This document shows positions 1 through 64,000 of a stretch of 64,000 nucleotides of DNA, piece after piece (the first letter of the stretch is position 1; each line of letters starts with the position of its first letter). The stretch is from Mycobacteriales bacterium (GTDB lineage Bacteria; Actinomycetota; Actinomycetes; DATLTS01). The stretch lies in assembly GCA_035533475.1 (NCBI GenBank), contig DATLTS010000014.1:1-64000 (forward strand). Reading direction: 5' to 3'. A program made the translations under genes and the position numbers. Below the pieces are notes generated by a model that saw nothing but the letters and a program-made list of their open reading frames with translations, had not been told where the DNA came from and did not search any database.

Positions 1-152
1 CCTTCCGGTTCGCCAACGTCAGCTCCATCCCGCAAGCCGACCGGCAAACCCCCAGCGGCCAGCACCGACACGCCGCTAGCCGGACCTTCTTACGTGAGGC
101 AACGAACCCGGCTACGCGGACCTTTTAGCTGAGTCAACGCGACCACTGGCGT

Positions 153-165
153 AGTTATCATAACT
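153..165. promoter_or_regulatory. 13-bp palindrome upstream of the AAA ATPase
   Basis: AGTTAT-C-ATAACT is a perfect inverted repeat in an AT-rich island of otherwise GC-rich DNA. It lies 16 nt before the ATG at 182. Its position suggests an operator or part of the promoter of that gene. No matching second site was noticed in the window. The preceding 150 bases hold only two loosely similar units (GGACCTT followed by a G/A-rich run) near 80-150 and no gene. Confidence 0.4.
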
Positions 166-181
166 GTGATTACCATTACTG

Positions 182-1642
182 ATGAACAAGCCCGCGGACG
201 TCTTCAACCGCGATCGTGAGTGGGCCGCGCTCGACGGCTTCGTCCGCTCCCCCCGGGCCGGCGCGACCCTGGGATTGGTCTACGGCCGGCGCAGACAAGG
301 CAAGACCTTCCTGCTCGAGGCCCTCGCCGAGGCAGGCGCCGGCTTCTACTGTGCGGCACTGCAGCAGTCGAGCGCGCAGAACCTGGCCCGGTTCGCCGTC
401 CAGTACCAAGCATTCACCGGCATTCGGGTGCCGGTCGCGTTCGGAACATGGGAGGACGCGATGCGGGCGCTGCTCGCACTAGGCGAGGGACGCCGCACGC
501 CGGTGGCCGTCGTGATCGACGAGTTCCCCTACCTTCTCGACGGGAATCCCGAGCTGCCCTCGATGCTGCAGGCCCTGCTGAGCCCGCGCGGCGCCGCAGC
601 GCGCGGCTGGCCGGCCCGACTGATCCTTTGCGGATCCGCGCTTTCGACGATGGGCGAGATGCTCGGTGGCACGGCGCCTTTGCGCGGCCGTGCCGTTCTC
701 GAACTGATGGTCCATCCGTTCGGCTATCGAGACGCGGCCGCCTTCTGGGGGGTGGGCGGTGCGCCCGAGGTGGCGATGCGCTTGCATGCGCTGGTCGGCG
801 GCACCCCGGCCTACCGCGACATGTGTCGCGGCCACGCACCGGGCCGGGACAAGGAGTTCGACGCCTGGGTAGTAGCCACCCTCCTCGACCCGGCGTCGGC
901 GATGTTCCGCGAGGGCAGCGTGCTGCTTGCCGAGGAGCCGGATGTCCGCAATGCCTCCGTGTACCTCGCCGTGCTCACCGCGATCAGTTCTGGACATACC
1001 CGCCGCAGCGAGATCGCTGCCGCCGTCGGCAAAGCCGAGGGTGCCCTCACGCATCCCTTGACCGTGCTCACCGAGGCGCGGCTCGTGAGCCCGCTAGCCG
1101 ACGCGCTCAGGCAGAAGCGGACGACCTACCACATCGCCGAGCCGGTACTTCGTCTGCACCAGCTGGTCATCGCCCCGAACGAGGCCCGGCTCGGCCGAGG
1201 TCAGGCCAGAGCCGTCTGGGCCGAGCTAGCCGACACCGTCTCCTCCCGCATCTACGGTCCCCATTTCGAGACCCTGGCCCGGGCCTGGTGCGCCGAGCAC
1301 GCCGACCCGGCAACGCTCGGCGGCGGCGCGAGCCGGGTCGGTGCGACCGAGGTCGCGTGCCGGGAACATGGCCGAACCCACGAGCTGGACGTCGTCGTCC
1401 TCGAGGTCCGAGCCAATCGCGGCAGCCGGATCAGCGCGATCGGGGAAGCGAAGTGGCGTACCGAACCGGTCGGAGCCGGACAGCTGGCCCGGCTCGAGCA
1501 TCTGCGGAACCTGCTCGGCGCACCCGACGCAAAGCTCCTGCTGTTCTCCCGGACCGGCGCCAGCCGCCAACTCGTGTCACTGGCTTCCGCGCGCGACGAT
1601 GTCGAGATCATCGACGCAGACCGTCTCTACACCGGCACCTAG
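182..1642 (+). CDS. AAA-family ATPase with C-terminal DUF234 nuclease-like domain
   Basis: 486 aa. The Walker A loop is GRRRQGKTF around residues 35-43 and Walker B is VVIDEF around 110-115. The C-terminal third carries a PD-(D/E)xK-like pattern: ELDVVVLE followed by AIGEAKW. This is the architecture of the archaeal-type ATPase/DUF234 family, whose members are often found in mobile regions and whose biological role is unsettled. The ATG was chosen because a short AT-rich palindromic promoter region lies directly upstream. The gene stands alone, with an oppositely oriented HTH gene downstream. A defence or DNA-transaction role is possible but is only inferred from the family and the accessory setting. 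Confidence 0.85.
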   Translation: MNKPADVFNRDREWAALDGFVRSPRAGATLGLVYGRRRQGKTFLLEALAEAGAGFYCAALQQSSAQNLARFAVQYQAFTGIRVPVAFGTWEDAMRALLALGEGRRTPVAVVIDEFPYLLDGNPELPSMLQALLSPRGAAARGWPARLILCGSALSTMGEMLGGTAPLRGRAVLELMVHPFGYRDAAAFWGVGGAPEVAMRLHALVGGTPAYRDMCRGHAPGRDKEFDAWVVATLLDPASAMFREGSVLLAEEPDVRNASVYLAVLTAISSGHTRRSEIAAAVGKAEGALTHPLTVLTEARLVSPLADALRQKRTTYHIAEPVLRLHQLVIAPNEARLGRGQARAVWAELADTVSSRIYGPHFETLARAWCAEHADPATLGGGASRVGATEVACREHGRTHELDVVVLEVRANRGSRISAIGEAKWRTEPVGAGQLARLEHLRNLLGAPDAKLLLFSRTGASRQLVSLASARDDVEIIDADRLYTGT

Positions 1643-1676
1643 CCCGACCGCAGCCGCGACGGTGTTTGTGGGCTCA

Positions 1677-2054
1677 TCATGCGGCCGACGTCCGTCGTGG
1701 GCGACGAGCGTAGGGCTTCGTCACCACCTGATACGAGGCAGGAAGAAGCGCACTCTTGACCCGAGGGGTGACCGCCCCTGCGGGACGCAATTCCCCGCGC
1801 TGTTCGCGCCACCACAGCATGACTGCCTGCGAGTCGAAGAGATATTGACGACCGCTGAGGCCGAGGTTGGGCGGGAAGCCGCAACGTCGGACGAGTTGAC
1901 GTGCGGTCCGGACGGAGCAGTGGCAAAGGGCTGCGACATGCCGGACGGTGTAAATCGGATCAGACAGCTCTACCATCATGCCGACCTCGGATGCTCTCAC
2001 TCCGAATCGGCGCACTCGGTCTTTGGTTTCCGCGTTCGCGGAGGCCGGAGGCAT
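1677..2054 (-). CDS. Small helix-turn-helix (excisionase/MerR-like) protein
   Basis: 125 aa. The centre reads YTVRHVAALCHCSVRTARQL followed by a recognition-helix and wing pattern (FPPNLGL, GRQYLFDSQAV), typical of winged HTH_17/excisionase-type DNA-binding domains. The last about 35 residues are basic and probably disordered. An internal ATG at 1979 would also give a complete domain, so the start is uncertain. It converges on the DUF234 ATPase gene and precedes a membrane protein on the same strand. In phages and integrative elements such proteins often control excision, but no integrase is visible here. Confidence 0.65.
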   Translation of the reverse strand: MPPASANAETKDRVRRFGVRASEVGMMVELSDPIYTVRHVAALCHCSVRTARQLVRRCGFPPNLGLSGRQYLFDSQAVMLWWREQRGELRPAGAVTPRVKSALLPASYQVVTKPYARRPRRTSAA

Positions 2055-2090
2055 GGCGGTGATCCGCCGATTGGCGTTGAATGCCTACGC

Positions 2091-2687
2091 CTACATCTGC
2101 TGCCTCGCACGGATTCCAGCGGCTCGTCTCTTGGCTATCCGGAGAAAGAGCAGAGGCAGCAACAAGCCGAAGACCACAATGGCACCGGTCAGCAGAATGT
2201 CCGGCCACGCTGTCTGCAAGGCGGCGGTGACGGTCGCGATGGCGAGGCCGAATCCCAGGTACATCGGATATACAACGCGACTCCGGGCCTTGACCAGCTG
2301 CTGCGCCTTCGCCTGGTCCGCCGGTGACGGCTTCAACGCGACCATCACGAACCTGATCGTCAGCCGGTAGCACGCCATCCCCAAGATGCCGGCGCCGACG
2401 CCCCACGCGAACAGCCACCACGACCACCCGGTACCAGCCACACCCGCGACCGCCGCGCAGCTCGCCAGGACGAGGCCGAAGCTCGCGTACTGCAGCCGCC
2501 TGCCCACACCACTGTAGGGATCAACACGAGCGCGGCGGGGCACACGCTTGTGGTCCCTGGTCACGCCCGGGGAATCCCCCTCATGCCGAGCACCAACGGT
2601 GCGGTCGCTCTCACGATAACCGCGGCCGCCGCTCAGTCCCGGGATCGTGCAGACGACCCCGAAGCCGATCGCGGCGAGGAATGCCAT
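2091..2687 (-). CDS. Hypothetical membrane protein, N-terminus possibly frameshifted
   Basis: 198 aa with several hydrophobic segments: about residues 2-20, 70-95, 100-120 and 165-190. A basic hydrophilic stretch lies in between. No family recognised. Directly upstream, another minus-strand frame (about 2690-2780) encodes a further hydrophobic stretch (AAFEFVGVALVGICVGLLPG) that runs into this gene. A single-base frameshift near 2685 may therefore have cut off the first membrane helix of a longer protein. The real start is uncertain for this reason. The leading part is low in recognisable conservation. Confidence 0.5.
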   Translation of the reverse strand: MAFLAAIGFGVVCTIPGLSGGRGYRESDRTVGARHEGDSPGVTRDHKRVPRRARVDPYSGVGRRLQYASFGLVLASCAAVAGVAGTGWSWWLFAWGVGAGILGMACYRLTIRFVMVALKPSPADQAKAQQLVKARSRVVYPMYLGFGLAIATVTAALQTAWPDILLTGAIVVFGLLLPLLFLRIAKRRAAGIRARQQM

Positions 2688-3187
2688 TCACCTGTACACC
2701 CGGCAGGAGCCCAACGCAGATGCCTACCAGCGCCACCCCGACGAATTCGAACGCCGCCGCGGTGACCTGAGTGGCCACGCGGCTCCTGTTGTGCGCTAGT
2801 CGCGAGACCTGCGTGCCGGGGCGCATCCTCGCGGCCCTCGAACCGCGAAGGGCTAGAACAGCAGGGCCACCGGCCACTTGTCTTCGTGGTCGTGTCGTGC
2901 CACACTGCGGCGCTCAGCGCCCTGGGTCTGTCCGGACCTCATGCTTCCCTTGCCGCCCCGTGACTAACTGACGCCTCAGGCGGCGAACCCCATGGCGGAT
3001 CCACTTGGTGACCGATTCGCGGTCGCGAATGCGAACATTCCCCCCGACCTACCCGAGAGTCGCTCAAGACCCTCGCGTATCCGATCAACATCTCTTACCG
3101 GGCGCCGGCTACGCCGCCGGATGCTCGCTTGCCGGCTTGCCCGCAGCGGCGGACAACGCGTCAACCAGGCAGCTCAACGACACTCTC
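2688..3187. other. Intergenic stretch with no supported gene
   Basis: About 500 bases between divergent membrane-protein genes. The first 90 bases hold the out-of-frame hydrophobic reading frame described for the minus-strand neighbour. The rest shows no convincing reading frame, RNA gene or repeat. Confidence 0.4.
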
Positions 3188-3472
3188 ATGTCTCGGACGA
3201 GACTCGCGATGGATAAGCAAGCGGCAGGAACTGAGCAGCCTCCGACATTCGGCTCCGTCTACAGCCAGGAGCGAAAGCGCGTCGCAGGCCGTCCTATGGC
3301 CAGGCTTTTCGGAGCCATCACGTCCGGCGCACTCGTGGCAGTGGCATTCCTACTACACGGGACACCAGAGTTTTTACCTCTCATCGTCGCAGGCGTCGCG
3401 GTCCTACTCTTCGTTGCCGCCGTACTGGCTTCGCGGGTCGGGAAATTGGGCCGTCGCAGTGGTGAAAAGTAA
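3188..3472 (+). CDS. Small two-helix membrane protein
   Basis: About 94 aa from ATG 3188; ATG 3209 is an alternative. A hydrophilic N-terminus (EQPPTFGSVYSQERKRVAGR) is followed by two hydrophobic helices, AITSGALVAVAFLLHG and LIVAGVAVLLFVAAVLA, and a basic tail. The layout is that of a small inner-membrane protein with a cytosolic basic C-terminus. No family recognised. Its stop overlaps the likely GTG start of the next gene, which is also a two-helix protein, so the two are probably translated together. Confidence 0.6.
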   Translation: MSRTRLAMDKQAAGTEQPPTFGSVYSQERKRVAGRPMARLFGAITSGALVAVAFLLHGTPEFLPLIVAGVAVLLFVAAVLASRVGKLGRRSGEK

Positions 3473-3677
3473 CTATGGAGGGTTGAGATCGTTGAGGTCT
3501 TCCAAAGCTCAAATGGGTACTTTGGTGGCCGCCGCGCTACTGCTGGGGCTCGTTGCCGCAAGTCGCTTCTTCGGGCTGGCGGCAGGCGGGTCTGTACTGG
3601 TGGTGATAGATACTGTCGTTGCGGCGAGCTTTTTGATCGCTGCCCTCATTCTGGGGCTTCGTCGCAAGCGGCGATGA
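3462..3677 (+). CDS. Second small two-helix membrane protein
   Basis: About 71 aa from a GTG at 3462 that lies inside the last codons of the preceding gene. It has two hydrophobic segments, GTLVAAALLLGLVAASRFFG and VLVVIDTVVAASFLIAALIL, and ends RRKRR. The overlap suggests translational coupling with the previous gene and perhaps a heteromeric membrane pair. Function unknown. An internal ATG is an alternative start that would still retain both helices. Confidence 0.5.
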   Translation: MKSNYGGLRSLRSSKAQMGTLVAAALLLGLVAASRFFGLAAGGSVLVVIDTVVAASFLIAALILGLRRKRR

Positions 3678-3736
3678 CCTCGCCAAGTTGAGGCGTCGGC
3701 AGCGGCGACGCGACGGCAGAGTCTCTTATCCGAAGT

Positions 3737-3780
3737 GGAGCTGACCCGGTTCGGTGGACACCGTTTTCGTGGTCAGCTCC
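3737..3780. repeat. 10-bp inverted repeat resembling an insertion-sequence end
   Basis: GGAGCTGACC (3737-3746) and GGTCAGCTCC (3771-3780) are perfect inverted arms around a core that includes GGTTCGGTGGACACC. Short motifs of that kind are found at IS3-type element ends; the assignment is from memory of such ends. The reading frame that follows (3782-4130) has protein-like composition (WLPPDQQHFTGTLYTGL, then ALRAFLALERDGQGPG) but no start codon, so it looks like a truncated gene joined to the element end. Confidence 0.4.
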
Positions 3781-4186
3781 AGATGCCGGGCCGTTTCCGT
3801 GGTTACCGCCCGACCAGCAGCACTTCACCGGCACGCTCTACACCGGGTTGCCGCCGGGCCAGGCGGATCCGGGTACACCGCTGGCGGCACTGCGGGCTTT
3901 CCTCGCTTTGGAACGTGACGGCCAAGGGCCAGGGCTGCCATTCGCTTTCTCAACGACCGGGCCGGCGGGAACAACCCCCACCGCCGGCGGGAATCATGAG
4001 TTCCCGGCGACCGGCGCGCGGCAGGCTCCCGGCCGCTTCGGAGACGTCGACTTCTTCCACATCCTGGGATCCGGCGCGGACATCCAGCTGAACGCCGAAC
4101 ACGTCCACGGGGTGGTTGGTGGATCGCCGGCGTCGAAGGCTGCGGCTAAACCGCCGTGCAGCCGTGCGGGCGGACGTGGCGGCCAC

Positions 4187-4309
4187 CCCGAACATCCCCG
4201 GCGCTCTGGGGAGCTTGTGGTCCGCCGCCGCAGCGCAGGTCGGGGCTCGCGTTCCGCCTGGGGTTTCGCACCGGCGGGGGACACTGGCCAGGTGGAGAAG
4301 CGCGTGTGC
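4187..4309. repeat. Dispersed repeat R1, copy at the cargo left edge
   Basis: 123 bases match 29531-29653 with two visible substitutions and no indels. It contains an imperfect inverted repeat (TCCGCCTGG paired with CCAGGTGGA here; perfect in the other copy). In this copy it is followed by 1.3 kb of coding cargo, then repeat R2. At the other locus R1 and R2 are directly joined. Confidence 0.85.
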
Positions 4310-4627
4310 GTGGCAGTCGAGCTCGCCTCAGAGCAGGGAGTCAGGCAGCCTCCCCGGCCGGACCTGCCACCGGGCTCCGGGCGCTCCGAGAGCTACCAGG
4401 TCGAGGCGGACGGCAAGACGAGTGACCGGCGCGTCTTCCAAATCGCCGGGGCCTACTCGAACGGGGACTTCTCGCTCACCGGCTCCTTCGGCGCGCCCGG
4501 GGCGTACCGCACGGAAGTGCTGCGGTTCTCGGTGGCGGCCGAGGAGGCTACGGTCGTGCGGAGACGGCTTTCCGCCGAACCGGATGTCCTTCGAGTGTGG
4601 CTCGAGGACGAGTACCTCGACACGTGA
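4310..4627 (+). CDS. Hypothetical protein, 5' end possibly truncated
   Basis: About 105 aa from GTG 4310 (VAVELASEQGVRQP). The second half has a beta-rich pattern: GAYSNGDFSLTGSFG, YRTEVLRFSVAA, DVLRVWLEDEYLDT. No family recognised. The same frame runs upstream through repeat R1 and a gene fragment back to about 3782, so the original start may have been replaced when R1 was joined. It is the first of three consecutive genes that occupy the cargo between R1 and R2. Confidence 0.4.
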   Translation: MAVELASEQGVRQPPRPDLPPGSGRSESYQVEADGKTSDRRVFQIAGAYSNGDFSLTGSFGAPGAYRTEVLRFSVAAEEATVVRRRLSAEPDVLRVWLEDEYLDT

Positions 4628-4739
4628 CCCCCGGATTGCTGGTGGTTCCCCGTCGTGATCTTTAGCAGCCGCTCCGCGGTCGACCGGGTGGATGTAAGCA
4701 ACGGCTCGGCGCTCGGGTGGCCTGGGCCCACCCGGTCGG

Positions 4740-5036
4740 TTGGTGCGCGATGATCTGTGGGTGGAGTTGGCGCCGGGGGAGCTCCGGATCGACGTGGACC
4801 GCGCTGGGCACCGCACGGCGGTGCGGGTGACCCACGTTCCGAGCGGCAAGTCGGTGACCGTCGATGATGAGCCGTCGAACCATCTCAGCCGGGAGCGGGC
4901 TCTCACCCTGCTTGGGAAACGCCTAGGCGGCGACGGCGGGGACACCTCGGGGGATCGGGAGCCCCGACGTCCGGGTCCCGACGATCCGACGACCGCCGCT
5001 GAACTCAACCTTCCCAAGCCCGGCGGTGGAGGGTAG
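4740..5036 (+). CDS. Release-factor-like domain protein lacking the GGQ loop
   Basis: 98 aa. Residues about 13-62 (ELRIDVDRAG, then HRTAVRVTHVPSGKSVTV and the ERALTLLGKRL helix) follow the core of class I peptide chain release factor domain 3, where family members read RIDVYR...GGQHVN...AVRITHIPTG. The segment carrying the catalytic GGQ is missing and the chain goes from DRAG directly to HRTAVR. The tail is Gly/Pro-rich and probably disordered. It cannot hydrolyse peptidyl-tRNA by the known GGQ mechanism, so it may have another ribosome-related role or be decayed. A 17-nt gap separates it from the next gene. Confidence 0.6.
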   Translation: MVRDDLWVELAPGELRIDVDRAGHRTAVRVTHVPSGKSVTVDDEPSNHLSRERALTLLGKRLGGDGGDTSGDREPRRPGPDDPTTAAELNLPKPGGGG

Positions 5037-5053
5037 CTGGCTACCGTCGTTGG

Positions 5054-5479
5054 GTGAGCGACGAGATTGTCGGCCTCGGGGCGTGCTGCGACTTCGTGCC
5101 GGAGGAGGAGTCATCAGCCAGCCCCGGTAGCGTCTCCTTTGACGTTGCGGAGTTCGCGGTGCTTGCCGACGGTCGCCGGGTCACCCTGCATTCCGGCGTG
5201 CGCGGCTTCACGGTTTCGGGGCCACGCCGACCGACAACAAGCGACCCACTCGCCGGCATGGCGGCCGCTCATATCGAGGCCGACGTCCAAACTACTGTGC
5301 TTCCCGATGAGGACGACTCGGAGGACGAGCATCCCTACGAGTGGCTACAGGGGCGGCTGCGTCGACAGGGGATCGTCGTGACGACCAAGTCATTGAAGTC
5401 GGTGCCGTACACCGTCGAGGTCAGCGAACGACTGAGGCAACTCCTGGCAGCGAGTCGAACCGATCCGTGCGAGCGATAG
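5054..5479 (+). CDS. Hypothetical protein downstream of the release-factor-like gene
   Basis: 141 aa from GTG 5054. No family recognised. The N-terminal half looks beta-rich (VSFDVAEFAVLADGRRVTLHSGVRGFTVSG), an acidic stretch DEDDSEDEH follows, and the C-terminal 50 residues are predicted helical. It starts 17 nt after the preceding stop and is probably co-transcribed with the release-factor-like gene. Both lie within the segment present at this locus but absent between the equivalent repeats near 29.65 kb. Confidence 0.6.
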   Translation: MSDEIVGLGACCDFVPEEESSASPGSVSFDVAEFAVLADGRRVTLHSGVRGFTVSGPRRPTTSDPLAGMAAAHIEADVQTTVLPDEDDSEDEHPYEWLQGRLRRQGIVVTTKSLKSVPYTVEVSERLRQLLAASRTDPCER

Positions 5480-5625
5480 CGGCCGAGTAGGTGCCCCGCT
5501 GCGTCGCTGGACCGACGGTGCGGAAATCGTTCGGCCGTGCGCGTCCTGAGCGGTGACCACTCGGCCGTGGGTGAGCACCGCGTCACTCCCCCCGGCCGAG
5601 GCGCCGCGGGGTCGACGGCGAGCTT

Positions 5626-5740
5626 CCGGCCTGAGACCGGCCAAGGATGTTGACGCTGGGACAGTCACCGACCTGCTCAACGTGGCTTGGCGGGGGCAGA
5701 TCCGCTTGCCGGCCCGGCGATTCCCGGGAAAGTGCGTTAG
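5626..5740. repeat. Dispersed repeat R2, copy at the cargo right edge
   Basis: 115 bases match 29653-29765, differing by a few substitutions and a 2-base indel. It ends GGGAAAGTGCGTTAG; the other copy ends GGGAAAGTGCATTAG. The stretch 5480-5824 that contains it has no supported gene. Confidence 0.85.
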
Positions 5741-5824
5741 ACGCCGCTGCGTGCTTCATCAATAGTGTGCTGTCAGAATTTTCGTCCCTTATGCCCGCTA
5801 CTCTCAGGAAGACAACTATCCAAG

Positions 5825-6343
5825 GTGGAAGTCACTCTTCGACCCTTCACCGCAGTTGACGTGGATCGCTTCTACGAGGAATTTTCCAGCGAAGATCAGG
5901 TTGGAGCCACCCAGTGGTTCGGGTTTCCGCTGGGGGCAAGCGCCGCAAGGGCTGAGTTTGCGGAAACAGGTTTCCTTACATCCGAGTGGGGACGAATGGT
6001 CATTGAGGCCGACGCAAAATGGGCGGGGCGTCTTGCTTGGTGGAAGAACAGTTGAGGTCCGCCCGCCGTGTCGTGGTGTTGGCAATTCGGCATTCTGCTT
6101 CGGGACGATGTTCGAGGTCTAGGCGTTGGTACGCAGGCTCAGCAACTTCTTGCGCGATATCTCTTCGCGCACACGCGAGCGAACCGGGTCGAAGCGTTTA
6201 CCGACGTCCAGAACATTGCAGAGCAGCGATCTCTGGAGAAAGCTGGGTCTACCCGGGAGGGCGTGCTCCGCGAATGTCAGTGGCGAGGCGGTGAATGGCA
6301 CGACCAGGTCCTCTATTCTCGCCTACGATCAGGTTTTTGCTAA
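5825..6343 (+). pseudogene. GNAT acetyltransferase interrupted by one in-frame TGA
   Basis: Starting at GTG 5825 (VEVTLRPFTAVDVDRFYEEF), the frame runs to a TGA at 6053-6055 and continues unbroken afterwards (GPPAVSWCWQFGILL, then GLGVGTQAQQLLARYLF) to 6343. The second part has the GNAT acetyl-CoA motif (R/G-x-G-x-G/A around RGLGVGTQAQ) and the NIAEQRSLEKAGSTREG tail of RimJ/RimL-type enzymes. The stop sits in WWKNS-stop-GPP, where a tryptophan (TGG) is plausible. Both halves would otherwise form one enzyme of about 172 aa. Either a recent nonsense mutation or a sequencing error. Confidence 0.75.
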
Positions 6344-6344
6344 T

Positions 6345-6692
6345 TTAGGTGTTCGGCTCCTGCTCCTGGACGTCAAGGATTGGTCCCGCGAAGGTCCGCA
6401 TCTCCGCGTCCCGGACAGGGCCGCCGCCCCAGCGGGCCAGTCGAGGTGGCTGGCCCGTGTTCACGCCTGTAGCGCGGCTGAGTCTGACCAACGTGGCCCC
6501 GAGCATGACGATCGGAACGATGAGCGGAACCAGATCCCGGGAGTGCACGAGCCAGGCGCCGATGACTCCGAGCGTTACCAGACCCAGGATGGACGCCCCC
6601 CAAATGTCGGCCTTCCGGCGGGCTCGGGGACTACCCTCCGTGGCGCCGAGAACCCGCGCGTCGAGTCGACGTAGCCGCCCGGAAAGGCTCAT
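6345..6692 (-). CDS. Small membrane protein
   Basis: 115 aa. Basic N-terminus (RLRRLDARVLG), then two hydrophobic segments, WGASILGLVTLGVIGAWL and LVPLIVPIVMLGATLV, and a hydrophilic C-terminus. No family recognised. It converges on the broken acetyltransferase with a one-base gap. Confidence 0.55.
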   Translation of the reverse strand: MSLSGRLRRLDARVLGATEGSPRARRKADIWGASILGLVTLGVIGAWLVHSRDLVPLIVPIVMLGATLVRLSRATGVNTGQPPRLARWGGGPVRDAEMRTFAGPILDVQEQEPNT

Positions 6693-6910
6693 GTCAGAAC
6701 AATCGCAGGAGCCGGGCGCAACCGCAACGTAGATGGGTGCTCAACTGACCGGGACCGGATTGCACCCGCGTGCGCGAGGTGACGACCGGCGCCCCCCACG
6801 GCTTCGGGACCGGGTGATCACGAGCCCGGTGGATGCCGCCGGGCAACCGCTGGCAACCGACCGCTCCGTGCCGGGTTGCGGACCCCGCCCACCAGGCAGA
6901 TCCGCAACAC

Positions 6911-6930
6911 GGAACATGACACTTGGCCCC
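6911..6930. repeat. 20-base dispersed repeat R3
   Basis: GGAACATGACACTTGGCCCC occurs exactly here and at 29765-29784. There it lies between inverted arms. The stretch 6693-7395 around it has no supported gene. Confidence 0.7.
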
Positions 6931-6955
6931 GGTCGTGTTCCTGGTCCTGCCGGTC

Positions 6956-6994
6956 GTCGTCCTGTTAACCATATTTCAGCAAGGACATATTTCG
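6956..6994 (+). repeat. 39-bp direct repeat, left copy flanking the catabolic island
   Basis: Matches 26641-26679 in the same orientation at 34 of 39 positions. The last 16 bases, GCAAGGACATATTTCG, are identical. On the minus strand each copy contains two GAAAYATG-like units. The two copies enclose the complete gene block 7396-26375, so they may be relics of an integration event or of a shared mobile element. Confidence 0.7.
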
Positions 6995-7395
6995 ACCCTG
7001 CTCGATGTGGGTGCGCTACGGCCGCGCCGGTAGCCAGTCATCGGTGAAGATCGCTGCGTGATTCGTGGCGGACAGCCGCCGAAACCGCGCCTAGGCCCTG
7101 ATCGGCAGGTTGCGGTCACAACCCGGGCCGGCGACTCTGGGACGGCGACGCCGGGCGGCGGTTGCTATGGGTAGCAGCGCAATCGCCTGGTGTGCCGAAT
7201 TCGAATATCGGCGCTCTACGGGGTGGGCGAGGGCAGCGGGCGCCTGGGTGGATGAGCAGGAGTTGTGTCCAGCAGGTCAGCGAGCTCGCTTACCAGGAGC
7301 GCTGGGCGGGGGCGCCGTCCCGTGCTGGCGACCCCGGCCGGCTCTGGCAAGCGATAGCGGGCGGCGGCAGAGGGGGCGAGGTCGCTCGGTTGCGG

Positions 7396-10314
7396 TTACC
7401 AGCCCTCGCTCAGGATCCGTTCCAGTGACTCCGTGAATGCGTCGGCGTCCCCGGTGTTGAAGACCATCGGCGGTTTGACCTTGAGGACATTGTCGTGGAC
7501 GCCATTCGGGTAGACGATGACGCCTTCGTCTTTCATCCGCTCGCAGACCGCGTACGCCTCGGGCGCCGCCGGTTCGCGGGTCGTGCGGTCGCGAACCAGC
7601 TCGATGCCGAGGTAGAGCCCCTGCCCGCGGACGTCACCGATGAGCGGGTGGCGGTCGGCGAGGCCAGTGAGTCGGTCCCGGAGGTAGGCGCCGACCGTGG
7701 CGGCGTGGTGAGGCAGGTCCTCCTCGTCCAGCACGTCGAGCACGGCGAGCCCGATCGCGCAGGACACCGGGTTGCCGCCGAAGGTGTTGAAGTAGCGCAT
7801 CCCGGTGTCGAAGGTGTCGGCGATCTCCCGGGTGGTGACCACCGCGGCCAGCGGATGGCCGTTGCCCATCGGTTTGCCCATGGTGACGATGTCGGGGACG
7901 ACTCCGGCGGCTTCGAAGCCCCAGAAGGGGCCGAGCCGGCCCAGGCCGACCTGCACCTCGTCGACGATGGCGAGGCCACCAGCCCGGCGGGTCGCGGCGA
8001 GGAGCGCGTCGAGGTAGCCCGGGGGGTGAACGATCTGTCCGGCGGTGCCCATCAACGACTCGGCGATCACCGCCGCGGGGGGGCGCCCGGCTGCGACCAT
8101 CGCGGTGATGACGTCCGCGGCGTCGCTCGCGTAGCGGGCGCCGGCGTCGGGGTCGGCGTAGCCGTAGCGACCGCGGTAGCGGTCGGGGGTCGGTACCTCC
8201 CAGGTGGTGCCCGGCGCGCCGGTGCCGCCGGGGCCCTTGTATCGGTTGGGGCTGATCCCGGTCACCGTCGTGGTGTTGCCGTGGTAGGCGCCGTCGATGA
8301 CTACGACGTCGGCGCGGCCGGTCACGGTGCGCGCGATCCGCAGCGCCAGGTCGTTCGCCTCGCTGCCGGTGCAGACGAAGAAGACGACCTCGAGCGGGTC
8401 GGGCAGCGTGCCGGTGAGCCGGTGGGCGTAGCGGGCGAGCTGCGGGTAGAGGAAGCGGCTGTTGGTGTTCAGCCGGTGCATCTGGCGGGCCGCGGCGGCC
8501 ACCACCCGGGGGTGGCCGTGCCCGACGTGGGTGACGTTGTTGACCGCGTCGAGGTAGCGCAGCCCGTCCTCGTCGGTGAGCCAGACTCCCCGGCCGCGGA
8601 CCAGGTTCATCGGTCGCCGGTAGTACGCCCGCTGGGAGCGGGCGACGTACCGCGCCCGCAGGGACAGCACCTCCGGAAGGCGCGGGGGCGGGTCCGGCCG
8701 GCCCGGTCCGGCGGCCGGGTCCGCCGACGTGAGCAGCAGCGGGGTCGGGTCCGGGCACAGGTCGAGCCACCCCGGCGTGTGGCTGGGCGGGACGAAGACG
8801 GGCGGCAGGCTGGTGGTCAGCCGGGACAGCTGGACGTGCAGGTGCGCCGGGCCGGTGGGCTCGCACGGCCGGCCGGTGACGGTGCCGAGTAGGGTCCCGG
8901 CCGGCAGCTGCGTGCCGGGCGCGACCGCCGGCGTCAGCCCGGCGAGGATCAGCCGCGTCCCGTCGGGCAGGCGCAGCACCATCCGCCCACCGTCGGCGGA
9001 CTCGCAGCCGGCGGGAAGCGGAGCGTGCACCGGGGTGCCCTCGGGCCCGAAGACGTCCACCCCCAGGTGCACCGTGGCCGGTTCGGCGTTGGTGGACCGG
9101 CGGCCGGCGCGGGACAGCCGGGGTTCGGCGTGGGCCGAGACGACCAGCTGGTCCGCGTCGCTGACCGGGATCGGCTCGACGTCCGCGTCGCCGCCCGGGG
9201 ACAGGTCGAGCACGGTGAGCGCGGCTGCGTCGCCGACCAGCGGCACCGCGCCGCGGTGGTGGGGTCCCACGGCCGCTGCGGGGAGCGGCCGCGGCGGCCG
9301 GTGCTGGGCGCCCGCCCGCAGCCGGGCCTGGGCGAGCTCGGCGGGGATCTCGGCCAGCGCGCGCAGGGTCGGCCAGGTGAACCGGACCCGGTCGAGCGGG
9401 TAGCCGTTCCCCGGGTCCTCGACCTGCCGGCGGGTCCAGGTGGCCAGGCTCATGCACAGCCGCGCCCCGGCCATCGGGAGCAGCACCGCCAGTTCCTCGT
9501 CGTCGAGGGGGCTGACCGCGTGGAACCCGGCTGCGACGTCGACGGCGGCGGCGACTGGGTCGTGGGTTTGCAGCATCGCGTTGGCGGCGGCGACAGCGGG
9601 TTCGGCGACCCGCACGGTGGCCAGCACGTCGCCCACGTCGATCACCCCGGACAGCGCCCAGGCGCCGGCCGGGTCGCGGGCGACGAGCACGTTCGCGTCG
9701 TTGAGGTCGTGATGGGTCACCGCCCGCGGCAGGCGCGGCAGGGCGTCGGGGACCGTCTCGTGGTAGCGGGCCATCACGGTGTCCACCGCCCGGCGCTGGT
9801 CGGGGTCGGCGAGGAACGCCATCCCGTCGGCGACGATGTCCGCCGCGTCCCGGAGGTCCCACCCGTGGTGGCGATGCAGCGCCGGATGGTCGAACCCGGC
9901 GAGCGCCTGCCCGACCCGGGCGGCCAGCGCGCCCAGGTCGGCGCGCAGCTGCGCCGAACGCCAGCCGGCGTCCCGCCACCGCAGTCCCGGCACCCAGCTG
10001 AGCAGCCGGGCGAGGTGCACCCCGGTGGGCAGCTCCAGGGTGAGCACCGCGTCGTCTTCGACTGTGCGGACCACCCGTGGCAGGGTGACACCGAGCTCGG
10101 CCCGGGCGAGCTGGTCCAGCACCGCCACTTGCAGGTTCACCTCGGGCCCGGCCGACGGAGGGGACAGTTTGAGCACATAGGCCGCGTCGGGGGTCTCGAC
10201 CCGCACGTTGCGGTCGATCTCGCCGGGCAGGGTGGCCAGCCCGTCGACGGTGAGCTGGTAGCGCTCGCCCAGCGCCCGGGCCACCTGGTCCAATTCGGCG
10301 GTGGTCACGGTCAC
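7396..10314 (-). CDS. Fusion of APH-type kinase, M23 peptidase-like domain and class III aminotransferase
   Basis: 972 aa, three domains. Residues about 1-330 are aminoglycoside/hydroxylysine-kinase-like with catalytic loop HHDLNDAN at 201-208 and metal-binding D in VIDVGD near 226. About 385-510 is an M23/LytM-like domain with HLGVD (416-420) and HLHV (491-494), so the metal ligands are kept. About 545-972 is a class III PLP aminotransferase with Lys814 in [10 protein letters not shown] and the [11 protein letters not shown] motif of the ethanolamine-phosphate/phosphohydroxylysine phospho-lyase branch. The expected chemistry is ATP-dependent phosphorylation of a hydroxy-amine, then PLP-dependent phosphate elimination. 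The GTG at 10314 overlaps the upstream stop as GTGA. Last gene of the operon. Confidence 0.9.
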
Positions 10315-11213
10315 GGGTTTGCGGTGGGGAGGAGGTCGGCGGGGGGCAGCAGATCCTCGAGGGTCAACGGGGTGACCAGCCGGGGTGGGAGGACCCGGTC
10401 GAGCTCGTCGAGGGTCCATTCCCGTTCGGTGGTCAGGTCGGCGGTGATGGCGGGGACCTGCAGGATGAGGATGCGCCGGCCGTGCACCTGGAACACCTGC
10501 CCGGTCGCGGGGCAGTCCGCGCCGGCCAACCAGGCCACGAGGGGGGAGACGCGGTGCGCCTCCAGCCCGGCGGTCGGGGTCGCGCTGCTGCCGTCCATCC
10601 GGGTCACCGCCGCCGGGGCGATGACGTTCGAGCGGACCCCGTAGCGGCCGGCTTCCAGCCGGATCGTCGCGGACAGGGCGAGCACGGCCAGCTTCGCCGC
10701 GCCGTAGTTCGCCTGCCCGACGTTGCCGACCAGGCCGGACGCGCTGGAGGTGTGGATCACCGAGGCGCGCACCGGCCGGCCGGCTCGGGACTGCTCCCGC
10801 CAGTAGGCGACGGCGTGGCGGCTGGGCGCGGCGTGGCCCTTGAGGTGGACCGCGATCACCCGGTCCCAGTCCGGTTCGCTCATGTTCGCCAGGGTCCGGT
10901 CCCGCAGGTTCCCGGCGTTGTTGACCAGCACGTCCAGACCACCGAAGGTGTCGACGGCCAGCCGGACCAGCTCGGCCGCGGCCGCCCAGTCGCAGACGTC
11001 GTGACCGGAGGCGACCGCGGACCCGCCGCCGACGCGGATCTCGTCGACCACGGACTGGGCGGGGGTCGGGTCGGCGCCGTCCCCGGACACCTCGGCGCCG
11101 AGGTCGTTGACGACTACCGCCGCGCCGTGACCGGCGAGGGCCAGCGCGTGCGCCCGGCCCAGTCCGCGTCCGGCGCCGGTGACGATCGCGACGCGTCCGC
11201 TCAGCCTGGGCAT
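10311..11213 (-). CDS. Short-chain dehydrogenase/reductase
   Basis: 300 aa. N-terminal Rossmann motif TGAGRGLG (about 12-19), NNAG, catalytic Ser in IHTSSASG, and YGAAK (Tyr-x-x-x-Lys). Insertions such as NDLGAEVSGDGAD and YWREQ match the SDR branch related to the dehydrogenase part of peroxisomal multifunctional enzyme 2, which oxidises 3-hydroxyacyl-CoA. The last about 60 residues lack the hydratase or SCP2 domains of those enzymes. The ATG lies inside the end of the FAD-oxidase gene (13-nt overlap) and its stop overlaps the kinase-aminotransferase gene. Confidence 0.85.
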   Translation of the reverse strand: MPRLSGRVAIVTGAGRGLGRAHALALAGHGAAVVVNDLGAEVSGDGADPTPAQSVVDEIRVGGGSAVASGHDVCDWAAAAELVRLAVDTFGGLDVLVNNAGNLRDRTLANMSEPDWDRVIAVHLKGHAAPSRHAVAYWREQSRAGRPVRASVIHTSSASGLVGNVGQANYGAAKLAVLALSATIRLEAGRYGVRSNVIAPAAVTRMDGSSATPTAGLEAHRVSPLVAWLAGADCPATGQVFQVHGRRILILQVPAITADLTTEREWTLDELDRVLPPRLVTPLTLEDLLPPADLLPTANP

Positions 11214-12646
11214 CGCACACCGTCGTTGTCGGTGCCGGCGTCGACCGCGATGTCGGTGTTGGCATCGGTGGGTGGGGTGGCCGGGTCGAAGATGGCGCCC
11301 GGGTTGAGGATGCCGGCCGGGTCGAACGCCGCCTTGATCTGCCGGTGCAGGCCCAGCGCGGCCGGACCCAGTTCGTCGGCGAGCCAGCGGCGTTTGAGCC
11401 GGCCGATGCCGTGCTCCCCCGACACGGTGCCACCCAGCTCGCGGGCGGCCGCGACGATCGCGTCGGCCGCGTCCCAGGCCCGGCGTTCCCCGTCCTCGCC
11501 GGGCGGGACCACCAGCAGGGGATGCGCGTTGCCGTCCCCGGCGTGAGCCACCACGGCGACGGTGAGACCGCTGGTCGCGGCGATGCGTTGGACCGCGGCG
11601 ATCAGCGGGGGCAGCTGCGTGCAGGGCACCGCGACGTCTTCGACCAGGACCCGGCCGAGGGTCTGCAGCGCCGGGTAGGCGGCCCGCCGGATGTCGAGGA
11701 GTGCCTCGGCTTCGGCCCGGTCCCGGGTGAGGTGCAGCTGCCCGGCGCCCTGGCCGGTCAGCGCCATCTGCAACCGGGAGTCCGCGCCCGGCGCGTCGTC
11801 GAGCTGGACCAGCAGCACCGCGCCGACGTCCGGGCCGAAGCCGGTCCCCCGCAGCCGGTCCAGCGCAGCCACGGTGGTGGCGTCCATCAGCTCGAGCAGG
11901 GTCGGCATCCCGGCGTCGCCGGCGACGCCGGCAGCCGCGGCGGCGGCGGCCGTCAAGGAGGCGAAGGTCGCCAGCGCGGTGACCTGCGGCCCGGGCAGCG
12001 CCTGCAGCCGGACGGTGGCCGCGACGATCACCGCCAGGGTTCCCTCGGAGCCGATGAGCAGCTGGGTCAGGTCGTAGCCGGCAGAGCGTTTCACCGTCGC
12101 CCCGCCGGTCTGCATAGCCTGCCCGTCGGCGAGGACGACCTGCAGGCCGAGGACGGCGGCGCGGGTCGCGCCGTAGCGGAGGCAGCGCAGCCCGCCGGCG
12201 TTGGTGGCGATGTTGCCGCCGATCGTGCAGTTGGCCCAGCTGGACGGGTCGGGGGCGAACATCAGCCGGTGCGGGGCGGCTGCGGCGTTCAGCGTGGCGT
12301 TGATCACCCCCGCTTCGACGGTGGCGGTCCGGTTCGGGGCGTCGATGTCGCGGACCGCGGTGAGCCGTTCGGTGCTGAGCACCAGGCACCCGGGCAGCGC
12401 GTTCGCCCCGCCGGACAGTCCCGTCCCGGCCCCGCGGGTCACCACCGGGACCCGGTGGCGGCGCGCCCAGCGCAGGCTGTGCTGGACCTCGGCGAGGCTG
12501 GCCGGCGCGACCACCGCGGCCGGCCGGGCCGCGGCCACCAGGTTGGCCTGGTCGGTGCGGTAGCCGGCGGTCAGGTCCGGGTCGTCGCGGACCGCCCCCG
12601 GATGCAGCGCGTCGCGCAGCTCCGTCAGCTCCGCCCGGGTGATCAC
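11201..12646 (-). CDS. FAD-linked oxidase, GlcD/D-lactate dehydrogenase type
   Basis: 481 aa. PCMH-type FAD domain with VVTRGAGTGLSGGANA (about 67-82), WANCTIGGNIATNAGGLRCLRYG and the SEGTLAVI signature. The C-terminal FAD-oxidase domain has AHAGDGNAHP and GTVSGEHGIG followed by LKRRWL, characteristic of GlcD/DLD enzymes that oxidise 2-hydroxy acids to 2-oxo acids. Start GTG at 12646 forms a GTGA overlap with the upstream beta-lactamase-fold gene. No glcE or glcF partner is present. In this operon it probably oxidises a hydroxy acid released from the substrate. Confidence 0.9.
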   Translation of the reverse strand: MITRAELTELRDALHPGAVRDDPDLTAGYRTDQANLVAAARPAAVVAPASLAEVQHSLRWARRHRVPVVTRGAGTGLSGGANALPGCLVLSTERLTAVRDIDAPNRTATVEAGVINATLNAAAAPHRLMFAPDPSSWANCTIGGNIATNAGGLRCLRYGATRAAVLGLQVVLADGQAMQTGGATVKRSAGYDLTQLLIGSEGTLAVIVAATVRLQALPGPQVTALATFASLTAAAAAAAGVAGDAGMPTLLELMDATTVAALDRLRGTGFGPDVGAVLLVQLDDAPGADSRLQMALTGQGAGQLHLTRDRAEAEALLDIRRAAYPALQTLGRVLVEDVAVPCTQLPPLIAAVQRIAATSGLTVAVVAHAGDGNAHPLLVVPPGEDGERRAWDAADAIVAAARELGGTVSGEHGIGRLKRRWLADELGPAALGLHRQIKAAFDPAGILNPGAIFDPATPPTDANTDIAVDAGTDNDGVRCPG

Positions 12647-14253
12647 GGGTGGTCGCCGTTGCCGGTGTCCACCCGGTGCAGCCGCAGGTTGGCCAGCCGG
12701 GCCATGCTCAACCGCAGCCCGCTCACCACCCCGTCGGTCCGGTCGAAAACGACCGCGAACTGCACCGGGGTCACCGGGTCTCCCCAGCTGCCGGTGAACC
12801 CGTCGCGGGCGGCGGGCTCCAACGGCATCGGGGTCAGCTTGCGCCGGTGCAGCACCAGCGTGGCGTCGGTGCTCCGCACGGTGTAGTCGACGTCGAGCTC
12901 GGGGCTGCGGTAGCGGCCGGCGAGCTCGGCCAGCTCGGCGGGGGCGGGTTCCCGGCGGTGGATCCGGGTCAGCCGGCGCGGGCCCTGCGACACCACGGTG
13001 AGGGTGAGCGAGCCGGCCGGGGAGGTGGCGGCGTCGAAGCGCAGTTCGGCCGGGCCGTGGCGGAACCGGTCCGCGCCGGTCGGTTCCAGCGGGCCGACGC
13101 CGCGCAGGGTCAGGGTGCCGGCGTCTGCGGTGAGGTCCAGGCATTCGCCGGTGTCCGAGTCGGCGTAGGTGCCGACGTAGGCGCCGACGGGTCTAACCGT
13201 CGCGGGTGGCGTCGAGTCGGGCGGCGCGCCGATGACTAGGTCGGCGAGCCGCTCGCACAGCTTCGCGGGGTCCGCCGTGGCCAGGTTGGACAGGGCGGCG
13301 ATGCTCAGCCCGAGCTCGGGCAGGCTGACCAGCTGGGCGCGGAACCCGGCGTCGGATCCGCCGTGGCCGAACCGGCGATGCCCGCGGTACTCGTCGAGGA
13401 TCAGCCCGAACGCGTACCCGGTGGGGGTGGCATCGGTGAGCACCCCGCTGGTGTGCGCGAGGTCGCGCACCCGGGGCCCGCCGACGCGGGCGTGCCGGTG
13501 GTTCGCCGCCCAGCGCAGCAGGTCACCGGCGGTGCTGAGCAGGCTGGTCGCGCCGACGGTGGCGTAGTTCAGCGGGCAGCGTTGGTAGCCGGAGCCGGAG
13601 GCGGCGGGCAGATAGGAGGACGACCGATGCGCGACCACCCGCCGGTGATCGTCGCAGAACTGGGTGCTGTGCATCCCGAGCGGCTCGAACAGCTCCCGCC
13701 GGCAGAAGGCGGGGAACTCCAGCCCGCTCACCGTGGTGACGAGCTCGGCGAGCAGCGTGTACCCGGTGTTCGAGTACAGGTACCGGCTGCCCGGCGGGAA
13801 GTTCAGCTCACGTTGGGTGTGCACCAGGTCGAGGATGTCGGCGCGGGTGATCACGTCCTCGATGCGCCAGCCGGCGGCGAGCGCCAGCATCCACTGATCC
13901 CGCAGACCGCTCGTGTGGTGGACCAGCTGGCGGACCGTGACCCCGTCGGCGCACTCGGGCATCCGCGGCAGGTAGTCGCGGATGCCCGCGTCCAGGTCCA
14001 GCGCCCCGCGCTCGGCGAGCAGCGCGACTGCGAAGGCGGTGACCTGCTTGGACACCGAGGCCACGTGAAAGACGGTGTCGGCGGTGATCGGTGTCCGGTG
14101 CTCGAGGTCGGCTAGCCCGCGGCCGCGGGAGTACACGACCTCGTCCCCGCAGCTGATGGCGAGCTGGATCCCCGGCCCGTCGGCGTCGCACACGGCGCGC
14201 AGCACCTCGTCGGCGGCGAGCGGGTCGAACCCGCCGGTCACGGTGACGGTCAC
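12643..14253 (-). CDS. Serine hydrolase, beta-lactamase/S12 fold (first copy)
   Basis: 536 aa. Active-site SxxK is S66-V-S-K69, the second motif is Y160-S-N162, and the third is HGG in RRFGHGGSDAG. The catalytic domain ends about residue 345 and is followed by two beta-rich repeats seen in S12 family members. No signal peptide, so it is probably cytoplasmic, which argues against penicillin resistance. Family members include DD-peptidases, esterases, D-aminopeptidases and the 6-aminohexanoate-oligomer hydrolase NylB. Amide or ester cleavage of the pathway substrate is likely. GTG start and GTGA junctions on both sides. Confidence 0.88.
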   Translation of the reverse strand: MTVTVTGGFDPLAADEVLRAVCDADGPGIQLAISCGDEVVYSRGRGLADLEHRTPITADTVFHVASVSKQVTAFAVALLAERGALDLDAGIRDYLPRMPECADGVTVRQLVHHTSGLRDQWMLALAAGWRIEDVITRADILDLVHTQRELNFPPGSRYLYSNTGYTLLAELVTTVSGLEFPAFCRRELFEPLGMHSTQFCDDHRRVVAHRSSSYLPAASGSGYQRCPLNYATVGATSLLSTAGDLLRWAANHRHARVGGPRVRDLAHTSGVLTDATPTGYAFGLILDEYRGHRRFGHGGSDAGFRAQLVSLPELGLSIAALSNLATADPAKLCERLADLVIGAPPDSTPPATVRPVGAYVGTYADSDTGECLDLTADAGTLTLRGVGPLEPTGADRFRHGPAELRFDAATSPAGSLTLTVVSQGPRRLTRIHRREPAPAELAELAGRYRSPELDVDYTVRSTDATLVLHRRKLTPMPLEPAARDGFTGSWGDPVTPVQFAVVFDRTDGVVSGLRLSMARLANLRLHRVDTGNGDHP

Positions 14254-15098
14254 GGGTGGCCGGCGAGGCGCCGCGCCTGCTCGATCAGCCGGGTCCGGGC
14301 GTCGCCGGCATGGAGGTGCGGCGGCGGGTCGGCACCGGCGCCGCGCATCTCGAACGGGCCGGCCGGCCAGCGGAAGCAGTCTTTGACCAGCGCGTCGACC
14401 TGCGCGGCGGTGGCGATCCCGTCGCTGACGATGCGGTCGGCTTCGGCCCAGACGGCGAGCATGATCCGGTTGGGGACGAACCCCCAGTGCGTCGCGTCGT
14501 CCCGGACGACTTGCGGGTTCTTGCCGCAGCGGCGGGCCAACCCGACGACGGTGTCGACGGCGGCGGGGTCGCAGGTGTCGTGCACGACGATCTCGGCCAG
14601 CCGCATGACCGGCGCCGGGGACGCCCAGTGCCAGCCCAGCACCAGCTGCGGTCGGTCGGTCGCGGCGGCCAGCGCGGCGACCGGGAACCCGGAGCTGTTG
14701 CTGGCCAGGATCGCGGTCGGCGGGGTCGCGGCGTCCAGCGCCCGGAACACCGCGATCTTCGCGGCGAGGTTCTCGGTGACCGCCTCGATCACCAGCTCGG
14801 TGTCGGCGCAGGCGGCGGCGAACTGCGCGACCGGGCGGATCGCGGCAAGCGCGGCCGCCGCCTGCTCGGCGCCGATCACACCGCGATCCGCGGCGGCCCG
14901 CATCCCGTACCGGCCGTGCTCGATGCGGTGCAGCGCGGCGGTCGCCGCGGTGTCGTCCCGGTCGTGCAGGCGAACCCGGCAGCCGGCGAGGGCGAGGACC
15001 TGGGCGATGCCGGCGCCCATCTGTCCGGCGCCGAGGACGAGCACCTCGCCGAGCGCGGGCCGGTCCGGCTGGCCGGGCGCAGCCGCTTCGGGGGTCAC
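14250..15098 (-). CDS. 3-hydroxyacyl-CoA dehydrogenase family protein
   Basis: 282 aa from GTG 15098. N-terminal NAD-binding motif VLVLGAGQMGAGIAQ (about 16-30), then the catalytic-region pattern ASNSSGFPV and GWHWASPAPVM, in which His corresponds to the catalytic His of the family. The C-terminal helical domain has FVPNRIM. Single-domain length is as in 3-hydroxybutyryl-CoA or carnitine dehydrogenases. In an operon with an acyl-CoA ligase and an SDR it probably oxidises a 3-hydroxyacyl-CoA or related hydroxy acid. The start is fixed by the GTGA overlap with the upstream gene; a longer frame to 15137 is less likely. Confidence 0.85.
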   Translation of the reverse strand: MTPEAAAPGQPDRPALGEVLVLGAGQMGAGIAQVLALAGCRVRLHDRDDTAATAALHRIEHGRYGMRAAADRGVIGAEQAAAALAAIRPVAQFAAACADTELVIEAVTENLAAKIAVFRALDAATPPTAILASNSSGFPVAALAAATDRPQLVLGWHWASPAPVMRLAEIVVHDTCDPAAVDTVVGLARRCGKNPQVVRDDATHWGFVPNRIMLAVWAEADRIVSDGIATAAQVDALVKDCFRWPAGPFEMRGAGADPPPHLHAGDARTRLIEQARRLAGHP

Positions 15099-16453
15099 GG
15101 TGCTCGCACGTGCAGCCGGCCCAGGATCCGCAGCCATCTCACCTTCCCGGCCGGGTCGCGGAGGAACTCGCCACGGGCCCCGGCGAGCGGACCGCCGGCG
15201 ATCCGCAGGGTGTCTCCGCCGGTCAGCTCGGCCGGATGGGGCTCGACCGGCTGCGCATCGGGGAACGACGCCAGCTGAACGTCGGTCGGCTGGTAGTCGA
15301 TCAGCAGGCTACCGGCTGGCCCGGCCTGCACGTGCACGGTCTGCAGCCGGGCACGGTAGGCACCGCCGACCTGCGCGGGGGCGATGGAGGGAGCCGGTGG
15401 CGCGGCGGGCCGCGACGCCGGCATCCGGGCGAGCTGCCGCAGCGCCCACTTCACGATCGGGGTGTGCACGAGCGCGCCGAGCTGACCGTTGGTGCACACC
15501 GCGATTGCAAAGCCGCGGTCGGGCACCAGAGCGAAGGAGGACATCTGCCCGTTCGTCTCGCCGCCGTGGGCGAGCAGGCCGGGGGTCGGTTGGAGCAGCC
15601 AGGACAGCCCGCAGGCGGTGGCCCGCCCGCCGCCGGCGGGGACCAGCGGGGACTGCATCAGTCGCAGCGAGTCCGGGCTCAGCAGCCGAGGTCCCGTGCC
15701 GAGGTGGAACCGGGCGTAGCGGAGCTGGTCCACCAGCGAGGAGGCCAACCCGCCGGCGGGCGCCGTTGCCCGGGTCAGCTCCCACGGCCGGGTGACGAGC
15801 GGGGTGCCGTCGCGCACCCGATGCCCGACCGCGGTTCGGCGGGTGATGGCGTCGGCCGCGGAAAAGCAGGAGTCGGCCATCCCGAGCGGGTCGAGGACCA
15901 GCTCCTGGCAGGCCTGCTCGAACGGGGCGCCGGTGACGGTCTCGATCGCCCGTCCGGCGATGGTGAACCCGGCGTTGCTGTAATTCCAGACCGTGCGCAG
16001 CGGCGCCAGTTGGGGGAGCACCCCCATCGAGGCGCAGGCCCGGGACAGCGCGTCGTCTGCGGAGCCGAAGTCGTCGAGCAGGTCCCCGTCGTGGCCGCCC
16101 ATGTGGGTGAGCAGGTCCCGCATGGTGATCCGCTCCAGGGCGTCGCGGTCGGCCAGGTCGAGCTCGGGGACGTAGCGGTGGACCGGGGCGTCGAGTTCGA
16201 GCTGGCCCCGCTCGACCAGCCGCATCACCACGGTCGCGGTCAGCGTCTTGGTGGTGGAGCCGATCTGGAACAAGGTGGCGTCGTCGACGCGGACCGGGGC
16301 GTCGACGTGGGTCACCCCGGCGGTGACGACGATCTGCGCGTCGCCGTTGAGGATCCCGACCGCAACGCCGGGCACCGCATGCGCGGCCATCCCGGCGTCC
16401 AGCAGGTCCCGAAGCTGCGCCGCGACGTCGGTGCCGGATGCGGTCGCGGTCAT
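15095..16453 (-). CDS. Serine hydrolase, beta-lactamase/S12 fold (second copy)
   Basis: 452 aa. SxxK is S66-T-T-K69, second motif Y158-S-N160, third motif HGG in LLAHGGETNGQ. A C-terminal beta-rich domain (about 350-452) follows. No signal peptide. It differs strongly from the S12 protein encoded two genes later, so it is not a recent duplicate. The two probably act on different bonds or oligomer lengths. The ATG at 16453 forms an ATGA overlap with the ligase gene; the stop overlaps the dehydrogenase start. Confidence 0.88.
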   Translation of the reverse strand: MTATASGTDVAAQLRDLLDAGMAAHAVPGVAVGILNGDAQIVVTAGVTHVDAPVRVDDATLFQIGSTTKTLTATVVMRLVERGQLELDAPVHRYVPELDLADRDALERITMRDLLTHMGGHDGDLLDDFGSADDALSRACASMGVLPQLAPLRTVWNYSNAGFTIAGRAIETVTGAPFEQACQELVLDPLGMADSCFSAADAITRRTAVGHRVRDGTPLVTRPWELTRATAPAGGLASSLVDQLRYARFHLGTGPRLLSPDSLRLMQSPLVPAGGGRATACGLSWLLQPTPGLLAHGGETNGQMSSFALVPDRGFAIAVCTNGQLGALVHTPIVKWALRQLARMPASRPAAPPAPSIAPAQVGGAYRARLQTVHVQAGPAGSLLIDYQPTDVQLASFPDAQPVEPHPAELTGGDTLRIAGGPLAGARGEFLRDPAGKVRWLRILGRLHVRAP

Positions 16454-17925
16454 CCGGCGGCCGCGGGGACCCGGGCGCTCACCAACGCCGCCCGCCGCAG
16501 CTTCCCGCCGTCGTCGCGGGGCAACGCGGCGACGAACTCGTAGCTGCGCGGCAGCTTGTAGGGGGCCAGGCGTGCCCGGCAGTGTGCGGTCAGCTGGCCG
16601 ACGGTGGGCTCGTCGGCGCCGGCCGCGAGTTGGATGACCGCGTGCACCCGCTGGCCCCACTCCTCGTCGGGCAGCCCGATCACCGCCGCGTCGCGGACCT
16701 GCGGGTGGTCGGCCAGGGCGGCCTCCACCTCGGCCGGGTAGACGTTCACCCCGCCGCTGACCACCAGGTCGACGCGCCGGTCGGCCAGGTGCAGAAATCC
16801 GTCCGGGTCGAGCCAGCCCAGGTCGCCGACGCTGCCGAACCCGTCGGGGGTGCGCAGCGGGTCCGCGCCGAGGTATTCCGCCGGGCGCAGCTCGTGCGGG
16901 CGCATGTAGATCTCGCCGACCTCGCCGGGCGGCAGCGCCGCGCCGGTGGCGTCGAGCACCCGGATGTCGCAGTGGTAGCCGCGGCCGACGCTGCCCGGAT
17001 GGCGCAGCCACTCGTCCCCGCGGATCACCGTGTTGCCGTACCCCTCGCTCGCGCCGTACGCCTCGAGGACCCGGGTGGCGCCGATCAGCTCGATCCAGTC
17101 CCGTTTCACCGCCGCCGGGCACGGCCCGGCCGAATGCACGATCTCGCGCAAGCTGCTCAGGTCGCGGTCGCGGATCCCGTCGAGGGCGGCGATGCGACGC
17201 ATCATGGTCGGCACGAACCCCACCGTGGTGACCCGGTGGCGTTCGATGGCGTCGACCGCCAGCCCGGCATCGAAGCGTTCCAGCAGCACCACCGTGTGAC
17301 CCAGCATCAGCCCGTAGTAGCACCAGTCGAAACCGAAGTTGTGGTAAAGCGGACCGGGCAGCAACTGTACGTCGCCGGCGGCGAGCCCGAATCCACGGAG
17401 CACGTCGGCAAGCTCGGCGGTCAGCCCCCACGGCCCGTCGTTCACCAGGAGTTTGGGCCGGCCGGTGGAACCACCGGTCCCGATCGCCTTGCCCGGGTCG
17501 GCCACGACGTCGGGCAGGGCAGGGACCGCGCGGGCGCTGTCGCTCAGCTGCGCGCCGGTGACGGTCCCCGGCAGGTCCGGCCAGTGCGCGACGACGACCT
17601 CTGGGTCGAACAGGGCGAGATGCCCGTCGCGTTCGGGCGGTGGAGCGGCGGGGTCGAGCGGCAGCACGCAGCCGCCGAGCTTCCACACCGCGCTGCAGGC
17701 CAGCACGTGCTCCGCCCCGTTGGGTAGACCCACCGCCACCCGGGATCGGGGTGCGACCCCAAGCCGGGCCAGGCCGGCGGCCATGACGTCGCTGGTCGCG
17801 TCCAGCTCGGCGCGGGACAGGGTGCGTTCGGTCCCGTCGGGGGCGACGGTCACCACGGCGGGCTCGTCCGGCCCAGCTAGGGCGGCGGCCCGCAGGATGG
17901 CGGCATAGGAGCGCAGGGGGGGCAT
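16450..17925 (-). CDS. AMP-forming acyl-CoA synthetase/ligase
   Basis: 491 aa. The P-loop-like motif is GTGGSTGRPK (about 150-159), followed by YGASEGYGN, GDLGWLDPDGFLHLADRRVD and the C-terminal hinge VSGGVNVYPAEVE. A C-terminal Lys in DDGGKLRRAAL would contact the acyl-adenylate. It activates a carboxylic acid with ATP and CoA; acid specificity cannot be read from the sequence. The ATG lies 7 nt after the amidase stop. It provides the thioester that the 3-hydroxyacyl-CoA dehydrogenase and SDR of the same operon would use. Confidence 0.9.
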   Translation of the reverse strand: MPPLRSYAAILRAAALAGPDEPAVVTVAPDGTERTLSRAELDATSDVMAAGLARLGVAPRSRVAVGLPNGAEHVLACSAVWKLGGCVLPLDPAAPPPERDGHLALFDPEVVVAHWPDLPGTVTGAQLSDSARAVPALPDVVADPGKAIGTGGSTGRPKLLVNDGPWGLTAELADVLRGFGLAAGDVQLLPGPLYHNFGFDWCYYGLMLGHTVVLLERFDAGLAVDAIERHRVTTVGFVPTMMRRIAALDGIRDRDLSSLREIVHSAGPCPAAVKRDWIELIGATRVLEAYGASEGYGNTVIRGDEWLRHPGSVGRGYHCDIRVLDATGAALPPGEVGEIYMRPHELRPAEYLGADPLRTPDGFGSVGDLGWLDPDGFLHLADRRVDLVVSGGVNVYPAEVEAALADHPQVRDAAVIGLPDEEWGQRVHAVIQLAAGADEPTVGQLTAHCRARLAPYKLPRSYEFVAALPRDDGGKLRRAALVSARVPAAAG

Positions 17926-17932
17926 CGGATCC

Positions 17933-19339
17933 TCAGCGGTGGGTGGCGGGCAGTTCGCGTTCGAGTTGTCCGGCCAAGCGGAAGAGGGTGGCCTCGTCGG
18001 CGACGCGTCCGACGAGTTGGACGGCCATCGGCAGTCGACTGTCCGCCCCGAACCCGACCGGCAGCGAGATCGCCGGCTGTCCGGTCCAGTTCCACATCGT
18101 GGTGAATGGCACGTAGCTCTCCCAGGTGGCGAACAGTTCAGCCACCGGGAGCTCACGATGCGCGCCGATCAGCGGCGGCGTCTTGGCGACGGTAGGGGTG
18201 AGCAGCACGTCGACGTCGCCGAACGCCTCGGCGGCCCGGCGGGCCCGGGTGAGCAGCTCGGCGGTGGCCGCGGCGTAGTCGTCCGCGCTGACCGGCGCCT
18301 CCCTGCTGGCCGCGCCCAGCAACGGGTCCAGCGGCGCGTCGACCGTCAGGGTCGCCAGGGCCTGGCGGACCGTGGCCCCGAGCAGGGGATGCAGGTACGG
18401 GGAGATCATCATGTCCCAGTGCGGCTCCGGTTCGCGGGCGCTCACCCGGTGGCCGAGCCGGGGGAGCAACCCGATGACGCGATCCAGTCCGGCGGCGACG
18501 TCGGGATCGAGCGGGGTGCGGCCGACCGCTACCCCCACGGTGAGCCGGCTCGGGGCCGTGCTGGCCTCCAACCGGAACGGCCGGTCGGGGAGTGGGACTG
18601 CGAACGCGTCGCCGGGCGTCGGCCCGGACATGGCGTCGAGCAGCGCGGCGGCGTCGGTGACGGTGCGGGCCAACGGACCGGAGGTCGCCGTGAGGCTGCT
18701 TGCCGCGGGGGCGGCGGAGACCCGCCCGCGGGTCGGTTTGACGCCGACCACTCCGCACCAGGCGGCGGGAATCCGGATCGACCCCCCGCCGTCGGTGCCG
18801 TGCGCGGCGGCGCACAGCCCCGCCGCGACCGCCGCCGCCGCGCCCCCCGAAGATCCGCCGGCGCTTCGGGTCCGATCCCACGGGTTGCGCGCCGCGGGCA
18901 GCCCCGCGGGTTCGCTGACGCAGCCCAGACCGAGGGCGGGGGTGGTGGTCTTCCCGAGCAGCAGCAGCCCGGCCCGGTGCAGCGCGGTGACGACGTGGTC
19001 GTCGCGTTCGGGCAGGTCGTCGCGTAGGCCGGCGATGCCCAGGGTGGTCCGTAACCCGGCGGTGCGGGTGAGGTCTTTGACGGAGAGCGTGACACCGCGC
19101 AACGGGGCGGTGTCCGTGGCCGGATGGCTGGCCGCCGCGGCCGCGGCGGCGCGGACCCGGTCGGCGTCGACGGTGACGTAGGCGCCGAGGTCGGGATCGA
19201 GCGCGGCCGTTCGCTCCAGGTAAATCTCCACCAGTTCGGCCGGCGTCAACTCGCCCCTGCGGATCAGGTCCGCCTGCTCCAACGCGGGCAGGAACGCCAG
19301 CGGATCGCGGACCCGCACGGTGGGGAGGGTCGCGGTCAC
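17933..19339 (-). CDS. Amidase-signature hydrolase (operon copy)
   Basis: 468 aa. Catalytic Lys88 in LSVKDLT, the AGGSSGG loop at 160-166 with the cis-Ser, and nucleophile Ser187 in GTDGGGSIRIPA give the complete Ser-cisSer-Lys triad. The GTG at 19339 overlaps the stop of the binding-protein gene as GTGA. The frame continues 81 codons upstream inside that gene and is not used. The family includes glutamyl-tRNA amidotransferase A, fatty-acid amide hydrolase, aryl-acylamidases and the nylon cyclic-dimer hydrolase NylA. Here it probably opens an amide bond of the imported substrate. Confidence 0.9.
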   Translation of the reverse strand: MTATLPTVRVRDPLAFLPALEQADLIRRGELTPAELVEIYLERTAALDPDLGAYVTVDADRVRAAAAAAASHPATDTAPLRGVTLSVKDLTRTAGLRTTLGIAGLRDDLPERDDHVVTALHRAGLLLLGKTTTPALGLGCVSEPAGLPAARNPWDRTRSAGGSSGGAAAAVAAGLCAAAHGTDGGGSIRIPAAWCGVVGVKPTRGRVSAAPAASSLTATSGPLARTVTDAAALLDAMSGPTPGDAFAVPLPDRPFRLEASTAPSRLTVGVAVGRTPLDPDVAAGLDRVIGLLPRLGHRVSAREPEPHWDMMISPYLHPLLGATVRQALATLTVDAPLDPLLGAASREAPVSADDYAAATAELLTRARRAAEAFGDVDVLLTPTVAKTPPLIGAHRELPVAELFATWESYVPFTTMWNWTGQPAISLPVGFGADSRLPMAVQLVGRVADEATLFRLAGQLERELPATHR

Positions 19340-20895
19340 GAGGCGGGCGGGTCGAACGAGGGCCGCGTCGGTCCGGTGTAGACGAAGCAGCCGCAGCCCG
19401 TGTCGTACAGCGAGGGACGGTAGGCACCGGCGCCGTCCGGACGGCCCCGTTGGAAGAAGGTGCCGAACGTCAGCGCGGACGGGAAGGACCGGCCCAGGGC
19501 GTACACGCGGTCGGCCAGCACGGCGGGGCTCACGGTAGTGGCGCCGCGCAGCGCCTGCTGCAGGAAGAACATCGGGTCGCACAGCTGCGCCTCGTACATT
19601 TGCACCGTGCGGTTGGAGGTGTCCTGCCCGGCGTTGCGCATCAGCTGCAGGCAGCGGGTCTCGTTGGCGCTGACCGGTCCCGGATCGTGGGCCTGGTCCA
19701 CGTCGTTGATGGGTTGCCAGCCGATCGACGCCGCGCCCGGAAGCTGGTCTTTGGGGGCAATCGTCTGCATGGTCGACGGGGAGAAAGTCGAGGACAGCGC
19801 GTAGCGGGGGTAGTAGCGCTGGCTGTCCGCCTGCTGCATGAAGAAAATCGGGTTGGTTAGGTTCAGGATGTTCGTCACCCCGGCCTGGCGGAACTTCAGC
19901 ACGATCCCCGGGATATCGTTGATCCCGCCGGCCCCGGTGCCGGTGCCGCCTTGCGCGGTCACCTTCAGGCCACGGGCGCTGAGCATCGGGATGATCACGT
20001 GCGCGATCAGGTCACGGGCCTGGCTAGTGTCGACGTAGAACACGCCGATTTTCGTGGTCGGGTTCAGCCAGTTCATCGCAGCCAGCCCGCCGATGTAGGT
20101 GGCCATGCCGCGTTCCGCGAGGAAGTTGCTCGGCTGGTAGAAGTACGGGCCCAGCTTGCGGTACTCGGCGGAGGTGATGCCGCTGGCATCGTCAACGAAA
20201 ACCGTGTTGTGCTGGGCCAGACAGTAATAGAACCCCGGGGAACCCGCCTGTTCCGCGTCGAGGTAGCTGACGACGGCGAACACCTTGTTGTCCTGGGTGA
20301 AGTAGGCGCAGGCTGCCTGGAACTGCGGGTCGGGGTTGGACAGGTACTGGCTGGTGTCGATCCCGTAGTACAGCGGGACGATGCGGCGCCCGGCGATACC
20401 GCCCCCGCGGTTCAACGCGTCCACGATCGCCTGTGCCTGCGCGTGCGGGTCGCCGGTGCTCACCCCGCTGACCCCGATAGCCGTCAGCTCCTCGGTGTGC
20501 GTCGGGTAGATGAAACCGATCGCGATGCTCGCCGCCTTGACCGAACCCTGCGGTGCGCTCGTGGCGACCCCGGCACCGGTGGGCCCGGACCCTGCGACCG
20601 TGCGACCAGTGGATCCGCCGGGCCCGCCGGCCGTCCCACTTCCCTGCGCCCCGGCTCCGACGGCGCCAGCGGCGGTTCCCGGAACCGTGCCCGCGGCGGC
20701 GTCCGACCCCGGTGCGGCCGAGCCGGTGCCCAGTCCGCCCTGACCGGTCGGGTTCGCGCCGCCCGGCCCGGTCGGTACGGCGGTGGAGCCGCACCCGGCC
20801 GTCACGCCGACAAGCACCACCGCCGCGGCGAGGGCGAGGCAGCCGCGGACCGTGCGACCGGAGACCGGCCGCTCACGCAACAGCAGATGGAGCAT
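19336..20895 (-). CDS. Solute-binding lipoprotein, periplasmic-binding-protein type I fold
   Basis: 519 aa. Signal peptide GCLALAAAVVLVGVTAGCGS with lipobox VTAGC, then a Gly/Ala/Thr-rich linker of about 90 residues, then a type I binding fold (IAIGFIYPTHTEEL, VDALNRGGGIAGRRI, KIGVFYVDTSQARDLI) as in branched-chain amino-acid or amide-binding ABC components. Start ATG 20895 has a good ribosome site (GGGAGGCGAG). No ABC permease or ATPase is encoded nearby, so it is an orphan binding or sensing protein. First gene of the operon, with the TetR-type operator about 55 nt upstream. Confidence 0.85.
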   Translation of the reverse strand: MLHLLLRERPVSGRTVRGCLALAAAVVLVGVTAGCGSTAVPTGPGGANPTGQGGLGTGSAAPGSDAAAGTVPGTAAGAVGAGAQGSGTAGGPGGSTGRTVAGSGPTGAGVATSAPQGSVKAASIAIGFIYPTHTEELTAIGVSGVSTGDPHAQAQAIVDALNRGGGIAGRRIVPLYYGIDTSQYLSNPDPQFQAACAYFTQDNKVFAVVSYLDAEQAGSPGFYYCLAQHNTVFVDDASGITSAEYRKLGPYFYQPSNFLAERGMATYIGGLAAMNWLNPTTKIGVFYVDTSQARDLIAHVIIPMLSARGLKVTAQGGTGTGAGGINDIPGIVLKFRQAGVTNILNLTNPIFFMQQADSQRYYPRYALSSTFSPSTMQTIAPKDQLPGAASIGWQPINDVDQAHDPGPVSANETRCLQLMRNAGQDTSNRTVQMYEAQLCDPMFFLQQALRGATTVSPAVLADRVYALGRSFPSALTFGTFFQRGRPDGAGAYRPSLYDTGCGCFVYTGPTRPSFDPPAS

Positions 20896-20950
20896 CTCGC
20901 CTCCCGGGCGGCGGACCGCCCGCATTCTGGGTGGGCGGACCGACGGCAAA

Positions 20951-20970
20951 AGTAGACCACATGGTCGACT
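20951..20970. promoter_or_regulatory. Putative TetR operator O1
   Basis: AGTAGACCACATGGTCGACT is a palindrome of 9-base arms with one mismatch around a 2-base centre. It differs at a single central position from the site at 23418-23437. It sits between the divergent solute-binding-protein operon (start 20895) and tetR (start 21014), where one bound dimer could repress both directions. Confidence 0.75.
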
Positions 20971-21013
20971 ACGCGGCAAGGCTCCTGCGCCGGACGGGGG
21001 CTACGCTGCCTCG

Positions 21014-21610
21014 ATGAGTCGCGGAGCGCGCCGGCGGGCGGAGCTGCTGTCCGCGGTCGTCGCGCACCTGCTCGAGTTCGGCATGGCCGGCTTCTCGCTG
21101 CGGGTCGCCGCGTCCGCCGCCGGCACCAGCCACAGCATGCTGCTCTACCACTTCGGCAGCCAGGAGGCGCTGCTGCGCGAGGCGCTGCACGCGATCCGGG
21201 AGCGGCGGCTGGACGACCTGCGCGCGTTGGCCCGACGCAAGCCCAGGGACATGTCGGCGATGCTGCGGCTGCTAGGTCGGGAAACGCCCGAGCTGCGGGT
21301 GCTGCGTCAATCCTTCGGGCTGGCCCAGATCGATCCGGACCGGTACGGCGGGATCGCCGTGGACGCCGTGCACGACGACCTCGCGGTCACCGAGGAGTTG
21401 CTCGCCCGACTGGTCGGGGACCGCCAGCTCCCGCCCGGAACCGCGACGCTGGTCGCGGCCGCGTTGCGCGGCCTGGTCTTCGACGGGCTCGTCACCGGCG
21501 ACCGGGCGCGGGTCACGCTCGCCGTGCGCGTGCTGGAAAGCCTCGTCGCTGCGGGCGGGCCAGACGAGGCCGGCTCACGCTCGGACGCCGGTGGCGTGGC
21601 CGTGATCTGA
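21014..21610 (+). CDS. TetR-family transcriptional regulator
   Basis: 198 aa from ATG 21014. N-terminal HTH: GFSLRVAASAAGTSHSMLLYHFGSQEALL (about 23-51), with the LLYHFGS recognition helix typical of TetR proteins. The ligand domain is diverged. Divergent from the nine-gene operon, with operator O1 about 45 nt upstream. A near-identical operator lies in the next divergent promoter region at 23.4 kb, so it likely controls both units and its own gene. Its last 98 bases overlap the 3' end of the convergent beta-propeller-like gene. Confidence 0.9.
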   Translation: MSRGARRRAELLSAVVAHLLEFGMAGFSLRVAASAAGTSHSMLLYHFGSQEALLREALHAIRERRLDDLRALARRKPRDMSAMLRLLGRETPELRVLRQSFGLAQIDPDRYGGIAVDAVHDDLAVTEELLARLVGDRQLPPGTATLVAAALRGLVFDGLVTGDRARVTLAVRVLESLVAAGGPDEAGSRSDAGGVAVI

Positions 21611-23381
21611 CGCACGGCCCGGCGGCTCCGACGAAACCCAGGCCACCGAGGGTGAGCGGCAGCGTCATCCCGAGGTCGTCGCCCGCCGGCTGCTGGTCGA
21701 GGCCGCCAGCCCGGACGAACGCGACGTCCCAGTTTGGCGCGGCCCGCCCGAAGGCCTGACCGTTCACAGTGAAAATGCCGTAGAAGCTGTCTCGTTGCGC
21801 GGTCAGCTGTTGGTAATCCCCGAGCGGGCGCTGCCCGGCGTCGTTCGGGTTCTCCTTCTCCACCGACCGGAAGCGGGTGAGGACGGTGTCGGAGAAGCTC
21901 TGCCCGCCGTCGCCGGTGCGCGCCAGGTGCACGCTGATCAGCGGGTAGCCGGCCGGGTCGAAGCCGTCGAAGGCGTCGTAGAGCACGCCGACCGTCCCGT
22001 CGTCGGTGACCGCTACCCCGGGCAGCGCTGCCTGCACCTGCCCCGTCACGAAGTGCTGCGGGCCGACGGTGAGCCCGAGCGGTCCCCCCACCCGCACCCG
22101 GCGCATCGCCAGTCGGTTCATCTCGGTCGTCGGATCGATGGCCCCGTAGACGTAGTACAGGTCGCCGGTTCTCGGGTCGACTCCCGCGGCGTGCGTCCCC
22201 CCGTACAGGCCGTTGATCGTGGCGAACTTGTCGGAGGTTTGCGAACTGAACGCGGTGTCCACCACGTACCCGCCCGGGTGGGTGCTGGCGAGCCAGCTGC
22301 GACCGCCGTCGAGGGACACGTCGACGTGGTACTGGACCAACGCCGAGGTGCCCATCTGCGTGTCGAACTGCGCGCCGTACGGTCGGGGGAAGAGGCCGAT
22401 CGCCTTGGACACCCCCCACAGCGCGTAGAGCGGGCCCGGCTGGCGATCCGCCGCGAGCCGGATGGCGGGATAGCTGACGTTGCTCAGTGGCGCGGTCGTC
22501 TGCGGGTCCGGTCGCGGCAGGTCGGTGCAACAGGCCGGAGTCGACCACAGCTGGTGGTGCGCGGTGAAATTCAGCGGCGCGCTGCCGTAGGAGGTCGCCA
22601 CGAACAGCGACAACCTCGGGTCCAGATCCTGATAGAACTTGCCGTCGTCCTCGTAGGCGATGTAGACGTTGTCCCGGCTGGGGTTCAGCGGGTCCGGCGC
22701 GACCGCGATCTGTGGCTGGTCCACCGTGCCGAACGGTTCGCCGATGGGTTGACCCACCGGGTTGGCCACCGGTCCGACGCTGGGCGGCAGGAACTCGTCG
22801 TGGCGGGCTACCGCCTGGACCGAGCCGTCGACGTTGGTTGGGTAGGTCCACGAGCCCGGCTGGGTGGGGTCGGTCGCGCTGGCCGCGTAGATCGCCTTGT
22901 CGAAGGTCAGGAACGCCCCGATCAGGTGGCCCGTCCGGTCGTATGCGAGCACCCGGTCGTTGGTGTTCGCCCCGAAGGTCGCCCCCGGCGGGAGCGGCAC
23001 GCTGTAGGTCTTGGTCCACAGTGTGCCGTCGTTGCCCGACGTCCACACCGACCCGTGCGTCTGCAGGGCACCGAGGGGGCATTGCACCGGATCGGGAGCG
23101 CAGCCGTTGGGCATCCACTCCTCCGGCTGAAAGGGTCCGACGTGCCCGCTGAAGGCCGCCACCCGACCGGGCTGGGACGGGTCCACCGCGATCGCCGGTT
23201 CACTGTCGATGACCTGATCGGTGGCGGCCAACTGATGGTCGGTGTTCGCGACGACGAGGTCGGTCACCAACGGTCGGGGGTCGGCGCTGGCGCTCCCCAG
23301 GCTCAGCGTCAGGACAGCGGCGAGGCCAAGGCCCGCCGCCGCCCAGCGTGCCGCCGTTCCCTCGGTGCCGCTTCGGCTCAC
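21513..23381 (-). CDS. Secreted beta-propeller-like (sialidase/BNR-type) protein
   Basis: 622 aa from GTG 23381. Signal peptide RWAAAGLGLAAVLTLSLGSASA with likely cleavage after ASA. The mature chain has repeated Asp-box-like turns (SLDGGRSWLAS, TGDGGQSFSDT, SGNDGTLWTK) and regularly spaced beta strands, as in exo-alpha-sialidase-like or BNR-repeat proteins. No catalytic Arg triad of true sialidases was recognised, so an extracellular binding or scaffold role is equally possible. The last about 33 residues are arginine-rich and read antisense to tetR. The promoter region holds operator O2. Confidence 0.75.
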   Translation of the reverse strand: MSRSGTEGTAARWAAAGLGLAAVLTLSLGSASADPRPLVTDLVVANTDHQLAATDQVIDSEPAIAVDPSQPGRVAAFSGHVGPFQPEEWMPNGCAPDPVQCPLGALQTHGSVWTSGNDGTLWTKTYSVPLPPGATFGANTNDRVLAYDRTGHLIGAFLTFDKAIYAASATDPTQPGSWTYPTNVDGSVQAVARHDEFLPPSVGPVANPVGQPIGEPFGTVDQPQIAVAPDPLNPSRDNVYIAYEDDGKFYQDLDPRLSLFVATSYGSAPLNFTAHHQLWSTPACCTDLPRPDPQTTAPLSNVSYPAIRLAADRQPGPLYALWGVSKAIGLFPRPYGAQFDTQMGTSALVQYHVDVSLDGGRSWLASTHPGGYVVDTAFSSQTSDKFATINGLYGGTHAAGVDPRTGDLYYVYGAIDPTTEMNRLAMRRVRVGGPLGLTVGPQHFVTGQVQAALPGVAVTDDGTVGVLYDAFDGFDPAGYPLISVHLARTGDGGQSFSDTVLTRFRSVEKENPNDAGQRPLGDYQQLTAQRDSFYGIFTVNGQAFGRAAPNWDVAFVRAGGLDQQPAGDDLGMTLPLTLGGLGFVGAAGPCVRSRPRHRRPSVSRPRLARPQRRGFPARARRA

Positions 23382-23417
23382 CCTGCGCCCTCCTCGGGAC
23401 TACCGCGGCCGGCGTGG

Positions 23418-23437
23418 AGTAGACCAGATGGTCGACT
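23418..23437. promoter_or_regulatory. Putative TetR operator O2
   Basis: AGTAGACCAGATGGTCGACT equals the site at 20951-20970 except for one base in the centre. It lies between the divergent beta-propeller gene (start 23381) and the amidase/M81 pair (start 23476). No third copy was noticed in the window. Confidence 0.75.
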
Positions 23438-23475
23438 ACAGTGTCAAGGACGCGACGTTTTACGGTGAGGCGGCC

Positions 23476-24897
23476 ATGCGGGCGGACGAGTACGTGCGGC
23501 ACGACGGCGTGGGACTGGCCGACCTGGTGCGGTCCGGTCAGGTCAGTCCGGTCGAGCTGCAGCAGGCCGCGCAGAGCGTGCTCGACGCCGTCAACGGCCG
23601 GATCAACGCCGTCGTCACCGGGGATCTGCACGTCAGTCCCGGCCCGTCCGGTGCACCCGACGAGGCCGCATTCAGCGGGGTGCCGCTACTGGCCAAGGAC
23701 AACCACCCATGTGCGGGGCTGCCGGCCCGGCACGGTTCGGCGTTCCGATCGGCGACCCCCGAAGCGGGCGACCATCCCGTGGTCGGGCGGCTGCGGGCCG
23801 CCGGCGCGAACCCGGTGGGGATGACCAACATGCCCGAGGCCGGGCTGTTGGCGACGACGCAGCCGGCGCTGTACGGCGCCTGCCGCAACCCGTGGGACCT
23901 CGGCCGTACTGCCGGCGGCTCCTCGGGGGGTTCGGCGGCCGCGGTGATCGCCGGCATCGCCCCGATCGCGACCGGCAGCGACGGGGGCGGCTCGATCCGG
24001 ATCCCGGCCAGCGCCTGCGGGGTCTTCGGTCTCAAGCCCAGCCGTGGCCGTACCCCCGGCATCGGTTGGGGTGGTCTCGTGGTCAACCATGTGCTCACCC
24101 GATCCGTCCGCGACAGTGCGGTGGCGCTGGACCTGCTCAGCCGGGCCGGCCCGGACGCGCCGAACCTCGTCTCCGCACCGTCGCGTCCCTTCGCCACGGC
24201 GGTCACCGCCGAGCCGGGCCGGCTGCGGATCGCCTTCTCCGTCGCTCCCCCCGACGGTTTCGAATTGCACTGCGACGTCGTCGCGGCCGTCCGCCATGCC
24301 GCCCAGCTGCTGGAATCCCTTGGCCACGACGTCGCCGAAGACCATCTCGATGTGACGGCCGGGCCGTTGGCCGCGGTGACCGAACGGCTCGAGGACCTGG
24401 TACCAGTTGCGACCGCGGCGCGGGTGCAGACCTGGGCGGAGGAGAGCGGCAGCGAGCTCACCGAGACCGGCGTGGAGCCGCTGACCTGGCGCTACATCGA
24501 GCGGGGCCGTGCGGTCAGTGGTCCGGCGTTCGCCGTACTGCTGGACGCGCTGCCGCGCTTCGCCGAAGCTGCGGCGCCGTTCTTCGCCCGCTACGATCTG
24601 TGGCTGCTGCCCACCACAGCGGAGCCCCCGCCACCCCTGGACTGCTGGAACTTCGCGGCGCCCACCCTGGACGATGCGCTCACCCGGATGACCCGCTACG
24701 TGCCGGGGTTCGTGACCTCGCTGGCAAACATCACCGGCCAGCCGGCCGCGTCGGTGCCATTCACCGCCTCTGCCGAGGGCCTGCCGGTCGGTGTTCAACT
24801 GGTGGCCCGCCACTACCGCGAGGACCTGCTGCTCGGCGTGGCCGGGCAGATCGAGCGCGCCCGGCCCTGGCCGGTGCGCGCCCCGGTGACCCCGTGA
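23476..24897 (+). CDS. Amidase-signature hydrolase (second copy)
   Basis: 473 aa from ATG 23476, preceded by GGTGAGGCGG. Catalytic Lys74 in LLAKDN, AGGSSGGS at 146-153 and nucleophile Ser173 in GSDGGGSIRIPA. Same family as the operon amidase but clearly divergent, so a different substrate preference is likely. The in-frame stretch from 23242 to 23475 contains operator O2 and is not coding. The TGA overlaps the GTG of the M81 gene. Together the two genes form the rightward arm of the putative TetR regulon. Confidence 0.9.
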   Translation: MRADEYVRHDGVGLADLVRSGQVSPVELQQAAQSVLDAVNGRINAVVTGDLHVSPGPSGAPDEAAFSGVPLLAKDNHPCAGLPARHGSAFRSATPEAGDHPVVGRLRAAGANPVGMTNMPEAGLLATTQPALYGACRNPWDLGRTAGGSSGGSAAAVIAGIAPIATGSDGGGSIRIPASACGVFGLKPSRGRTPGIGWGGLVVNHVLTRSVRDSAVALDLLSRAGPDAPNLVSAPSRPFATAVTAEPGRLRIAFSVAPPDGFELHCDVVAAVRHAAQLLESLGHDVAEDHLDVTAGPLAAVTERLEDLVPVATAARVQTWAEESGSELTETGVEPLTWRYIERGRAVSGPAFAVLLDALPRFAEAAAPFFARYDLWLLPTTAEPPPPLDCWNFAAPTLDDALTRMTRYVPGFVTSLANITGQPAASVPFTASAEGLPVGVQLVARHYREDLLLGVAGQIERARPWPVRAPVTP

Positions 24898-26375
24898 GCC
24901 TGCGGATCGCGATCGGGGGCATCGCCCACGAGACCAACAGCTACGCCGCCGTGCCCACCACCCTGGGCGACTTCGAGGTGCGCCGGGGCGAGCAGATCCG
25001 GCTGGCCGCGGGAACGAGAACCTACGAGGGCGGGATGGTCGATGCCGCGGCCGAGCTCGGTGCCGAGGTAATCGGGACGCTGCTCGCCGAGGCCCTCCCC
25101 GGCGGTGTGATCGCCGCCGAGGCCTACCGCAGCCTCCGGCGGGAGCTGCTCGCGCTCGTCGCGGCGGCGCTGCCGGTGGACGCGGTCGTGCTCGTCCTGC
25201 ACGGCGCCGCGATCAGCCAGGATTGCGCCGACGTCGAGGGCGAGCTGTGCGCCGCCGTTCGTGCCGTGATCGGGCCGGCCACGCAGCTCGTCGTCACGCA
25301 TGATTTGCACGGGCACATCACCGCCCGGGAAGCGGACGCGGTCGATCTGATGTTCGGTGTGCAGCGCTACCCGCACGACGACATGTATGACCGCGGCCGC
25401 GAGGCCGTGCTCGCTATCCCCCGACTGACCAGCGGCGAGTGGCGCCCAGCGATCGCCGTCGAACGACTGCCGCTGCTGGTCGCCCCCACCACCACTGACA
25501 GCGGCGTCGGCCGGGACCTCTTGGCGCTGTGCCTGCAGGCCGAGCGTGAGCCCGGAGTCATCGACGCCACGTTCATGCACGGCTTCCCGCACACCGACAG
25601 CCCGCACGTCGGCGCCCAGGTCATCGTCACGACCGACGCAGCCCCGGAGCAGGCGCGCGCGACGGCGCGGGCCCTCGCCGCCGAAGTGTGGGCGCGACGC
25701 GAGGGCTTTCAGCACAGCTATCCCGATCCTGCTCAGGCGATCGGCCAGGCGATGGTCCTGGCGCTGGGCGCCCCCGGCGGTCCGGTCGTCGTCAACGAGA
25801 CGTCGGACAATCCCGGCGGCGGGGCGCCGGGCGACGGCACCTACCTGCTCCGCGCCCTGATCGAGGCCCGACCGGCCGGCGCCGTCTTCTGCGGGCTGTG
25901 CGACCCGGCCGCCGCCGCGCAGGCGCACCGAGCCGGAGTCGGGGCCACCCTGCGGATGGAGCTGGGCGGGCACACCGACGACCGGCACGGACCGCCGCTG
26001 CGGGGCACCGCCCGCGTGGCCACGCTGAGCGACGGCGAGATCGTGCTGGAGGCCGCGATGGGGGCCGGGGTCCGGGTGCAGCTGGGACGCACCGCGGGGC
26101 TCCTCGTCGAGGGCGTAGACGTCATCGTGATCAGCCGCCCCATGCAGACCATCGATCGGACACCGTTGCTGCTGCACGGCATCGACCCGGCGACCCGCCC
26201 GATCGTCGCGGTGAAATCGGCGCACCACTTCCGGTCCGGTTTCCGGGAGCTGGCCGCCGCCGTCATCACCAGCGACTCCCCGGGTATCACCACCCACCGA
26301 CTGGCCAGCCTGCCCCGGATGCATGCCCCCGGCCCGCTGTTCCCGCTGGACCCCGCGGCCGCCTACCCGGCGTGA
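24894..26375 (+). CDS. M81-family metallopeptidase, MlrC-like
   Basis: 493 aa from GTG 24894 (GTGA overlap with the amidase). The N-terminal DUF1485 domain begins RIAIGGIAHETNSYA and has VLHGAAI and THDLHGHITARE, with putative metal ligands; the C-terminal MlrC domain has NETSDNPGGGAPGDGT and KSAHHFRSGF. MlrC acts on the small linear products of the cyclic peptide microcystin, and many relatives have unknown substrates. In this context it fits as a peptidase or amidohydrolase for an oligomeric amide. Confidence 0.9.
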   Translation: MSLRIAIGGIAHETNSYAAVPTTLGDFEVRRGEQIRLAAGTRTYEGGMVDAAAELGAEVIGTLLAEALPGGVIAAEAYRSLRRELLALVAAALPVDAVVLVLHGAAISQDCADVEGELCAAVRAVIGPATQLVVTHDLHGHITAREADAVDLMFGVQRYPHDDMYDRGREAVLAIPRLTSGEWRPAIAVERLPLLVAPTTTDSGVGRDLLALCLQAEREPGVIDATFMHGFPHTDSPHVGAQVIVTTDAAPEQARATARALAAEVWARREGFQHSYPDPAQAIGQAMVLALGAPGGPVVVNETSDNPGGGAPGDGTYLLRALIEARPAGAVFCGLCDPAAAAQAHRAGVGATLRMELGGHTDDRHGPPLRGTARVATLSDGEIVLEAAMGAGVRVQLGRTAGLLVEGVDVIVISRPMQTIDRTPLLLHGIDPATRPIVAVKSAHHFRSGFRELAAAVITSDSPGITTHRLASLPRMHAPGPLFPLDPAAAYPA

Positions 26376-27391
26376 GCCTCGGCTGGGTCGCGGGTCCGGG
26401 CCGGCGCCGTCGCGGGCTCTCGGCACTCCGGCGGGCAGCCCCGGTGTAGCGGATGCAGCCGAAGGAGCACGTCGAGGCGAACGCCGCCGCCTCCGCGGCG
26501 CCCCCAACCGCACGGCGCGCAGGTCCGTCCGGCCTCGGGCGTGCCAAAACTCAGTTCTCAGACGTAGGTGGCGGCGCGACAAGGCACGGTCGGCCAAGAA
26601 CCCTGACCGGCGGAACGCGCAGGACACCAACTTCCCGGGCGTCATCCTCTTAGCCATGTTTCCGCAAGGACATATTTCGGCTCGGCGCTTCGCAGCCTCC
26701 GCGGGCGCGCAGGCTGCATGATCGGCTGGACCGCGCGGGACGCTGGGACAGCCGGTCGTAACGAGTCGGCCGGGCTGCGGCCCGGGCTATCGGCGTGCCG
26801 GCCCCGTCGACATCGGCAGGCGAGATTGACACACTCAAGATCGCGAGGGCCCATCGCCGCGTTAGAGCGCAGCCTCTGCACCGCTGGCTTTGGTGGCAAA
26901 CGCCAAGTAATGACGGCTATGGTCCAGTCGCGAGCCGTCCAAAGTGTCGTTCCGAAGCCGACGCTATTCGACATCCTCACGTTAGGTCAGGGCCGAGCCC
27001 TGGTCTCCTGACTCAGGGCGTGGCGATGCGGGGACCGTGGAGTCAGGCTCGCCATCGTCGTCATCTTCGTGAGGGCCTCGGTGCCGAAGATGCTCAAGGT
27101 GAACGGCCCAATGGGCCACCGCTCCCCGGTCATGTGGCCTTATCAGCTGGAACGGGCACGAGAAGATCAATTACATTCGATCAATCCGCAACGGGTTCGC
27201 CGCACGTCACCGGCGCTACTACCGCCTGCGTCCCGGAGAATTGCCGGGCCGCTCCGCAGCGCGAGAACGTGCCGCTCTGTTCGGGTGGCCTGCGGGCACT
27301 AGGCGCGCAGTGCCGGCGCTATGGGTAACTCCGGCGGCGACCCCACATGCCACCGGTCGCGCCCCTTTGCCTCGGTGGAGCGGTGGGGGGA
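26376..27391. other. Gene-poor stretch after the catabolic island
   Basis: About 1 kb with no supported gene. It holds the right copy of the 39-bp direct repeat and scattered small palindromes such as GGCCCAATGGGCC near 27105. Short reading frames here lack protein-like composition. Confidence 0.5.
26641..26679 (+). repeat. 39-bp direct repeat, right copy flanking the catabolic island
   Basis: Same orientation as 6956-6994, with five mismatches in 39 and an identical 16-base end GCAAGGACATATTTCG. It lies 265 nt after the last gene of the island. Confidence 0.7.
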
Positions 27392-27850
27392 TCACTGACC
27401 CTCGACGAGGGCGCCGAGTCGGTCCAGCGAAGCTTGAAGCTTCTCGGCCGTAGTCGCCCGAGCCCGCGGAAGGCGCCCTTCGTCAGTCAACTCGGTCCAG
27501 TCGTATGTGTGGGTGACGCGCGTTCGCGATGAGTCGATCGGCTCGAGTGCCCATCGCCACAGGTGCCCGGGTGGTTCCTGGGCCGGCTCGGCGGGTCTCC
27601 ACGCGATGAGTCGGCCCTCGTCGAACTCGACGATGTGGTTTTCCCGCACGTTGCCCGTCGTGGTCGTCATGATGAACACCGCGCCGACGGCGCGGACTCG
27701 CTGCCCGCCCGGTGCCTCAGCCAGGTTGTCGTTACCGTCCCAGCGAGGCTGTTGAGCGGGGTCGGCAATGAGCTCGAAGATCCGCTGAGCGCTGGCCGCA
27801 ATCTCCCGGCTAGCACAGACAACGCGCGGAACGTCCTCGTGGCCGGTCAT
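27392..27850 (-). CDS. SRPBCC (START/polyketide cyclase-like) protein
   Basis: 152 aa from ATG 27850. The N-terminal pattern REIAASAQRIFELIADPAQQPRWDGNDNL and later VGAVFIMTTTTGNVRENHIVEFDEGRLIAW and WRWALEPIDSSRTRVTHTYDWTEL are typical of the helix-grip SRPBCC fold that binds hydrophobic ligands. The upstream in-frame codons to 27925 are less convincing. It stands alone between the gene-poor stretch and a divergent pseudogene. Ligand unknown. Confidence 0.8.
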   Translation of the reverse strand: MTGHEDVPRVVCASREIAASAQRIFELIADPAQQPRWDGNDNLAEAPGGQRVRAVGAVFIMTTTTGNVRENHIVEFDEGRLIAWRPAEPAQEPPGHLWRWALEPIDSSRTRVTHTYDWTELTDEGRLPRARATTAEKLQASLDRLGALVEGQ

Positions 27851-28002
27851 GCTTCTATCAAAACACTTGGCCGTGGACACCGCGCACCAATCGGGTCGCA
27901 CCAGCCATTCCGCCCACACGGTCATGCCGCGACGCGGGCGAAACCTGGTCAGTCGCCGGCTATTTGGGTGATCCGACTTTTCGGTTGCTACGGTGCCTGT
28001 CT

Positions 28003-29312
28003 GTGCGTCTCGGTTTGCCGCGGTCGGCGAGGTTGCCGGTCATGCTTGGGATGGCGTGTGCCGTCGCAGCGGGAGCTGTCGGCTGCGGCGGCGCCGCCGC
28101 CGCCTTGCAGGTCCGACTGCTGATTGACCATCCCGTCGGTTTGCTCGACGCCCCGGTGCGGATCAGCGTGATCGGGTTGCGTCCGGGTGCGCGGGTCGAC
28201 GTGGGGGCGACATCTGACGACGCTGACGGGCGGGCGTGGTCGTCGTCGGTCGTCTTCGCCGCGAACCGGGCGGGGATCGTTGATCTGGCTAAAATGCCGC
28301 CGATGGCGGGCAGCTACTCCGGCGTCGCGCCGGCCGGGCTGTTGTGGTCGATGAGCCGGATCGGTGGAGATCCGCAGACCTCCTTCTACGCGTTGGCGGA
28401 CCCGACGCGCACCGCCACGGTGGCGGCGGTCACCGTGACGGCGGTTGTGGGAGGCCGAATCGTTGCCAGTGCGCGCCTGGCCCGGGGTGTGCTCGCCCCG
28501 GGAGTGACCGGGCAGGTCGAGCGGCCGGCTAAGGTGGGTTTCTACGGGTAGCTGTTCCGCCCGGCACATCCGGGCGGCCCGGCGGTGGTCACGCTCGGTG
28601 GCTCCGAGGGCGGTCTGTTCACCGCCCCGCTCGCTGCGCTGCTCGCCTCCCGCGGCTACCCGAGCCTGGCGTTGGCGTATTTCGGCGAGCCGGGACTGCC
28701 CGCCGCGCTGACCCGGATTCCGTTGGAGTACTTCGCCCGCGCGCTGCGCTGGCTGGCCGACCAGCCCGGCATCAACCCCAACCGAATCATGCTCCTCGGC
28801 GGCTCGTTCGGCAGCGAAGCCGCGCTGCTCGTCGCCGCGCACTTCCCGAGCCTGGTGCACGGGGTGATCGTCGCCTCGCCCAGCGCGCTGGCCAGCTCGT
28901 CCCCGACCGACCCCAGCACCCCGCCTGGACGTTGGGTGGGCAGCCGGTGCCCTTCGCGCTGATCGGGGTCAGCGCGGCTGACGCGGTCGGCGCGCAGATC
29001 CCGGTCGAGCGGATCCTCGGCCCGGTCCTCGCGATCTGCGGAGGCCAAGACGAACTGTGGCCGTCGTGCAGTTATTCGGAGCAGATCACCGCCCGGCTCG
29101 ACGAGCACCATGACCCGTTCCGCCACCGCCAGCTGAGCTATCCCGATGCCGGGCACGGCGTCGACATCCTGCTACCCAACCTGCCCACGGGAGGGACCGA
29201 GACCAGCTCCCCGCTCGGCACCCTCTACCTTGGCGGCAGCCCGGTGGCGAACGCCCTCGCCCGCCAAGACGCCTGGCCGCAACTGCTGAGCTTCCTCACC
29301 ACCTCGGAGTAA
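28003..29312 (+). pseudogene. Acyl-CoA thioesterase/bile-acid acyltransferase-type gene, doubly broken
   Basis: An N-terminal signal or lipoprotein segment (MLGMACAVAAGAVGCGG) is followed by the BAAT N-domain (HPVGLLDAPVRISVIGL and YSGVAPAGLLWSM). An in-frame TAG at 28549-28551 interrupts KVGFYG and LFRPAHPGG. The alpha/beta-hydrolase domain continues in the same frame with nucleophile motif LLGGSFGSEAALL. Near 28922-28930 a one-base frameshift moves the remainder (AWTLGGQPVPFALIG, YPDAGHGVDILLPN) to the next frame, which ends at 29312. Serine nucleophile and GHG histidine are both present but can no longer be in one chain. Start uncertain (GTG 28003 or ATG 28042). Confidence 0.85.
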
Positions 29313-29530
29313 ACAACCGCCACCGCACACCACCGTCCGCCCGAGGTACCCAGCCGAGCAGCCCCCGCAACCGTCCCCGTCGCGTCGCGCACCGGTGGTG
29401 GTCGTGCGGCGGTCCGGTGGCCCGCGACCTGGTGGCCATGCCGGCCGGTTCGCCCGGTCGGCGGAGGATATGGGTGGGTCAGGGTGTCGGCGCCGGGCGA
29501 GGCGCTCAGGGGGCGTGTGCGAGGAGCCAG

Positions 29531-29765
29531 CCCGAACACCCCCGGCGCTCTGGGGAGCTTGTGGTCCGCCGCCGCAGCGCAGGTCGGGGCTCGCGTTCCG
29601 CCTGGGGTTTCGCACCGGCGGGGGACACTGGCCAGGCGGAGAAGCGCGTGTGCCGGCCTGAGACCGGTCAAGGATGTTGACGCTGGGACAGTCACCGACC
29701 TGCTCAACGTGGCTTGGCGGGCAGATCCGCTTGCCGGCCCGGCGATTCCCGGGAAAGTGCATTAG
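29531..29765. repeat. Composite repeat R1-R2 without cargo
   Basis: 29531-29653 equals repeat R1 (4187-4309) and 29653-29765 equals repeat R2 (5626-5740), joined with a one-base shared C. At the first locus the same two repeats are separated by 1316 bases carrying three genes. The surrounding 29313-30008 contains no supported gene. Confidence 0.85.
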
Positions 29766-29814
29766 GAACATGACACTTGGCCCCCACCAACATTCGCTAG
29801 TCATGCACTTTCCC
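29751..29814. repeat. Inverted-repeat unit at the end of R2
   Basis: GGGAAAGTGCATTAG (29751-29765) is mirrored by CTAGTCATGCACTTTCCC (29797-29814), an inverted repeat with a 3-base bulge around a spacer containing repeat R3 and CCCACCAACATTCG. It resembles a small non-autonomous element or an element end. Related sequence occurs at 31209-31256. Confidence 0.5.
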
Positions 29815-30008
29815 CTGTGGGCGATGGATGGTCTGAAGATCACGGGAAGTGCGGCACCGGTGTCGCCTGCCACGTTCATACTCGGCTCCTGGGCATGATC
29901 GACGCGCACTGACCGCTGCAGCTTGGATCCGTGCCGACCACGATGCCGTGGTTCGGCGCGTTGCCAACGAAACGGTCGCGAAATGAGTACCAGCGCCCGC
30001 GCGGGGGT

Positions 30009-30386
30009 TCACCCGGCTCGAACCCGGTGTGCTAGCTCCACGAGTTTGTTCGCGGTGTCCACCGCCTTCCGGGCGGAGTTCGCTCCGATTGCGGTGCTGT
30101 CGTACTGCGCCTTGTTCTTGACGGCCAGCAGTCGGGTGAGTTGAGTGGCGGCCGCGCGACCATCCGGGCCGGCGGTGCGAGCCAAGGCCACCGCCTCGCC
30201 ATGGGACTTCGCCGTTGAGAACCGGCCGAGCCGCGCCAGGCAAATGGCGTCGTTCGCGTGGATGCCAGCGCTCACCGCGCAGCTGGCTGCGGCGTCCCAC
30301 AGGCTCTCGCCGAGTGCGAGCTCTGCGGCGGCGAGGAACTGGTCAGCTTTGGCGATGTGTTCGTCGGCGACGATCTCGGCGCTCAT
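30009..30386 (-). CDS. HEPN-domain protein, probable toxin of an MNT/HEPN pair
   Basis: 125 aa. All-helical, with HIAKADQFLAAAELALGESLWDAAASCAVSAGIHANDAICLA typical of HEPN domains and a candidate RX6H catalytic motif, RFSTAKSH. In HEPN RNases this motif forms the RNA-cleaving site. The RX4HXY form of HepT toxins is not present. The ATG overlaps the stop of the upstream nucleotidyltransferase gene (ATGA), so the two are translated as a pair, antitoxin-type gene first. A plasmid- or island-stabilising or anti-phage role is usual for such pairs. Confidence 0.8.
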   Translation of the reverse strand: MSAEIVADEHIAKADQFLAAAELALGESLWDAAASCAVSAGIHANDAICLARLGRFSTAKSHGEAVALARTAGPDGRAAATQLTRLLAVKNKAQYDSTAIGANSARKAVDTANKLVELAHRVRAG

Positions 30387-31021
30387 CGAGCTCCGACGCC
30401 GACTCCCGCGCGTCGACGTAGCGCCCGCAGGACGGTGCCGTGGAGGTGTACTCCTTCACGGTTGATCCGATCGAGCAGGCCGTCGCGCCCCCCGGCCCTG
30501 ACGACGAGATCCGCGGGCGTGTACTCGACGACACTCAGAGGGTTGCCGGTCCATGCGAGAACGGACGTGGCGAGCCGTTCGATGTCGTCCGTCCAGGCCT
30601 CGTCGTCCTCGGATATCGCCTCAGGACGGACCAGAAGCAGGTCTATGTCGCTCTCCTCGTCGCCATCGCCCCGAGCTGCCGAGCCGAAGAGGGTCGCGTT
30701 CAAGGGTCGGTGGGTGAATTCGCTGACTCGCCGCTGCAGCATTTCGATCAGTCGCTCGCGCATCGTGGCCAGGCTGAGTACTGCAGATGCTCCAAGGTGG
30801 TCACGGTTGAGGAAGTACAGGCTGGCGGACCCGGCGTCAATGCGGTGCACGAGGCCCCCGTGGACCAGCGTCTCAAGGATCTTGGCGACGCCCGCCACGC
30901 TGCCGGCGGCCAAGGCAGCAACCCGACGTCCGGTCAGGCCGGCCTCCACCCGCGCGAGCACCATCAGGACCCGGGCGCGCAGAGCTGGCAAGACCGATGC
31001 GGCCGGGGAGGTGAGGTTCAC
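30383..31021 (-). CDS. MNT-type nucleotidyltransferase with N-terminal winged helix
   Basis: 212 aa from GTG 31021. An N-terminal winged-helix segment (about 1-75: RARVLMVLARVEAGLTGRRVA, VAKILETLVHGGLVH) is followed by a minimal nucleotidyltransferase core with GSAARGDGDEESDIDLLLV, the canonical GS-x10-DxD active site. In MntA-type antitoxins this enzyme AMPylates the HEPN toxin. The winged helix suggests it also binds DNA and autoregulates; an inverted repeat overlies its promoter. Partner HEPN gene overlaps by 4 nt. Confidence 0.82.
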   Translation of the reverse strand: MNLTSPAASVLPALRARVLMVLARVEAGLTGRRVAALAAGSVAGVAKILETLVHGGLVHRIDAGSASLYFLNRDHLGASAVLSLATMRERLIEMLQRRVSEFTHRPLNATLFGSAARGDGDEESDIDLLLVRPEAISEDDEAWTDDIERLATSVLAWTGNPLSVVEYTPADLVVRAGGRDGLLDRINREGVHLHGTVLRALRRRAGVGVGAR

Positions 31022-31027
31022 GAACGG

Positions 31028-31058
31028 AGTATAGGCGAGTGTTCACTTTTTCGAACAC
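31028..31058 (-). promoter_or_regulatory. Promoter and operator of the MNT/HEPN pair, probably leaderless
   Basis: On the minus strand TATACT (31028-31033) lies six bases before the GTG at 31021, so transcription would begin at or next to the start codon. A TTCGAA hexamer (31050-31055) is placed 16 bases upstream as a -35 element. The perfect inverted repeat GTGTTC/GAACAC (31039-31044 and 31053-31058) overlaps the -35 region and is a good candidate for autorepression. Confidence 0.55.
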
Positions 31059-31208
31059 ATGTCTACTCTCCACTTACCGGAGGCTTGGCGAGCCGTGGGG
31101 TGCAAGTACTTGGCCTCTGCGCTGACCAGGGCGAACGTCCACGCAGATAATCTTGCCGCTGAGCATCCCGAGTGCGACGGGTGGCGACCGGGAGCGCAGA
31201 AGAGTACG

Positions 31209-31256
31209 AGGAACATGGAACGCCACCGCCCACCAACATCCGGTAGTTCCTGCACT
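31209..31256. repeat. Diverged copy of the 29.76-kb element end
   Basis: AGGAACATG, CCCACCAACAT, TAGT and TGCACTT occur in the same order and near-same spacing as at 29764-29810. The stretch 31060-31678 has no supported protein gene. Confidence 0.5.
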
Positions 31257-31556
31257 TCTGCCAAGATCGCCAGCGAGGGGCCGGTTCATCGACCGCCGAG
31301 CGTTTAGCCCGCTCAACGCCGCAACCGGGGTTCTGGACCCCTTCAGCCGCGCCGTCGCCGAGGGTGGTAAGCACCTGCGTGCTGCGCACACTCGGCTCGG
31401 ACGTTCATGGGGGCAAACGCTCGCGCGGATGATCTTGAGGGCGAAGAGCGGGCTCGGCCTCGCTCCCCGCCCCCGCAGTCGAGATCGTGCTTCCGGAAGC
31501 TGCGACCTGCGGTTTCGTCGTATGGCCCGCTCATGCCAAAGATCGCTAGACCGGAA

Positions 31557-31594
31557 TAGGAGGCGGACGCTCTATCCACCTGACCTACGAGGGC
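31557..31594 (-). pseudogene. 5' half of a tRNA-Arg(CCU) gene, cut at the anticodon loop
   Basis: Read on the minus strand from 31594: acceptor strand GCCCTCG, TA, a degenerate D arm ending GGATAGAGC, anticodon stem TCCGC and loop CTCCTAT with anticodon CCU. The sequence after the loop (TCCGG) does not complete the stem, and no variable or T arm follows. The break at the anticodon loop is where many tyrosine integrases cross over in tRNA genes, so this may be a leftover attachment site. Confidence 0.6.
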
Positions 31595-31624
31595 CTACGC
31601 CAGGCCTACGCCAGGCCTACGCCG
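31591..31624. repeat. Short tandem repeat next to the tRNA fragment
   Basis: Three units of GGCCTACGCCA (the last diverging at its end) abut the acceptor end of the tRNA-Arg fragment. The second half of each unit resembles the CCTACGAGGGC of the tRNA end. Confidence 0.6.
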
Positions 31625-31678
31625 GAGTCGCCGGCTGGCGACCCTGCAACGAGGGCCGGGCCACCCTCGCGAGCCGCC

Positions 31679-32659
31679 CTACCGGTTGACCGAACTCATG
31701 TCCGCGTAGCGATCGCCGGCTGCGGCGCCCTTAGGGGCCAGCTCGTCGATCCGCGCGAGATCCATATCCGAGAGCTCGAGGTCGACAGCCGGCAGATTCT
31801 CCTCGAGATAAGCCAGCCGCTTCGTTCCGGGGATGGGCACGATGTCCTCGCCCTGGTGGAGCAGCCACGCGATGGCCAGCTGCGCCGGCGTGCAGCCCTT
31901 CTCGGACGCGATGTCCCGGACCCGGGCGACCAAATCCAGGTTCCGCAGGAAATTCTCCCCTTGGAACCGAGGCGAGTGACGGCGAAAGTCGTCCTCCGCC
32001 AGGTCTTCGATGGTCTGGAAGCGGCCGGTCAGGAATCCTCGACCGAGTGGGCTGTACGCGACGAAGCCGATCCCGAGCTCGCGAACCGTCGGGAGGATCT
32101 CGTCCTCCGGATCCCGGGACCAGAGGCTGTACTCGGTCTGCAGCGCGGCGATCGGGTGGATTGCGTGCGCCCGTCGGATCGTCTCCGGCCCCGCTTCGGA
32201 CAGTCCCAGGTGGACCACCTTGCCGGCGTTTACCAGCTCCGACATCGCCCCGACCGTGTCCTCCACCGGAACGCCGGGATCGACGCGGTGCTGGTAATAC
32301 AGGTCGATATGGTCGACTCCCAGCCGGCGGAGCGATGCTTCACATGCCGCCCGGACGTATTCAGGTGAACCGTTTATGCCGAGTCGCGATCCGTCACTGC
32401 CCCGCTGCACGCCGAACTTGGTCGCGAGAACGACCTCGTCGCGGCGACCGGCAATCGCCCGCCCGACTAGTTCCTCGTTGACGAACGGTCCGTACATGTC
32501 CGCCGTGTCGAGGAAGACACAACCGGCATCGAGGGCCCGGTGGATGACCGAGATCGATTCGGCTTCATTTGCGTCGCCGTAGAACTCGCTCATCCCCATA
32601 CAACCAAGGCCGAGAGCGGAAACAGCGAGCCGATCGGCCCCGAGAGTACGGCCTTTCAT
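31679..32659 (-). CDS. Aldo/keto reductase, yeast YakC/AKR13-like
   Basis: 326 aa from ATG 32659. Starts [25 protein letters not shown]. Catalytic tetrad residues appear in [11 protein letters not shown] (Asp, Tyr), LATKFGVQ (Lys) and DLYYQHRVD (His). The C-terminal NADPH-binding stretch ends [16 protein letters not shown]. Soluble NADPH-dependent carbonyl reductase of unknown substrate. It marks the return to ordinary backbone genes, next to the tRNA fragment. Confidence 0.9.
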
Positions 32660-32693
32660 TCGGCTACTCCTTTGGTGCGACGGATGGGAGTGA

Positions 32694-33479
32694 TCAGAAC
32701 GCCCCGTGCCGCCCGGCGCCGGATCCGAAACGGGCGACCCCCTGCTCGATCTCGTCCCCACCGAGCAAAGCGGACCCACCGATGAACTCCGCGGTTAGTG
32801 CCTCCGGCTCGGCACGGCCCTGCTGGTCATAGACCGATGCCCGGTCGGCACGCATGCACTGCTGGGGGAAACCCGCGATCTGACCGGCCAACTGCTGGGC
32901 CGCCGCCAATGCGGTGCCCGCCGGCACCACCCGATTGACCAGGCCGAAGCTGAGCGCCTCCTCGGCCCCGACCCCGCGCCCGGTGAGCACCATGTCGAGT
33001 GCGCGACCGACGCCGATCAGTCGGGGCAAGCGGACCGTGCCGCCGTCGACGAGGGGGACTCCCCATCGCCGGCAGTACACCCCGAGCACGGCATCGGCCT
33101 CGGCCACCCGCAAGTCGCACCACAACGCGAGTTCCAGGCCGCCGGCCACCGCATGGCCCGCGATCGCGGCGATCACCGGCTTCGACAGATGCAACCGGCT
33201 TGGGCCCATTGGACCGTCACCCATGCCAACTGGCACGGTGTCGTTCCGTCGCTCGCTGCCGAGCGCCTTTAGGTCCGCGCCGGCGCAGAACGTGCCTCCG
33301 GCGCCGTAGAGCACGGCGACCCTGGCCGATTCGTCGGCCTCGAAGCTCCGGAACGCCGCGGTCAAGGCCCGGGCCGTGGGCCCGTCGACGGCATTGCGCG
33401 CGTGCGGCCGGTCGAGGACGACGGTCGTCACCGGCCCGTCACGCTCGACACGCACCGCTGGGTCGGAGTCTTGCGTCAC
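32694..33479 (-). CDS. Enoyl-CoA hydratase/isomerase family protein
   Basis: 261 aa from GTG 33479 (GTGA overlap with the UbiA gene). Crotonase motifs: [26 protein letters not shown] (oxyanion hole), [21 protein letters not shown] and [19 protein letters not shown]. The catalytic Glu seen in canonical hydratases after AGG corresponds to GGLELAL here. It is translated with a UbiA-type prenyltransferase, an unusual pairing; it could act on the ring precursor or be unrelated. Confidence 0.88.
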
Positions 33480-34486
33480 CGGATCCCCAGTCCCGCGGCA
33501 ACGGCGAGCCCGACGATGAGCAGCGCACCGGCCCGCCGAGTATGCAGGAATGCGATGGCGGCGAACCACAGCGGCCAGACCGGGAACCGCGGCGGGGCTT
33601 CGGCGGGGCGCGGCGCCCCGAAGTAGCGCCACACTTTGACCAACGCAGGCAGCGCTCCGAACGTCGCCAGAGCCGGCCAGGGGAGCGCCCGGGCGGCCAC
33701 GCAGGCGACAACGGACACGTAGTACCCGGCGAGCAGGCCGCGGGTTACCGCGCGAGCGCGTCCCTCGCCCAGGATCACCGGGAGCGTCCGGGTCCCGACC
33801 GGCGCATCGAACGGGATCTTGTCGATGTGCTTGCCCATGAGCACCGTGGTGCAGAGCAAGCCATACGGAACAGATGCCAGCAGGATCTGCCAGGGAAGCG
33901 TCCCGACCGCCGCGTAGTAGGTGCCACCCACCATCAGCGGGCCCCACACCACGAAAACGTCAGGCTCCCCCAACCCACGTTTCTTCAGCCTCAACGGGGG
34001 GGCCGTGTACGCCACGGACAGCACGAAGCCCGCCACCGCAATCGCAGCCACCGGCCATCCGCGACGTGCGGTGAGCGCGACGAGGATCGCGAGGTCGATC
34101 ACGTTGATGGCGAGGATGGCCATGACCAGGGCCCGTCGGCTGACCAGACCGGACAGGATCGGGTGCGGTGCGTACAGCGCCCGCGGGTAGCTCTCCGTAT
34201 CGCCGCCGACGGCGGTGTCGAAAAGGTCGTTCATCAGATTGTTCGAGACGTGCGCGGCGGTGATCCCGACAAGGGCGAGGACCAGGTCGGGCACGTTCAC
34301 GCCACCGCGATCCACCGCGAGCAGGGCGGCAACCGCCCCCGCGGTGAGGGTCATTGGCAGGACAGCGGCGCGGGTGACGACCAGCCAGCGGGTTACCGGA
34401 TCGATCGGACCGGCCGGGGGGTTGGTGGTCCGCAGTGCGCAGCGCCAGGCCGCCAGCCGGCCAGGGTGCACCGCAGGACGCAACAT
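33476..34486 (-). CDS. UbiA-family prenyltransferase
   Basis: 336 aa, eight or nine hydrophobic helices. First Asp-rich motif NNLMNDLFD (about 82-90) and a second region GKHIDKIPFDAPVG are the Mg-prenyl-diphosphate sites of UbiA/MenA enzymes. Family members attach polyprenyl chains to aromatic rings, as in menaquinone synthesis. This organism has mqnB and mqnD further right, so this could be the prenylation step (MqnP/MenA type), but that is inference. Overlaps the enoyl-CoA hydratase gene by 4 nt. Confidence 0.85.
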   Translation of the reverse strand: MLRPAVHPGRLAAWRCALRTTNPPAGPIDPVTRWLVVTRAAVLPMTLTAGAVAALLAVDRGGVNVPDLVLALVGITAAHVSNNLMNDLFDTAVGGDTESYPRALYAPHPILSGLVSRRALVMAILAINVIDLAILVALTARRGWPVAAIAVAGFVLSVAYTAPPLRLKKRGLGEPDVFVVWGPLMVGGTYYAAVGTLPWQILLASVPYGLLCTTVLMGKHIDKIPFDAPVGTRTLPVILGEGRARAVTRGLLAGYYVSVVACVAARALPWPALATFGALPALVKVWRYFGAPRPAEAPPRFPVWPLWFAAIAFLHTRRAGALLIVGLAVAAGLGIR

Positions 34487-34591
34487 GGCTCGAACCTACC
34501 CTCCGCAAGCGGAGGTACCCGCCGGGGCTGGATCTGGAAGGCGGGACCAGACCTAGCCTCGGGCCGGCCCCACCCGGCCGGCAGCCAAACG

Positions 34592-34756
34592 CTAGGCGGC
34601 GCGGTCCGTCGCGATCGCCCCGAGGAAACTCTCGACCTGGCGAACCAGCTCGAGCTCGCCACGGTGGTCCTGGCGCCCCTGCATCCAGCGCAGCAACAGG
34701 AAGGTCGACCCGAGGCTGCCGAGTACGACCGCGCAGAGCAGCAGTGCGGTGATCAT
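34592..34756 (-). CDS. 54-aa single-pass membrane protein
   Basis: ATG 34756 to TAG 34592-34594. One N-terminal helix (MITALLLCAVVLGSLGSTFLLLRW) is followed by a charged, helical C-terminus (QGRQDHRGELELVRQVESF). The start lies 4 nt after the stop of the lipoprotein gene, so they are almost certainly co-transcribed. No family recognised. Confidence 0.65.
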   Translation of the reverse strand: MITALLLCAVVLGSLGSTFLLLRWMQGRQDHRGELELVRQVESFLGAIATDRAA

Positions 34757-34760
34757 GACG

Positions 34761-35603
34761 CTAGACGAGGAACAGCGAGGTGGGCTGACCCTTGGGGTTC
34801 ACGTGCTGGTACACGCTGCCCCCGAATCCGCTGAGGCGGATGACCGCCCGTACCCGCCGCTCGTTGGCCGGCAGGCTCGTGCCGGCGATGGTGATTGTCT
34901 CGACCAGGCAGACGATCCGACCCGTCGAGTCCACGTACACGTCCTCGGTGGCTGGCGACTGGGCCAATGCCCGGGTCGCGGCGTCCTGCAGGTTGCTCGG
35001 GCTGTCGCTGGCGAGCAACTCGGTCAGCTTGATCCTGAAGCTGTACTCATGCGTCAGTCCAACTTGCGACAGGTCACGCATCCCGTCGTCGGTGATCGGC
35101 CCGGCGGCGAACCGCTCGTCCTGGAGGAACAGCTTCACCGAGCCACCCTTGGGCTCGGGCTGGAAGCCGATCTGGGTGTGCGCGACGAACAGGTAGTCCT
35201 TGCCGCGGGTCTGGACCACCTCGACGGGCTGGAGGTCGGCGGTGAACTTGTCGATCTGCGGCTGCGGGTAGTACAGGACGCGCCCGCGGTCGTGGGCGAA
35301 GTCGACGTTGCCGGCGATCTGGAGCGCCATGTTGTTGAGCCGTCCCGCCTTGGCGGGAATGTCCGGGAAGCTGATCTCCTCGCTGACGGCGGCAGTTTGG
35401 GCGCCGAGCGTGTTCGCCACCGCAAGCCGGAGAGCTGCTGCCGGGGTCTTCGCCACCGCAGCGGGCGCGGCCACTTGCTCCACCGTGCGCGCCGCCCGTG
35501 GGTGGTGGATCGGCACGAAGCTCCCGGCGGTGCTGGCCGCGCCGGAACAGCCGGTGACCAGCGCCGCGAGCCCGGCAACGGCTAGGAGCGACGTTCGGCG
35601 CAT
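34761..35603 (-). CDS. LppX/LprG-like lipoprotein
   Basis: 280 aa. Lipobox LVTGC within a short signal peptide (SLLAVAGLAALVTGCSG). The body has alternating strands and helices (VSEEISFPDIPAKAG, GNVDFAHDRGRVLYY, VVQTRGKDYLFVAHT, EDVYVDSTGRIVCLVETI), similar in layout to actinobacterial LppX_LprAFG proteins that carry lipids across the envelope. A lipid-binding role fits but is not proven. Next gene: 54-aa membrane protein. Confidence 0.75.
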   Translation of the reverse strand: MRRTSLLAVAGLAALVTGCSGAASTAGSFVPIHHPRAARTVEQVAAPAAVAKTPAAALRLAVANTLGAQTAAVSEEISFPDIPAKAGRLNNMALQIAGNVDFAHDRGRVLYYPQPQIDKFTADLQPVEVVQTRGKDYLFVAHTQIGFQPEPKGGSVKLFLQDERFAAGPITDDGMRDLSQVGLTHEYSFRIKLTELLASDSPSNLQDAATRALAQSPATEDVYVDSTGRIVCLVETITIAGTSLPANERRVRAVIRLSGFGGSVYQHVNPKGQPTSLFLV

Positions 35604-35699
35604 GGTTCCCCCAACAACCGGCCGCCCGGATGGCGGCCCTGTGGACTAGATGTCGGAAGGCGCCGGCGCGGTCTTGAGCCGTCCGGATGGGCCGGTGGC

Positions 35700-36884
35700 T
35701 CAGAAAGCCGGATCGACCCGGACCACACCCGCCAGGTCGGCCAGCGGAACCGGCGCGTAGGAGACGACGTCTCCGGTGTGCGGCGCCACGACCATCATCC
35801 CGTTCCCCACGTAGAGGGCGACATGGTCGACGAACCCGGGCGCCGTCGGGTCGTAGGTCCAGAACAGCAGGTCGCCCGGCCGGGCATCGGCGAGCGGGAT
35901 ATGCGGGCCGGTAAGAAACTGCTCCGCCGCGGTTCGCGGCAACAAGATGCCGGCCCGGGCGTAGGACCACTGGACGAGCCCGGAGCAGTCGAACGAGAGC
36001 GGCCCGGTAGCCCCCCATACGTAGGGGAGCCCGAGCCGGCTCCAAGCCGCCCGGAGCACGGTGTTGATCTGTGCGCGAGTCAGGAACTCTCCCGCATCGC
36101 GGACGACGATGACCGGCCGGAGCAGCTCGACGTGTCCGGCGTGCGGGATGAGGTCCGCCACCTCCTGGCGCAGGGTGGTCGGGTCGACGCCGGGCGCGCT
36201 GACCACGAGCGCGTTGCCGTGCACGAGGCCGAGCCGCCTGGCCTGCGTATCCGTGACGATCGCGTCGACGCCGGCGATGCCGACCGACGCGAAAGCCCCG
36301 ATCCGGATCGGCAGCTGGTGCCGCCCGGCGACCGGCACGGTGCCGCCGAGCGGGAGCCGCGCGTCATGTCCGATGTCGAAGCTCACCGCCGTGTCCCCGC
36401 GGGCCACGGACTGCCAGAGTGCGTCGGAGCGGGCGGTGTAGAGGGGGGTCCAGGCCCGGAAGGTCGAAGGGATCACCCCGAGCATCTCGGCCGGGTGCCG
36501 GGCCAGCGCAACCCGGCCCTCATCGGCCAGCTCCGCGCCGCGCACGCCGGCGAGCCGGGCGACCGCGCGGACCTCAGCCAGGGGCAGCGGGTGCGAGCTG
36601 ACGATGAGCAGGTCGGCCGTCTCGAGCCGGCGGAGCGGCGCGACCGTCGGCTCGACGGGCGCGGAGCTGTGGAGGGTCGAGGTTGCGCCGTGGGTGGGCG
36701 CCGGCGCGCCGGTCGGGCCGACCGCAGCCACCAGGTGGGACCGACCCGCCAGATGATGGTCGGCGACAAGCTGGCTGGCGCCCAGCGCGCTGCCGGCGAG
36801 CAGGGTCACGGTGACGGCCGCCGTGACGACCGTCGGCGACAGGCCTCGAATCCGGCCCGGTAACGGAAGCTGGGGGAGCCGCAC
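35700..36884 (-). CDS. NlpC/P60 peptidoglycan hydrolase
   Basis: 394 aa from GTG 36884, preceded by GAAGGAGGG at a proper distance. N-terminal signal anchor VVTAAVTVTLLAGSALGASQ. The C-terminal NlpC/P60 domain (about 270-394) has catalytic Cys in SFDCSGLVQW, His in FVDHVALYVGNG and a further His in VAPHTGDVV. The 150-residue middle region is of unknown fold. It cleaves cell-wall stem peptides outside the membrane. The upstream 140 bases show no c-di-AMP riboswitch consensus although such genes often have one. Confidence 0.88.
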   Translation of the reverse strand: MRLPQLPLPGRIRGLSPTVVTAAVTVTLLAGSALGASQLVADHHLAGRSHLVAAVGPTGAPAPTHGATSTLHSSAPVEPTVAPLRRLETADLLIVSSHPLPLAEVRAVARLAGVRGAELADEGRVALARHPAEMLGVIPSTFRAWTPLYTARSDALWQSVARGDTAVSFDIGHDARLPLGGTVPVAGRHQLPIRIGAFASVGIAGVDAIVTDTQARRLGLVHGNALVVSAPGVDPTTLRQEVADLIPHAGHVELLRPVIVVRDAGEFLTRAQINTVLRAAWSRLGLPYVWGATGPLSFDCSGLVQWSYARAGILLPRTAAEQFLTGPHIPLADARPGDLLFWTYDPTAPGFVDHVALYVGNGMMVVAPHTGDVVSYAPVPLADLAGVVRVDPAF

Positions 36885-37027
36885 CGGGGAACCCTCCTTC
36901 GTCGCTTGGGGCTTCAGGAAGGACTCTTCGACGTGGGCGGGCGAACTCCTCCCGGATGTGTCTGCTACCCCACCGGCGGGCGCCGATACGTCCGGAGACT
37001 TCCGTTTTAGGCGCCACGCCGCGTGGC

Positions 37028-37309
37028 TTACACCTTCGATCGCGATGCTCCGCGGGCCGTCCTTCGGATCGTGTCTGCGACCCGCGTGCCACGCTCCGCC
37101 AGCCGGTGATCCCGAGCAAGCTGAGAGACGCGCCGTGGCGAGACGCCGAGCGCGCGGCCGGCATCGCGAACTGACACTCCAGCCTTCGCCAGGCGATCCA
37201 CTGCGTCGCTGACCCGGTTGCGCAACTCCGCGGTCCGCCGAGCTCGAGTGGGCGGTTTGCACGGAAATCCGGCGCCTTCCGAGCGTGAAAGATCAACTTG
37301 ACCGCCCAC
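37028..37309 (-). CDS. Small helix-turn-helix protein
   Basis: About 93 aa from GTG 37309; TTG 37225 or GTG 37201 would retain the domain. The core is AELRNRVSDAVDRLAKAG then VSVRDAGRALGVSPRRVSQLA, a clear HTH, followed by a basic tail. The first about 22 codons run through the 12-bp inverted repeat at 37245-37312, which argues for the shorter forms. It may regulate the NlpC/P60 gene downstream or be a remnant. Confidence 0.4.
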   Translation of the reverse strand: MGGQVDLSRSEGAGFPCKPPTRARRTAELRNRVSDAVDRLAKAGVSVRDAGRALGVSPRRVSQLARDHRLAERGTRVADTIRRTARGASRSKV

Positions 37310-37312
37310 TCG
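37245..37312. repeat. Inverted repeat with CGAGTGGGCGGT arms
   Basis: CGAGTGGGCGGT (37245-37256) and ACCGCCCACTCG (37301-37312) are perfect inverted arms with a 44-base spacer that includes CCGAGCGTGAAAG. The same arm sequence recurs three times at 55893-55961, together with a GGAGCGTGG-like core. It looks like a dispersed palindromic repeat family. Confidence 0.6.
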
Positions 37313-37373
37313 GCCCCCGGCGGACGCCCGGATTAGCTCGCTGCCCGGCCTCGGAGGGCGCGGTCGGGCGGCG

Positions 37374-38633
37374 CTACCCCCGGTACCGGGCGAAGGCCGG
37401 CACCGCCAGTCCGAGCGCCACCACGCCGACAATGCAGGCGAGCCCGCCACTCACCACCGAGAAGGCCGGCGACACCAGCGCGGCCACGCTGCCCGCCTCC
37501 ACGTCGCCGAGCCGCGGGCCGCCGGCCACCACGACGATGAACACCCCCTGCAACCGGCCGCGCAGCGCATCCGGGGTCAGCACCTGGAGGATCGTGTTAC
37601 GGAAGACGGCGCTCACCAGGTCTGCCGCACCGGCGACGACGAGCAGGAGAAGGCCGACCGGCAGCGAGCGGCTGAAGCCGAATCCGGTGACCGCCGCCCC
37701 CCAGACCGCCACCGCGACCAGGACGGCGAGCCCCTGCCGGCGCACCCGGACGAGCACCCCGGACAGCACCCCGCCGACCAAAGCGCCCACCGCGGGGGCC
37801 GCGTTGAGCAGTCCGACGACTCCGGCGCCGCCGTGGAAGAACGATCCGGCCAGCGCGGGGAACAGCGCACGGGGCATACCGAAAACCATCGCGTTGATGT
37901 CGACGAGGAATGTCATGTAGAGCACCGGCTTGCTGCGCAGGAACCGCAGGCCCTCGCCGACCGAGCGGAACCCCGCCCTGGGGGCTTCCCCGAGCGGCGG
38001 CACCGGCGGCAATCTCCAGATCGCGTACAGCGCCACGAGGAACGACCCGGCGTCGGCGAGGTAGGCGGCGAACGCGCCGACCTGGGAGACCAGCAGTCCG
38101 GCCAGCAACGGGCCGACGGTGAACCCGACGCTCATCGAGATCTGCGCCAGCGCGTTGCCGGCTCGCAGCTCGCTCGGCGGCAGCAACCGCGGCACGATCG
38201 CCCCTCGGGTCGGCTGGTCGATCGCGGACAGCGCGGAGATCGCGAAGACCAGCAGATACACAACCCAGACCGCCCGCACGTGCCAGCCCGCCTGGGCCGC
38301 GAGTGCCCCCGAACACAGGGTGAGCAGGCTCGATGTCAACATCGCCACCCGCCGCCGGTCGTGCGAGTCGGCGACCGCGCCGCCGACGAAACCGAAGCCG
38401 ACCAGCCCGGCCAGCCCGGCCAGCCCGATCAGCCCGACGTCGAACGAGGAGCGCGTCTCGGCGTAGACCTGGATCTGGACGGTCACGATGGTGAGCTGTG
38501 ACCCGATGACGGAGACCGTGGTCCCAGCCCACAGCCGCCGGTAGTCGGGGCGACGCAGGGGGGTGATGTCGGCGAGGATGGCCCGGGGCGCCCCCGACGG
38601 CGCCACCGGCGCGAGCTCCCCCGATCCACTCAC
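37374..38633 (-). CDS. MFS transporter
   Basis: 419 aa from GTG 38633. About 12 hydrophobic helices; MFS loop motif GGAVADSHDRRRV between helices 2 and 3, and later TRGAIVPRLLP. Resembles the Tet/enterobactin-exporter-like branch of drug or metabolite exporters. A tandem GLAGLAGLVG stretch in helix 2 comes from 9-bp repeats. Divergent from the citrate synthase gene. Confidence 0.85.
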   Translation of the reverse strand: MSGSGELAPVAPSGAPRAILADITPLRRPDYRRLWAGTTVSVIGSQLTIVTVQIQVYAETRSSFDVGLIGLAGLAGLVGFGFVGGAVADSHDRRRVAMLTSSLLTLCSGALAAQAGWHVRAVWVVYLLVFAISALSAIDQPTRGAIVPRLLPPSELRAGNALAQISMSVGFTVGPLLAGLLVSQVGAFAAYLADAGSFLVALYAIWRLPPVPPLGEAPRAGFRSVGEGLRFLRSKPVLYMTFLVDINAMVFGMPRALFPALAGSFFHGGAGVVGLLNAAPAVGALVGGVLSGVLVRVRRQGLAVLVAVAVWGAAVTGFGFSRSLPVGLLLLVVAGAADLVSAVFRNTILQVLTPDALRGRLQGVFIVVVAGGPRLGDVEAGSVAALVSPAFSVVSGGLACIVGVVALGLAVPAFARYRG

Positions 38634-38808
38634 CGGGTCCCCGCGCTCAGCCCGGGGCCGGGGCCCGTTCGGCGCCGCCCCGCCTCGTCCACGTGCATCC
38701 TTCCCGCCGCCGGTGCGCCCCGATCCGACAGCAGCGGCCGGGACGCGAGACACTGGGCTCCGGTGGGCTGCCGCTCGCCGCCTGCCGACGAGGGGAGTCC
38801 CCGGCCGC

Positions 38809-41694
<2,886 letters not shown>

Positions 41695-41738
41695 CCTGCA
41701 ATGGGTACCACCCGGGAGGCCAGGGGTAGCGTTCGGAT

Positions 41739-42710
41739 ATGGACTACACGCATCTGGGTCGTACCGGCCTCTCGGTGAGCCGACTCTGTCTGGGCACCAT
41801 GAATTTCGGTCCCGAGACCACCGAGTCGGACGCGCACGCGATCATGGACCGGGCGCACGACGTCGGGCTCAACTTCTTCGACACGGCCAACGTCTACGGC
41901 TGGCAGAAGGGCGAGGGACTCACCGAGGCGATCATCGGCCGGTGGTTCGCCCAGGGCGGCGGGCGGCGGGAGAAGACCGTCCTGGCGACCAAGCTGTACG
42001 GATCGATGAGCGACTGGCCCAACGACACGTTCCTGTCCGCGCTCAACATCCGCCGGGCCTGCGAGGGCTCGCTGCGCCGGTTGCAGACCGACTACATCGA
42101 CCTGTACCAGATGCACCACGTGGATCGGAACACCCCGTGGGACGAGATCTGGCAGGCCATGGAGGTCCTCGTCGCACAAGGCAAGGTCCTCTACGTCGGT
42201 AGCAGCAACTTCGCCGGTTGGCATATCGCGCAGGCCCAGGAGGCCGCCCGGGCCCGGCATTTCACCGGCTTGGCGAGCGAGCAGTCGCTGTACAACCTGG
42301 CGTCGCGCAGCCTCGAGCTCGAGGTGCTCCCGGCCTGCCAGGCCTACGGCCTGGGCGTCATCCCGTGGAGCCCGCTGCACGGCGGCATGCTTGCCGGGGT
42401 GCTGCGCAAGCAGGAGCTCGGCCGGTCGAAGGGCGGCCGCTCCCAGGAGCTGCTGGAGAAGATCCGGCCGGCGGTCGAGGAGTACGAGGCGTTCTGCACC
42501 GATCTCGACGAGGACCCGGCGAACGTGGGTCTGGCGTGGCTGCTGCACCAGCCGGCGGTCACCGGCCCGATCATCGGGCCACGGACGCTCGGCCAGCTGG
42601 ACGGGGCCATGCGCGCGCTCGAGATCCGGCTCGACGAGAAGGCGCTGGCCCGGCTGGACGAGATCTTTCCCGGCCCGGGTGGTCCGGCGCCCGAGGCGTA
42701 CGCCTGGTAG
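41739..42710 (+). CDS. Aldo/keto reductase, potassium-channel beta-subunit-like
   Basis: 323 aa. HLGRTGLSVSRLCLGTMNFG start, catalytic residues in FFDTANVYG, LATKLYG and LYQMHHVD, and C-terminal GPIIGPRTLGQLDGAMRAL. NADPH-dependent carbonyl reductase related to YghZ/Kv-beta enzymes. Stands alone between mscS and the MMPL exporter. It is distinct from the other aldo/keto reductase at 31.7 kb. Confidence 0.9.
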   Translation: MDYTHLGRTGLSVSRLCLGTMNFGPETTESDAHAIMDRAHDVGLNFFDTANVYGWQKGEGLTEAIIGRWFAQGGGRREKTVLATKLYGSMSDWPNDTFLSALNIRRACEGSLRRLQTDYIDLYQMHHVDRNTPWDEIWQAMEVLVAQGKVLYVGSSNFAGWHIAQAQEAARARHFTGLASEQSLYNLASRSLELEVLPACQAYGLGVIPWSPLHGGMLAGVLRKQELGRSKGGRSQELLEKIRPAVEEYEAFCTDLDEDPANVGLAWLLHQPAVTGPIIGPRTLGQLDGAMRALEIRLDEKALARLDEIFPGPGGPAPEAYAW

Positions 42711-42903
42711 CGGTCTCCGCAGGTCAGGTCAGGGTGCGTAGTGCGGTAGCTGCATCCCGACCGCGAGCCGCTGGAGCATGCCGATCGGGGCCCGGCGAAG
42801 CGACGGGCGATGACGAAGCCCAGCCGGGACAGGAGGAATCCGACGCTGTGCGACGGTGGAGGAGCGTTCCGTTCGAAACGTCTACGGCAGAAGTGGTGGG
42901 CCG

Positions 42904-45072
42904 ATGACCGACCGCCCGGATGCCCGGCCGTCGCACTCGGCGGCACTGGCCCGGCTCGCCGGCTTCGTGCTCCACCACCGGCGCGTGGTGATCGTGCTGT
43001 GGCTCGTCGCGCTGGTCGCCGGCGGGGCGGCGGCCGGCCAGGTCTCCAAGCGCTTCACCTTCGACTTCTCGCTGCCCGGCCAGCCGGGGTACGAGACCGC
43101 GCTGCGGGTCACCGCGCACTACGGCAACGGCGGTGGGCAGCCGCCGGCGATCGAGGTGGTCACCGTGCCGCCCGGTCAGACCGTCGCCGGCGACGCGGCC
43201 CCGATCGCCGCGGCCTTCCAGCGGGCCCGGGTGAGCGATCACCGGGTCCGCATCGTCGACCTCGCGGTGACCGGTGACCGGCAGTTCGTCACCGCAGACG
43301 GGGGCTCCACCTACGCGCTGCTGTTCACCCCGATCGTTCACGGCTTCGGTGGCGATCAGGTGGCGGAGCGCGCCACCCGGACTATCCGGGCGGCGCTACC
43401 GGCCGGGTACCGGCTCGGCACCACCGGGCTCAGCGCACTGGAAAGTGGAGGCAGCACCAAGGGGCCGGGGGTCCTCGTCGAGACGATGTTCGGCGCGGCC
43501 GGGGCGCTCGCCGTACTGCTGTTCGTGTTCGCCTCGTTCCTCGCCCTGCTGCCGCTGCTGATCGCCGCGGTCTCCATCCTCACGACGCTGCTCGTCATCC
43601 TCGGCCTCACCTACATCACGCAGGTCTCGTTCGTCGTGCAGTTCCTCGTCGCCCTGGTCGGGCTCGGCGTCGCCATCGACTACTCGCTGCTGCTCGTCAC
43701 CCGCTGGCGGGAGGAGCGGGCGCATGGCGCGGACAACGCGACCGCGGTGACCACCGCGGTCGCGACCGCCGGGCGCGCCGTCATGCTCTCCGGCGTCACG
43801 GTGGCGATCGGCCTGGTCGCCCTTGTGGTCCTGCCCGTCCCGGCCCTGCGCAGCGTCGGCATCGGTGGAATGCTCATTCCGCTGGTCTCCGTCGGCGTCA
43901 CGCTGACCCTGCTCCCCGCCCTGCTCGGCGGCATCGGACCGCGGTTCGACTGGCCGCGGGTCCGCAAGGAGAACCAGGCGAGCCGGGCCTGGGCCGCGTG
44001 GGCCCGTGGCGTGGTCCGCCACCGCTGGCTGGCCGCCGGCGTCGGGGTGGCCGCGCTGGCGGTCGTGACCGCGCCGATCTTCTCCCTCACCGTCGGCGAG
44101 ACCAGCGCCAGCGCGCTGGCCCGGACCGGACCGGCGCACGACAGCTACGACCAGCTGCTGGCCGGCGGCGTCCCTTCCGGGGTGCTGACGCCGATCGAGG
44201 TACTGGTCCGGACCCGCTCGGCCCCCGAGGTCCGCGACCGGCTGGCCGGACTGCCCGGCATCGCCACCGTGGCGCTGGCTTCCGGACGGACCGGGAGTCG
44301 CGGCGGCCTGACCGACCTGATCGCCATCCCCTCCGCCGAAACGGTCAACTCGGCCTCGCTGGCACCGGTCCGCACGGTACGCGCCAGCCTCGCCGGCGAC
44401 CCGGCGGTGATCGGCGTCACCGGGGTCGGGGCGATCGAGCTCGACTACAGCCACGCCGTGTTCGGCCAGTTCCCGCTGATGTTCGCGATCATCGCGCTGG
44501 CCACCTTCCTCCTGCTCGCCCGGGCGTTCCGCTCGATCGTGCTCGCCGCGAAGGCCGTCCTGCTGAACCTGGTGTCTCTGGGCGCGACCTTTGGCCTGCT
44601 CACCTGGTTCTGGCAGGAGGGGCACGGCTCGCAGGCGTTGTTCGGGATCCCGGCCACCGGCGCGATCACCTTCTGGCTGCCCCTGATGATCTTCGCGTTC
44701 CTGTTCGGCCTGTCGATGGACTACGAGGTGTTCATCCTCACCCGGGTCCGCGAGGAGTACGACCGCACCGGATCCACCACGTCGGCGATCGTCGAAGGGC
44801 TCGGCCGAACCGGTCGGCTGGTGACCAGCGCGGCGCTGATCCTGTTCCTCGCGTTCGCCTCGCTCGCCTCGGCGCCGAACACCGACATCAAGGTGCTGGC
44901 CACCGGCCTCGGTGCCGGCATCCTGCTCGACGCCACCATCGTGCGGGCCCTGCTCGTGCCGGCGCTGGTGTCACTCCTCGGCCGGTGGAACTGGTGGTTC
45001 CCCCGCCGGGCGGCCCGGGCGCTGCGCCTTCCCGAACCCGTCGATGCCCGGGAGCCGGCTCCGGTCGGCTGA
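42904..45072 (+). CDS. MMPL/RND-family membrane transporter
   Basis: 722 aa from ATG 42904. Two repeats, each with a large extracytoplasmic domain followed by a helix bundle. Motifs include IDYSLLLVTRWREE after helix 5 and MDYEVFILTRVREEY in the second half, with the proton-relay Asp-Tyr pair of MmpL proteins. Usual role is proton-driven export of lipids or drugs across the membrane. Divergent tail to a mycothiol-type protein. The frame permits an upstream start at 42856. Confidence 0.9.
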   Translation: MTDRPDARPSHSAALARLAGFVLHHRRVVIVLWLVALVAGGAAAGQVSKRFTFDFSLPGQPGYETALRVTAHYGNGGGQPPAIEVVTVPPGQTVAGDAAPIAAAFQRARVSDHRVRIVDLAVTGDRQFVTADGGSTYALLFTPIVHGFGGDQVAERATRTIRAALPAGYRLGTTGLSALESGGSTKGPGVLVETMFGAAGALAVLLFVFASFLALLPLLIAAVSILTTLLVILGLTYITQVSFVVQFLVALVGLGVAIDYSLLLVTRWREERAHGADNATAVTTAVATAGRAVMLSGVTVAIGLVALVVLPVPALRSVGIGGMLIPLVSVGVTLTLLPALLGGIGPRFDWPRVRKENQASRAWAAWARGVVRHRWLAAGVGVAALAVVTAPIFSLTVGETSASALARTGPAHDSYDQLLAGGVPSGVLTPIEVLVRTRSAPEVRDRLAGLPGIATVALASGRTGSRGGLTDLIAIPSAETVNSASLAPVRTVRASLAGDPAVIGVTGVGAIELDYSHAVFGQFPLMFAIIALATFLLLARAFRSIVLAAKAVLLNLVSLGATFGLLTWFWQEGHGSQALFGIPATGAITFWLPLMIFAFLFGLSMDYEVFILTRVREEYDRTGSTTSAIVEGLGRTGRLVTSAALILFLAFASLASAPNTDIKVLATGLGAGILLDATIVRALLVPALVSLLGRWNWWFPRRAARALRLPEPVDAREPAPVG

Positions 45073-45082
45073 GCCGACCGGC

Positions 45083-45826
45083 TCACTCCGCCGCGGCGGC
45101 CATCTGCCGGCGCATGGCGGCGATCAGGTCGAGGTCGCCGCGCAGGTCGACCGCCTCGTCGCCGAGCCGGCCCCACAGCCAGTACAGGACGTGGGAGGGG
45201 GTGCCGGCGACGGTGGCACCGGCGGCGCCGGTGGGGTCGCGTTCGAAGTCGAGGCCGTCGGATCGCCCGGTCATCCGCCAGCTGGCACCGGGCGTGACGA
45301 CGGCCATAGTGCGGTCCGCCAAGGATGGGTCGCCCTCGCCCCAGAACCCGAGCATGCGCTCGAGGAACTCGTCGATCCCGTCCACCGCGACCAGGGCGTC
45401 GACGTGGTGCGGCTCGCCCGTGGCGAGCTCGGCGTCGGCCCGGTGGATGACCGTCTCGTGGGCCATCCGGCGGCTCCAGAATCGAGCGTTCTGCTCGCGC
45501 GGGAACCAGGTCCATAGCGCGGTATCCGCAGGAGTGGACTTCAGCGCGCCGAGCAGGTCGGCGAGTTGCTCGTCGAACCAGCCGAAGACCGCCTCTCCGC
45601 CCGGCGGCGTGGCTTCGGGCTCGGGTGGGTCGCGGAGTCGCTCGCGCACGATCGTCGCCTTGTGCGCGTAGCCCCCGCCCACGTGCCCGACGAGGTCGGC
45701 CACGGTCCACCCCGGGCAGGACGGGACGATCGCGTCGAGCCCGGCCCGGCGCCCCGCGGCAACCAGCGCGGGGGCGTCCCGGGACAGTTGGAGGATCGCC
45801 TTCGGCGGATCGAGGTGGATGTCCAT
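45083..45826 (-). CDS. DinB-fold maleylpyruvate isomerase/mycothiol-transferase family protein
   Basis: 247 aa. N-terminal helical bundle with VPSCPGWTVADLVGHVGGGYAHKATIV, then WSRRMAHETVIHRADAEL, which supplies the metal-binding His residues of the MDMPI (TIGR03083) family. C-terminal MDMPI_C-type domain ends VDLRGDLDLI. Such proteins use mycothiol as a cofactor in actinobacteria, but most members have no known substrate. It ends the MarR-MFS strand group. Confidence 0.85.
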   Translation of the reverse strand: MDIHLDPPKAILQLSRDAPALVAAGRRAGLDAIVPSCPGWTVADLVGHVGGGYAHKATIVRERLRDPPEPEATPPGGEAVFGWFDEQLADLLGALKSTPADTALWTWFPREQNARFWSRRMAHETVIHRADAELATGEPHHVDALVAVDGIDEFLERMLGFWGEGDPSLADRTMAVVTPGASWRMTGRSDGLDFERDPTGAAGATVAGTPSHVLYWLWGRLGDEAVDLRGDLDLIAAMRRQMAAAAE

Positions 45827-45838
45827 CGACGCCGCAGC

Positions 45839-47143
45839 CTACGAGGCCGTGGCCACCTCGTCGATGTCCGGGCGCGGCATCGGGGCCTCCTCTGGCAACC
45901 GGATATGCACGTGCGGGTGCCGCCGGAACAGGTGCGGCTCGACCCGGAGTTGGCGGCTGCGGGCCAGCACGAGGCCGACGACGAGCGCGGCCACCGCGGA
46001 GATCGCCCCGCCGAGGATGAGGCTGTACCGGGCGCCGGCAACCTGGGCGACCCAACCGACGATGGGGGCTCCGATCGGGGTTCCGCCGAGAAACACCAGC
46101 ACGTAGAGGGCCATCACCCGCCCGCGCATCGCGGCCGAGGAACCGAGTTGCATCGTGGTGTTCGCCGCCGTCGACAGGGTGAGCGCGGCCACCCCGGTCG
46201 GGATCAGCAGCAGCACGAGGGTGAGGTAGCTCGGCATCAGGCCGCTGATCGTCTCGAGGATGCCGAAGGCCAGCGCGGATCCGATCAGCAGGCTCTGCCG
46301 CGGCCGCGGGCGGCGCGCGGCGAGCAGGGCACCGATCAAAGAGCCGAAGGCGAGCGCCGTGGACAGCAGCCCGTAGCTTCCCGCGTTGCGATGGAAGACG
46401 TTCTTTGCGATCAGGGCCATCGTCATTTGGAAGTTCAGCCCGAAGGTGCCGACGATCCCGACCAGCACGATCGGCCAGAGCAGGTCCGGGCGGCCCCGGA
46501 CGTAGGCGAGGCCGGCCCGCAGTTGGCCGGCGGCGCGCGGCTGGCGCGGCGCGAGGTACAAGTCCGCCTCGCGCATGAGCACGAGACCGCCGATCACCGC
46601 GAGGAACGAGACGGCGTTGAACAGGAAGACCGGCCCGGTCCCGATCGCCTCGATGAGCAGGCCGGCGGCTGCCGGACCGGCGATTCGAGCCAGGTTGAAG
46701 GTCGCGCTGTTCAGGCTCACCGCGTTGACGACCTGTGCCGGTCCGACCAGCTCCGCGACGAACGCCTGCCGGGTCGGGGTGTCGATCGCAGACGCCAGAC
46801 CGAGCAGGAAGGCGAGCAGGTACACGTGCCAGAGCACGACGCTGTGCGTGACCACGAGCAGGCCTAGGGCGAGCGCGAAAGCTCCCATGACCGCCTGGGT
46901 GACGATGAGCAGCCGGCGCTTCGAATGCCGGTCCGCGACCACGCCGCCGTAGAGGCTGAGGAACAGCGTCGGCAGGAACTGAAGCGCGGTTGCGTAGCCG
47001 AGGGCAGAGCCGGAGCCGTGGGTCAGCTGGACCACCAGCCAGTCCTGGGCCACCCGCTGCATCCAGGTCCCGGTGAGGGAGACCACCTGGCCGGCCGCGA
47101 ACAACCGGTAGTTGCGAACTCGGAGCGAGGAGAAGATCGTCAT
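45839..47143 (-). CDS. MFS transporter, MarR-controlled
   Basis: 434 aa. Twelve hydrophobic helices; starts SSLRVRNYRLFAAGQVVSLTGTWMQRVAQ and contains GGVVADRHSKRRLL, typical of the enterobactin-exporter/transmembrane-secretion effector MFS branch. A His-rich cytoplasmic tail (HLFRRHPHVHIRLPEE) is unusual. ATG 47143 overlaps the marR stop by 4 nt, so expression follows the MarR gene. Export of a toxic compound is the likely role. Confidence 0.88.
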   Translation of the reverse strand: MTIFSSLRVRNYRLFAAGQVVSLTGTWMQRVAQDWLVVQLTHGSGSALGYATALQFLPTLFLSLYGGVVADRHSKRRLLIVTQAVMGAFALALGLLVVTHSVVLWHVYLLAFLLGLASAIDTPTRQAFVAELVGPAQVVNAVSLNSATFNLARIAGPAAAGLLIEAIGTGPVFLFNAVSFLAVIGGLVLMREADLYLAPRQPRAAGQLRAGLAYVRGRPDLLWPIVLVGIVGTFGLNFQMTMALIAKNVFHRNAGSYGLLSTALAFGSLIGALLAARRPRPRQSLLIGSALAFGILETISGLMPSYLTLVLLLIPTGVAALTLSTAANTTMQLGSSAAMRGRVMALYVLVFLGGTPIGAPIVGWVAQVAGARYSLILGGAISAVAALVVGLVLARSRQLRVEPHLFRRHPHVHIRLPEEAPMPRPDIDEVATAS

Positions 47144-47577
47144 GACTGGGCCAGGCGGTCGAGGATGGGCACGGCCGCGCGGAGCACCTCCAGTTCGTCG
47201 GGTTCCAGCTCGGGCAGGCGGCGAGACAGCCACGCATCTCGCCGGCGACGGTCGGCGGCGAGCAGCGCCCGACCCTCGGCGGAGAGCGCGACGATGGCCT
47301 GCCGGCCGTCGGTCGGGTGGGCCGTGCGCCCGACCAGGCCCTTGGCCTCGAGCAGGGCGATGGTCCGGGTCATCGACGGCGGACGGACCCGCTCGTGTCC
47401 GGCCAGCTCGCTCGGGGAGAGCGGCCCGTGGCGCTCCAGCGACCCGAGCGCGGCCATCTGCGTGAGCGACAGACTGGCGTCGGTGCGCTCCGCGCGCAGC
47501 CGCCGGGCGAGCCGCATGACGCCTATTCGCAGGGCACCGGACAGTTCGGTGTCGGCGCGGGTCGTGCTCTTCGGCAT
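47140..47577 (-). CDS. MarR-family transcriptional regulator
   Basis: About 145 aa from ATG 47577; ATG 47595 would add six residues. Winged helix: LSLTQMAALGSLERHGPLSPSELAGHERVRPPSMTRTIALLEAKGLVGRTAHPTDGRQAIV. The shorter start is preferred because a TATGCT -10-like hexamer lies six bases before it and an inverted repeat encloses the upstream ATG. Co-transcribed with the MFS exporter downstream, which it probably represses. Confidence 0.88.
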   Translation of the reverse strand: MPKSTTRADTELSGALRIGVMRLARRLRAERTDASLSLTQMAALGSLERHGPLSPSELAGHERVRPPSMTRTIALLEAKGLVGRTAHPTDGRQAIVALSAEGRALLAADRRRRDAWLSRRLPELEPDELEVLRAAVPILDRLAQS

Positions 47578-47579
47578 AT

Positions 47580-47609
47580 CGTTAGCATAACTCATGAGCC
47601 TCGCTAACG
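47580..47609. promoter_or_regulatory. Putative MarR operator
   Basis: CGTTAGC (47580-47586) and GCTAACG (47603-47609) are perfect inverted arms with a 16-base spacer. They enclose the putative -10 region (TATGCT on the minus strand) of the marR-MFS unit. Consistent with autorepression and with a near-leaderless marR transcript. Confidence 0.6.
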
Positions 47610-47618
47610 GAAGCGCCG

Positions 47619-48416
47619 CTACCGACCGGTGCCGCTCACGCCCTGGGCGGCGAGGTCGCCCGCCGGCGACGGCCGCCCGCGCAGCAACCAGGCCAGCCCC
47701 ACGGCGAGCAGCGCGCCGAGCACGGGGCCGGCCAGGTAGATCCAGCTCGAGCTGAGCCGGCCACGCACCAGGTCCGGGCCGAGGCTCCGCGCCGGATTCA
47801 TCGAGGCGCCGCTGAGCGGGCTCGCCCACAGCCCGGCCAGCGCGACGTAACCGCCGACTGCGATCGCGGCATTGTGGCCGACGTTTCGGGCGCCGGAGGA
47901 CGTGCCGAGGATGACCGAGACGAGGCCGAGGGTGAGCACGACCTCGACGACGAACGCGGTGCCGGAGCTGACCCCACGGACCCGGGTACTCGCCCCGAGG
48001 TCGCCGACCACTCCGAACAGCGCCCGGAGCAGGCCGGCGGCCGCTACCGCCCCGAGCAGCTGGACGACGACGTACCCGGGCACCCGCCGCCAGGGGAAGT
48101 GACCGCGCACCGAGAACCCGATGGTGACCGCCGGGTTGAGGTGCGCCCCCGAGGTCTCCCCCACGGTGTAGATCAGCGCGAGCACCATCACGCCGGGCGC
48201 GACGACGGCCGCCACCCGACCGATCCCTCCGTGGCTCACCGCATCGGCAACCCCGGCCCCGGCGGCGACGAGGACGAGGAAGAAGGTGCCGACGAACTCG
48301 GCGACCAACCGGCGCCACTCCTGACCGGGATCGGCGAAGGACCTCAGCCCGGTCGACCAGCGCTCCTCGGCCAGCCGAGGGGTGGCGCCGGGGAGCAGGT
48401 GGGCGGGTCCGGACAT
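47619..48416 (-). CDS. Aquaporin, MIP family
   Basis: 265 aa from ATG 48416. Six helices with two NPA boxes, GAHLNPAVTIG and GASMNPARSLGPD. The ar/R filter residues (small residues plus Arg after the second NPA) suggest a water- or small-solute-type channel rather than a classic glycerol facilitator. A hydrophilic N-terminal 35 residues precede helix 1 (FVGTFFLVLVAAGAGVADA). Follows the SpoIIE gene on the same strand with a 7-nt gap. Confidence 0.9.
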   Translation of the reverse strand: MSGPAHLLPGATPRLAEERWSTGLRSFADPGQEWRRLVAEFVGTFFLVLVAAGAGVADAVSHGGIGRVAAVVAPGVMVLALIYTVGETSGAHLNPAVTIGFSVRGHFPWRRVPGYVVVQLLGAVAAAGLLRALFGVVGDLGASTRVRGVSSGTAFVVEVVLTLGLVSVILGTSSGARNVGHNAAIAVGGYVALAGLWASPLSGASMNPARSLGPDLVRGRLSSSWIYLAGPVLGALLAVGLAWLLRGRPSPAGDLAAQGVSGTGR

Positions 48417-48423
48417 CCCGAGC

Positions 48424-51400
48424 TCACCCGACCGGCAGCTTGACGGCGAGCAGCGCCATGTCGTCTCGGGGCGCGCCCGCACAGAAGCCGAGGACCGCTG
48501 CCTCCAACTCCCCGACCAGCTCGGCGGCCGTAGCCGCGGTCGAGTTCATGAGCGTCATCGCCAGCAGGTCGTCGGCGAATCTGCCGTCGGCGGAACGGCC
48601 CTCCAGGTAGCCATCGGTGAAGGCTACGAAGACGTCGCCCGGACCAAGGCGGATCTCGACGACGTCCAGCGTCGGCACCGCAAACCAGCCGAGCGCGCCA
48701 CCCCCAGTGTCGATCGTCGTAACCGACCCGTCGGCGCGGCGGAGCAGGGCCGCCGGGTGCCCGCCGGAGCACAGCGAGATGTCCAGCCCGCCGGGCCGCG
48801 GGGTCAGCTCCGCGTAGACGGCGGTGGCAAACAGCTCGCCGCCGGTTCCCGGCTCGGCGATGAGCAGCGCGTCGTTGAGCTCGGCCAGCACGTCATCCGG
48901 CCGTGCCGCGTGCCGGGAGGCGACTCGCACCGTGTACCGGACGAGCGCGGCGAGAGCGGCCGCCGCGACTCCCTTGCCGGGCACGTCGGCCACCAAGGCG
49001 GCCCAGGTCGGCGGATCGCGCCGCAGCCCCCAGACGTCGTAGACGTCGCCACCGGGGTCGCTGCCGTGGCCGGCGCAGTGATAGCGCGCGGCCAGCTCGA
49101 GGCCGGGGATGGCCGGCAGGCTCGCCGGAAGAAGGCTCTGCGCCAGGGCGACGGCGGTCTCCTCCAGGGCTCGGTGCGATCGAGCGTTGTCGATGGCCAT
49201 ACCCGCCCGCCGGGCCAGGTCCCCGGCGAAGTCGAGGTCTTCGCCGTCGTAGTGCCGGCCGGACTCGGCTCTGATCATCGTGAGCACCCCGAGCACCCGC
49301 CGGCCCACCGCGAGCGGGACGAACAGGATGCTCGACATGCCGAGCTCGCGAAGAATCCGCAGCTGGTCCTCGTCGACGGCGCCTTCGACGAGCATCCGGT
49401 CGGTGACGTTTGCGTGGAGCCGCCCGATCCCGCTGCGGATCACCTCGGCCGGCCCGGCGGGGGCGTCGAGCGACGCCCAATAGCGCCGCTGAACCTCCTC
49501 GGCCATGGCGACCTTGGTCGGGTCGCTGTGGGCGACCGCGACGGTTTCGAGCCGACCGTTCTCGACGATGGCGACGGTGCACCAGTCGGCCAGCCGGGGA
49601 ACGGCGAGCCGGGCGAGGTTGGCCAGCGCGGTCCGATAGTCGAGGCTGCTGCCGAACTCCGCGGAGGCGTCGGCGAGGAAGATCAGCTTGTCCCGGGCAT
49701 CTTGAGCTTCGTCGAGGGCGAGGGACCGGGCGATGGCCTGCGCGCAGACATCGGAGAGTGCGCCGAAAAAAGCCCGGTCGTCGTCCTCGAGCGGCCAATT
49801 ACCCTGAAGCGACAGGGTGAGAACGCCCAACCGCTGCGCCTCGACCGTCAAGGGCAGGCAGACCAGGGTCCGGTCGTAGAACTGCCCGAGGCCCGCCAGC
49901 TCCGGATAGCGCAGGTCCCAATCGGCCCGGCCGGAGACGACGACGATCTGGCCGGAGCGAAAGGCCTCGCTGGCCGGCAGTACCGCGTCCACCGGATAGG
50001 AGCGGTAGCGGGCCAAGCTGACGTCCTGACCACGACGGCGGCTGCGCAGCTCGAGCGCCCTGCCGTCCCCGCTGACCAGCGACGCGGTAGCCACCTCCGC
50101 GCCGACCATTCCCGCCAGGTGCTCGACGACCAGGTCGAGCACCTGCGCCGAACCTGGCGCCGCGGCCAACGCGGCGGTGACCGACTGGAGCCGCCCGAGA
50201 CGCTCTGCTGTCCGGCGCTGGCCTTCGAAGAGCCGGGTCCGTTCCAGGGTCTGCGCGGTCTGCGCCGCGAGCGCCAACAGGTAGTCACGCTCGTCGCTGT
50301 CGATCCGCCGCGGCTCCGCGAACGAGAAGCTCAACACCCCGACGACCCGGCCGCCCACGGCGAGCGGGACCACCGCGAGGGACTCGGCCCAGACCGGGAC
50401 CCCGGCGGCCCAGCTCGGGCCCGCCGGATCGGCCGCGCCCTCCTCCGCGTACCTGCGGAGGAGGCCCGCGTCCCGGCCGAACTCGCCGACCGGGAGCAGG
50501 ACGTCGCCGGGTCCCCGCAGGGCGAGTAGTCCCCCGGCGGCACCCAGCACGGCCCGTCCCTCGCCGAGGATGACGCCGGGGACCTCCTCCGACGACGTGG
50601 CCGCGGCCAACGCGGCGGTCATCGACTGGAGCCGGGCGGCCCGCTCGCTGGAGCGCTGCCGGGCGGTGATCGCGCGCAGCTCCGTCAGGAGCCGGGCCTC
50701 GAACGACTCGGGCACCGCGGCAGGCTCGCCCGCGGCGGCCCTTCGGAGGTGGTCCACGAGGCCCTCGACGTACCACCGGCGGAAGACCCGGTACTCCGCC
50801 GGGGACTCGAGGGTGAGGAGTCGGGCGTCGCGGGCGTACGCGTCCGCCTCGTCCAGACCGGCAAGGTAGTCGAGCCCGGCGTCGGCGGCGTCCAGCGGCA
50901 GCGTCAGCGTCAGCGTGACCCGGAGGTCCCCGCGCCCGGCGGCCGCGATCGCCTGCCGCTTGATCGACTGGCGGGCCTCGGCGAAGCGGTGCACCACTCG
51001 TTCGATCAGGTCGGCGAGCTGGCTCGGCACCAGTGGGGTACTGCCGGCGCTCGCCCCGGCAGCGGCGAGGGTGAACTCCCGGATCAGGCTGTCCACGTGG
51101 TTTTTCGCCGCGAGCAACAGGTCGGTGGGCACGTCGCCCAGGGTCACCCGGTAGCGCCGGCCGGGGAGTTCGGCGTCGTCGTCCCAGCCCGCCAGCCGGG
51201 CGTCCGCGTCGGCATCCACCTCGAGCTCGGCGGACTCCCCCGCCGGGTCCAGCAGACACCACACGACCTTGCCGGCGTCGGTCGTGTCCACCCCGAACCG
51301 GGTCGCGATCGCCCGGACGAGCGTCAGTCCCCGCCCGGTCATCCCCTCGCCGTCGTCCAGCCCACGCAACGGGCGGATCCGACTCGTGTCGGCCACCGCG

Positions 51401-51609
51401 ATCCGCAGTCCGGGCGAGTCCATGCTCAGCTCGAGGCCGACCGGCGGACCGGCGTGGAGCAACGCGTTGGTCACCAGCTCGCTCACGATCAGCTCTGCGT
51501 CAGCGACCAGTTCGGGGAGCCCCCACGAGCCGAGTCGGCCACGGATGAATGCGCGAGCCAGGGGGACCGCATCGGTCTCCCCGGCGAGCGACAGCACCTC
51601 GCTGATCAC
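48424..51609 (-). CDS. SpoIIE/PP2C phosphatase with N-terminal anti-sigma kinase domain and GAF domains
   Basis: 1061 aa from GTG 51609. The N-terminal HATPase (about 15-130) has the N box SELVTNALLHAG and G box GRGLTLVRAIATRF of RsbW-type kinases. A helical region then leads to GAF-like domains (three similar segments: AARLQSMTAALAAATSS, ERLGRLQSVTAALAAAP and a third starting DKLIFLADASAEFGSSL). The C-terminal PP2C domain (about 840-1061) keeps GGDVYDVW, VADVPGKGV, FTDGYLEG and RDDMALLAV. Such hybrid sensors set stress sigma-factor partner phosphorylation. Promoter region divergent to the DUF2530 gene. Confidence 0.9.
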   Translation of the reverse strand: MISEVLSLAGETDAVPLARAFIRGRLGSWGLPELVADAELIVSELVTNALLHAGPPVGLELSMDSPGLRIAVADTSRIRPLRGLDDGEGMTGRGLTLVRAIATRFGVDTTDAGKVVWCLLDPAGESAELEVDADADARLAGWDDDAELPGRRYRVTLGDVPTDLLLAAKNHVDSLIREFTLAAAGASAGSTPLVPSQLADLIERVVHRFAEARQSIKRQAIAAAGRGDLRVTLTLTLPLDAADAGLDYLAGLDEADAYARDARLLTLESPAEYRVFRRWYVEGLVDHLRRAAAGEPAAVPESFEARLLTELRAITARQRSSERAARLQSMTAALAAATSSEEVPGVILGEGRAVLGAAGGLLALRGPGDVLLPVGEFGRDAGLLRRYAEEGAADPAGPSWAAGVPVWAESLAVVPLAVGGRVVGVLSFSFAEPRRIDSDERDYLLALAAQTAQTLERTRLFEGQRRTAERLGRLQSVTAALAAAPGSAQVLDLVVEHLAGMVGAEVATASLVSGDGRALELRSRRRGQDVSLARYRSYPVDAVLPASEAFRSGQIVVVSGRADWDLRYPELAGLGQFYDRTLVCLPLTVEAQRLGVLTLSLQGNWPLEDDDRAFFGALSDVCAQAIARSLALDEAQDARDKLIFLADASAEFGSSLDYRTALANLARLAVPRLADWCTVAIVENGRLETVAVAHSDPTKVAMAEEVQRRYWASLDAPAGPAEVIRSGIGRLHANVTDRMLVEGAVDEDQLRILRELGMSSILFVPLAVGRRVLGVLTMIRAESGRHYDGEDLDFAGDLARRAGMAIDNARSHRALEETAVALAQSLLPASLPAIPGLELAARYHCAGHGSDPGGDVYDVWGLRRDPPTWAALVADVPGKGVAAAALAALVRYTVRVASRHAARPDDVLAELNDALLIAEPGTGGELFATAVYAELTPRPGGLDISLCSGGHPAALLRRADGSVTTIDTGGGALGWFAVPTLDVVEIRLGPGDVFVAFTDGYLEGRSADGRFADDLLAMTLMNSTAATAAELVGELEAAVLGFCAGAPRDDMALLAVKLPVG

Positions 51610-51761
51610 AACCTCACCCCCAACTCGCGGCGCGAGTCCGAGAGTAGGCCGACGGCGGCCCGTCGCCCCCTCGACCGGCCAAGTCTGGGCAGTCGCGTTG
51701 GGGACGGATGCCCTCGTTATGGCACAAAAACCGTGCGCTTGGACCGGGTTAGATTGGGCAC

Positions 51762-51992
51762 ATGGCCCGCCGCCCGGATCCACCACCGCTCGCCACGAAC
51801 GACGCGCGCGCGGTGGCGGTCGGGTTGGCGCTGTGGCTGGTCGCCCTTGCGGTGCTGGTGCCGATGCATGCGTCGCTGTCCCGCCACCACGAGATCTGGT
51901 GGATCTGGACCTGCGTGGTCGGTCTCGTCCTCGGCGGCTACGGGCTGTGGTTCGTCGTCTGGTTGCAGCGCCGGAGGCGATCGCCCGGCTAG
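51762..51992 (+). CDS. DUF2530 small membrane protein
   Basis: 76 aa. Two helices, AVAVGLALWLVALAVLVPMH and IWWIWTCVVGLVLGGYGLWFVVWL, with an RRRRSPG tail, the layout of the actinobacterial DUF2530 family. Function unknown. Divergent from the SpoIIE gene; convergent with and touching the sacsin-like gene (4-nt overlap). Confidence 0.8.
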   Translation: MARRPDPPPLATNDARAVAVGLALWLVALAVLVPMHASLSRHHEIWWIWTCVVGLVLGGYGLWFVVWLQRRRRSPG

Positions 51993-54900
51993 TCGAGGTC
52001 CGTCTCCGTGCGCAGCCGCTCCACCAACTCGACCGGTGCGTCGTCGGCGAGCAGCGCCGCTTCGGTGAGAACCGCGCGCAGTGTCCAATCGCCCACCGCC
52101 CAGGCGGCCCCACGGCCGAGGCCGATCATGCGGTGGCCGGCGTCGACGTGCAGCACCCCGTCGGCGAACCACCACGGCACCGTCCGGCCGCCGACGCGCA
52201 ACGGGGTGTGCTCGACGTAGGACGTCGGCAGGCCCGGCACCAGATCGCGCAGCAGCCCGGGGACGTCGCGGTCGCTTCCCACCGACTCGACCGGGTGGTC
52301 CCCCCGAAGGCCCAGCACCTGGACCCCCAGCGCCGCCCCCAGCGCCGCCCCGACCTCGAGCCGGCAGGGCAGCACCGCCCGACCGTCCGCGAACGGCGCC
52401 CGGTCGGGTGCGGCGAGCACGACCGCGTCTCCGGGCGGGACCACGTCGAGGCGGCCGCCCCGGACTCCGCGGACCTGCCCGGGGGGTCGCTGTGGCGGGC
52501 GTTCGGCCAGCCAGCCGTGCAACGTCCGCACGATCCTGCGGTCCAGCACGCGGGCCGGATCGGCGAGCCGGGCCGCCACGTCGTCCGGGTCGGCGTCGTC
52601 GAGCGATCGCAGCACCCCGAGCGCCGCGGCGAACTCGGCGTCGACGAGAGGGGGTGCGGGGTCGTATAGACCGTGCAGCTCGGGGTCGGCGTCAGCGGCG
52701 CGGAGCCGATCGGGCCGGGCCCCGTCGAGCACCGGATGCCGGGCCAGCCACCAGGCGGTGTAGGGCACGCGCGGATAGCGCCGGCCGCCGGCAAGCACGT
52801 GCACCGGCTCGACGACGAGGGCCCGCAGCCGCGATCCGCCCAGCAGTTCGAGCACCCGCGGCCAGACATCCGCCCGGACCAGCTCGAGGTCGCGGACCGC
52901 GCCGAACTCTGCGATCACCGCGTCGTCCGCCGCACCGACCGAGTCGCGCAGCCAGGCCAGCCAGCCGGCCTCCGCGTCGAGGTCGTGCTCGCCCGGGCCG
53001 TCCAGTGACAGCTCCGCGTCGGCAACCGTGGCGAACCCGTCGAGTACCCCGACCGCCGCCAGGGCGTCCCGGCCCCAGCGCTCCACGAGCGAGACGTCGA
53101 CCCGGCCGAACGGCGCGTCGTCCTCGACCAGCCCGGCCAACACCCCGTCCGGCAGCAGCAGCTCGCCGGCCGGATAGGGCTCGCCGTCCGCACCCGGCAA
53201 TGCAAGCTCGGACAGCCAGGGCCGGTCGGCGAAGGTGGCCCCGGATGCCGCGACCAGTCCGAGCACCGCGTCCGCGAGCAGGTTCGGATCCGCGCCGTCG
53301 AGCGCCGCGTCGAAGGAGGCCTCGACCGCCGCCCGCAACCGCGGCTCGTCGAGGAGGCGGGCCGGGTCGGCGTCGCTCGCACCGAGCGCCCGCAGCAGGG
53401 GGTGCGCGGCCGCCGGGTGCACGACCCGCAGGTCCAGCGCCTCCACCACCGCCGGTGCTAGCCCCTCGCCGCCGAGGACGAGGCCGCGCGGCCCGCGGGC
53501 CAGCCGGCCGTCGGTGAGCGGGACCGGCAGGCCGGCCAGCGGCTCGCGCTCGGCGGGGGTCGGCGGGAGGGCGGTGTCGAGGCCGACGTAGACGGCGAAC
53601 CACCAGTCCGGCGGCCGATCGGCACCGGCTAGCGCATCGACGACCTCGGCGAGACCCGGCCGGCGCACACCGAGGACGGCCAGCGCCCGGTCCCCGTCGC
53701 CGCCGGTCCAGCCCGCTTCGAGCAGGCCACCGATCACGCCGGCCAGCGGCTGGACCAGCGCATCGTCGAGCGCGATCGCCTCGCTCGGCCGGAGCCCGCC
53801 CTCCGCGGCCCCGGCGGGGACTGCGGGCACTGCGGGCACTGCGGGCACTGCGGGCACCAGGAAGGCCGTACCGGCCAGCTCGGCGAGGATCGCCCGGCGC
53901 AGCTCCGCGTCGAGCTCGCCGGCAGCCGGCCCGGTGGGGACCAGCCGCAGGCGGGACGGCAGCGCCGGCAGCTCACCGAGGACCGCCGCGTACCCCTCCG
54001 CGGCCCGGGCCACGAGGAAGTCCCGGAGCGGGCCGGGCGCGACGTGGCGCCGGGACGGGTCGAGCGGGAAGCTCGCGATGAGCAGAGCCGGCAACCCGAG
54101 CGGCTCATCGGTCGGGGTCGGTGCCCGGGCGACGCCGTCCACCGGGAGGCGTCCGGATGGCTCGCCGGCCGAATCCACCGGAACCGCCCAGGTCACGTTC
54201 CAGACCGGCCGCCAGCGCTCCTCCACCGGTCGCTGCTCGAGCAGGCCGGGCGCGAGTTCGCCACCGCCACGGCGGACCCGCCACCTGGTGACCTCCGGTC
54301 CGTCGTGGATCTCGACGAGGGTGTCGGGGCCGACGGCGGCGTGCAGCCGGCGCACCCGGCCGTCGATCTCCACCTCCACCGTCGCCAGGTCGGGCAGCGC
54401 GAGCAGCAGCCCGGGATCGACGCCGCCGAGCATCTCGCGCACCGCGCGTTCGGCGTCGCCGTCGCGCAACGGCAGCACGACCGCCGTGTCGAACCCGGCC
54501 GGCGGCGGGGTGTCGTCCGGCCAGGGCAGCCGCAGCAGGGGCACCCCGCCGCCCCGGGCGTCGATCTCCGCGCGCAGGCCGGGCACCGCCTCCGCCGCCC
54601 GGCGGCTCTCCGCCGCCGACCAGCGCACCCCTCCGGTGGTGGAGCGGATCGCCGGCTGGTCGCTCACCGCAACCACCGCTGCGAAGCCGACCCCGAAGCG
54701 TCCGATCGTGCCCGGGCCACGCTTCGCCGACGCCCGCAAACTGACCAGGGATTCGACGCCCGGGCGGTCCAGCGGGGCGCCGGTGTTGGCGGCGACGAGC
54801 ACACCGTCGGCGAGGGTGAGCCGCAGCGCACCCGCGGTGCCGTCCGATGCTCGGCGCGCGGCGTCCGCTGCATTCTGGGCCAGCTCCACCACCAGCCGAT

Positions 54901-55057
54901 CGCGGTAGCCGCCGAGTGCGTGGTCCTCCTCCGAGTTCGCGTCCTCGCGGAAGCGGGACACCGACCCGGCCCAGCCGGCGAGCACCCGGCGGCGAAGCTC
55001 CGCGGTGTCGAACCGGTCGGCGGTGTCGAACCGGTCGGCGGCGCCGGCCCGGCTCAC
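51989..55057 (-). CDS. Sacsin/Hsp90-like HATPase-domain protein
   Basis: 1022 aa from GTG 55057. The N-terminal ATPase module (about 20-250) has VVELAQNAADAARR (Asn and Asp of the GHKL N box), GTIGRFGVGFAAV and a DNAGxG-like VAANTGAPL; this matches the sacsin-type HSP90-like ATPase family seen in actinobacteria. The remaining 750 residues are Asp/Ala-rich and unassigned. Two DNA-level slips are visible: an 18-bp tandem giving ADRFDTADRFDTAEL at the N-terminus and 9-bp units giving VPAVPAVPAVPA near residue 400. A chaperone-like role is inferred. Confidence 0.8.
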   Translation of the reverse strand: MSRAGAADRFDTADRFDTAELRRRVLAGWAGSVSRFREDANSEEDHALGGYRDRLVVELAQNAADAARRASDGTAGALRLTLADGVLVAANTGAPLDRPGVESLVSLRASAKRGPGTIGRFGVGFAAVVAVSDQPAIRSTTGGVRWSAAESRRAAEAVPGLRAEIDARGGGVPLLRLPWPDDTPPPAGFDTAVVLPLRDGDAERAVREMLGGVDPGLLLALPDLATVEVEIDGRVRRLHAAVGPDTLVEIHDGPEVTRWRVRRGGGELAPGLLEQRPVEERWRPVWNVTWAVPVDSAGEPSGRLPVDGVARAPTPTDEPLGLPALLIASFPLDPSRRHVAPGPLRDFLVARAAEGYAAVLGELPALPSRLRLVPTGPAAGELDAELRRAILAELAGTAFLVPAVPAVPAVPAVPAGAAEGGLRPSEAIALDDALVQPLAGVIGGLLEAGWTGGDGDRALAVLGVRRPGLAEVVDALAGADRPPDWWFAVYVGLDTALPPTPAEREPLAGLPVPLTDGRLARGPRGLVLGGEGLAPAVVEALDLRVVHPAAAHPLLRALGASDADPARLLDEPRLRAAVEASFDAALDGADPNLLADAVLGLVAASGATFADRPWLSELALPGADGEPYPAGELLLPDGVLAGLVEDDAPFGRVDVSLVERWGRDALAAVGVLDGFATVADAELSLDGPGEHDLDAEAGWLAWLRDSVGAADDAVIAEFGAVRDLELVRADVWPRVLELLGGSRLRALVVEPVHVLAGGRRYPRVPYTAWWLARHPVLDGARPDRLRAADADPELHGLYDPAPPLVDAEFAAALGVLRSLDDADPDDVAARLADPARVLDRRIVRTLHGWLAERPPQRPPGQVRGVRGGRLDVVPPGDAVVLAAPDRAPFADGRAVLPCRLEVGAALGAALGVQVLGLRGDHPVESVGSDRDVPGLLRDLVPGLPTSYVEHTPLRVGGRTVPWWFADGVLHVDAGHRMIGLGRGAAWAVGDWTLRAVLTEAALLADDAPVELVERLRTETDLD

Positions 55058-55061
55058 CGGG

Positions 55062-55859
55062 TCAGGAATGGCCGAGCGGCTCGGCCGAGTCGGTGTCCGT
55101 CACCGAACCGACGGCGTGTTCGGGCGCCGCGGGATCGACACCGAACTCGTCGAGCAGCGGCGGCGGCGGGGCCGCCAGGCTGGTGACGACGACGACCTCG
55201 GAGTGCGCCCCGCACCCGTGGTCGACGGCGACCACGCGGCCGTCGTCCGGGGCGTAACCGTTCCCGCATGCTCCGAAAGCCTGCCGCAGGGGACCGGCCA
55301 GCGGAAGGAAGAACCCGCAGGTCGCGCAGGGCACGGCGACCGCCTTGGCGATCGGCGCGTCCGGGCCGGCCGCGCCCTCGTGCCAGCGGGTCGCCGCCAG
55401 GTCCCGGCCCTCCGGGGAGAGCACCCGCGGCCGGCCCAGACCCAGCTCGAAGGCGACCTGGTCGACGTCGTCGTCGCTGACGTCGAAGAACGCCGGCACC
55501 AGTCGCGGGTCGTCCGCGGCGGTTGGCAGCAGGTCCCCGACGCCGAGGTCGCCCGGGCGCAGCCGCTCCTGCCAGGGCAGCCATTCCGGGGCCAGCAGCG
55601 CCTCCGGGCCGGGCAGCAGCACGACCTCGTCGACGCTGGCGGTCTTCCCGCGGGAGGCCCGGCTGACGGTGACCGACCAACGCCACCCCCGATAGGCGCG
55701 GTCGAGGCAGGCGAAGTAGTGGGTGAGCAGCCGCTCCCCGTCGGCGTCGACCCCCTCGTGCTCGCCGACGACGTCCAGGCCGCCGACCTCCACCGCGACG
55801 GCTCGGGCCAGGTCGACCGCGTCCACGAGGACCCGGTCGGTCGCGCTGCTGGTAGGCAC
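55062..55859 (-). CDS. DUF3027 family protein
   Basis: 265 aa from GTG 55859. Contains LLTHYFACLDRAYRGWRWSVTVSRASRGKTASVDEVVLLPGPEALLAP and the Cys pair in AVAVPCATCGFFLPLAG plus a further Cys in GACGNGYAPDDG and DHGCGAHSE. This is the usual actinobacterial DUF3027 layout with a probable metal-binding Cys set. Function unknown. Its stop lies 4 nt before the sacsin-like gene, so the two are probably expressed together. Confidence 0.85.
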   Translation of the reverse strand: MPTSSATDRVLVDAVDLARAVAVEVGGLDVVGEHEGVDADGERLLTHYFACLDRAYRGWRWSVTVSRASRGKTASVDEVVLLPGPEALLAPEWLPWQERLRPGDLGVGDLLPTAADDPRLVPAFFDVSDDDVDQVAFELGLGRPRVLSPEGRDLAATRWHEGAAGPDAPIAKAVAVPCATCGFFLPLAGPLRQAFGACGNGYAPDDGRVVAVDHGCGAHSEVVVVTSLAAPPPPLLDEFGVDPAAPEHAVGSVTDTDSAEPLGHS

Positions 55860-55892
55860 CCGGCCATTGTCCCCCAGACGTCGCCCCCACGG

Positions 55893-55961
55893 CGAGTGGG
55901 CGGTTGTGCCGGGGCGATTCGCCCACTCGGAGCGTGGCACCCGCGCACATTCGCCCACTCG
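55893..55961. repeat. Cluster of three CGAGTGGGCG arms
   Basis: CGAGTGGGCGGTT (55893-55905) is followed by two inverted arms CGCCCACTCG at 55920-55929 and 55952-55961. The same arm sequence flanks the spacer at 37245-37312. Located between DUF3027 and mqnD, just upstream of the DUF3027 start. Confidence 0.6.
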
Positions 55962-56012
55962 CCGCGGGGCGGGCGGCTGGCGGGCGGCGGGCGGGAGGGA
56001 GCGGGGGCGGCC

Positions 56013-56843
56013 TCAGCCCACCGGGTCAAGGGCTCCGGGGCGGATCGCCGGCACCAGACCCGCTGCCTCGGCCCGGGTGAGCAGACCGCGGACGGCGGCC
56101 AGGCCATCGACGCCGAGGGCGAGGCTGTGCTCGGTCACGTACAGGCCGATGTGCGCGTCGACGACGTCGGGCTCCATCTCCTGAGCGTGCTCGAGCACGT
56201 AGTCCCGGGAGGCGGCCGGGTTGGCCCACGCTCGCCGCAGCGAGCCGCGAATCGCATCGGCGACGGCGGCGACGTCGAGGCCGCGCCGGGCGACGATGGC
56301 CCCGAGCGGGATGGCCAGACCGGTCTGCTCCTCCCACCATTCCCCCAGGTCGACGAGGCGGGTGAGGCCGAACCGCTGGTAGGTGAACCTGGCCTCATGG
56401 ATGACCAGGCCGGCGTCGACCCGGCCCTCCCGGACCGCCGGCATGATCTGTTCGAACGGCATCACCTCGACGCCGGCCAGGTCGTGATCCGCCGCCCATA
56501 GCCGGAACAGCAGGTAAGCCGTGGTCCGCTCGCCGGGCACGGCCACCCGGGCGCCATCGAGGCGGCCACCCGCCGGCGGCGACGCGACGAGGACGAGCGG
56601 CCCGCATCCCCGCCCCAAGGCCCCCCCGGCGGGTAGCAACGCGTACTCGTCGAGCACCCAGGGCAGTGCCGCGTAGGAGATCTTGAGCACATCGAGCCGG
56701 CCCGCCTCGGCCAGCCCGTTGGTGACGTCCACGTCGGCGTACGTCACCTCGACGGGGGGCGCGCCCGGGACCAGCCCGTGCACCCAGGCGTGGAAGATGA
56801 AGGTGTCGTTCGGGCAGGGCGAGATGGCGAGGGACACGGTCAC
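56013..56843 (-). CDS. mqnD: 1,4-dihydroxy-6-naphthoate synthase
   Basis: 276 aa from GTG 56843 (GTGA overlap with mqnB). Starts SLAISPCPNDTFIFHAWVHGLV; the MqnA/MqnD family signature and later DVDVTNGLAEAGRLDVLKISYAALP and IHEARFTYQRFGLTRLVDLGEWWEEQTGLAIPLGA are present. It forms 1,4-dihydroxy-6-naphthoate in the futalosine route to menaquinone. No signal peptide, so cytoplasmic. Confidence 0.9.
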   Translation of the reverse strand: MTVSLAISPCPNDTFIFHAWVHGLVPGAPPVEVTYADVDVTNGLAEAGRLDVLKISYAALPWVLDEYALLPAGGALGRGCGPLVLVASPPAGGRLDGARVAVPGERTTAYLLFRLWAADHDLAGVEVMPFEQIMPAVREGRVDAGLVIHEARFTYQRFGLTRLVDLGEWWEEQTGLAIPLGAIVARRGLDVAAVADAIRGSLRRAWANPAASRDYVLEHAQEMEPDVVDAHIGLYVTEHSLALGVDGLAAVRGLLTRAEAAGLVPAIRPGALDPVG

Positions 56844-57559
56844 GGCGCGGCCGCCGGGGCCAGGGCTTCCAACGGCGCCGCGGCCAGGGCGGCAGTCGCC
56901 GCGCCCAGCGCACCGAGGGCCGCCGAGATCCGCCAGCCAGCCCGGTCCCTCGCCCCCACCAGGTTGCTGACCGCCCGCAGCTCGGCTGCGGGGCATCCGT
57001 ACAACGCGGCGGCCTGACCGACCCCGGCGCCCTCCATCGCCTCGGCCAACCCGTGGTGCCGGTCGGTGAGGAGCCCGGCCCGGGCCGCGGTCCCGGTGAC
57101 GGTGGCGACCGTGAGAACCGGGCCGACGCTGGCGGCGAGCCCGGCGTCACGGAGCCGGTCCGCGATCTCCTCCGCGAGCCCCGCTGGCGGGTAGAAGGCC
57201 ACCGCCGCACCGAACGTCTCCGGACCCAGATATCCGGCCACCGTCTCGACGCCCAGGTCGGCCGGCACCATCGAATCGGCGACGACGAGGTCACCGGCGG
57301 TCAGTTCGGTGCCGAACCCCCCGGCGATGCCCACGCAGAGCACCAGGTCGACCGGCACATGTGCGAGCGTCGCGGCGGTGGTGGCGGCGGCCGCCATCGG
57401 GCCGACCCCACCGACGATCACGGTGAACAAGCCGGCCGGGGTCTGCACCTGCTGGCCGGGCACCGGGCCGAGCGCGACGGTGGCCGCGGCCGGCAGGTCG
57501 GCGAGGACGGCGAGCGCCTCGACCCGGGTCGCGGTGACGAGCAGGATCCGCGCGGCCAT
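56840..57559 (-). CDS. mqnB: Futalosine hydrolase
   Basis: 239 aa from ATG 57559. Phosphorylase-superfamily nucleosidase: RILLVTATRVEALAVL start, VIVGGVGPMAAAATTA, CVGIAGGF, AMEGAGVGQAAALYG and RAVSNLVGARDRAGW. Hydrolyses futalosine to hypoxanthine and dehypoxanthine futalosine. Overlaps mqnD by 4 nt, so both pathway steps are co-translated. Presence of the pair shows this organism makes menaquinone by the futalosine route. Confidence 0.9.
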   Translation of the reverse strand: MAARILLVTATRVEALAVLADLPAAATVALGPVPGQQVQTPAGLFTVIVGGVGPMAAAATTAATLAHVPVDLVLCVGIAGGFGTELTAGDLVVADSMVPADLGVETVAGYLGPETFGAAVAFYPPAGLAEEIADRLRDAGLAASVGPVLTVATVTGTAARAGLLTDRHHGLAEAMEGAGVGQAAALYGCPAAELRAVSNLVGARDRAGWRISAALGALGAATAALAAAPLEALAPAAAP

Positions 57560-57569
57560 GCGGCCGAGG

Positions 57570-58967
57570 CTAGCCGGGCCGCCCGGCCGGCCGGCTGCCA
57601 CGTGGCCGCGACGACGGTGGCTGGCCCACCGACGGCTCCAGCGGACCGGCCGGCCGGCCGGCTACCCGGATCGCGAGCAGCAGCGGAGCGACCAGGGCGA
57701 CACAGACCAGGGCGACCGCCGCCAGCCCGTTTCGGGGCAGCACGACCCCGGTCAGTCCGCCGGCCACCCAAGCCAGTTGCAACACGGTCTCGGTTCGGGC
57801 GAACGTGGACGTGCGGACCGCCTCCGCCACGTCGCGCTGCACGACCGCGTCCAGGGCGAGCTTCGAGATCGACTGCCCGGCAGAGGCGACGAGGGTTAGC
57901 GCGAGCACCGTGAGCACGCCGAAGAGCAGGGCGGTCCCGAGCGCGGCGGCAGCCGCGGCGCCGAGCGCCACCGCAGCCAACAGCTCGGGTCGGACCGCCC
58001 GGCTCCGGGCACCGAGGGCGGTGCCGAGCAGGCCCCCGGCGGCCGCGGCGGCGGCGAGCATCCCGAGTTCCAGGGTGGAGCTCAACCCGCCCAGGTGATG
58101 GCTGCGGACGAGGAAGGCGACGAAGAGCAGGAGAAAACCAGCGAGCGCCCGGAGCGCCGCCGCGCTGCGCAGCAGTCCGGCGACCGACGCCCCAACCGTG
58201 CCGAGGCCACGCAGCGCGCGGGTCGGGCGCTCCGGCAGCGGCTCCTCCCCGGCCGGGGAGTCGGCGTGCGGCGGCACCCGGAAGGCGAGAAACGTGCCGA
58301 ACAGGTATAGGAGAAAGGCGAGACGCAGCGTCCACTGACCGCCGAACAGCTTGTCGACGCCGGCCGCAACCGGGGCCACCGCCGCCACGGTGACGAGACC
58401 GCCGAGCGAGATCCGCGCGTTGGCCTGCACCAGGGTCGTCGACGGCGGGGTGACGCGGGGCACGATCGCGCTACGAGACACCCCGTAGGTCTTGGACAGG
58501 ACGAGCAAGCCGAAGGCCGCCGGGTAGAGCGCGAGCGGTGCGGAGGTGGCGATCGCCCGGCCGATGACGAGGGCGAGGACGGCGCGGCCGACCAGTGACG
58601 CGGCGATCGCCACGCGCCGTCCGCGGCGGAACCGGTCGAGGAGCGGACCGATCACCGGGGCGATCACCGCGAACGGCACCATCGTGATGAGCAGGTAGAG
58701 CAGCACCCGGCCGCGCGCGGTGCCGGTGGGGACGCCGAAGAACAGGGTCCCGGCCAGCGCCACGGTGACCGCGGCGTCGCCGGCGGAATGCACGGCGTGC
58801 AGTTCGAGCAAGGCGGCGAGCCCGGAGCGGTCGGCGCCGCCGCGGCGGATCCAGCGACGCAGCCAGCGGGTGCCGTCCCGCAGCCGGAGAGCAACGCGAC
58901 GGACGACGGCGACGACCGCGGCGGCATGGTCGCGGAAGGCCGGCACCCCTCCAGTGTCGTCGCTCAT
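57570..58967 (-). CDS. MFS transporter
   Basis: 465 aa. Twelve hydrophobic segments after a basic N-terminal region (VVRRVALRLRDGTRWLRRWIRR). GPLLDRFRRGRRVAI is the MFS loop motif, and SKTYGVSRSAIVPRVTP is a motif common in an actinobacterial MFS subfamily always found near mqn or cold-shock genes. Substrate unknown. Follows the cold-shock gene, 10 nt before mqnB. Confidence 0.85.
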   Translation of the reverse strand: MSDDTGGVPAFRDHAAAVVAVVRRVALRLRDGTRWLRRWIRRGGADRSGLAALLELHAVHSAGDAAVTVALAGTLFFGVPTGTARGRVLLYLLITMVPFAVIAPVIGPLLDRFRRGRRVAIAASLVGRAVLALVIGRAIATSAPLALYPAAFGLLVLSKTYGVSRSAIVPRVTPPSTTLVQANARISLGGLVTVAAVAPVAAGVDKLFGGQWTLRLAFLLYLFGTFLAFRVPPHADSPAGEEPLPERPTRALRGLGTVGASVAGLLRSAAALRALAGFLLLFVAFLVRSHHLGGLSSTLELGMLAAAAAAGGLLGTALGARSRAVRPELLAAVALGAAAAAALGTALLFGVLTVLALTLVASAGQSISKLALDAVVQRDVAEAVRTSTFARTETVLQLAWVAGGLTGVVLPRNGLAAVALVCVALVAPLLLAIRVAGRPAGPLEPSVGQPPSSRPRGSRPAGRPG

Positions 58968-59020
58968 CGACCGGGCGTCGGCAACTCGGTGAAGCCGTCA
59001 CCCCGTCGGGGGCGGCAGGT

Positions 59021-59407
59021 CTACTGGTCCAGTTCGTTCGCCATCGCGCGCGCGACCTCGGCGACCGTGTGTGCGGTGCGCTTCTCCGGGTAGCGCCCGC
59101 GTCGCAGGTCCGGTAGCACCTTCGACTCGATCAGCTTGATCATGTCGTCGACCAGACCGTGCAGCTCCTCGGCAGGCCGCCGCGCGGCGGCGGTCAGGTT
59201 GGGCAGTGCGTCCAGGACCCGCACCGACAGCGCCTGCTCACCCCGTTTGCCCTCGGCGACACCGAACTCGACCCGCTGCCCGTTCTTCAGCGTGGCGACC
59301 CCGCTCGGCAGCGCCGACGAGTGCACGTAGACGTCGCCGCCGTCATCGCGGGAGAGGAAGCCGAACCCCTTCTCCGCGTCGTACCACTTCACCTGGCCGG
59401 TAGGCAC
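59021..59407 (-). CDS. Cold-shock-domain protein with helical C-terminal extension
   Basis: 128 aa from GTG 59407. Residues 1-65 form a [36 protein letters not shown] with RNP1 (KGFGFL) and RNP2 (VYVHSS). The extra C-terminal 60 residues ([24 protein letters not shown]) are helical and characteristic of an actinobacterial CSD subfamily. Probably an RNA-binding protein. Part of the mqn/MFS strand group. Confidence 0.88.
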
Positions 59408-59486
59408 GCCTGACCTCGTTCTTCTCGTGATCTTGCAGGAACTGTCCAGGCTAGCGGCCCACCCGCTCCGGCCCAACCGGAATCGG

Positions 59487-60320
59487 CTACCGGAAGCGTT
59501 CCGGCTCGTTGAGCAGCTCGTTCATCGCGCCCGAGCGGAAGCCCCGGGGATCCACCTCGACCTCGTCGTACCCCTCGACGACGCGCAGCACGTCCGGCCG
59601 GTCGAGCAGCGCCGGGACCAGCTCCGGGTCGACCTCGACCCGGGCGTGGGCGCCCAGATCGCGAACCCGAAGGTCCCGGCAGGCGATCCCGGCCTCCGCC
59701 AGCGCGGCACGCAGTGCCCGCTCGGCTCGATCGACCCGGCGGAGCCTGGTCGGGGTTATCTCGAGGCCGTACGCGATCCGGCTCGACAGGCAGGCCGCCG
59801 CCGGCTTGTCCCAGGTGACCAGCCCCCACTCCCGGCTGGTGGATCGGATCTCGGCCTTGGACAGCTCCGCGTCGAGCAGCGGGGTGCGCGCGCCACGTTC
59901 GGCTGCCGCGCGCATGCCGGGCCGGAACCCGGCAGCCGCGTCGTCGGCGTTCGTCCCGGTCACCACCGCGGCGAGGCCCAGTTGCTGCGCCAGTGGCGCC
60001 AAAACGTCGACCAGCTCCGCTTTGCAGAAATAGCAGCGGTCGCCGGCGTTGGCGCGGTAGCCGGCCCGCTGCATCTCCGCGGTCCGGGCGGTGAGGTGAC
60101 GAACCCCGAGCCCGGCGGCCACTGCGGTCGCGGCGGCGAGCTCGCGCTCGGGCAGGCTCGGCGAGACGGCGGTCGCCGCGGCCACGTGGTCCGCTCCCAA
60201 CGAGCGCACCGCGGCGGCGAGCAGGAAGGCCGAGTCCGCGCCTCCGGAGAACGCGACGAGCACGGACCCCAGGCTCTTCAGGGCGGAGTCCAGCGCCTCG
60301 AGCCGCGCGGAGAGGGTCAC
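59487..60320 (-). CDS. larE: LarE-type sulfur transferase/ATP pyrophosphatase
   Basis: 277 aa. PP-loop [10 protein letters not shown] (about 26-35); CYFCKAEL and a Cys in [11 protein letters not shown] correspond to LarE sulfur-donor and metal-binding positions. LarE converts an adenylated pyridinium dicarboxylate to its thiocarboxylate in nickel-pincer cofactor synthesis. LarB and LarC are not encoded in the window, so the assignment to that pathway rests on the family alone. Confidence 0.82.
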
Positions 60321-60359
60321 GCAACCGAGACTAGTGCGGCGCCGCTAACGTCGGGAGTC

Positions 60360-61357
<998 letters not shown>

Positions 61358-61361
<4 letters not shown>

Positions 61362-62140
61362 GCGCCGGGCCGCGGATGACCCCGAGGCTCGCGGCCGGCG
61401 ACACCTTCGCGGTCGCCCGGCGCAACCTCCGGCACCTGATCCGCACCCCACAACTGCTGGTTTTCGCCAGCATCCAGCCGGTGATGTTCGTCCTGCTGTT
61501 CCGGTATGTCTTCGGCGGAGCGATCCACCCCAGGGGCGGCATCCCCTACGTCGACTACCTGATGCCGGGGATCTTCGTGCAGACCACCCTGTTCGGCGGG
61601 GCGGCGACCGCGGTCGGGTTGGCCGAGGACCTGCGTGGCGGCATGATCGACCGGTTCCGGTCCCTGCCGATGGCCCGTTCCGCGGTGCTGGCGGGACGCA
61701 CCCTGGCCGACCTGACCCGTAACGTCGTGGTCCTCGCCCTGATGCTCGCCGTGGGGATGGCCGTGGGATTCCGCTTCCAGGCCGGCCCGCTGGCCGCGGC
61801 CGGCGGCTTGCTCCTGGTGCTGGGCTTCGGCTACGTGTTCTCGTGGGTTTTCGCCGCCATAGCGCTCTACGTCAAAGACCCCGAGACCGCTCAGGTCGCC
61901 GGGTTCCTGCCGCTGTTCCCGTTCATCTTCGCCAGCTCGGCCTTCGTCGACGTACACACGATGCCGGGCTGGCTCCAGGCGTTCGCCGACGTGCAACCGG
62001 TGAGCGTCACGATGAACGCGGTTCGCGATCTGCTGCTCGGTCGACCGGCGTACCACGACGTCTGGCAGGCCATCGCCTGGGCGCTGGGCATCCTCGTCGT
62101 CGGCGCTGCGATCGCGATCCGCAAGTACCGGCGCAGCTGA
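61358..62140 (+). CDS. ABC-2 type permease, DrrB-like
   Basis: 260 aa. Six helices; N-terminal RNLRHLIRTPQLLVFASIQPVMFVLLFRYVFGGAI and FQTTLFGGAATAVGLAEDLRGGMIDRFRSLPM-like loop typical of DrrB/ABC2_membrane permeases. Works with the ATPase above. Ends before a strong two-way terminator shared with groEL. Confidence 0.9.
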
Positions 62141-62152
62141 CCCGGCGCGCGC

Positions 62153-62186
62153 AACGGCCCCGGCGCATTCGCGCGCCGGGGCCGTT
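62153..62186. terminator. Bidirectional rho-independent terminator
   Basis: AACGGCCCCGGCGC (62153-62166) pairs perfectly with GCGCCGGGGCCGTT (62173-62186) around a 6-base loop. A T-rich run (TTTCGTTG) follows on the plus side and an A-rich one on the other. It lies between the convergent DrrB-like permease and groEL genes. Confidence 0.85.
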
Positions 62187-62197
62187 TCGTTGCGGAC

Positions 62198-63996
<1,799 letters not shown>

Positions 63997-64000
63997 CGGT

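Follow-up and report, generated by a model that had tools for sequence, protein, structure and literature searches.

Two near-identical palindromes in the divergent promoter regions of an amidase gene cluster are probably the operators of the TetR-family protein encoded at 21014-21610, which would act through them on the promoters of the cluster. They lie in the 64,000-nucleotide stretch of DNA from a Mycobacteriales bacterium that was analysed here as a whole, hereafter the window, which comes from contig C14 in a 3.27 Mb genome (68 contigs, 98.7% complete). Judged from sequence, a local TetR regulon with two sites is well supported, because only two such sites exist in the genome, their core and spacing recur in sites of the TetR protein's relatives, and a scan of window proteins (part of the window's open reading frames) showed no further regulator domain. 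An uncharacterised amidase/M81/CoA-ligase cluster thus gains a putative regulator and a putative two-site regulon, with a switch that seems to be of an ordinary, known kind and a docking sequence that appears to have drifted from that of the relatives.

Sequence and setting of the two palindromes

The earlier note had described two matching 20-bp sites that differ by one base, each in a divergent promoter region, and both observations hold (Table 1). The 20-mer common to the sites is AGTAGACCA[C/G]ATGGTCGACT, where the 10th base is the sole difference, and the match continues for 2 bp beyond it (...GACTAC), giving a shared stretch of 22 bp, AGTAGACCA[C/G]ATGGTCGACTAC. Each site is an imperfect palindrome with a 2-nt centre and 8 of 9 half-site pairs complementary, and the mismatched pair, A4/G17, is identical in both. 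Operator 1 is the sole copy in the 118-bp region (20896-21013) between the lipoprotein gene and tetR, which start at ATG 20895 (-) and ATG 21014 (+), while operator 2 is the sole copy in the 94-bp region (23382-23475) between the propeller and amidase genes, which start at GTG 23381 (-) and ATG 23476 (+). Ribosome-binding-like sequences, GGGAGG ahead of ATG 20895 and AGGAGG ahead of GTG 23381, support both of these leftward starts. A short upstream reading frame (MVDY...) also starts in each operator; the two frames continue differently and were taken as chance.

Table 1. Positions of the genes, putative operators and promoter-like elements in the window.
Feature	Position	Strand	Remarks
Rest of leftward putative operon	7396..19426	-	assignments leave out about 8640-10310
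Lipoprotein, putative ABC-type substrate-binding protein	19336..20895	-	lipobox-like VTAGC, read from sequence
Operator 1, putative	20951..20970		AGTAGACCACATGGTCGACT; match with operator 2 runs on to 20972
Leftward operon promoter-like element	20951..20979	-	TTGCCG-17-TCTACT, covers operator 1; weighted scan
tetR weak promoter-like element	20978..21007	+	AAGGCT-18-TACGCT, downstream of operator 1
tetR	21014..21610	+	198 aa; Pfam TetR_N, predicted TetR fold
Secreted protein, beta-propeller of the earlier note	21513..23381	-	Asp-box-like motifs SLDGGRSW, TGDGGQSF
Amidase-M81 weaker promoter-like element	23415..23442	+	TGGAGT-16-TACAGT, operator 2 in spacer; 10% of shuffles
Operator 2, putative	23418..23437		AGTAGACCAGATGGTCGACT; match with operator 1 runs on to 23439
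Propeller promoter-like element	23418..23447	-	TTGACA-18-TCTACT, covers operator 2; weighted scan
Amidase	23476..24897	+	PF01425
M81 / MlrC-like metallopeptidase	24894..26375	+	start overlaps amidase stop

The lipoprotein gene is the first of a putative leftward operon that continues with an amidase, a CoA ligase, a beta-lactamase-fold hydrolase and a 3-hydroxyacyl-CoA dehydrogenase, followed by a second beta-lactamase-fold hydrolase, a GlcD-like FAD oxidase, an SDR and a class-III aminotransferase. Neither the lipoprotein nor the propeller protein has a Pfam or PDB match, and a search of 341 class genomes gave no relative of the latter at E<=1e-20. From its predicted gene content, the cluster may serve to take up and degrade an amide or peptide-like compound. 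The tetR and propeller genes are convergent, with 3′ ends that overlap by 98 bp (21513-21610). Direct repeats bracket the whole amidase/TetR cluster: a 240-bp stretch at 29526-29765 matches 4182-4309 and 5626-5740 (98% and 97%), two pieces that are split by a 1316-bp segment (4310-5625), and it has no further copies in the genome. A 52-bp direct repeat (83% identical; 6950-7001 and 26635-26686) lies just outside both ends of the cluster. Bracketing repeats without another genome copy would fit an acquired island, without being proof of one.

Near-identical pairs of 20-mers are frequent in the window (230, versus 1-23 per simulated window), so the pair by itself is unimpressive, and larger direct repeats do flank the cluster. 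That the two sites arose by chance, or as a duplicated repeat with no regulatory function, is nevertheless highly improbable. They form the only near-identical pair in the window with both members near-palindromic (>=8/10), a combination absent from 12 simulated windows, and in 100 dinucleotide shuffles the site was never matched at <=3 mismatches. Each copy lies within promoter-like elements of a short intergenic region with divergent promoters, the flanks of the two are dissimilar beyond the operator except for a -35-like CCTTG[A/C], and sites of the TetR relatives have the same core.

The whole-genome motif search proposed in the earlier note was run, and it confines the sites to the neighbourhood of tetR rather than spreading them over many unrelated promoters: exact GTMGACCANNTGGTCKAC occurs in two places only, operators 1 and 2, and the single match with one mismatch lies within the ffh coding sequence. 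Within the window, the only other ACCAnnTGGT sites are at 1158 and 9143. A degenerate site pattern was matched in 55 of 395 class genomes, where nearly all matches listed have the form GTCGACCAnnTGGTCGAC; these were rejected as the same site, as the form reads V-D-x-x-V-D and is probably coding, the listed contexts being judged by pattern and not individually. Among the class genomes scanned, GTAGACCAnATGGTCGAC is absent outside the host, and the 394 other genomes held no matching site. Among the relatives covered, which are of the same class at nearest, neither an orthologous cluster nor a close TetR orthologue turned up; the best candidate from a pattern scan, a partial match at 29%, was rejected. 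A literature search on these motifs returned nothing relevant.

The TetR protein and the operator-like sites of its relatives

The product of 21014-21610 is a TetR family member by sequence and by predicted fold. PF00440 is matched at residues 13-57 with a score of 24.4 bits (cut-off 24), the AlphaFold2 model (pLDDT 84) has nine helices in the all-helical TetR layout, and the solved folds closest to the model are all TetR proteins, including EilR with its DNA. The recognition helix comprises residues 40-47, HSMLLYHF, within TSHSMLLYHFGS.

Relatives with the recognition helix TSHRM are about 33-43% identical to the window TetR, and they align with it co-linearly over the full length (30-34% identity in alignment A1). 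At their own locus these relatives have the site TGTACC[A/G]nn[T/C]GGTACA, and their tetR stands next to an SRPBCC (Polyketide_cyc2) gene. All eleven relatives with the helix [TS]SHRM[IL]IYHFGS (L017, L019, L023, L027, L028, L036, L051, L053, L054, L058 and L060, in a group that includes others) have TGTACCAnnTGGTACA in the 200 bp that precede the aligned start; in the same upstream region, none of the relatives with other helix types has ACCAnnTGGT. Further members of the group, from other families and classes, have the same site or TGTACCG variants; one member with the helix TSHRMVIYHF (L062/L160) has the partner gene without such a site. When 15 of these genomes were scanned for the relatives' motif, it occurred once or twice in 13 of them and nowhere but at the tetR locus, and a reversed control pattern gave 0 matches. 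The relatives' sites stand 15-60 bp ahead of tetR; in G003 and G065 the motif is about 430-460 bp upstream of it, and in G003 it precedes the SRPBCC gene that itself precedes tetR.

Helices of other types go with other sites. Relatives with a TSKRM helix carry GTACCGATCGGTAC, and some of those with an SSPRV helix carry ACTGAAACGACTGTTTCAGT; at L056, L151 and L022 (helix SSPRVL) the upstream palindrome is ACTGAAACGACTGTTTCAGT or a close variant. The conserved tetR-SRPBCC pair with TGTACC[AG]nn[TC]GGTACA at its locus recurs in the phylum, in members of several families and several classes (L096, L098, L099, L100, L105, L106, L108, L156-L158 and L161), and a literature search found no description of it.

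The window sites keep the relatives' ACCAnnTGGT core, their ACC-N4-GGT spacing and the 2-nt centre. The outer half-site is TAG/TCG in the window versus TGT in the relatives, the helix is TSHSM and not the group's [TSV]SHRM, and TGTACC[AG]nn[TC]GGTACA is absent from the host genome at <=1 mismatch. The relatives' SRPBCC partner gave no tblastn match in the window. A window Polyketide_cyc2 gene (27392-27925) was considered as the missing partner and rejected as too dissimilar (E 0.006 at best); the ACCAnnTGGT sites at 1158 and 9143 are not upstream of this gene, which also speaks against that reading. In the tree, the window TetR falls outside the TSHRM clade with L154 and L049 (support 100/95, long branches), whose helices are TTHKV and STHKV and whose upstream regions lack the motif.

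Binding by the window TetR is itself a prediction, and the outer bases of the sites are unlike those at the relatives' loci, so that a regulator from a different locus of the genome might bind them and tetR be a bystander. McbR of Corynebacterium, a TetR protein, binds TAGAC-N6-GTCTA, which the window sites resemble. We consider a bystander role of tetR very unlikely, as there are just two sites in the genome, one of them in the 118 bp ahead of tetR, and the core and spacing are common to the sites at the relatives' loci.

With the window TetR as the protein that would bind the sites, the sequences are most simply read as those of an old relative that was taken into a new cluster and whose outer specificity changed. 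Position 41 is at the start of the recognition helix, and we suggest tentatively, as one possibility that may well not hold, that on recruitment to the new catabolic cluster a change from R to S at this position corresponded to a change from TGT to TAG/TCG in the operator, with H40 and the ACCA core kept. The combination of S41 and TAG/TCG occurs in one sequence only, and the link between residue and base is thus hypothetical. If true, it would amount to a small specificity code in one TetR superfamily, whose members here have one or two sites per genome; the candidate correspondence of helix and operator (TSHRM/TGTACCA, TSKRM/GTACCG, TSHSM/TAGACCA) would help to predict the targets of uncharacterised TetR proteins.

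Promoter-like elements and the proposed switch

A strict sigma-70 consensus scan gave no promoter, and a weighted scan was therefore used, with weights set for this analysis. The propeller element scores clearly above shuffles (0.5% of them reach its score) and the score of the leftward operon element, the best on its strand, is reached by 4%, although such scans carry little weight where the genome is rich in GC. In both leftward elements the operator fills the spacer and the -10, and this overlap may account for the broken palindrome pair, as the deviating base gives TCTACT and not TCGACT. The rightward tetR element is the fourth best on its strand and does not exceed shuffles; its -10 ends 6 bp ahead of the ATG (leaderless type), about 31 bp downstream of operator 1, which makes autoregulation less certain than in the relatives.

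Good elements thus occur just leftward, with rightward ones at shuffle level, and it is possible, if on balance doubtful, that TetR binds both sites while controlling the two leftward units only, with tetR and amidase-M81 transcribed from unblocked promoters. However, operator 2 also lies inside the best rightward candidate for amidase-M81, the site of the relatives is just ahead of tetR, and the limited weight of promoter scans at high GC content applies in either direction.

In the model that we prefer, a TetR dimer on each site would overlie the spacer and -10 in both leftward promoters, those of the binding-protein/amidase operon and the propeller gene, and so block RNA polymerase. At operator 2 it would probably also hinder the rightward amidase-M81 promoter, and control of amidase-M81 is plausible from the sequence. 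Autoregulation of tetR is probable, less certainly so than control of the other targets. Release would come from a ligand linked to the substrate of the cluster, perhaps an amide or acyl-CoA product. TetR binding, an effect that is repressive and not activating, and the ligand are all three our inference. A TetR regulator that lies within 200 bp of a divergent gene usually represses it (PMC3511530), and tetR and the lipoprotein gene are 118 bp apart. The points against the model are the different outer half-site, the position in the tree outside the TSHRM clade, and a tetR promoter that is not clearly overlapped. One TetR protein had been proposed to control four transcription units including its own: this is supported in part only, being indicated for the two units with operators inside leftward promoter-like elements, plausible for amidase-M81, and less certain for tetR, whose best -10 lies beyond operator 1.

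Comparison with known systems

The arrangement resembles the TetR/tetA paradigm and the TetR regulators of Streptomyces (PMC3511530) in its divergent tetR and target, the short gap between them and the palindrome within that gap. In contrast to the paradigm, the window has a second, near-identical operator, which belongs to a further pair of divergent promoters at a distance of 2.4 kb, the targets look catabolic rather than concerned with efflux, and the operators are predicted. At the level of the protein, EilR with its eilO operator (PDB 5vl9) is the top PDB sequence match and the best among the listed fold matches (TMq 0.66-0.68); identity is about 20-22%, and the comparison covers the proteins. 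Compared with the TSHRM/SRPBCC group of TetR proteins defined in this analysis, the window system departs in having no SRPBCC partner, a TSHSM helix, a TAG/TCG outer half-site and a position outside the clade, while it shares with the group the ACC-N4-GGT core and its spacing, a count of no more than two sites in a genome and a site beside tetR.
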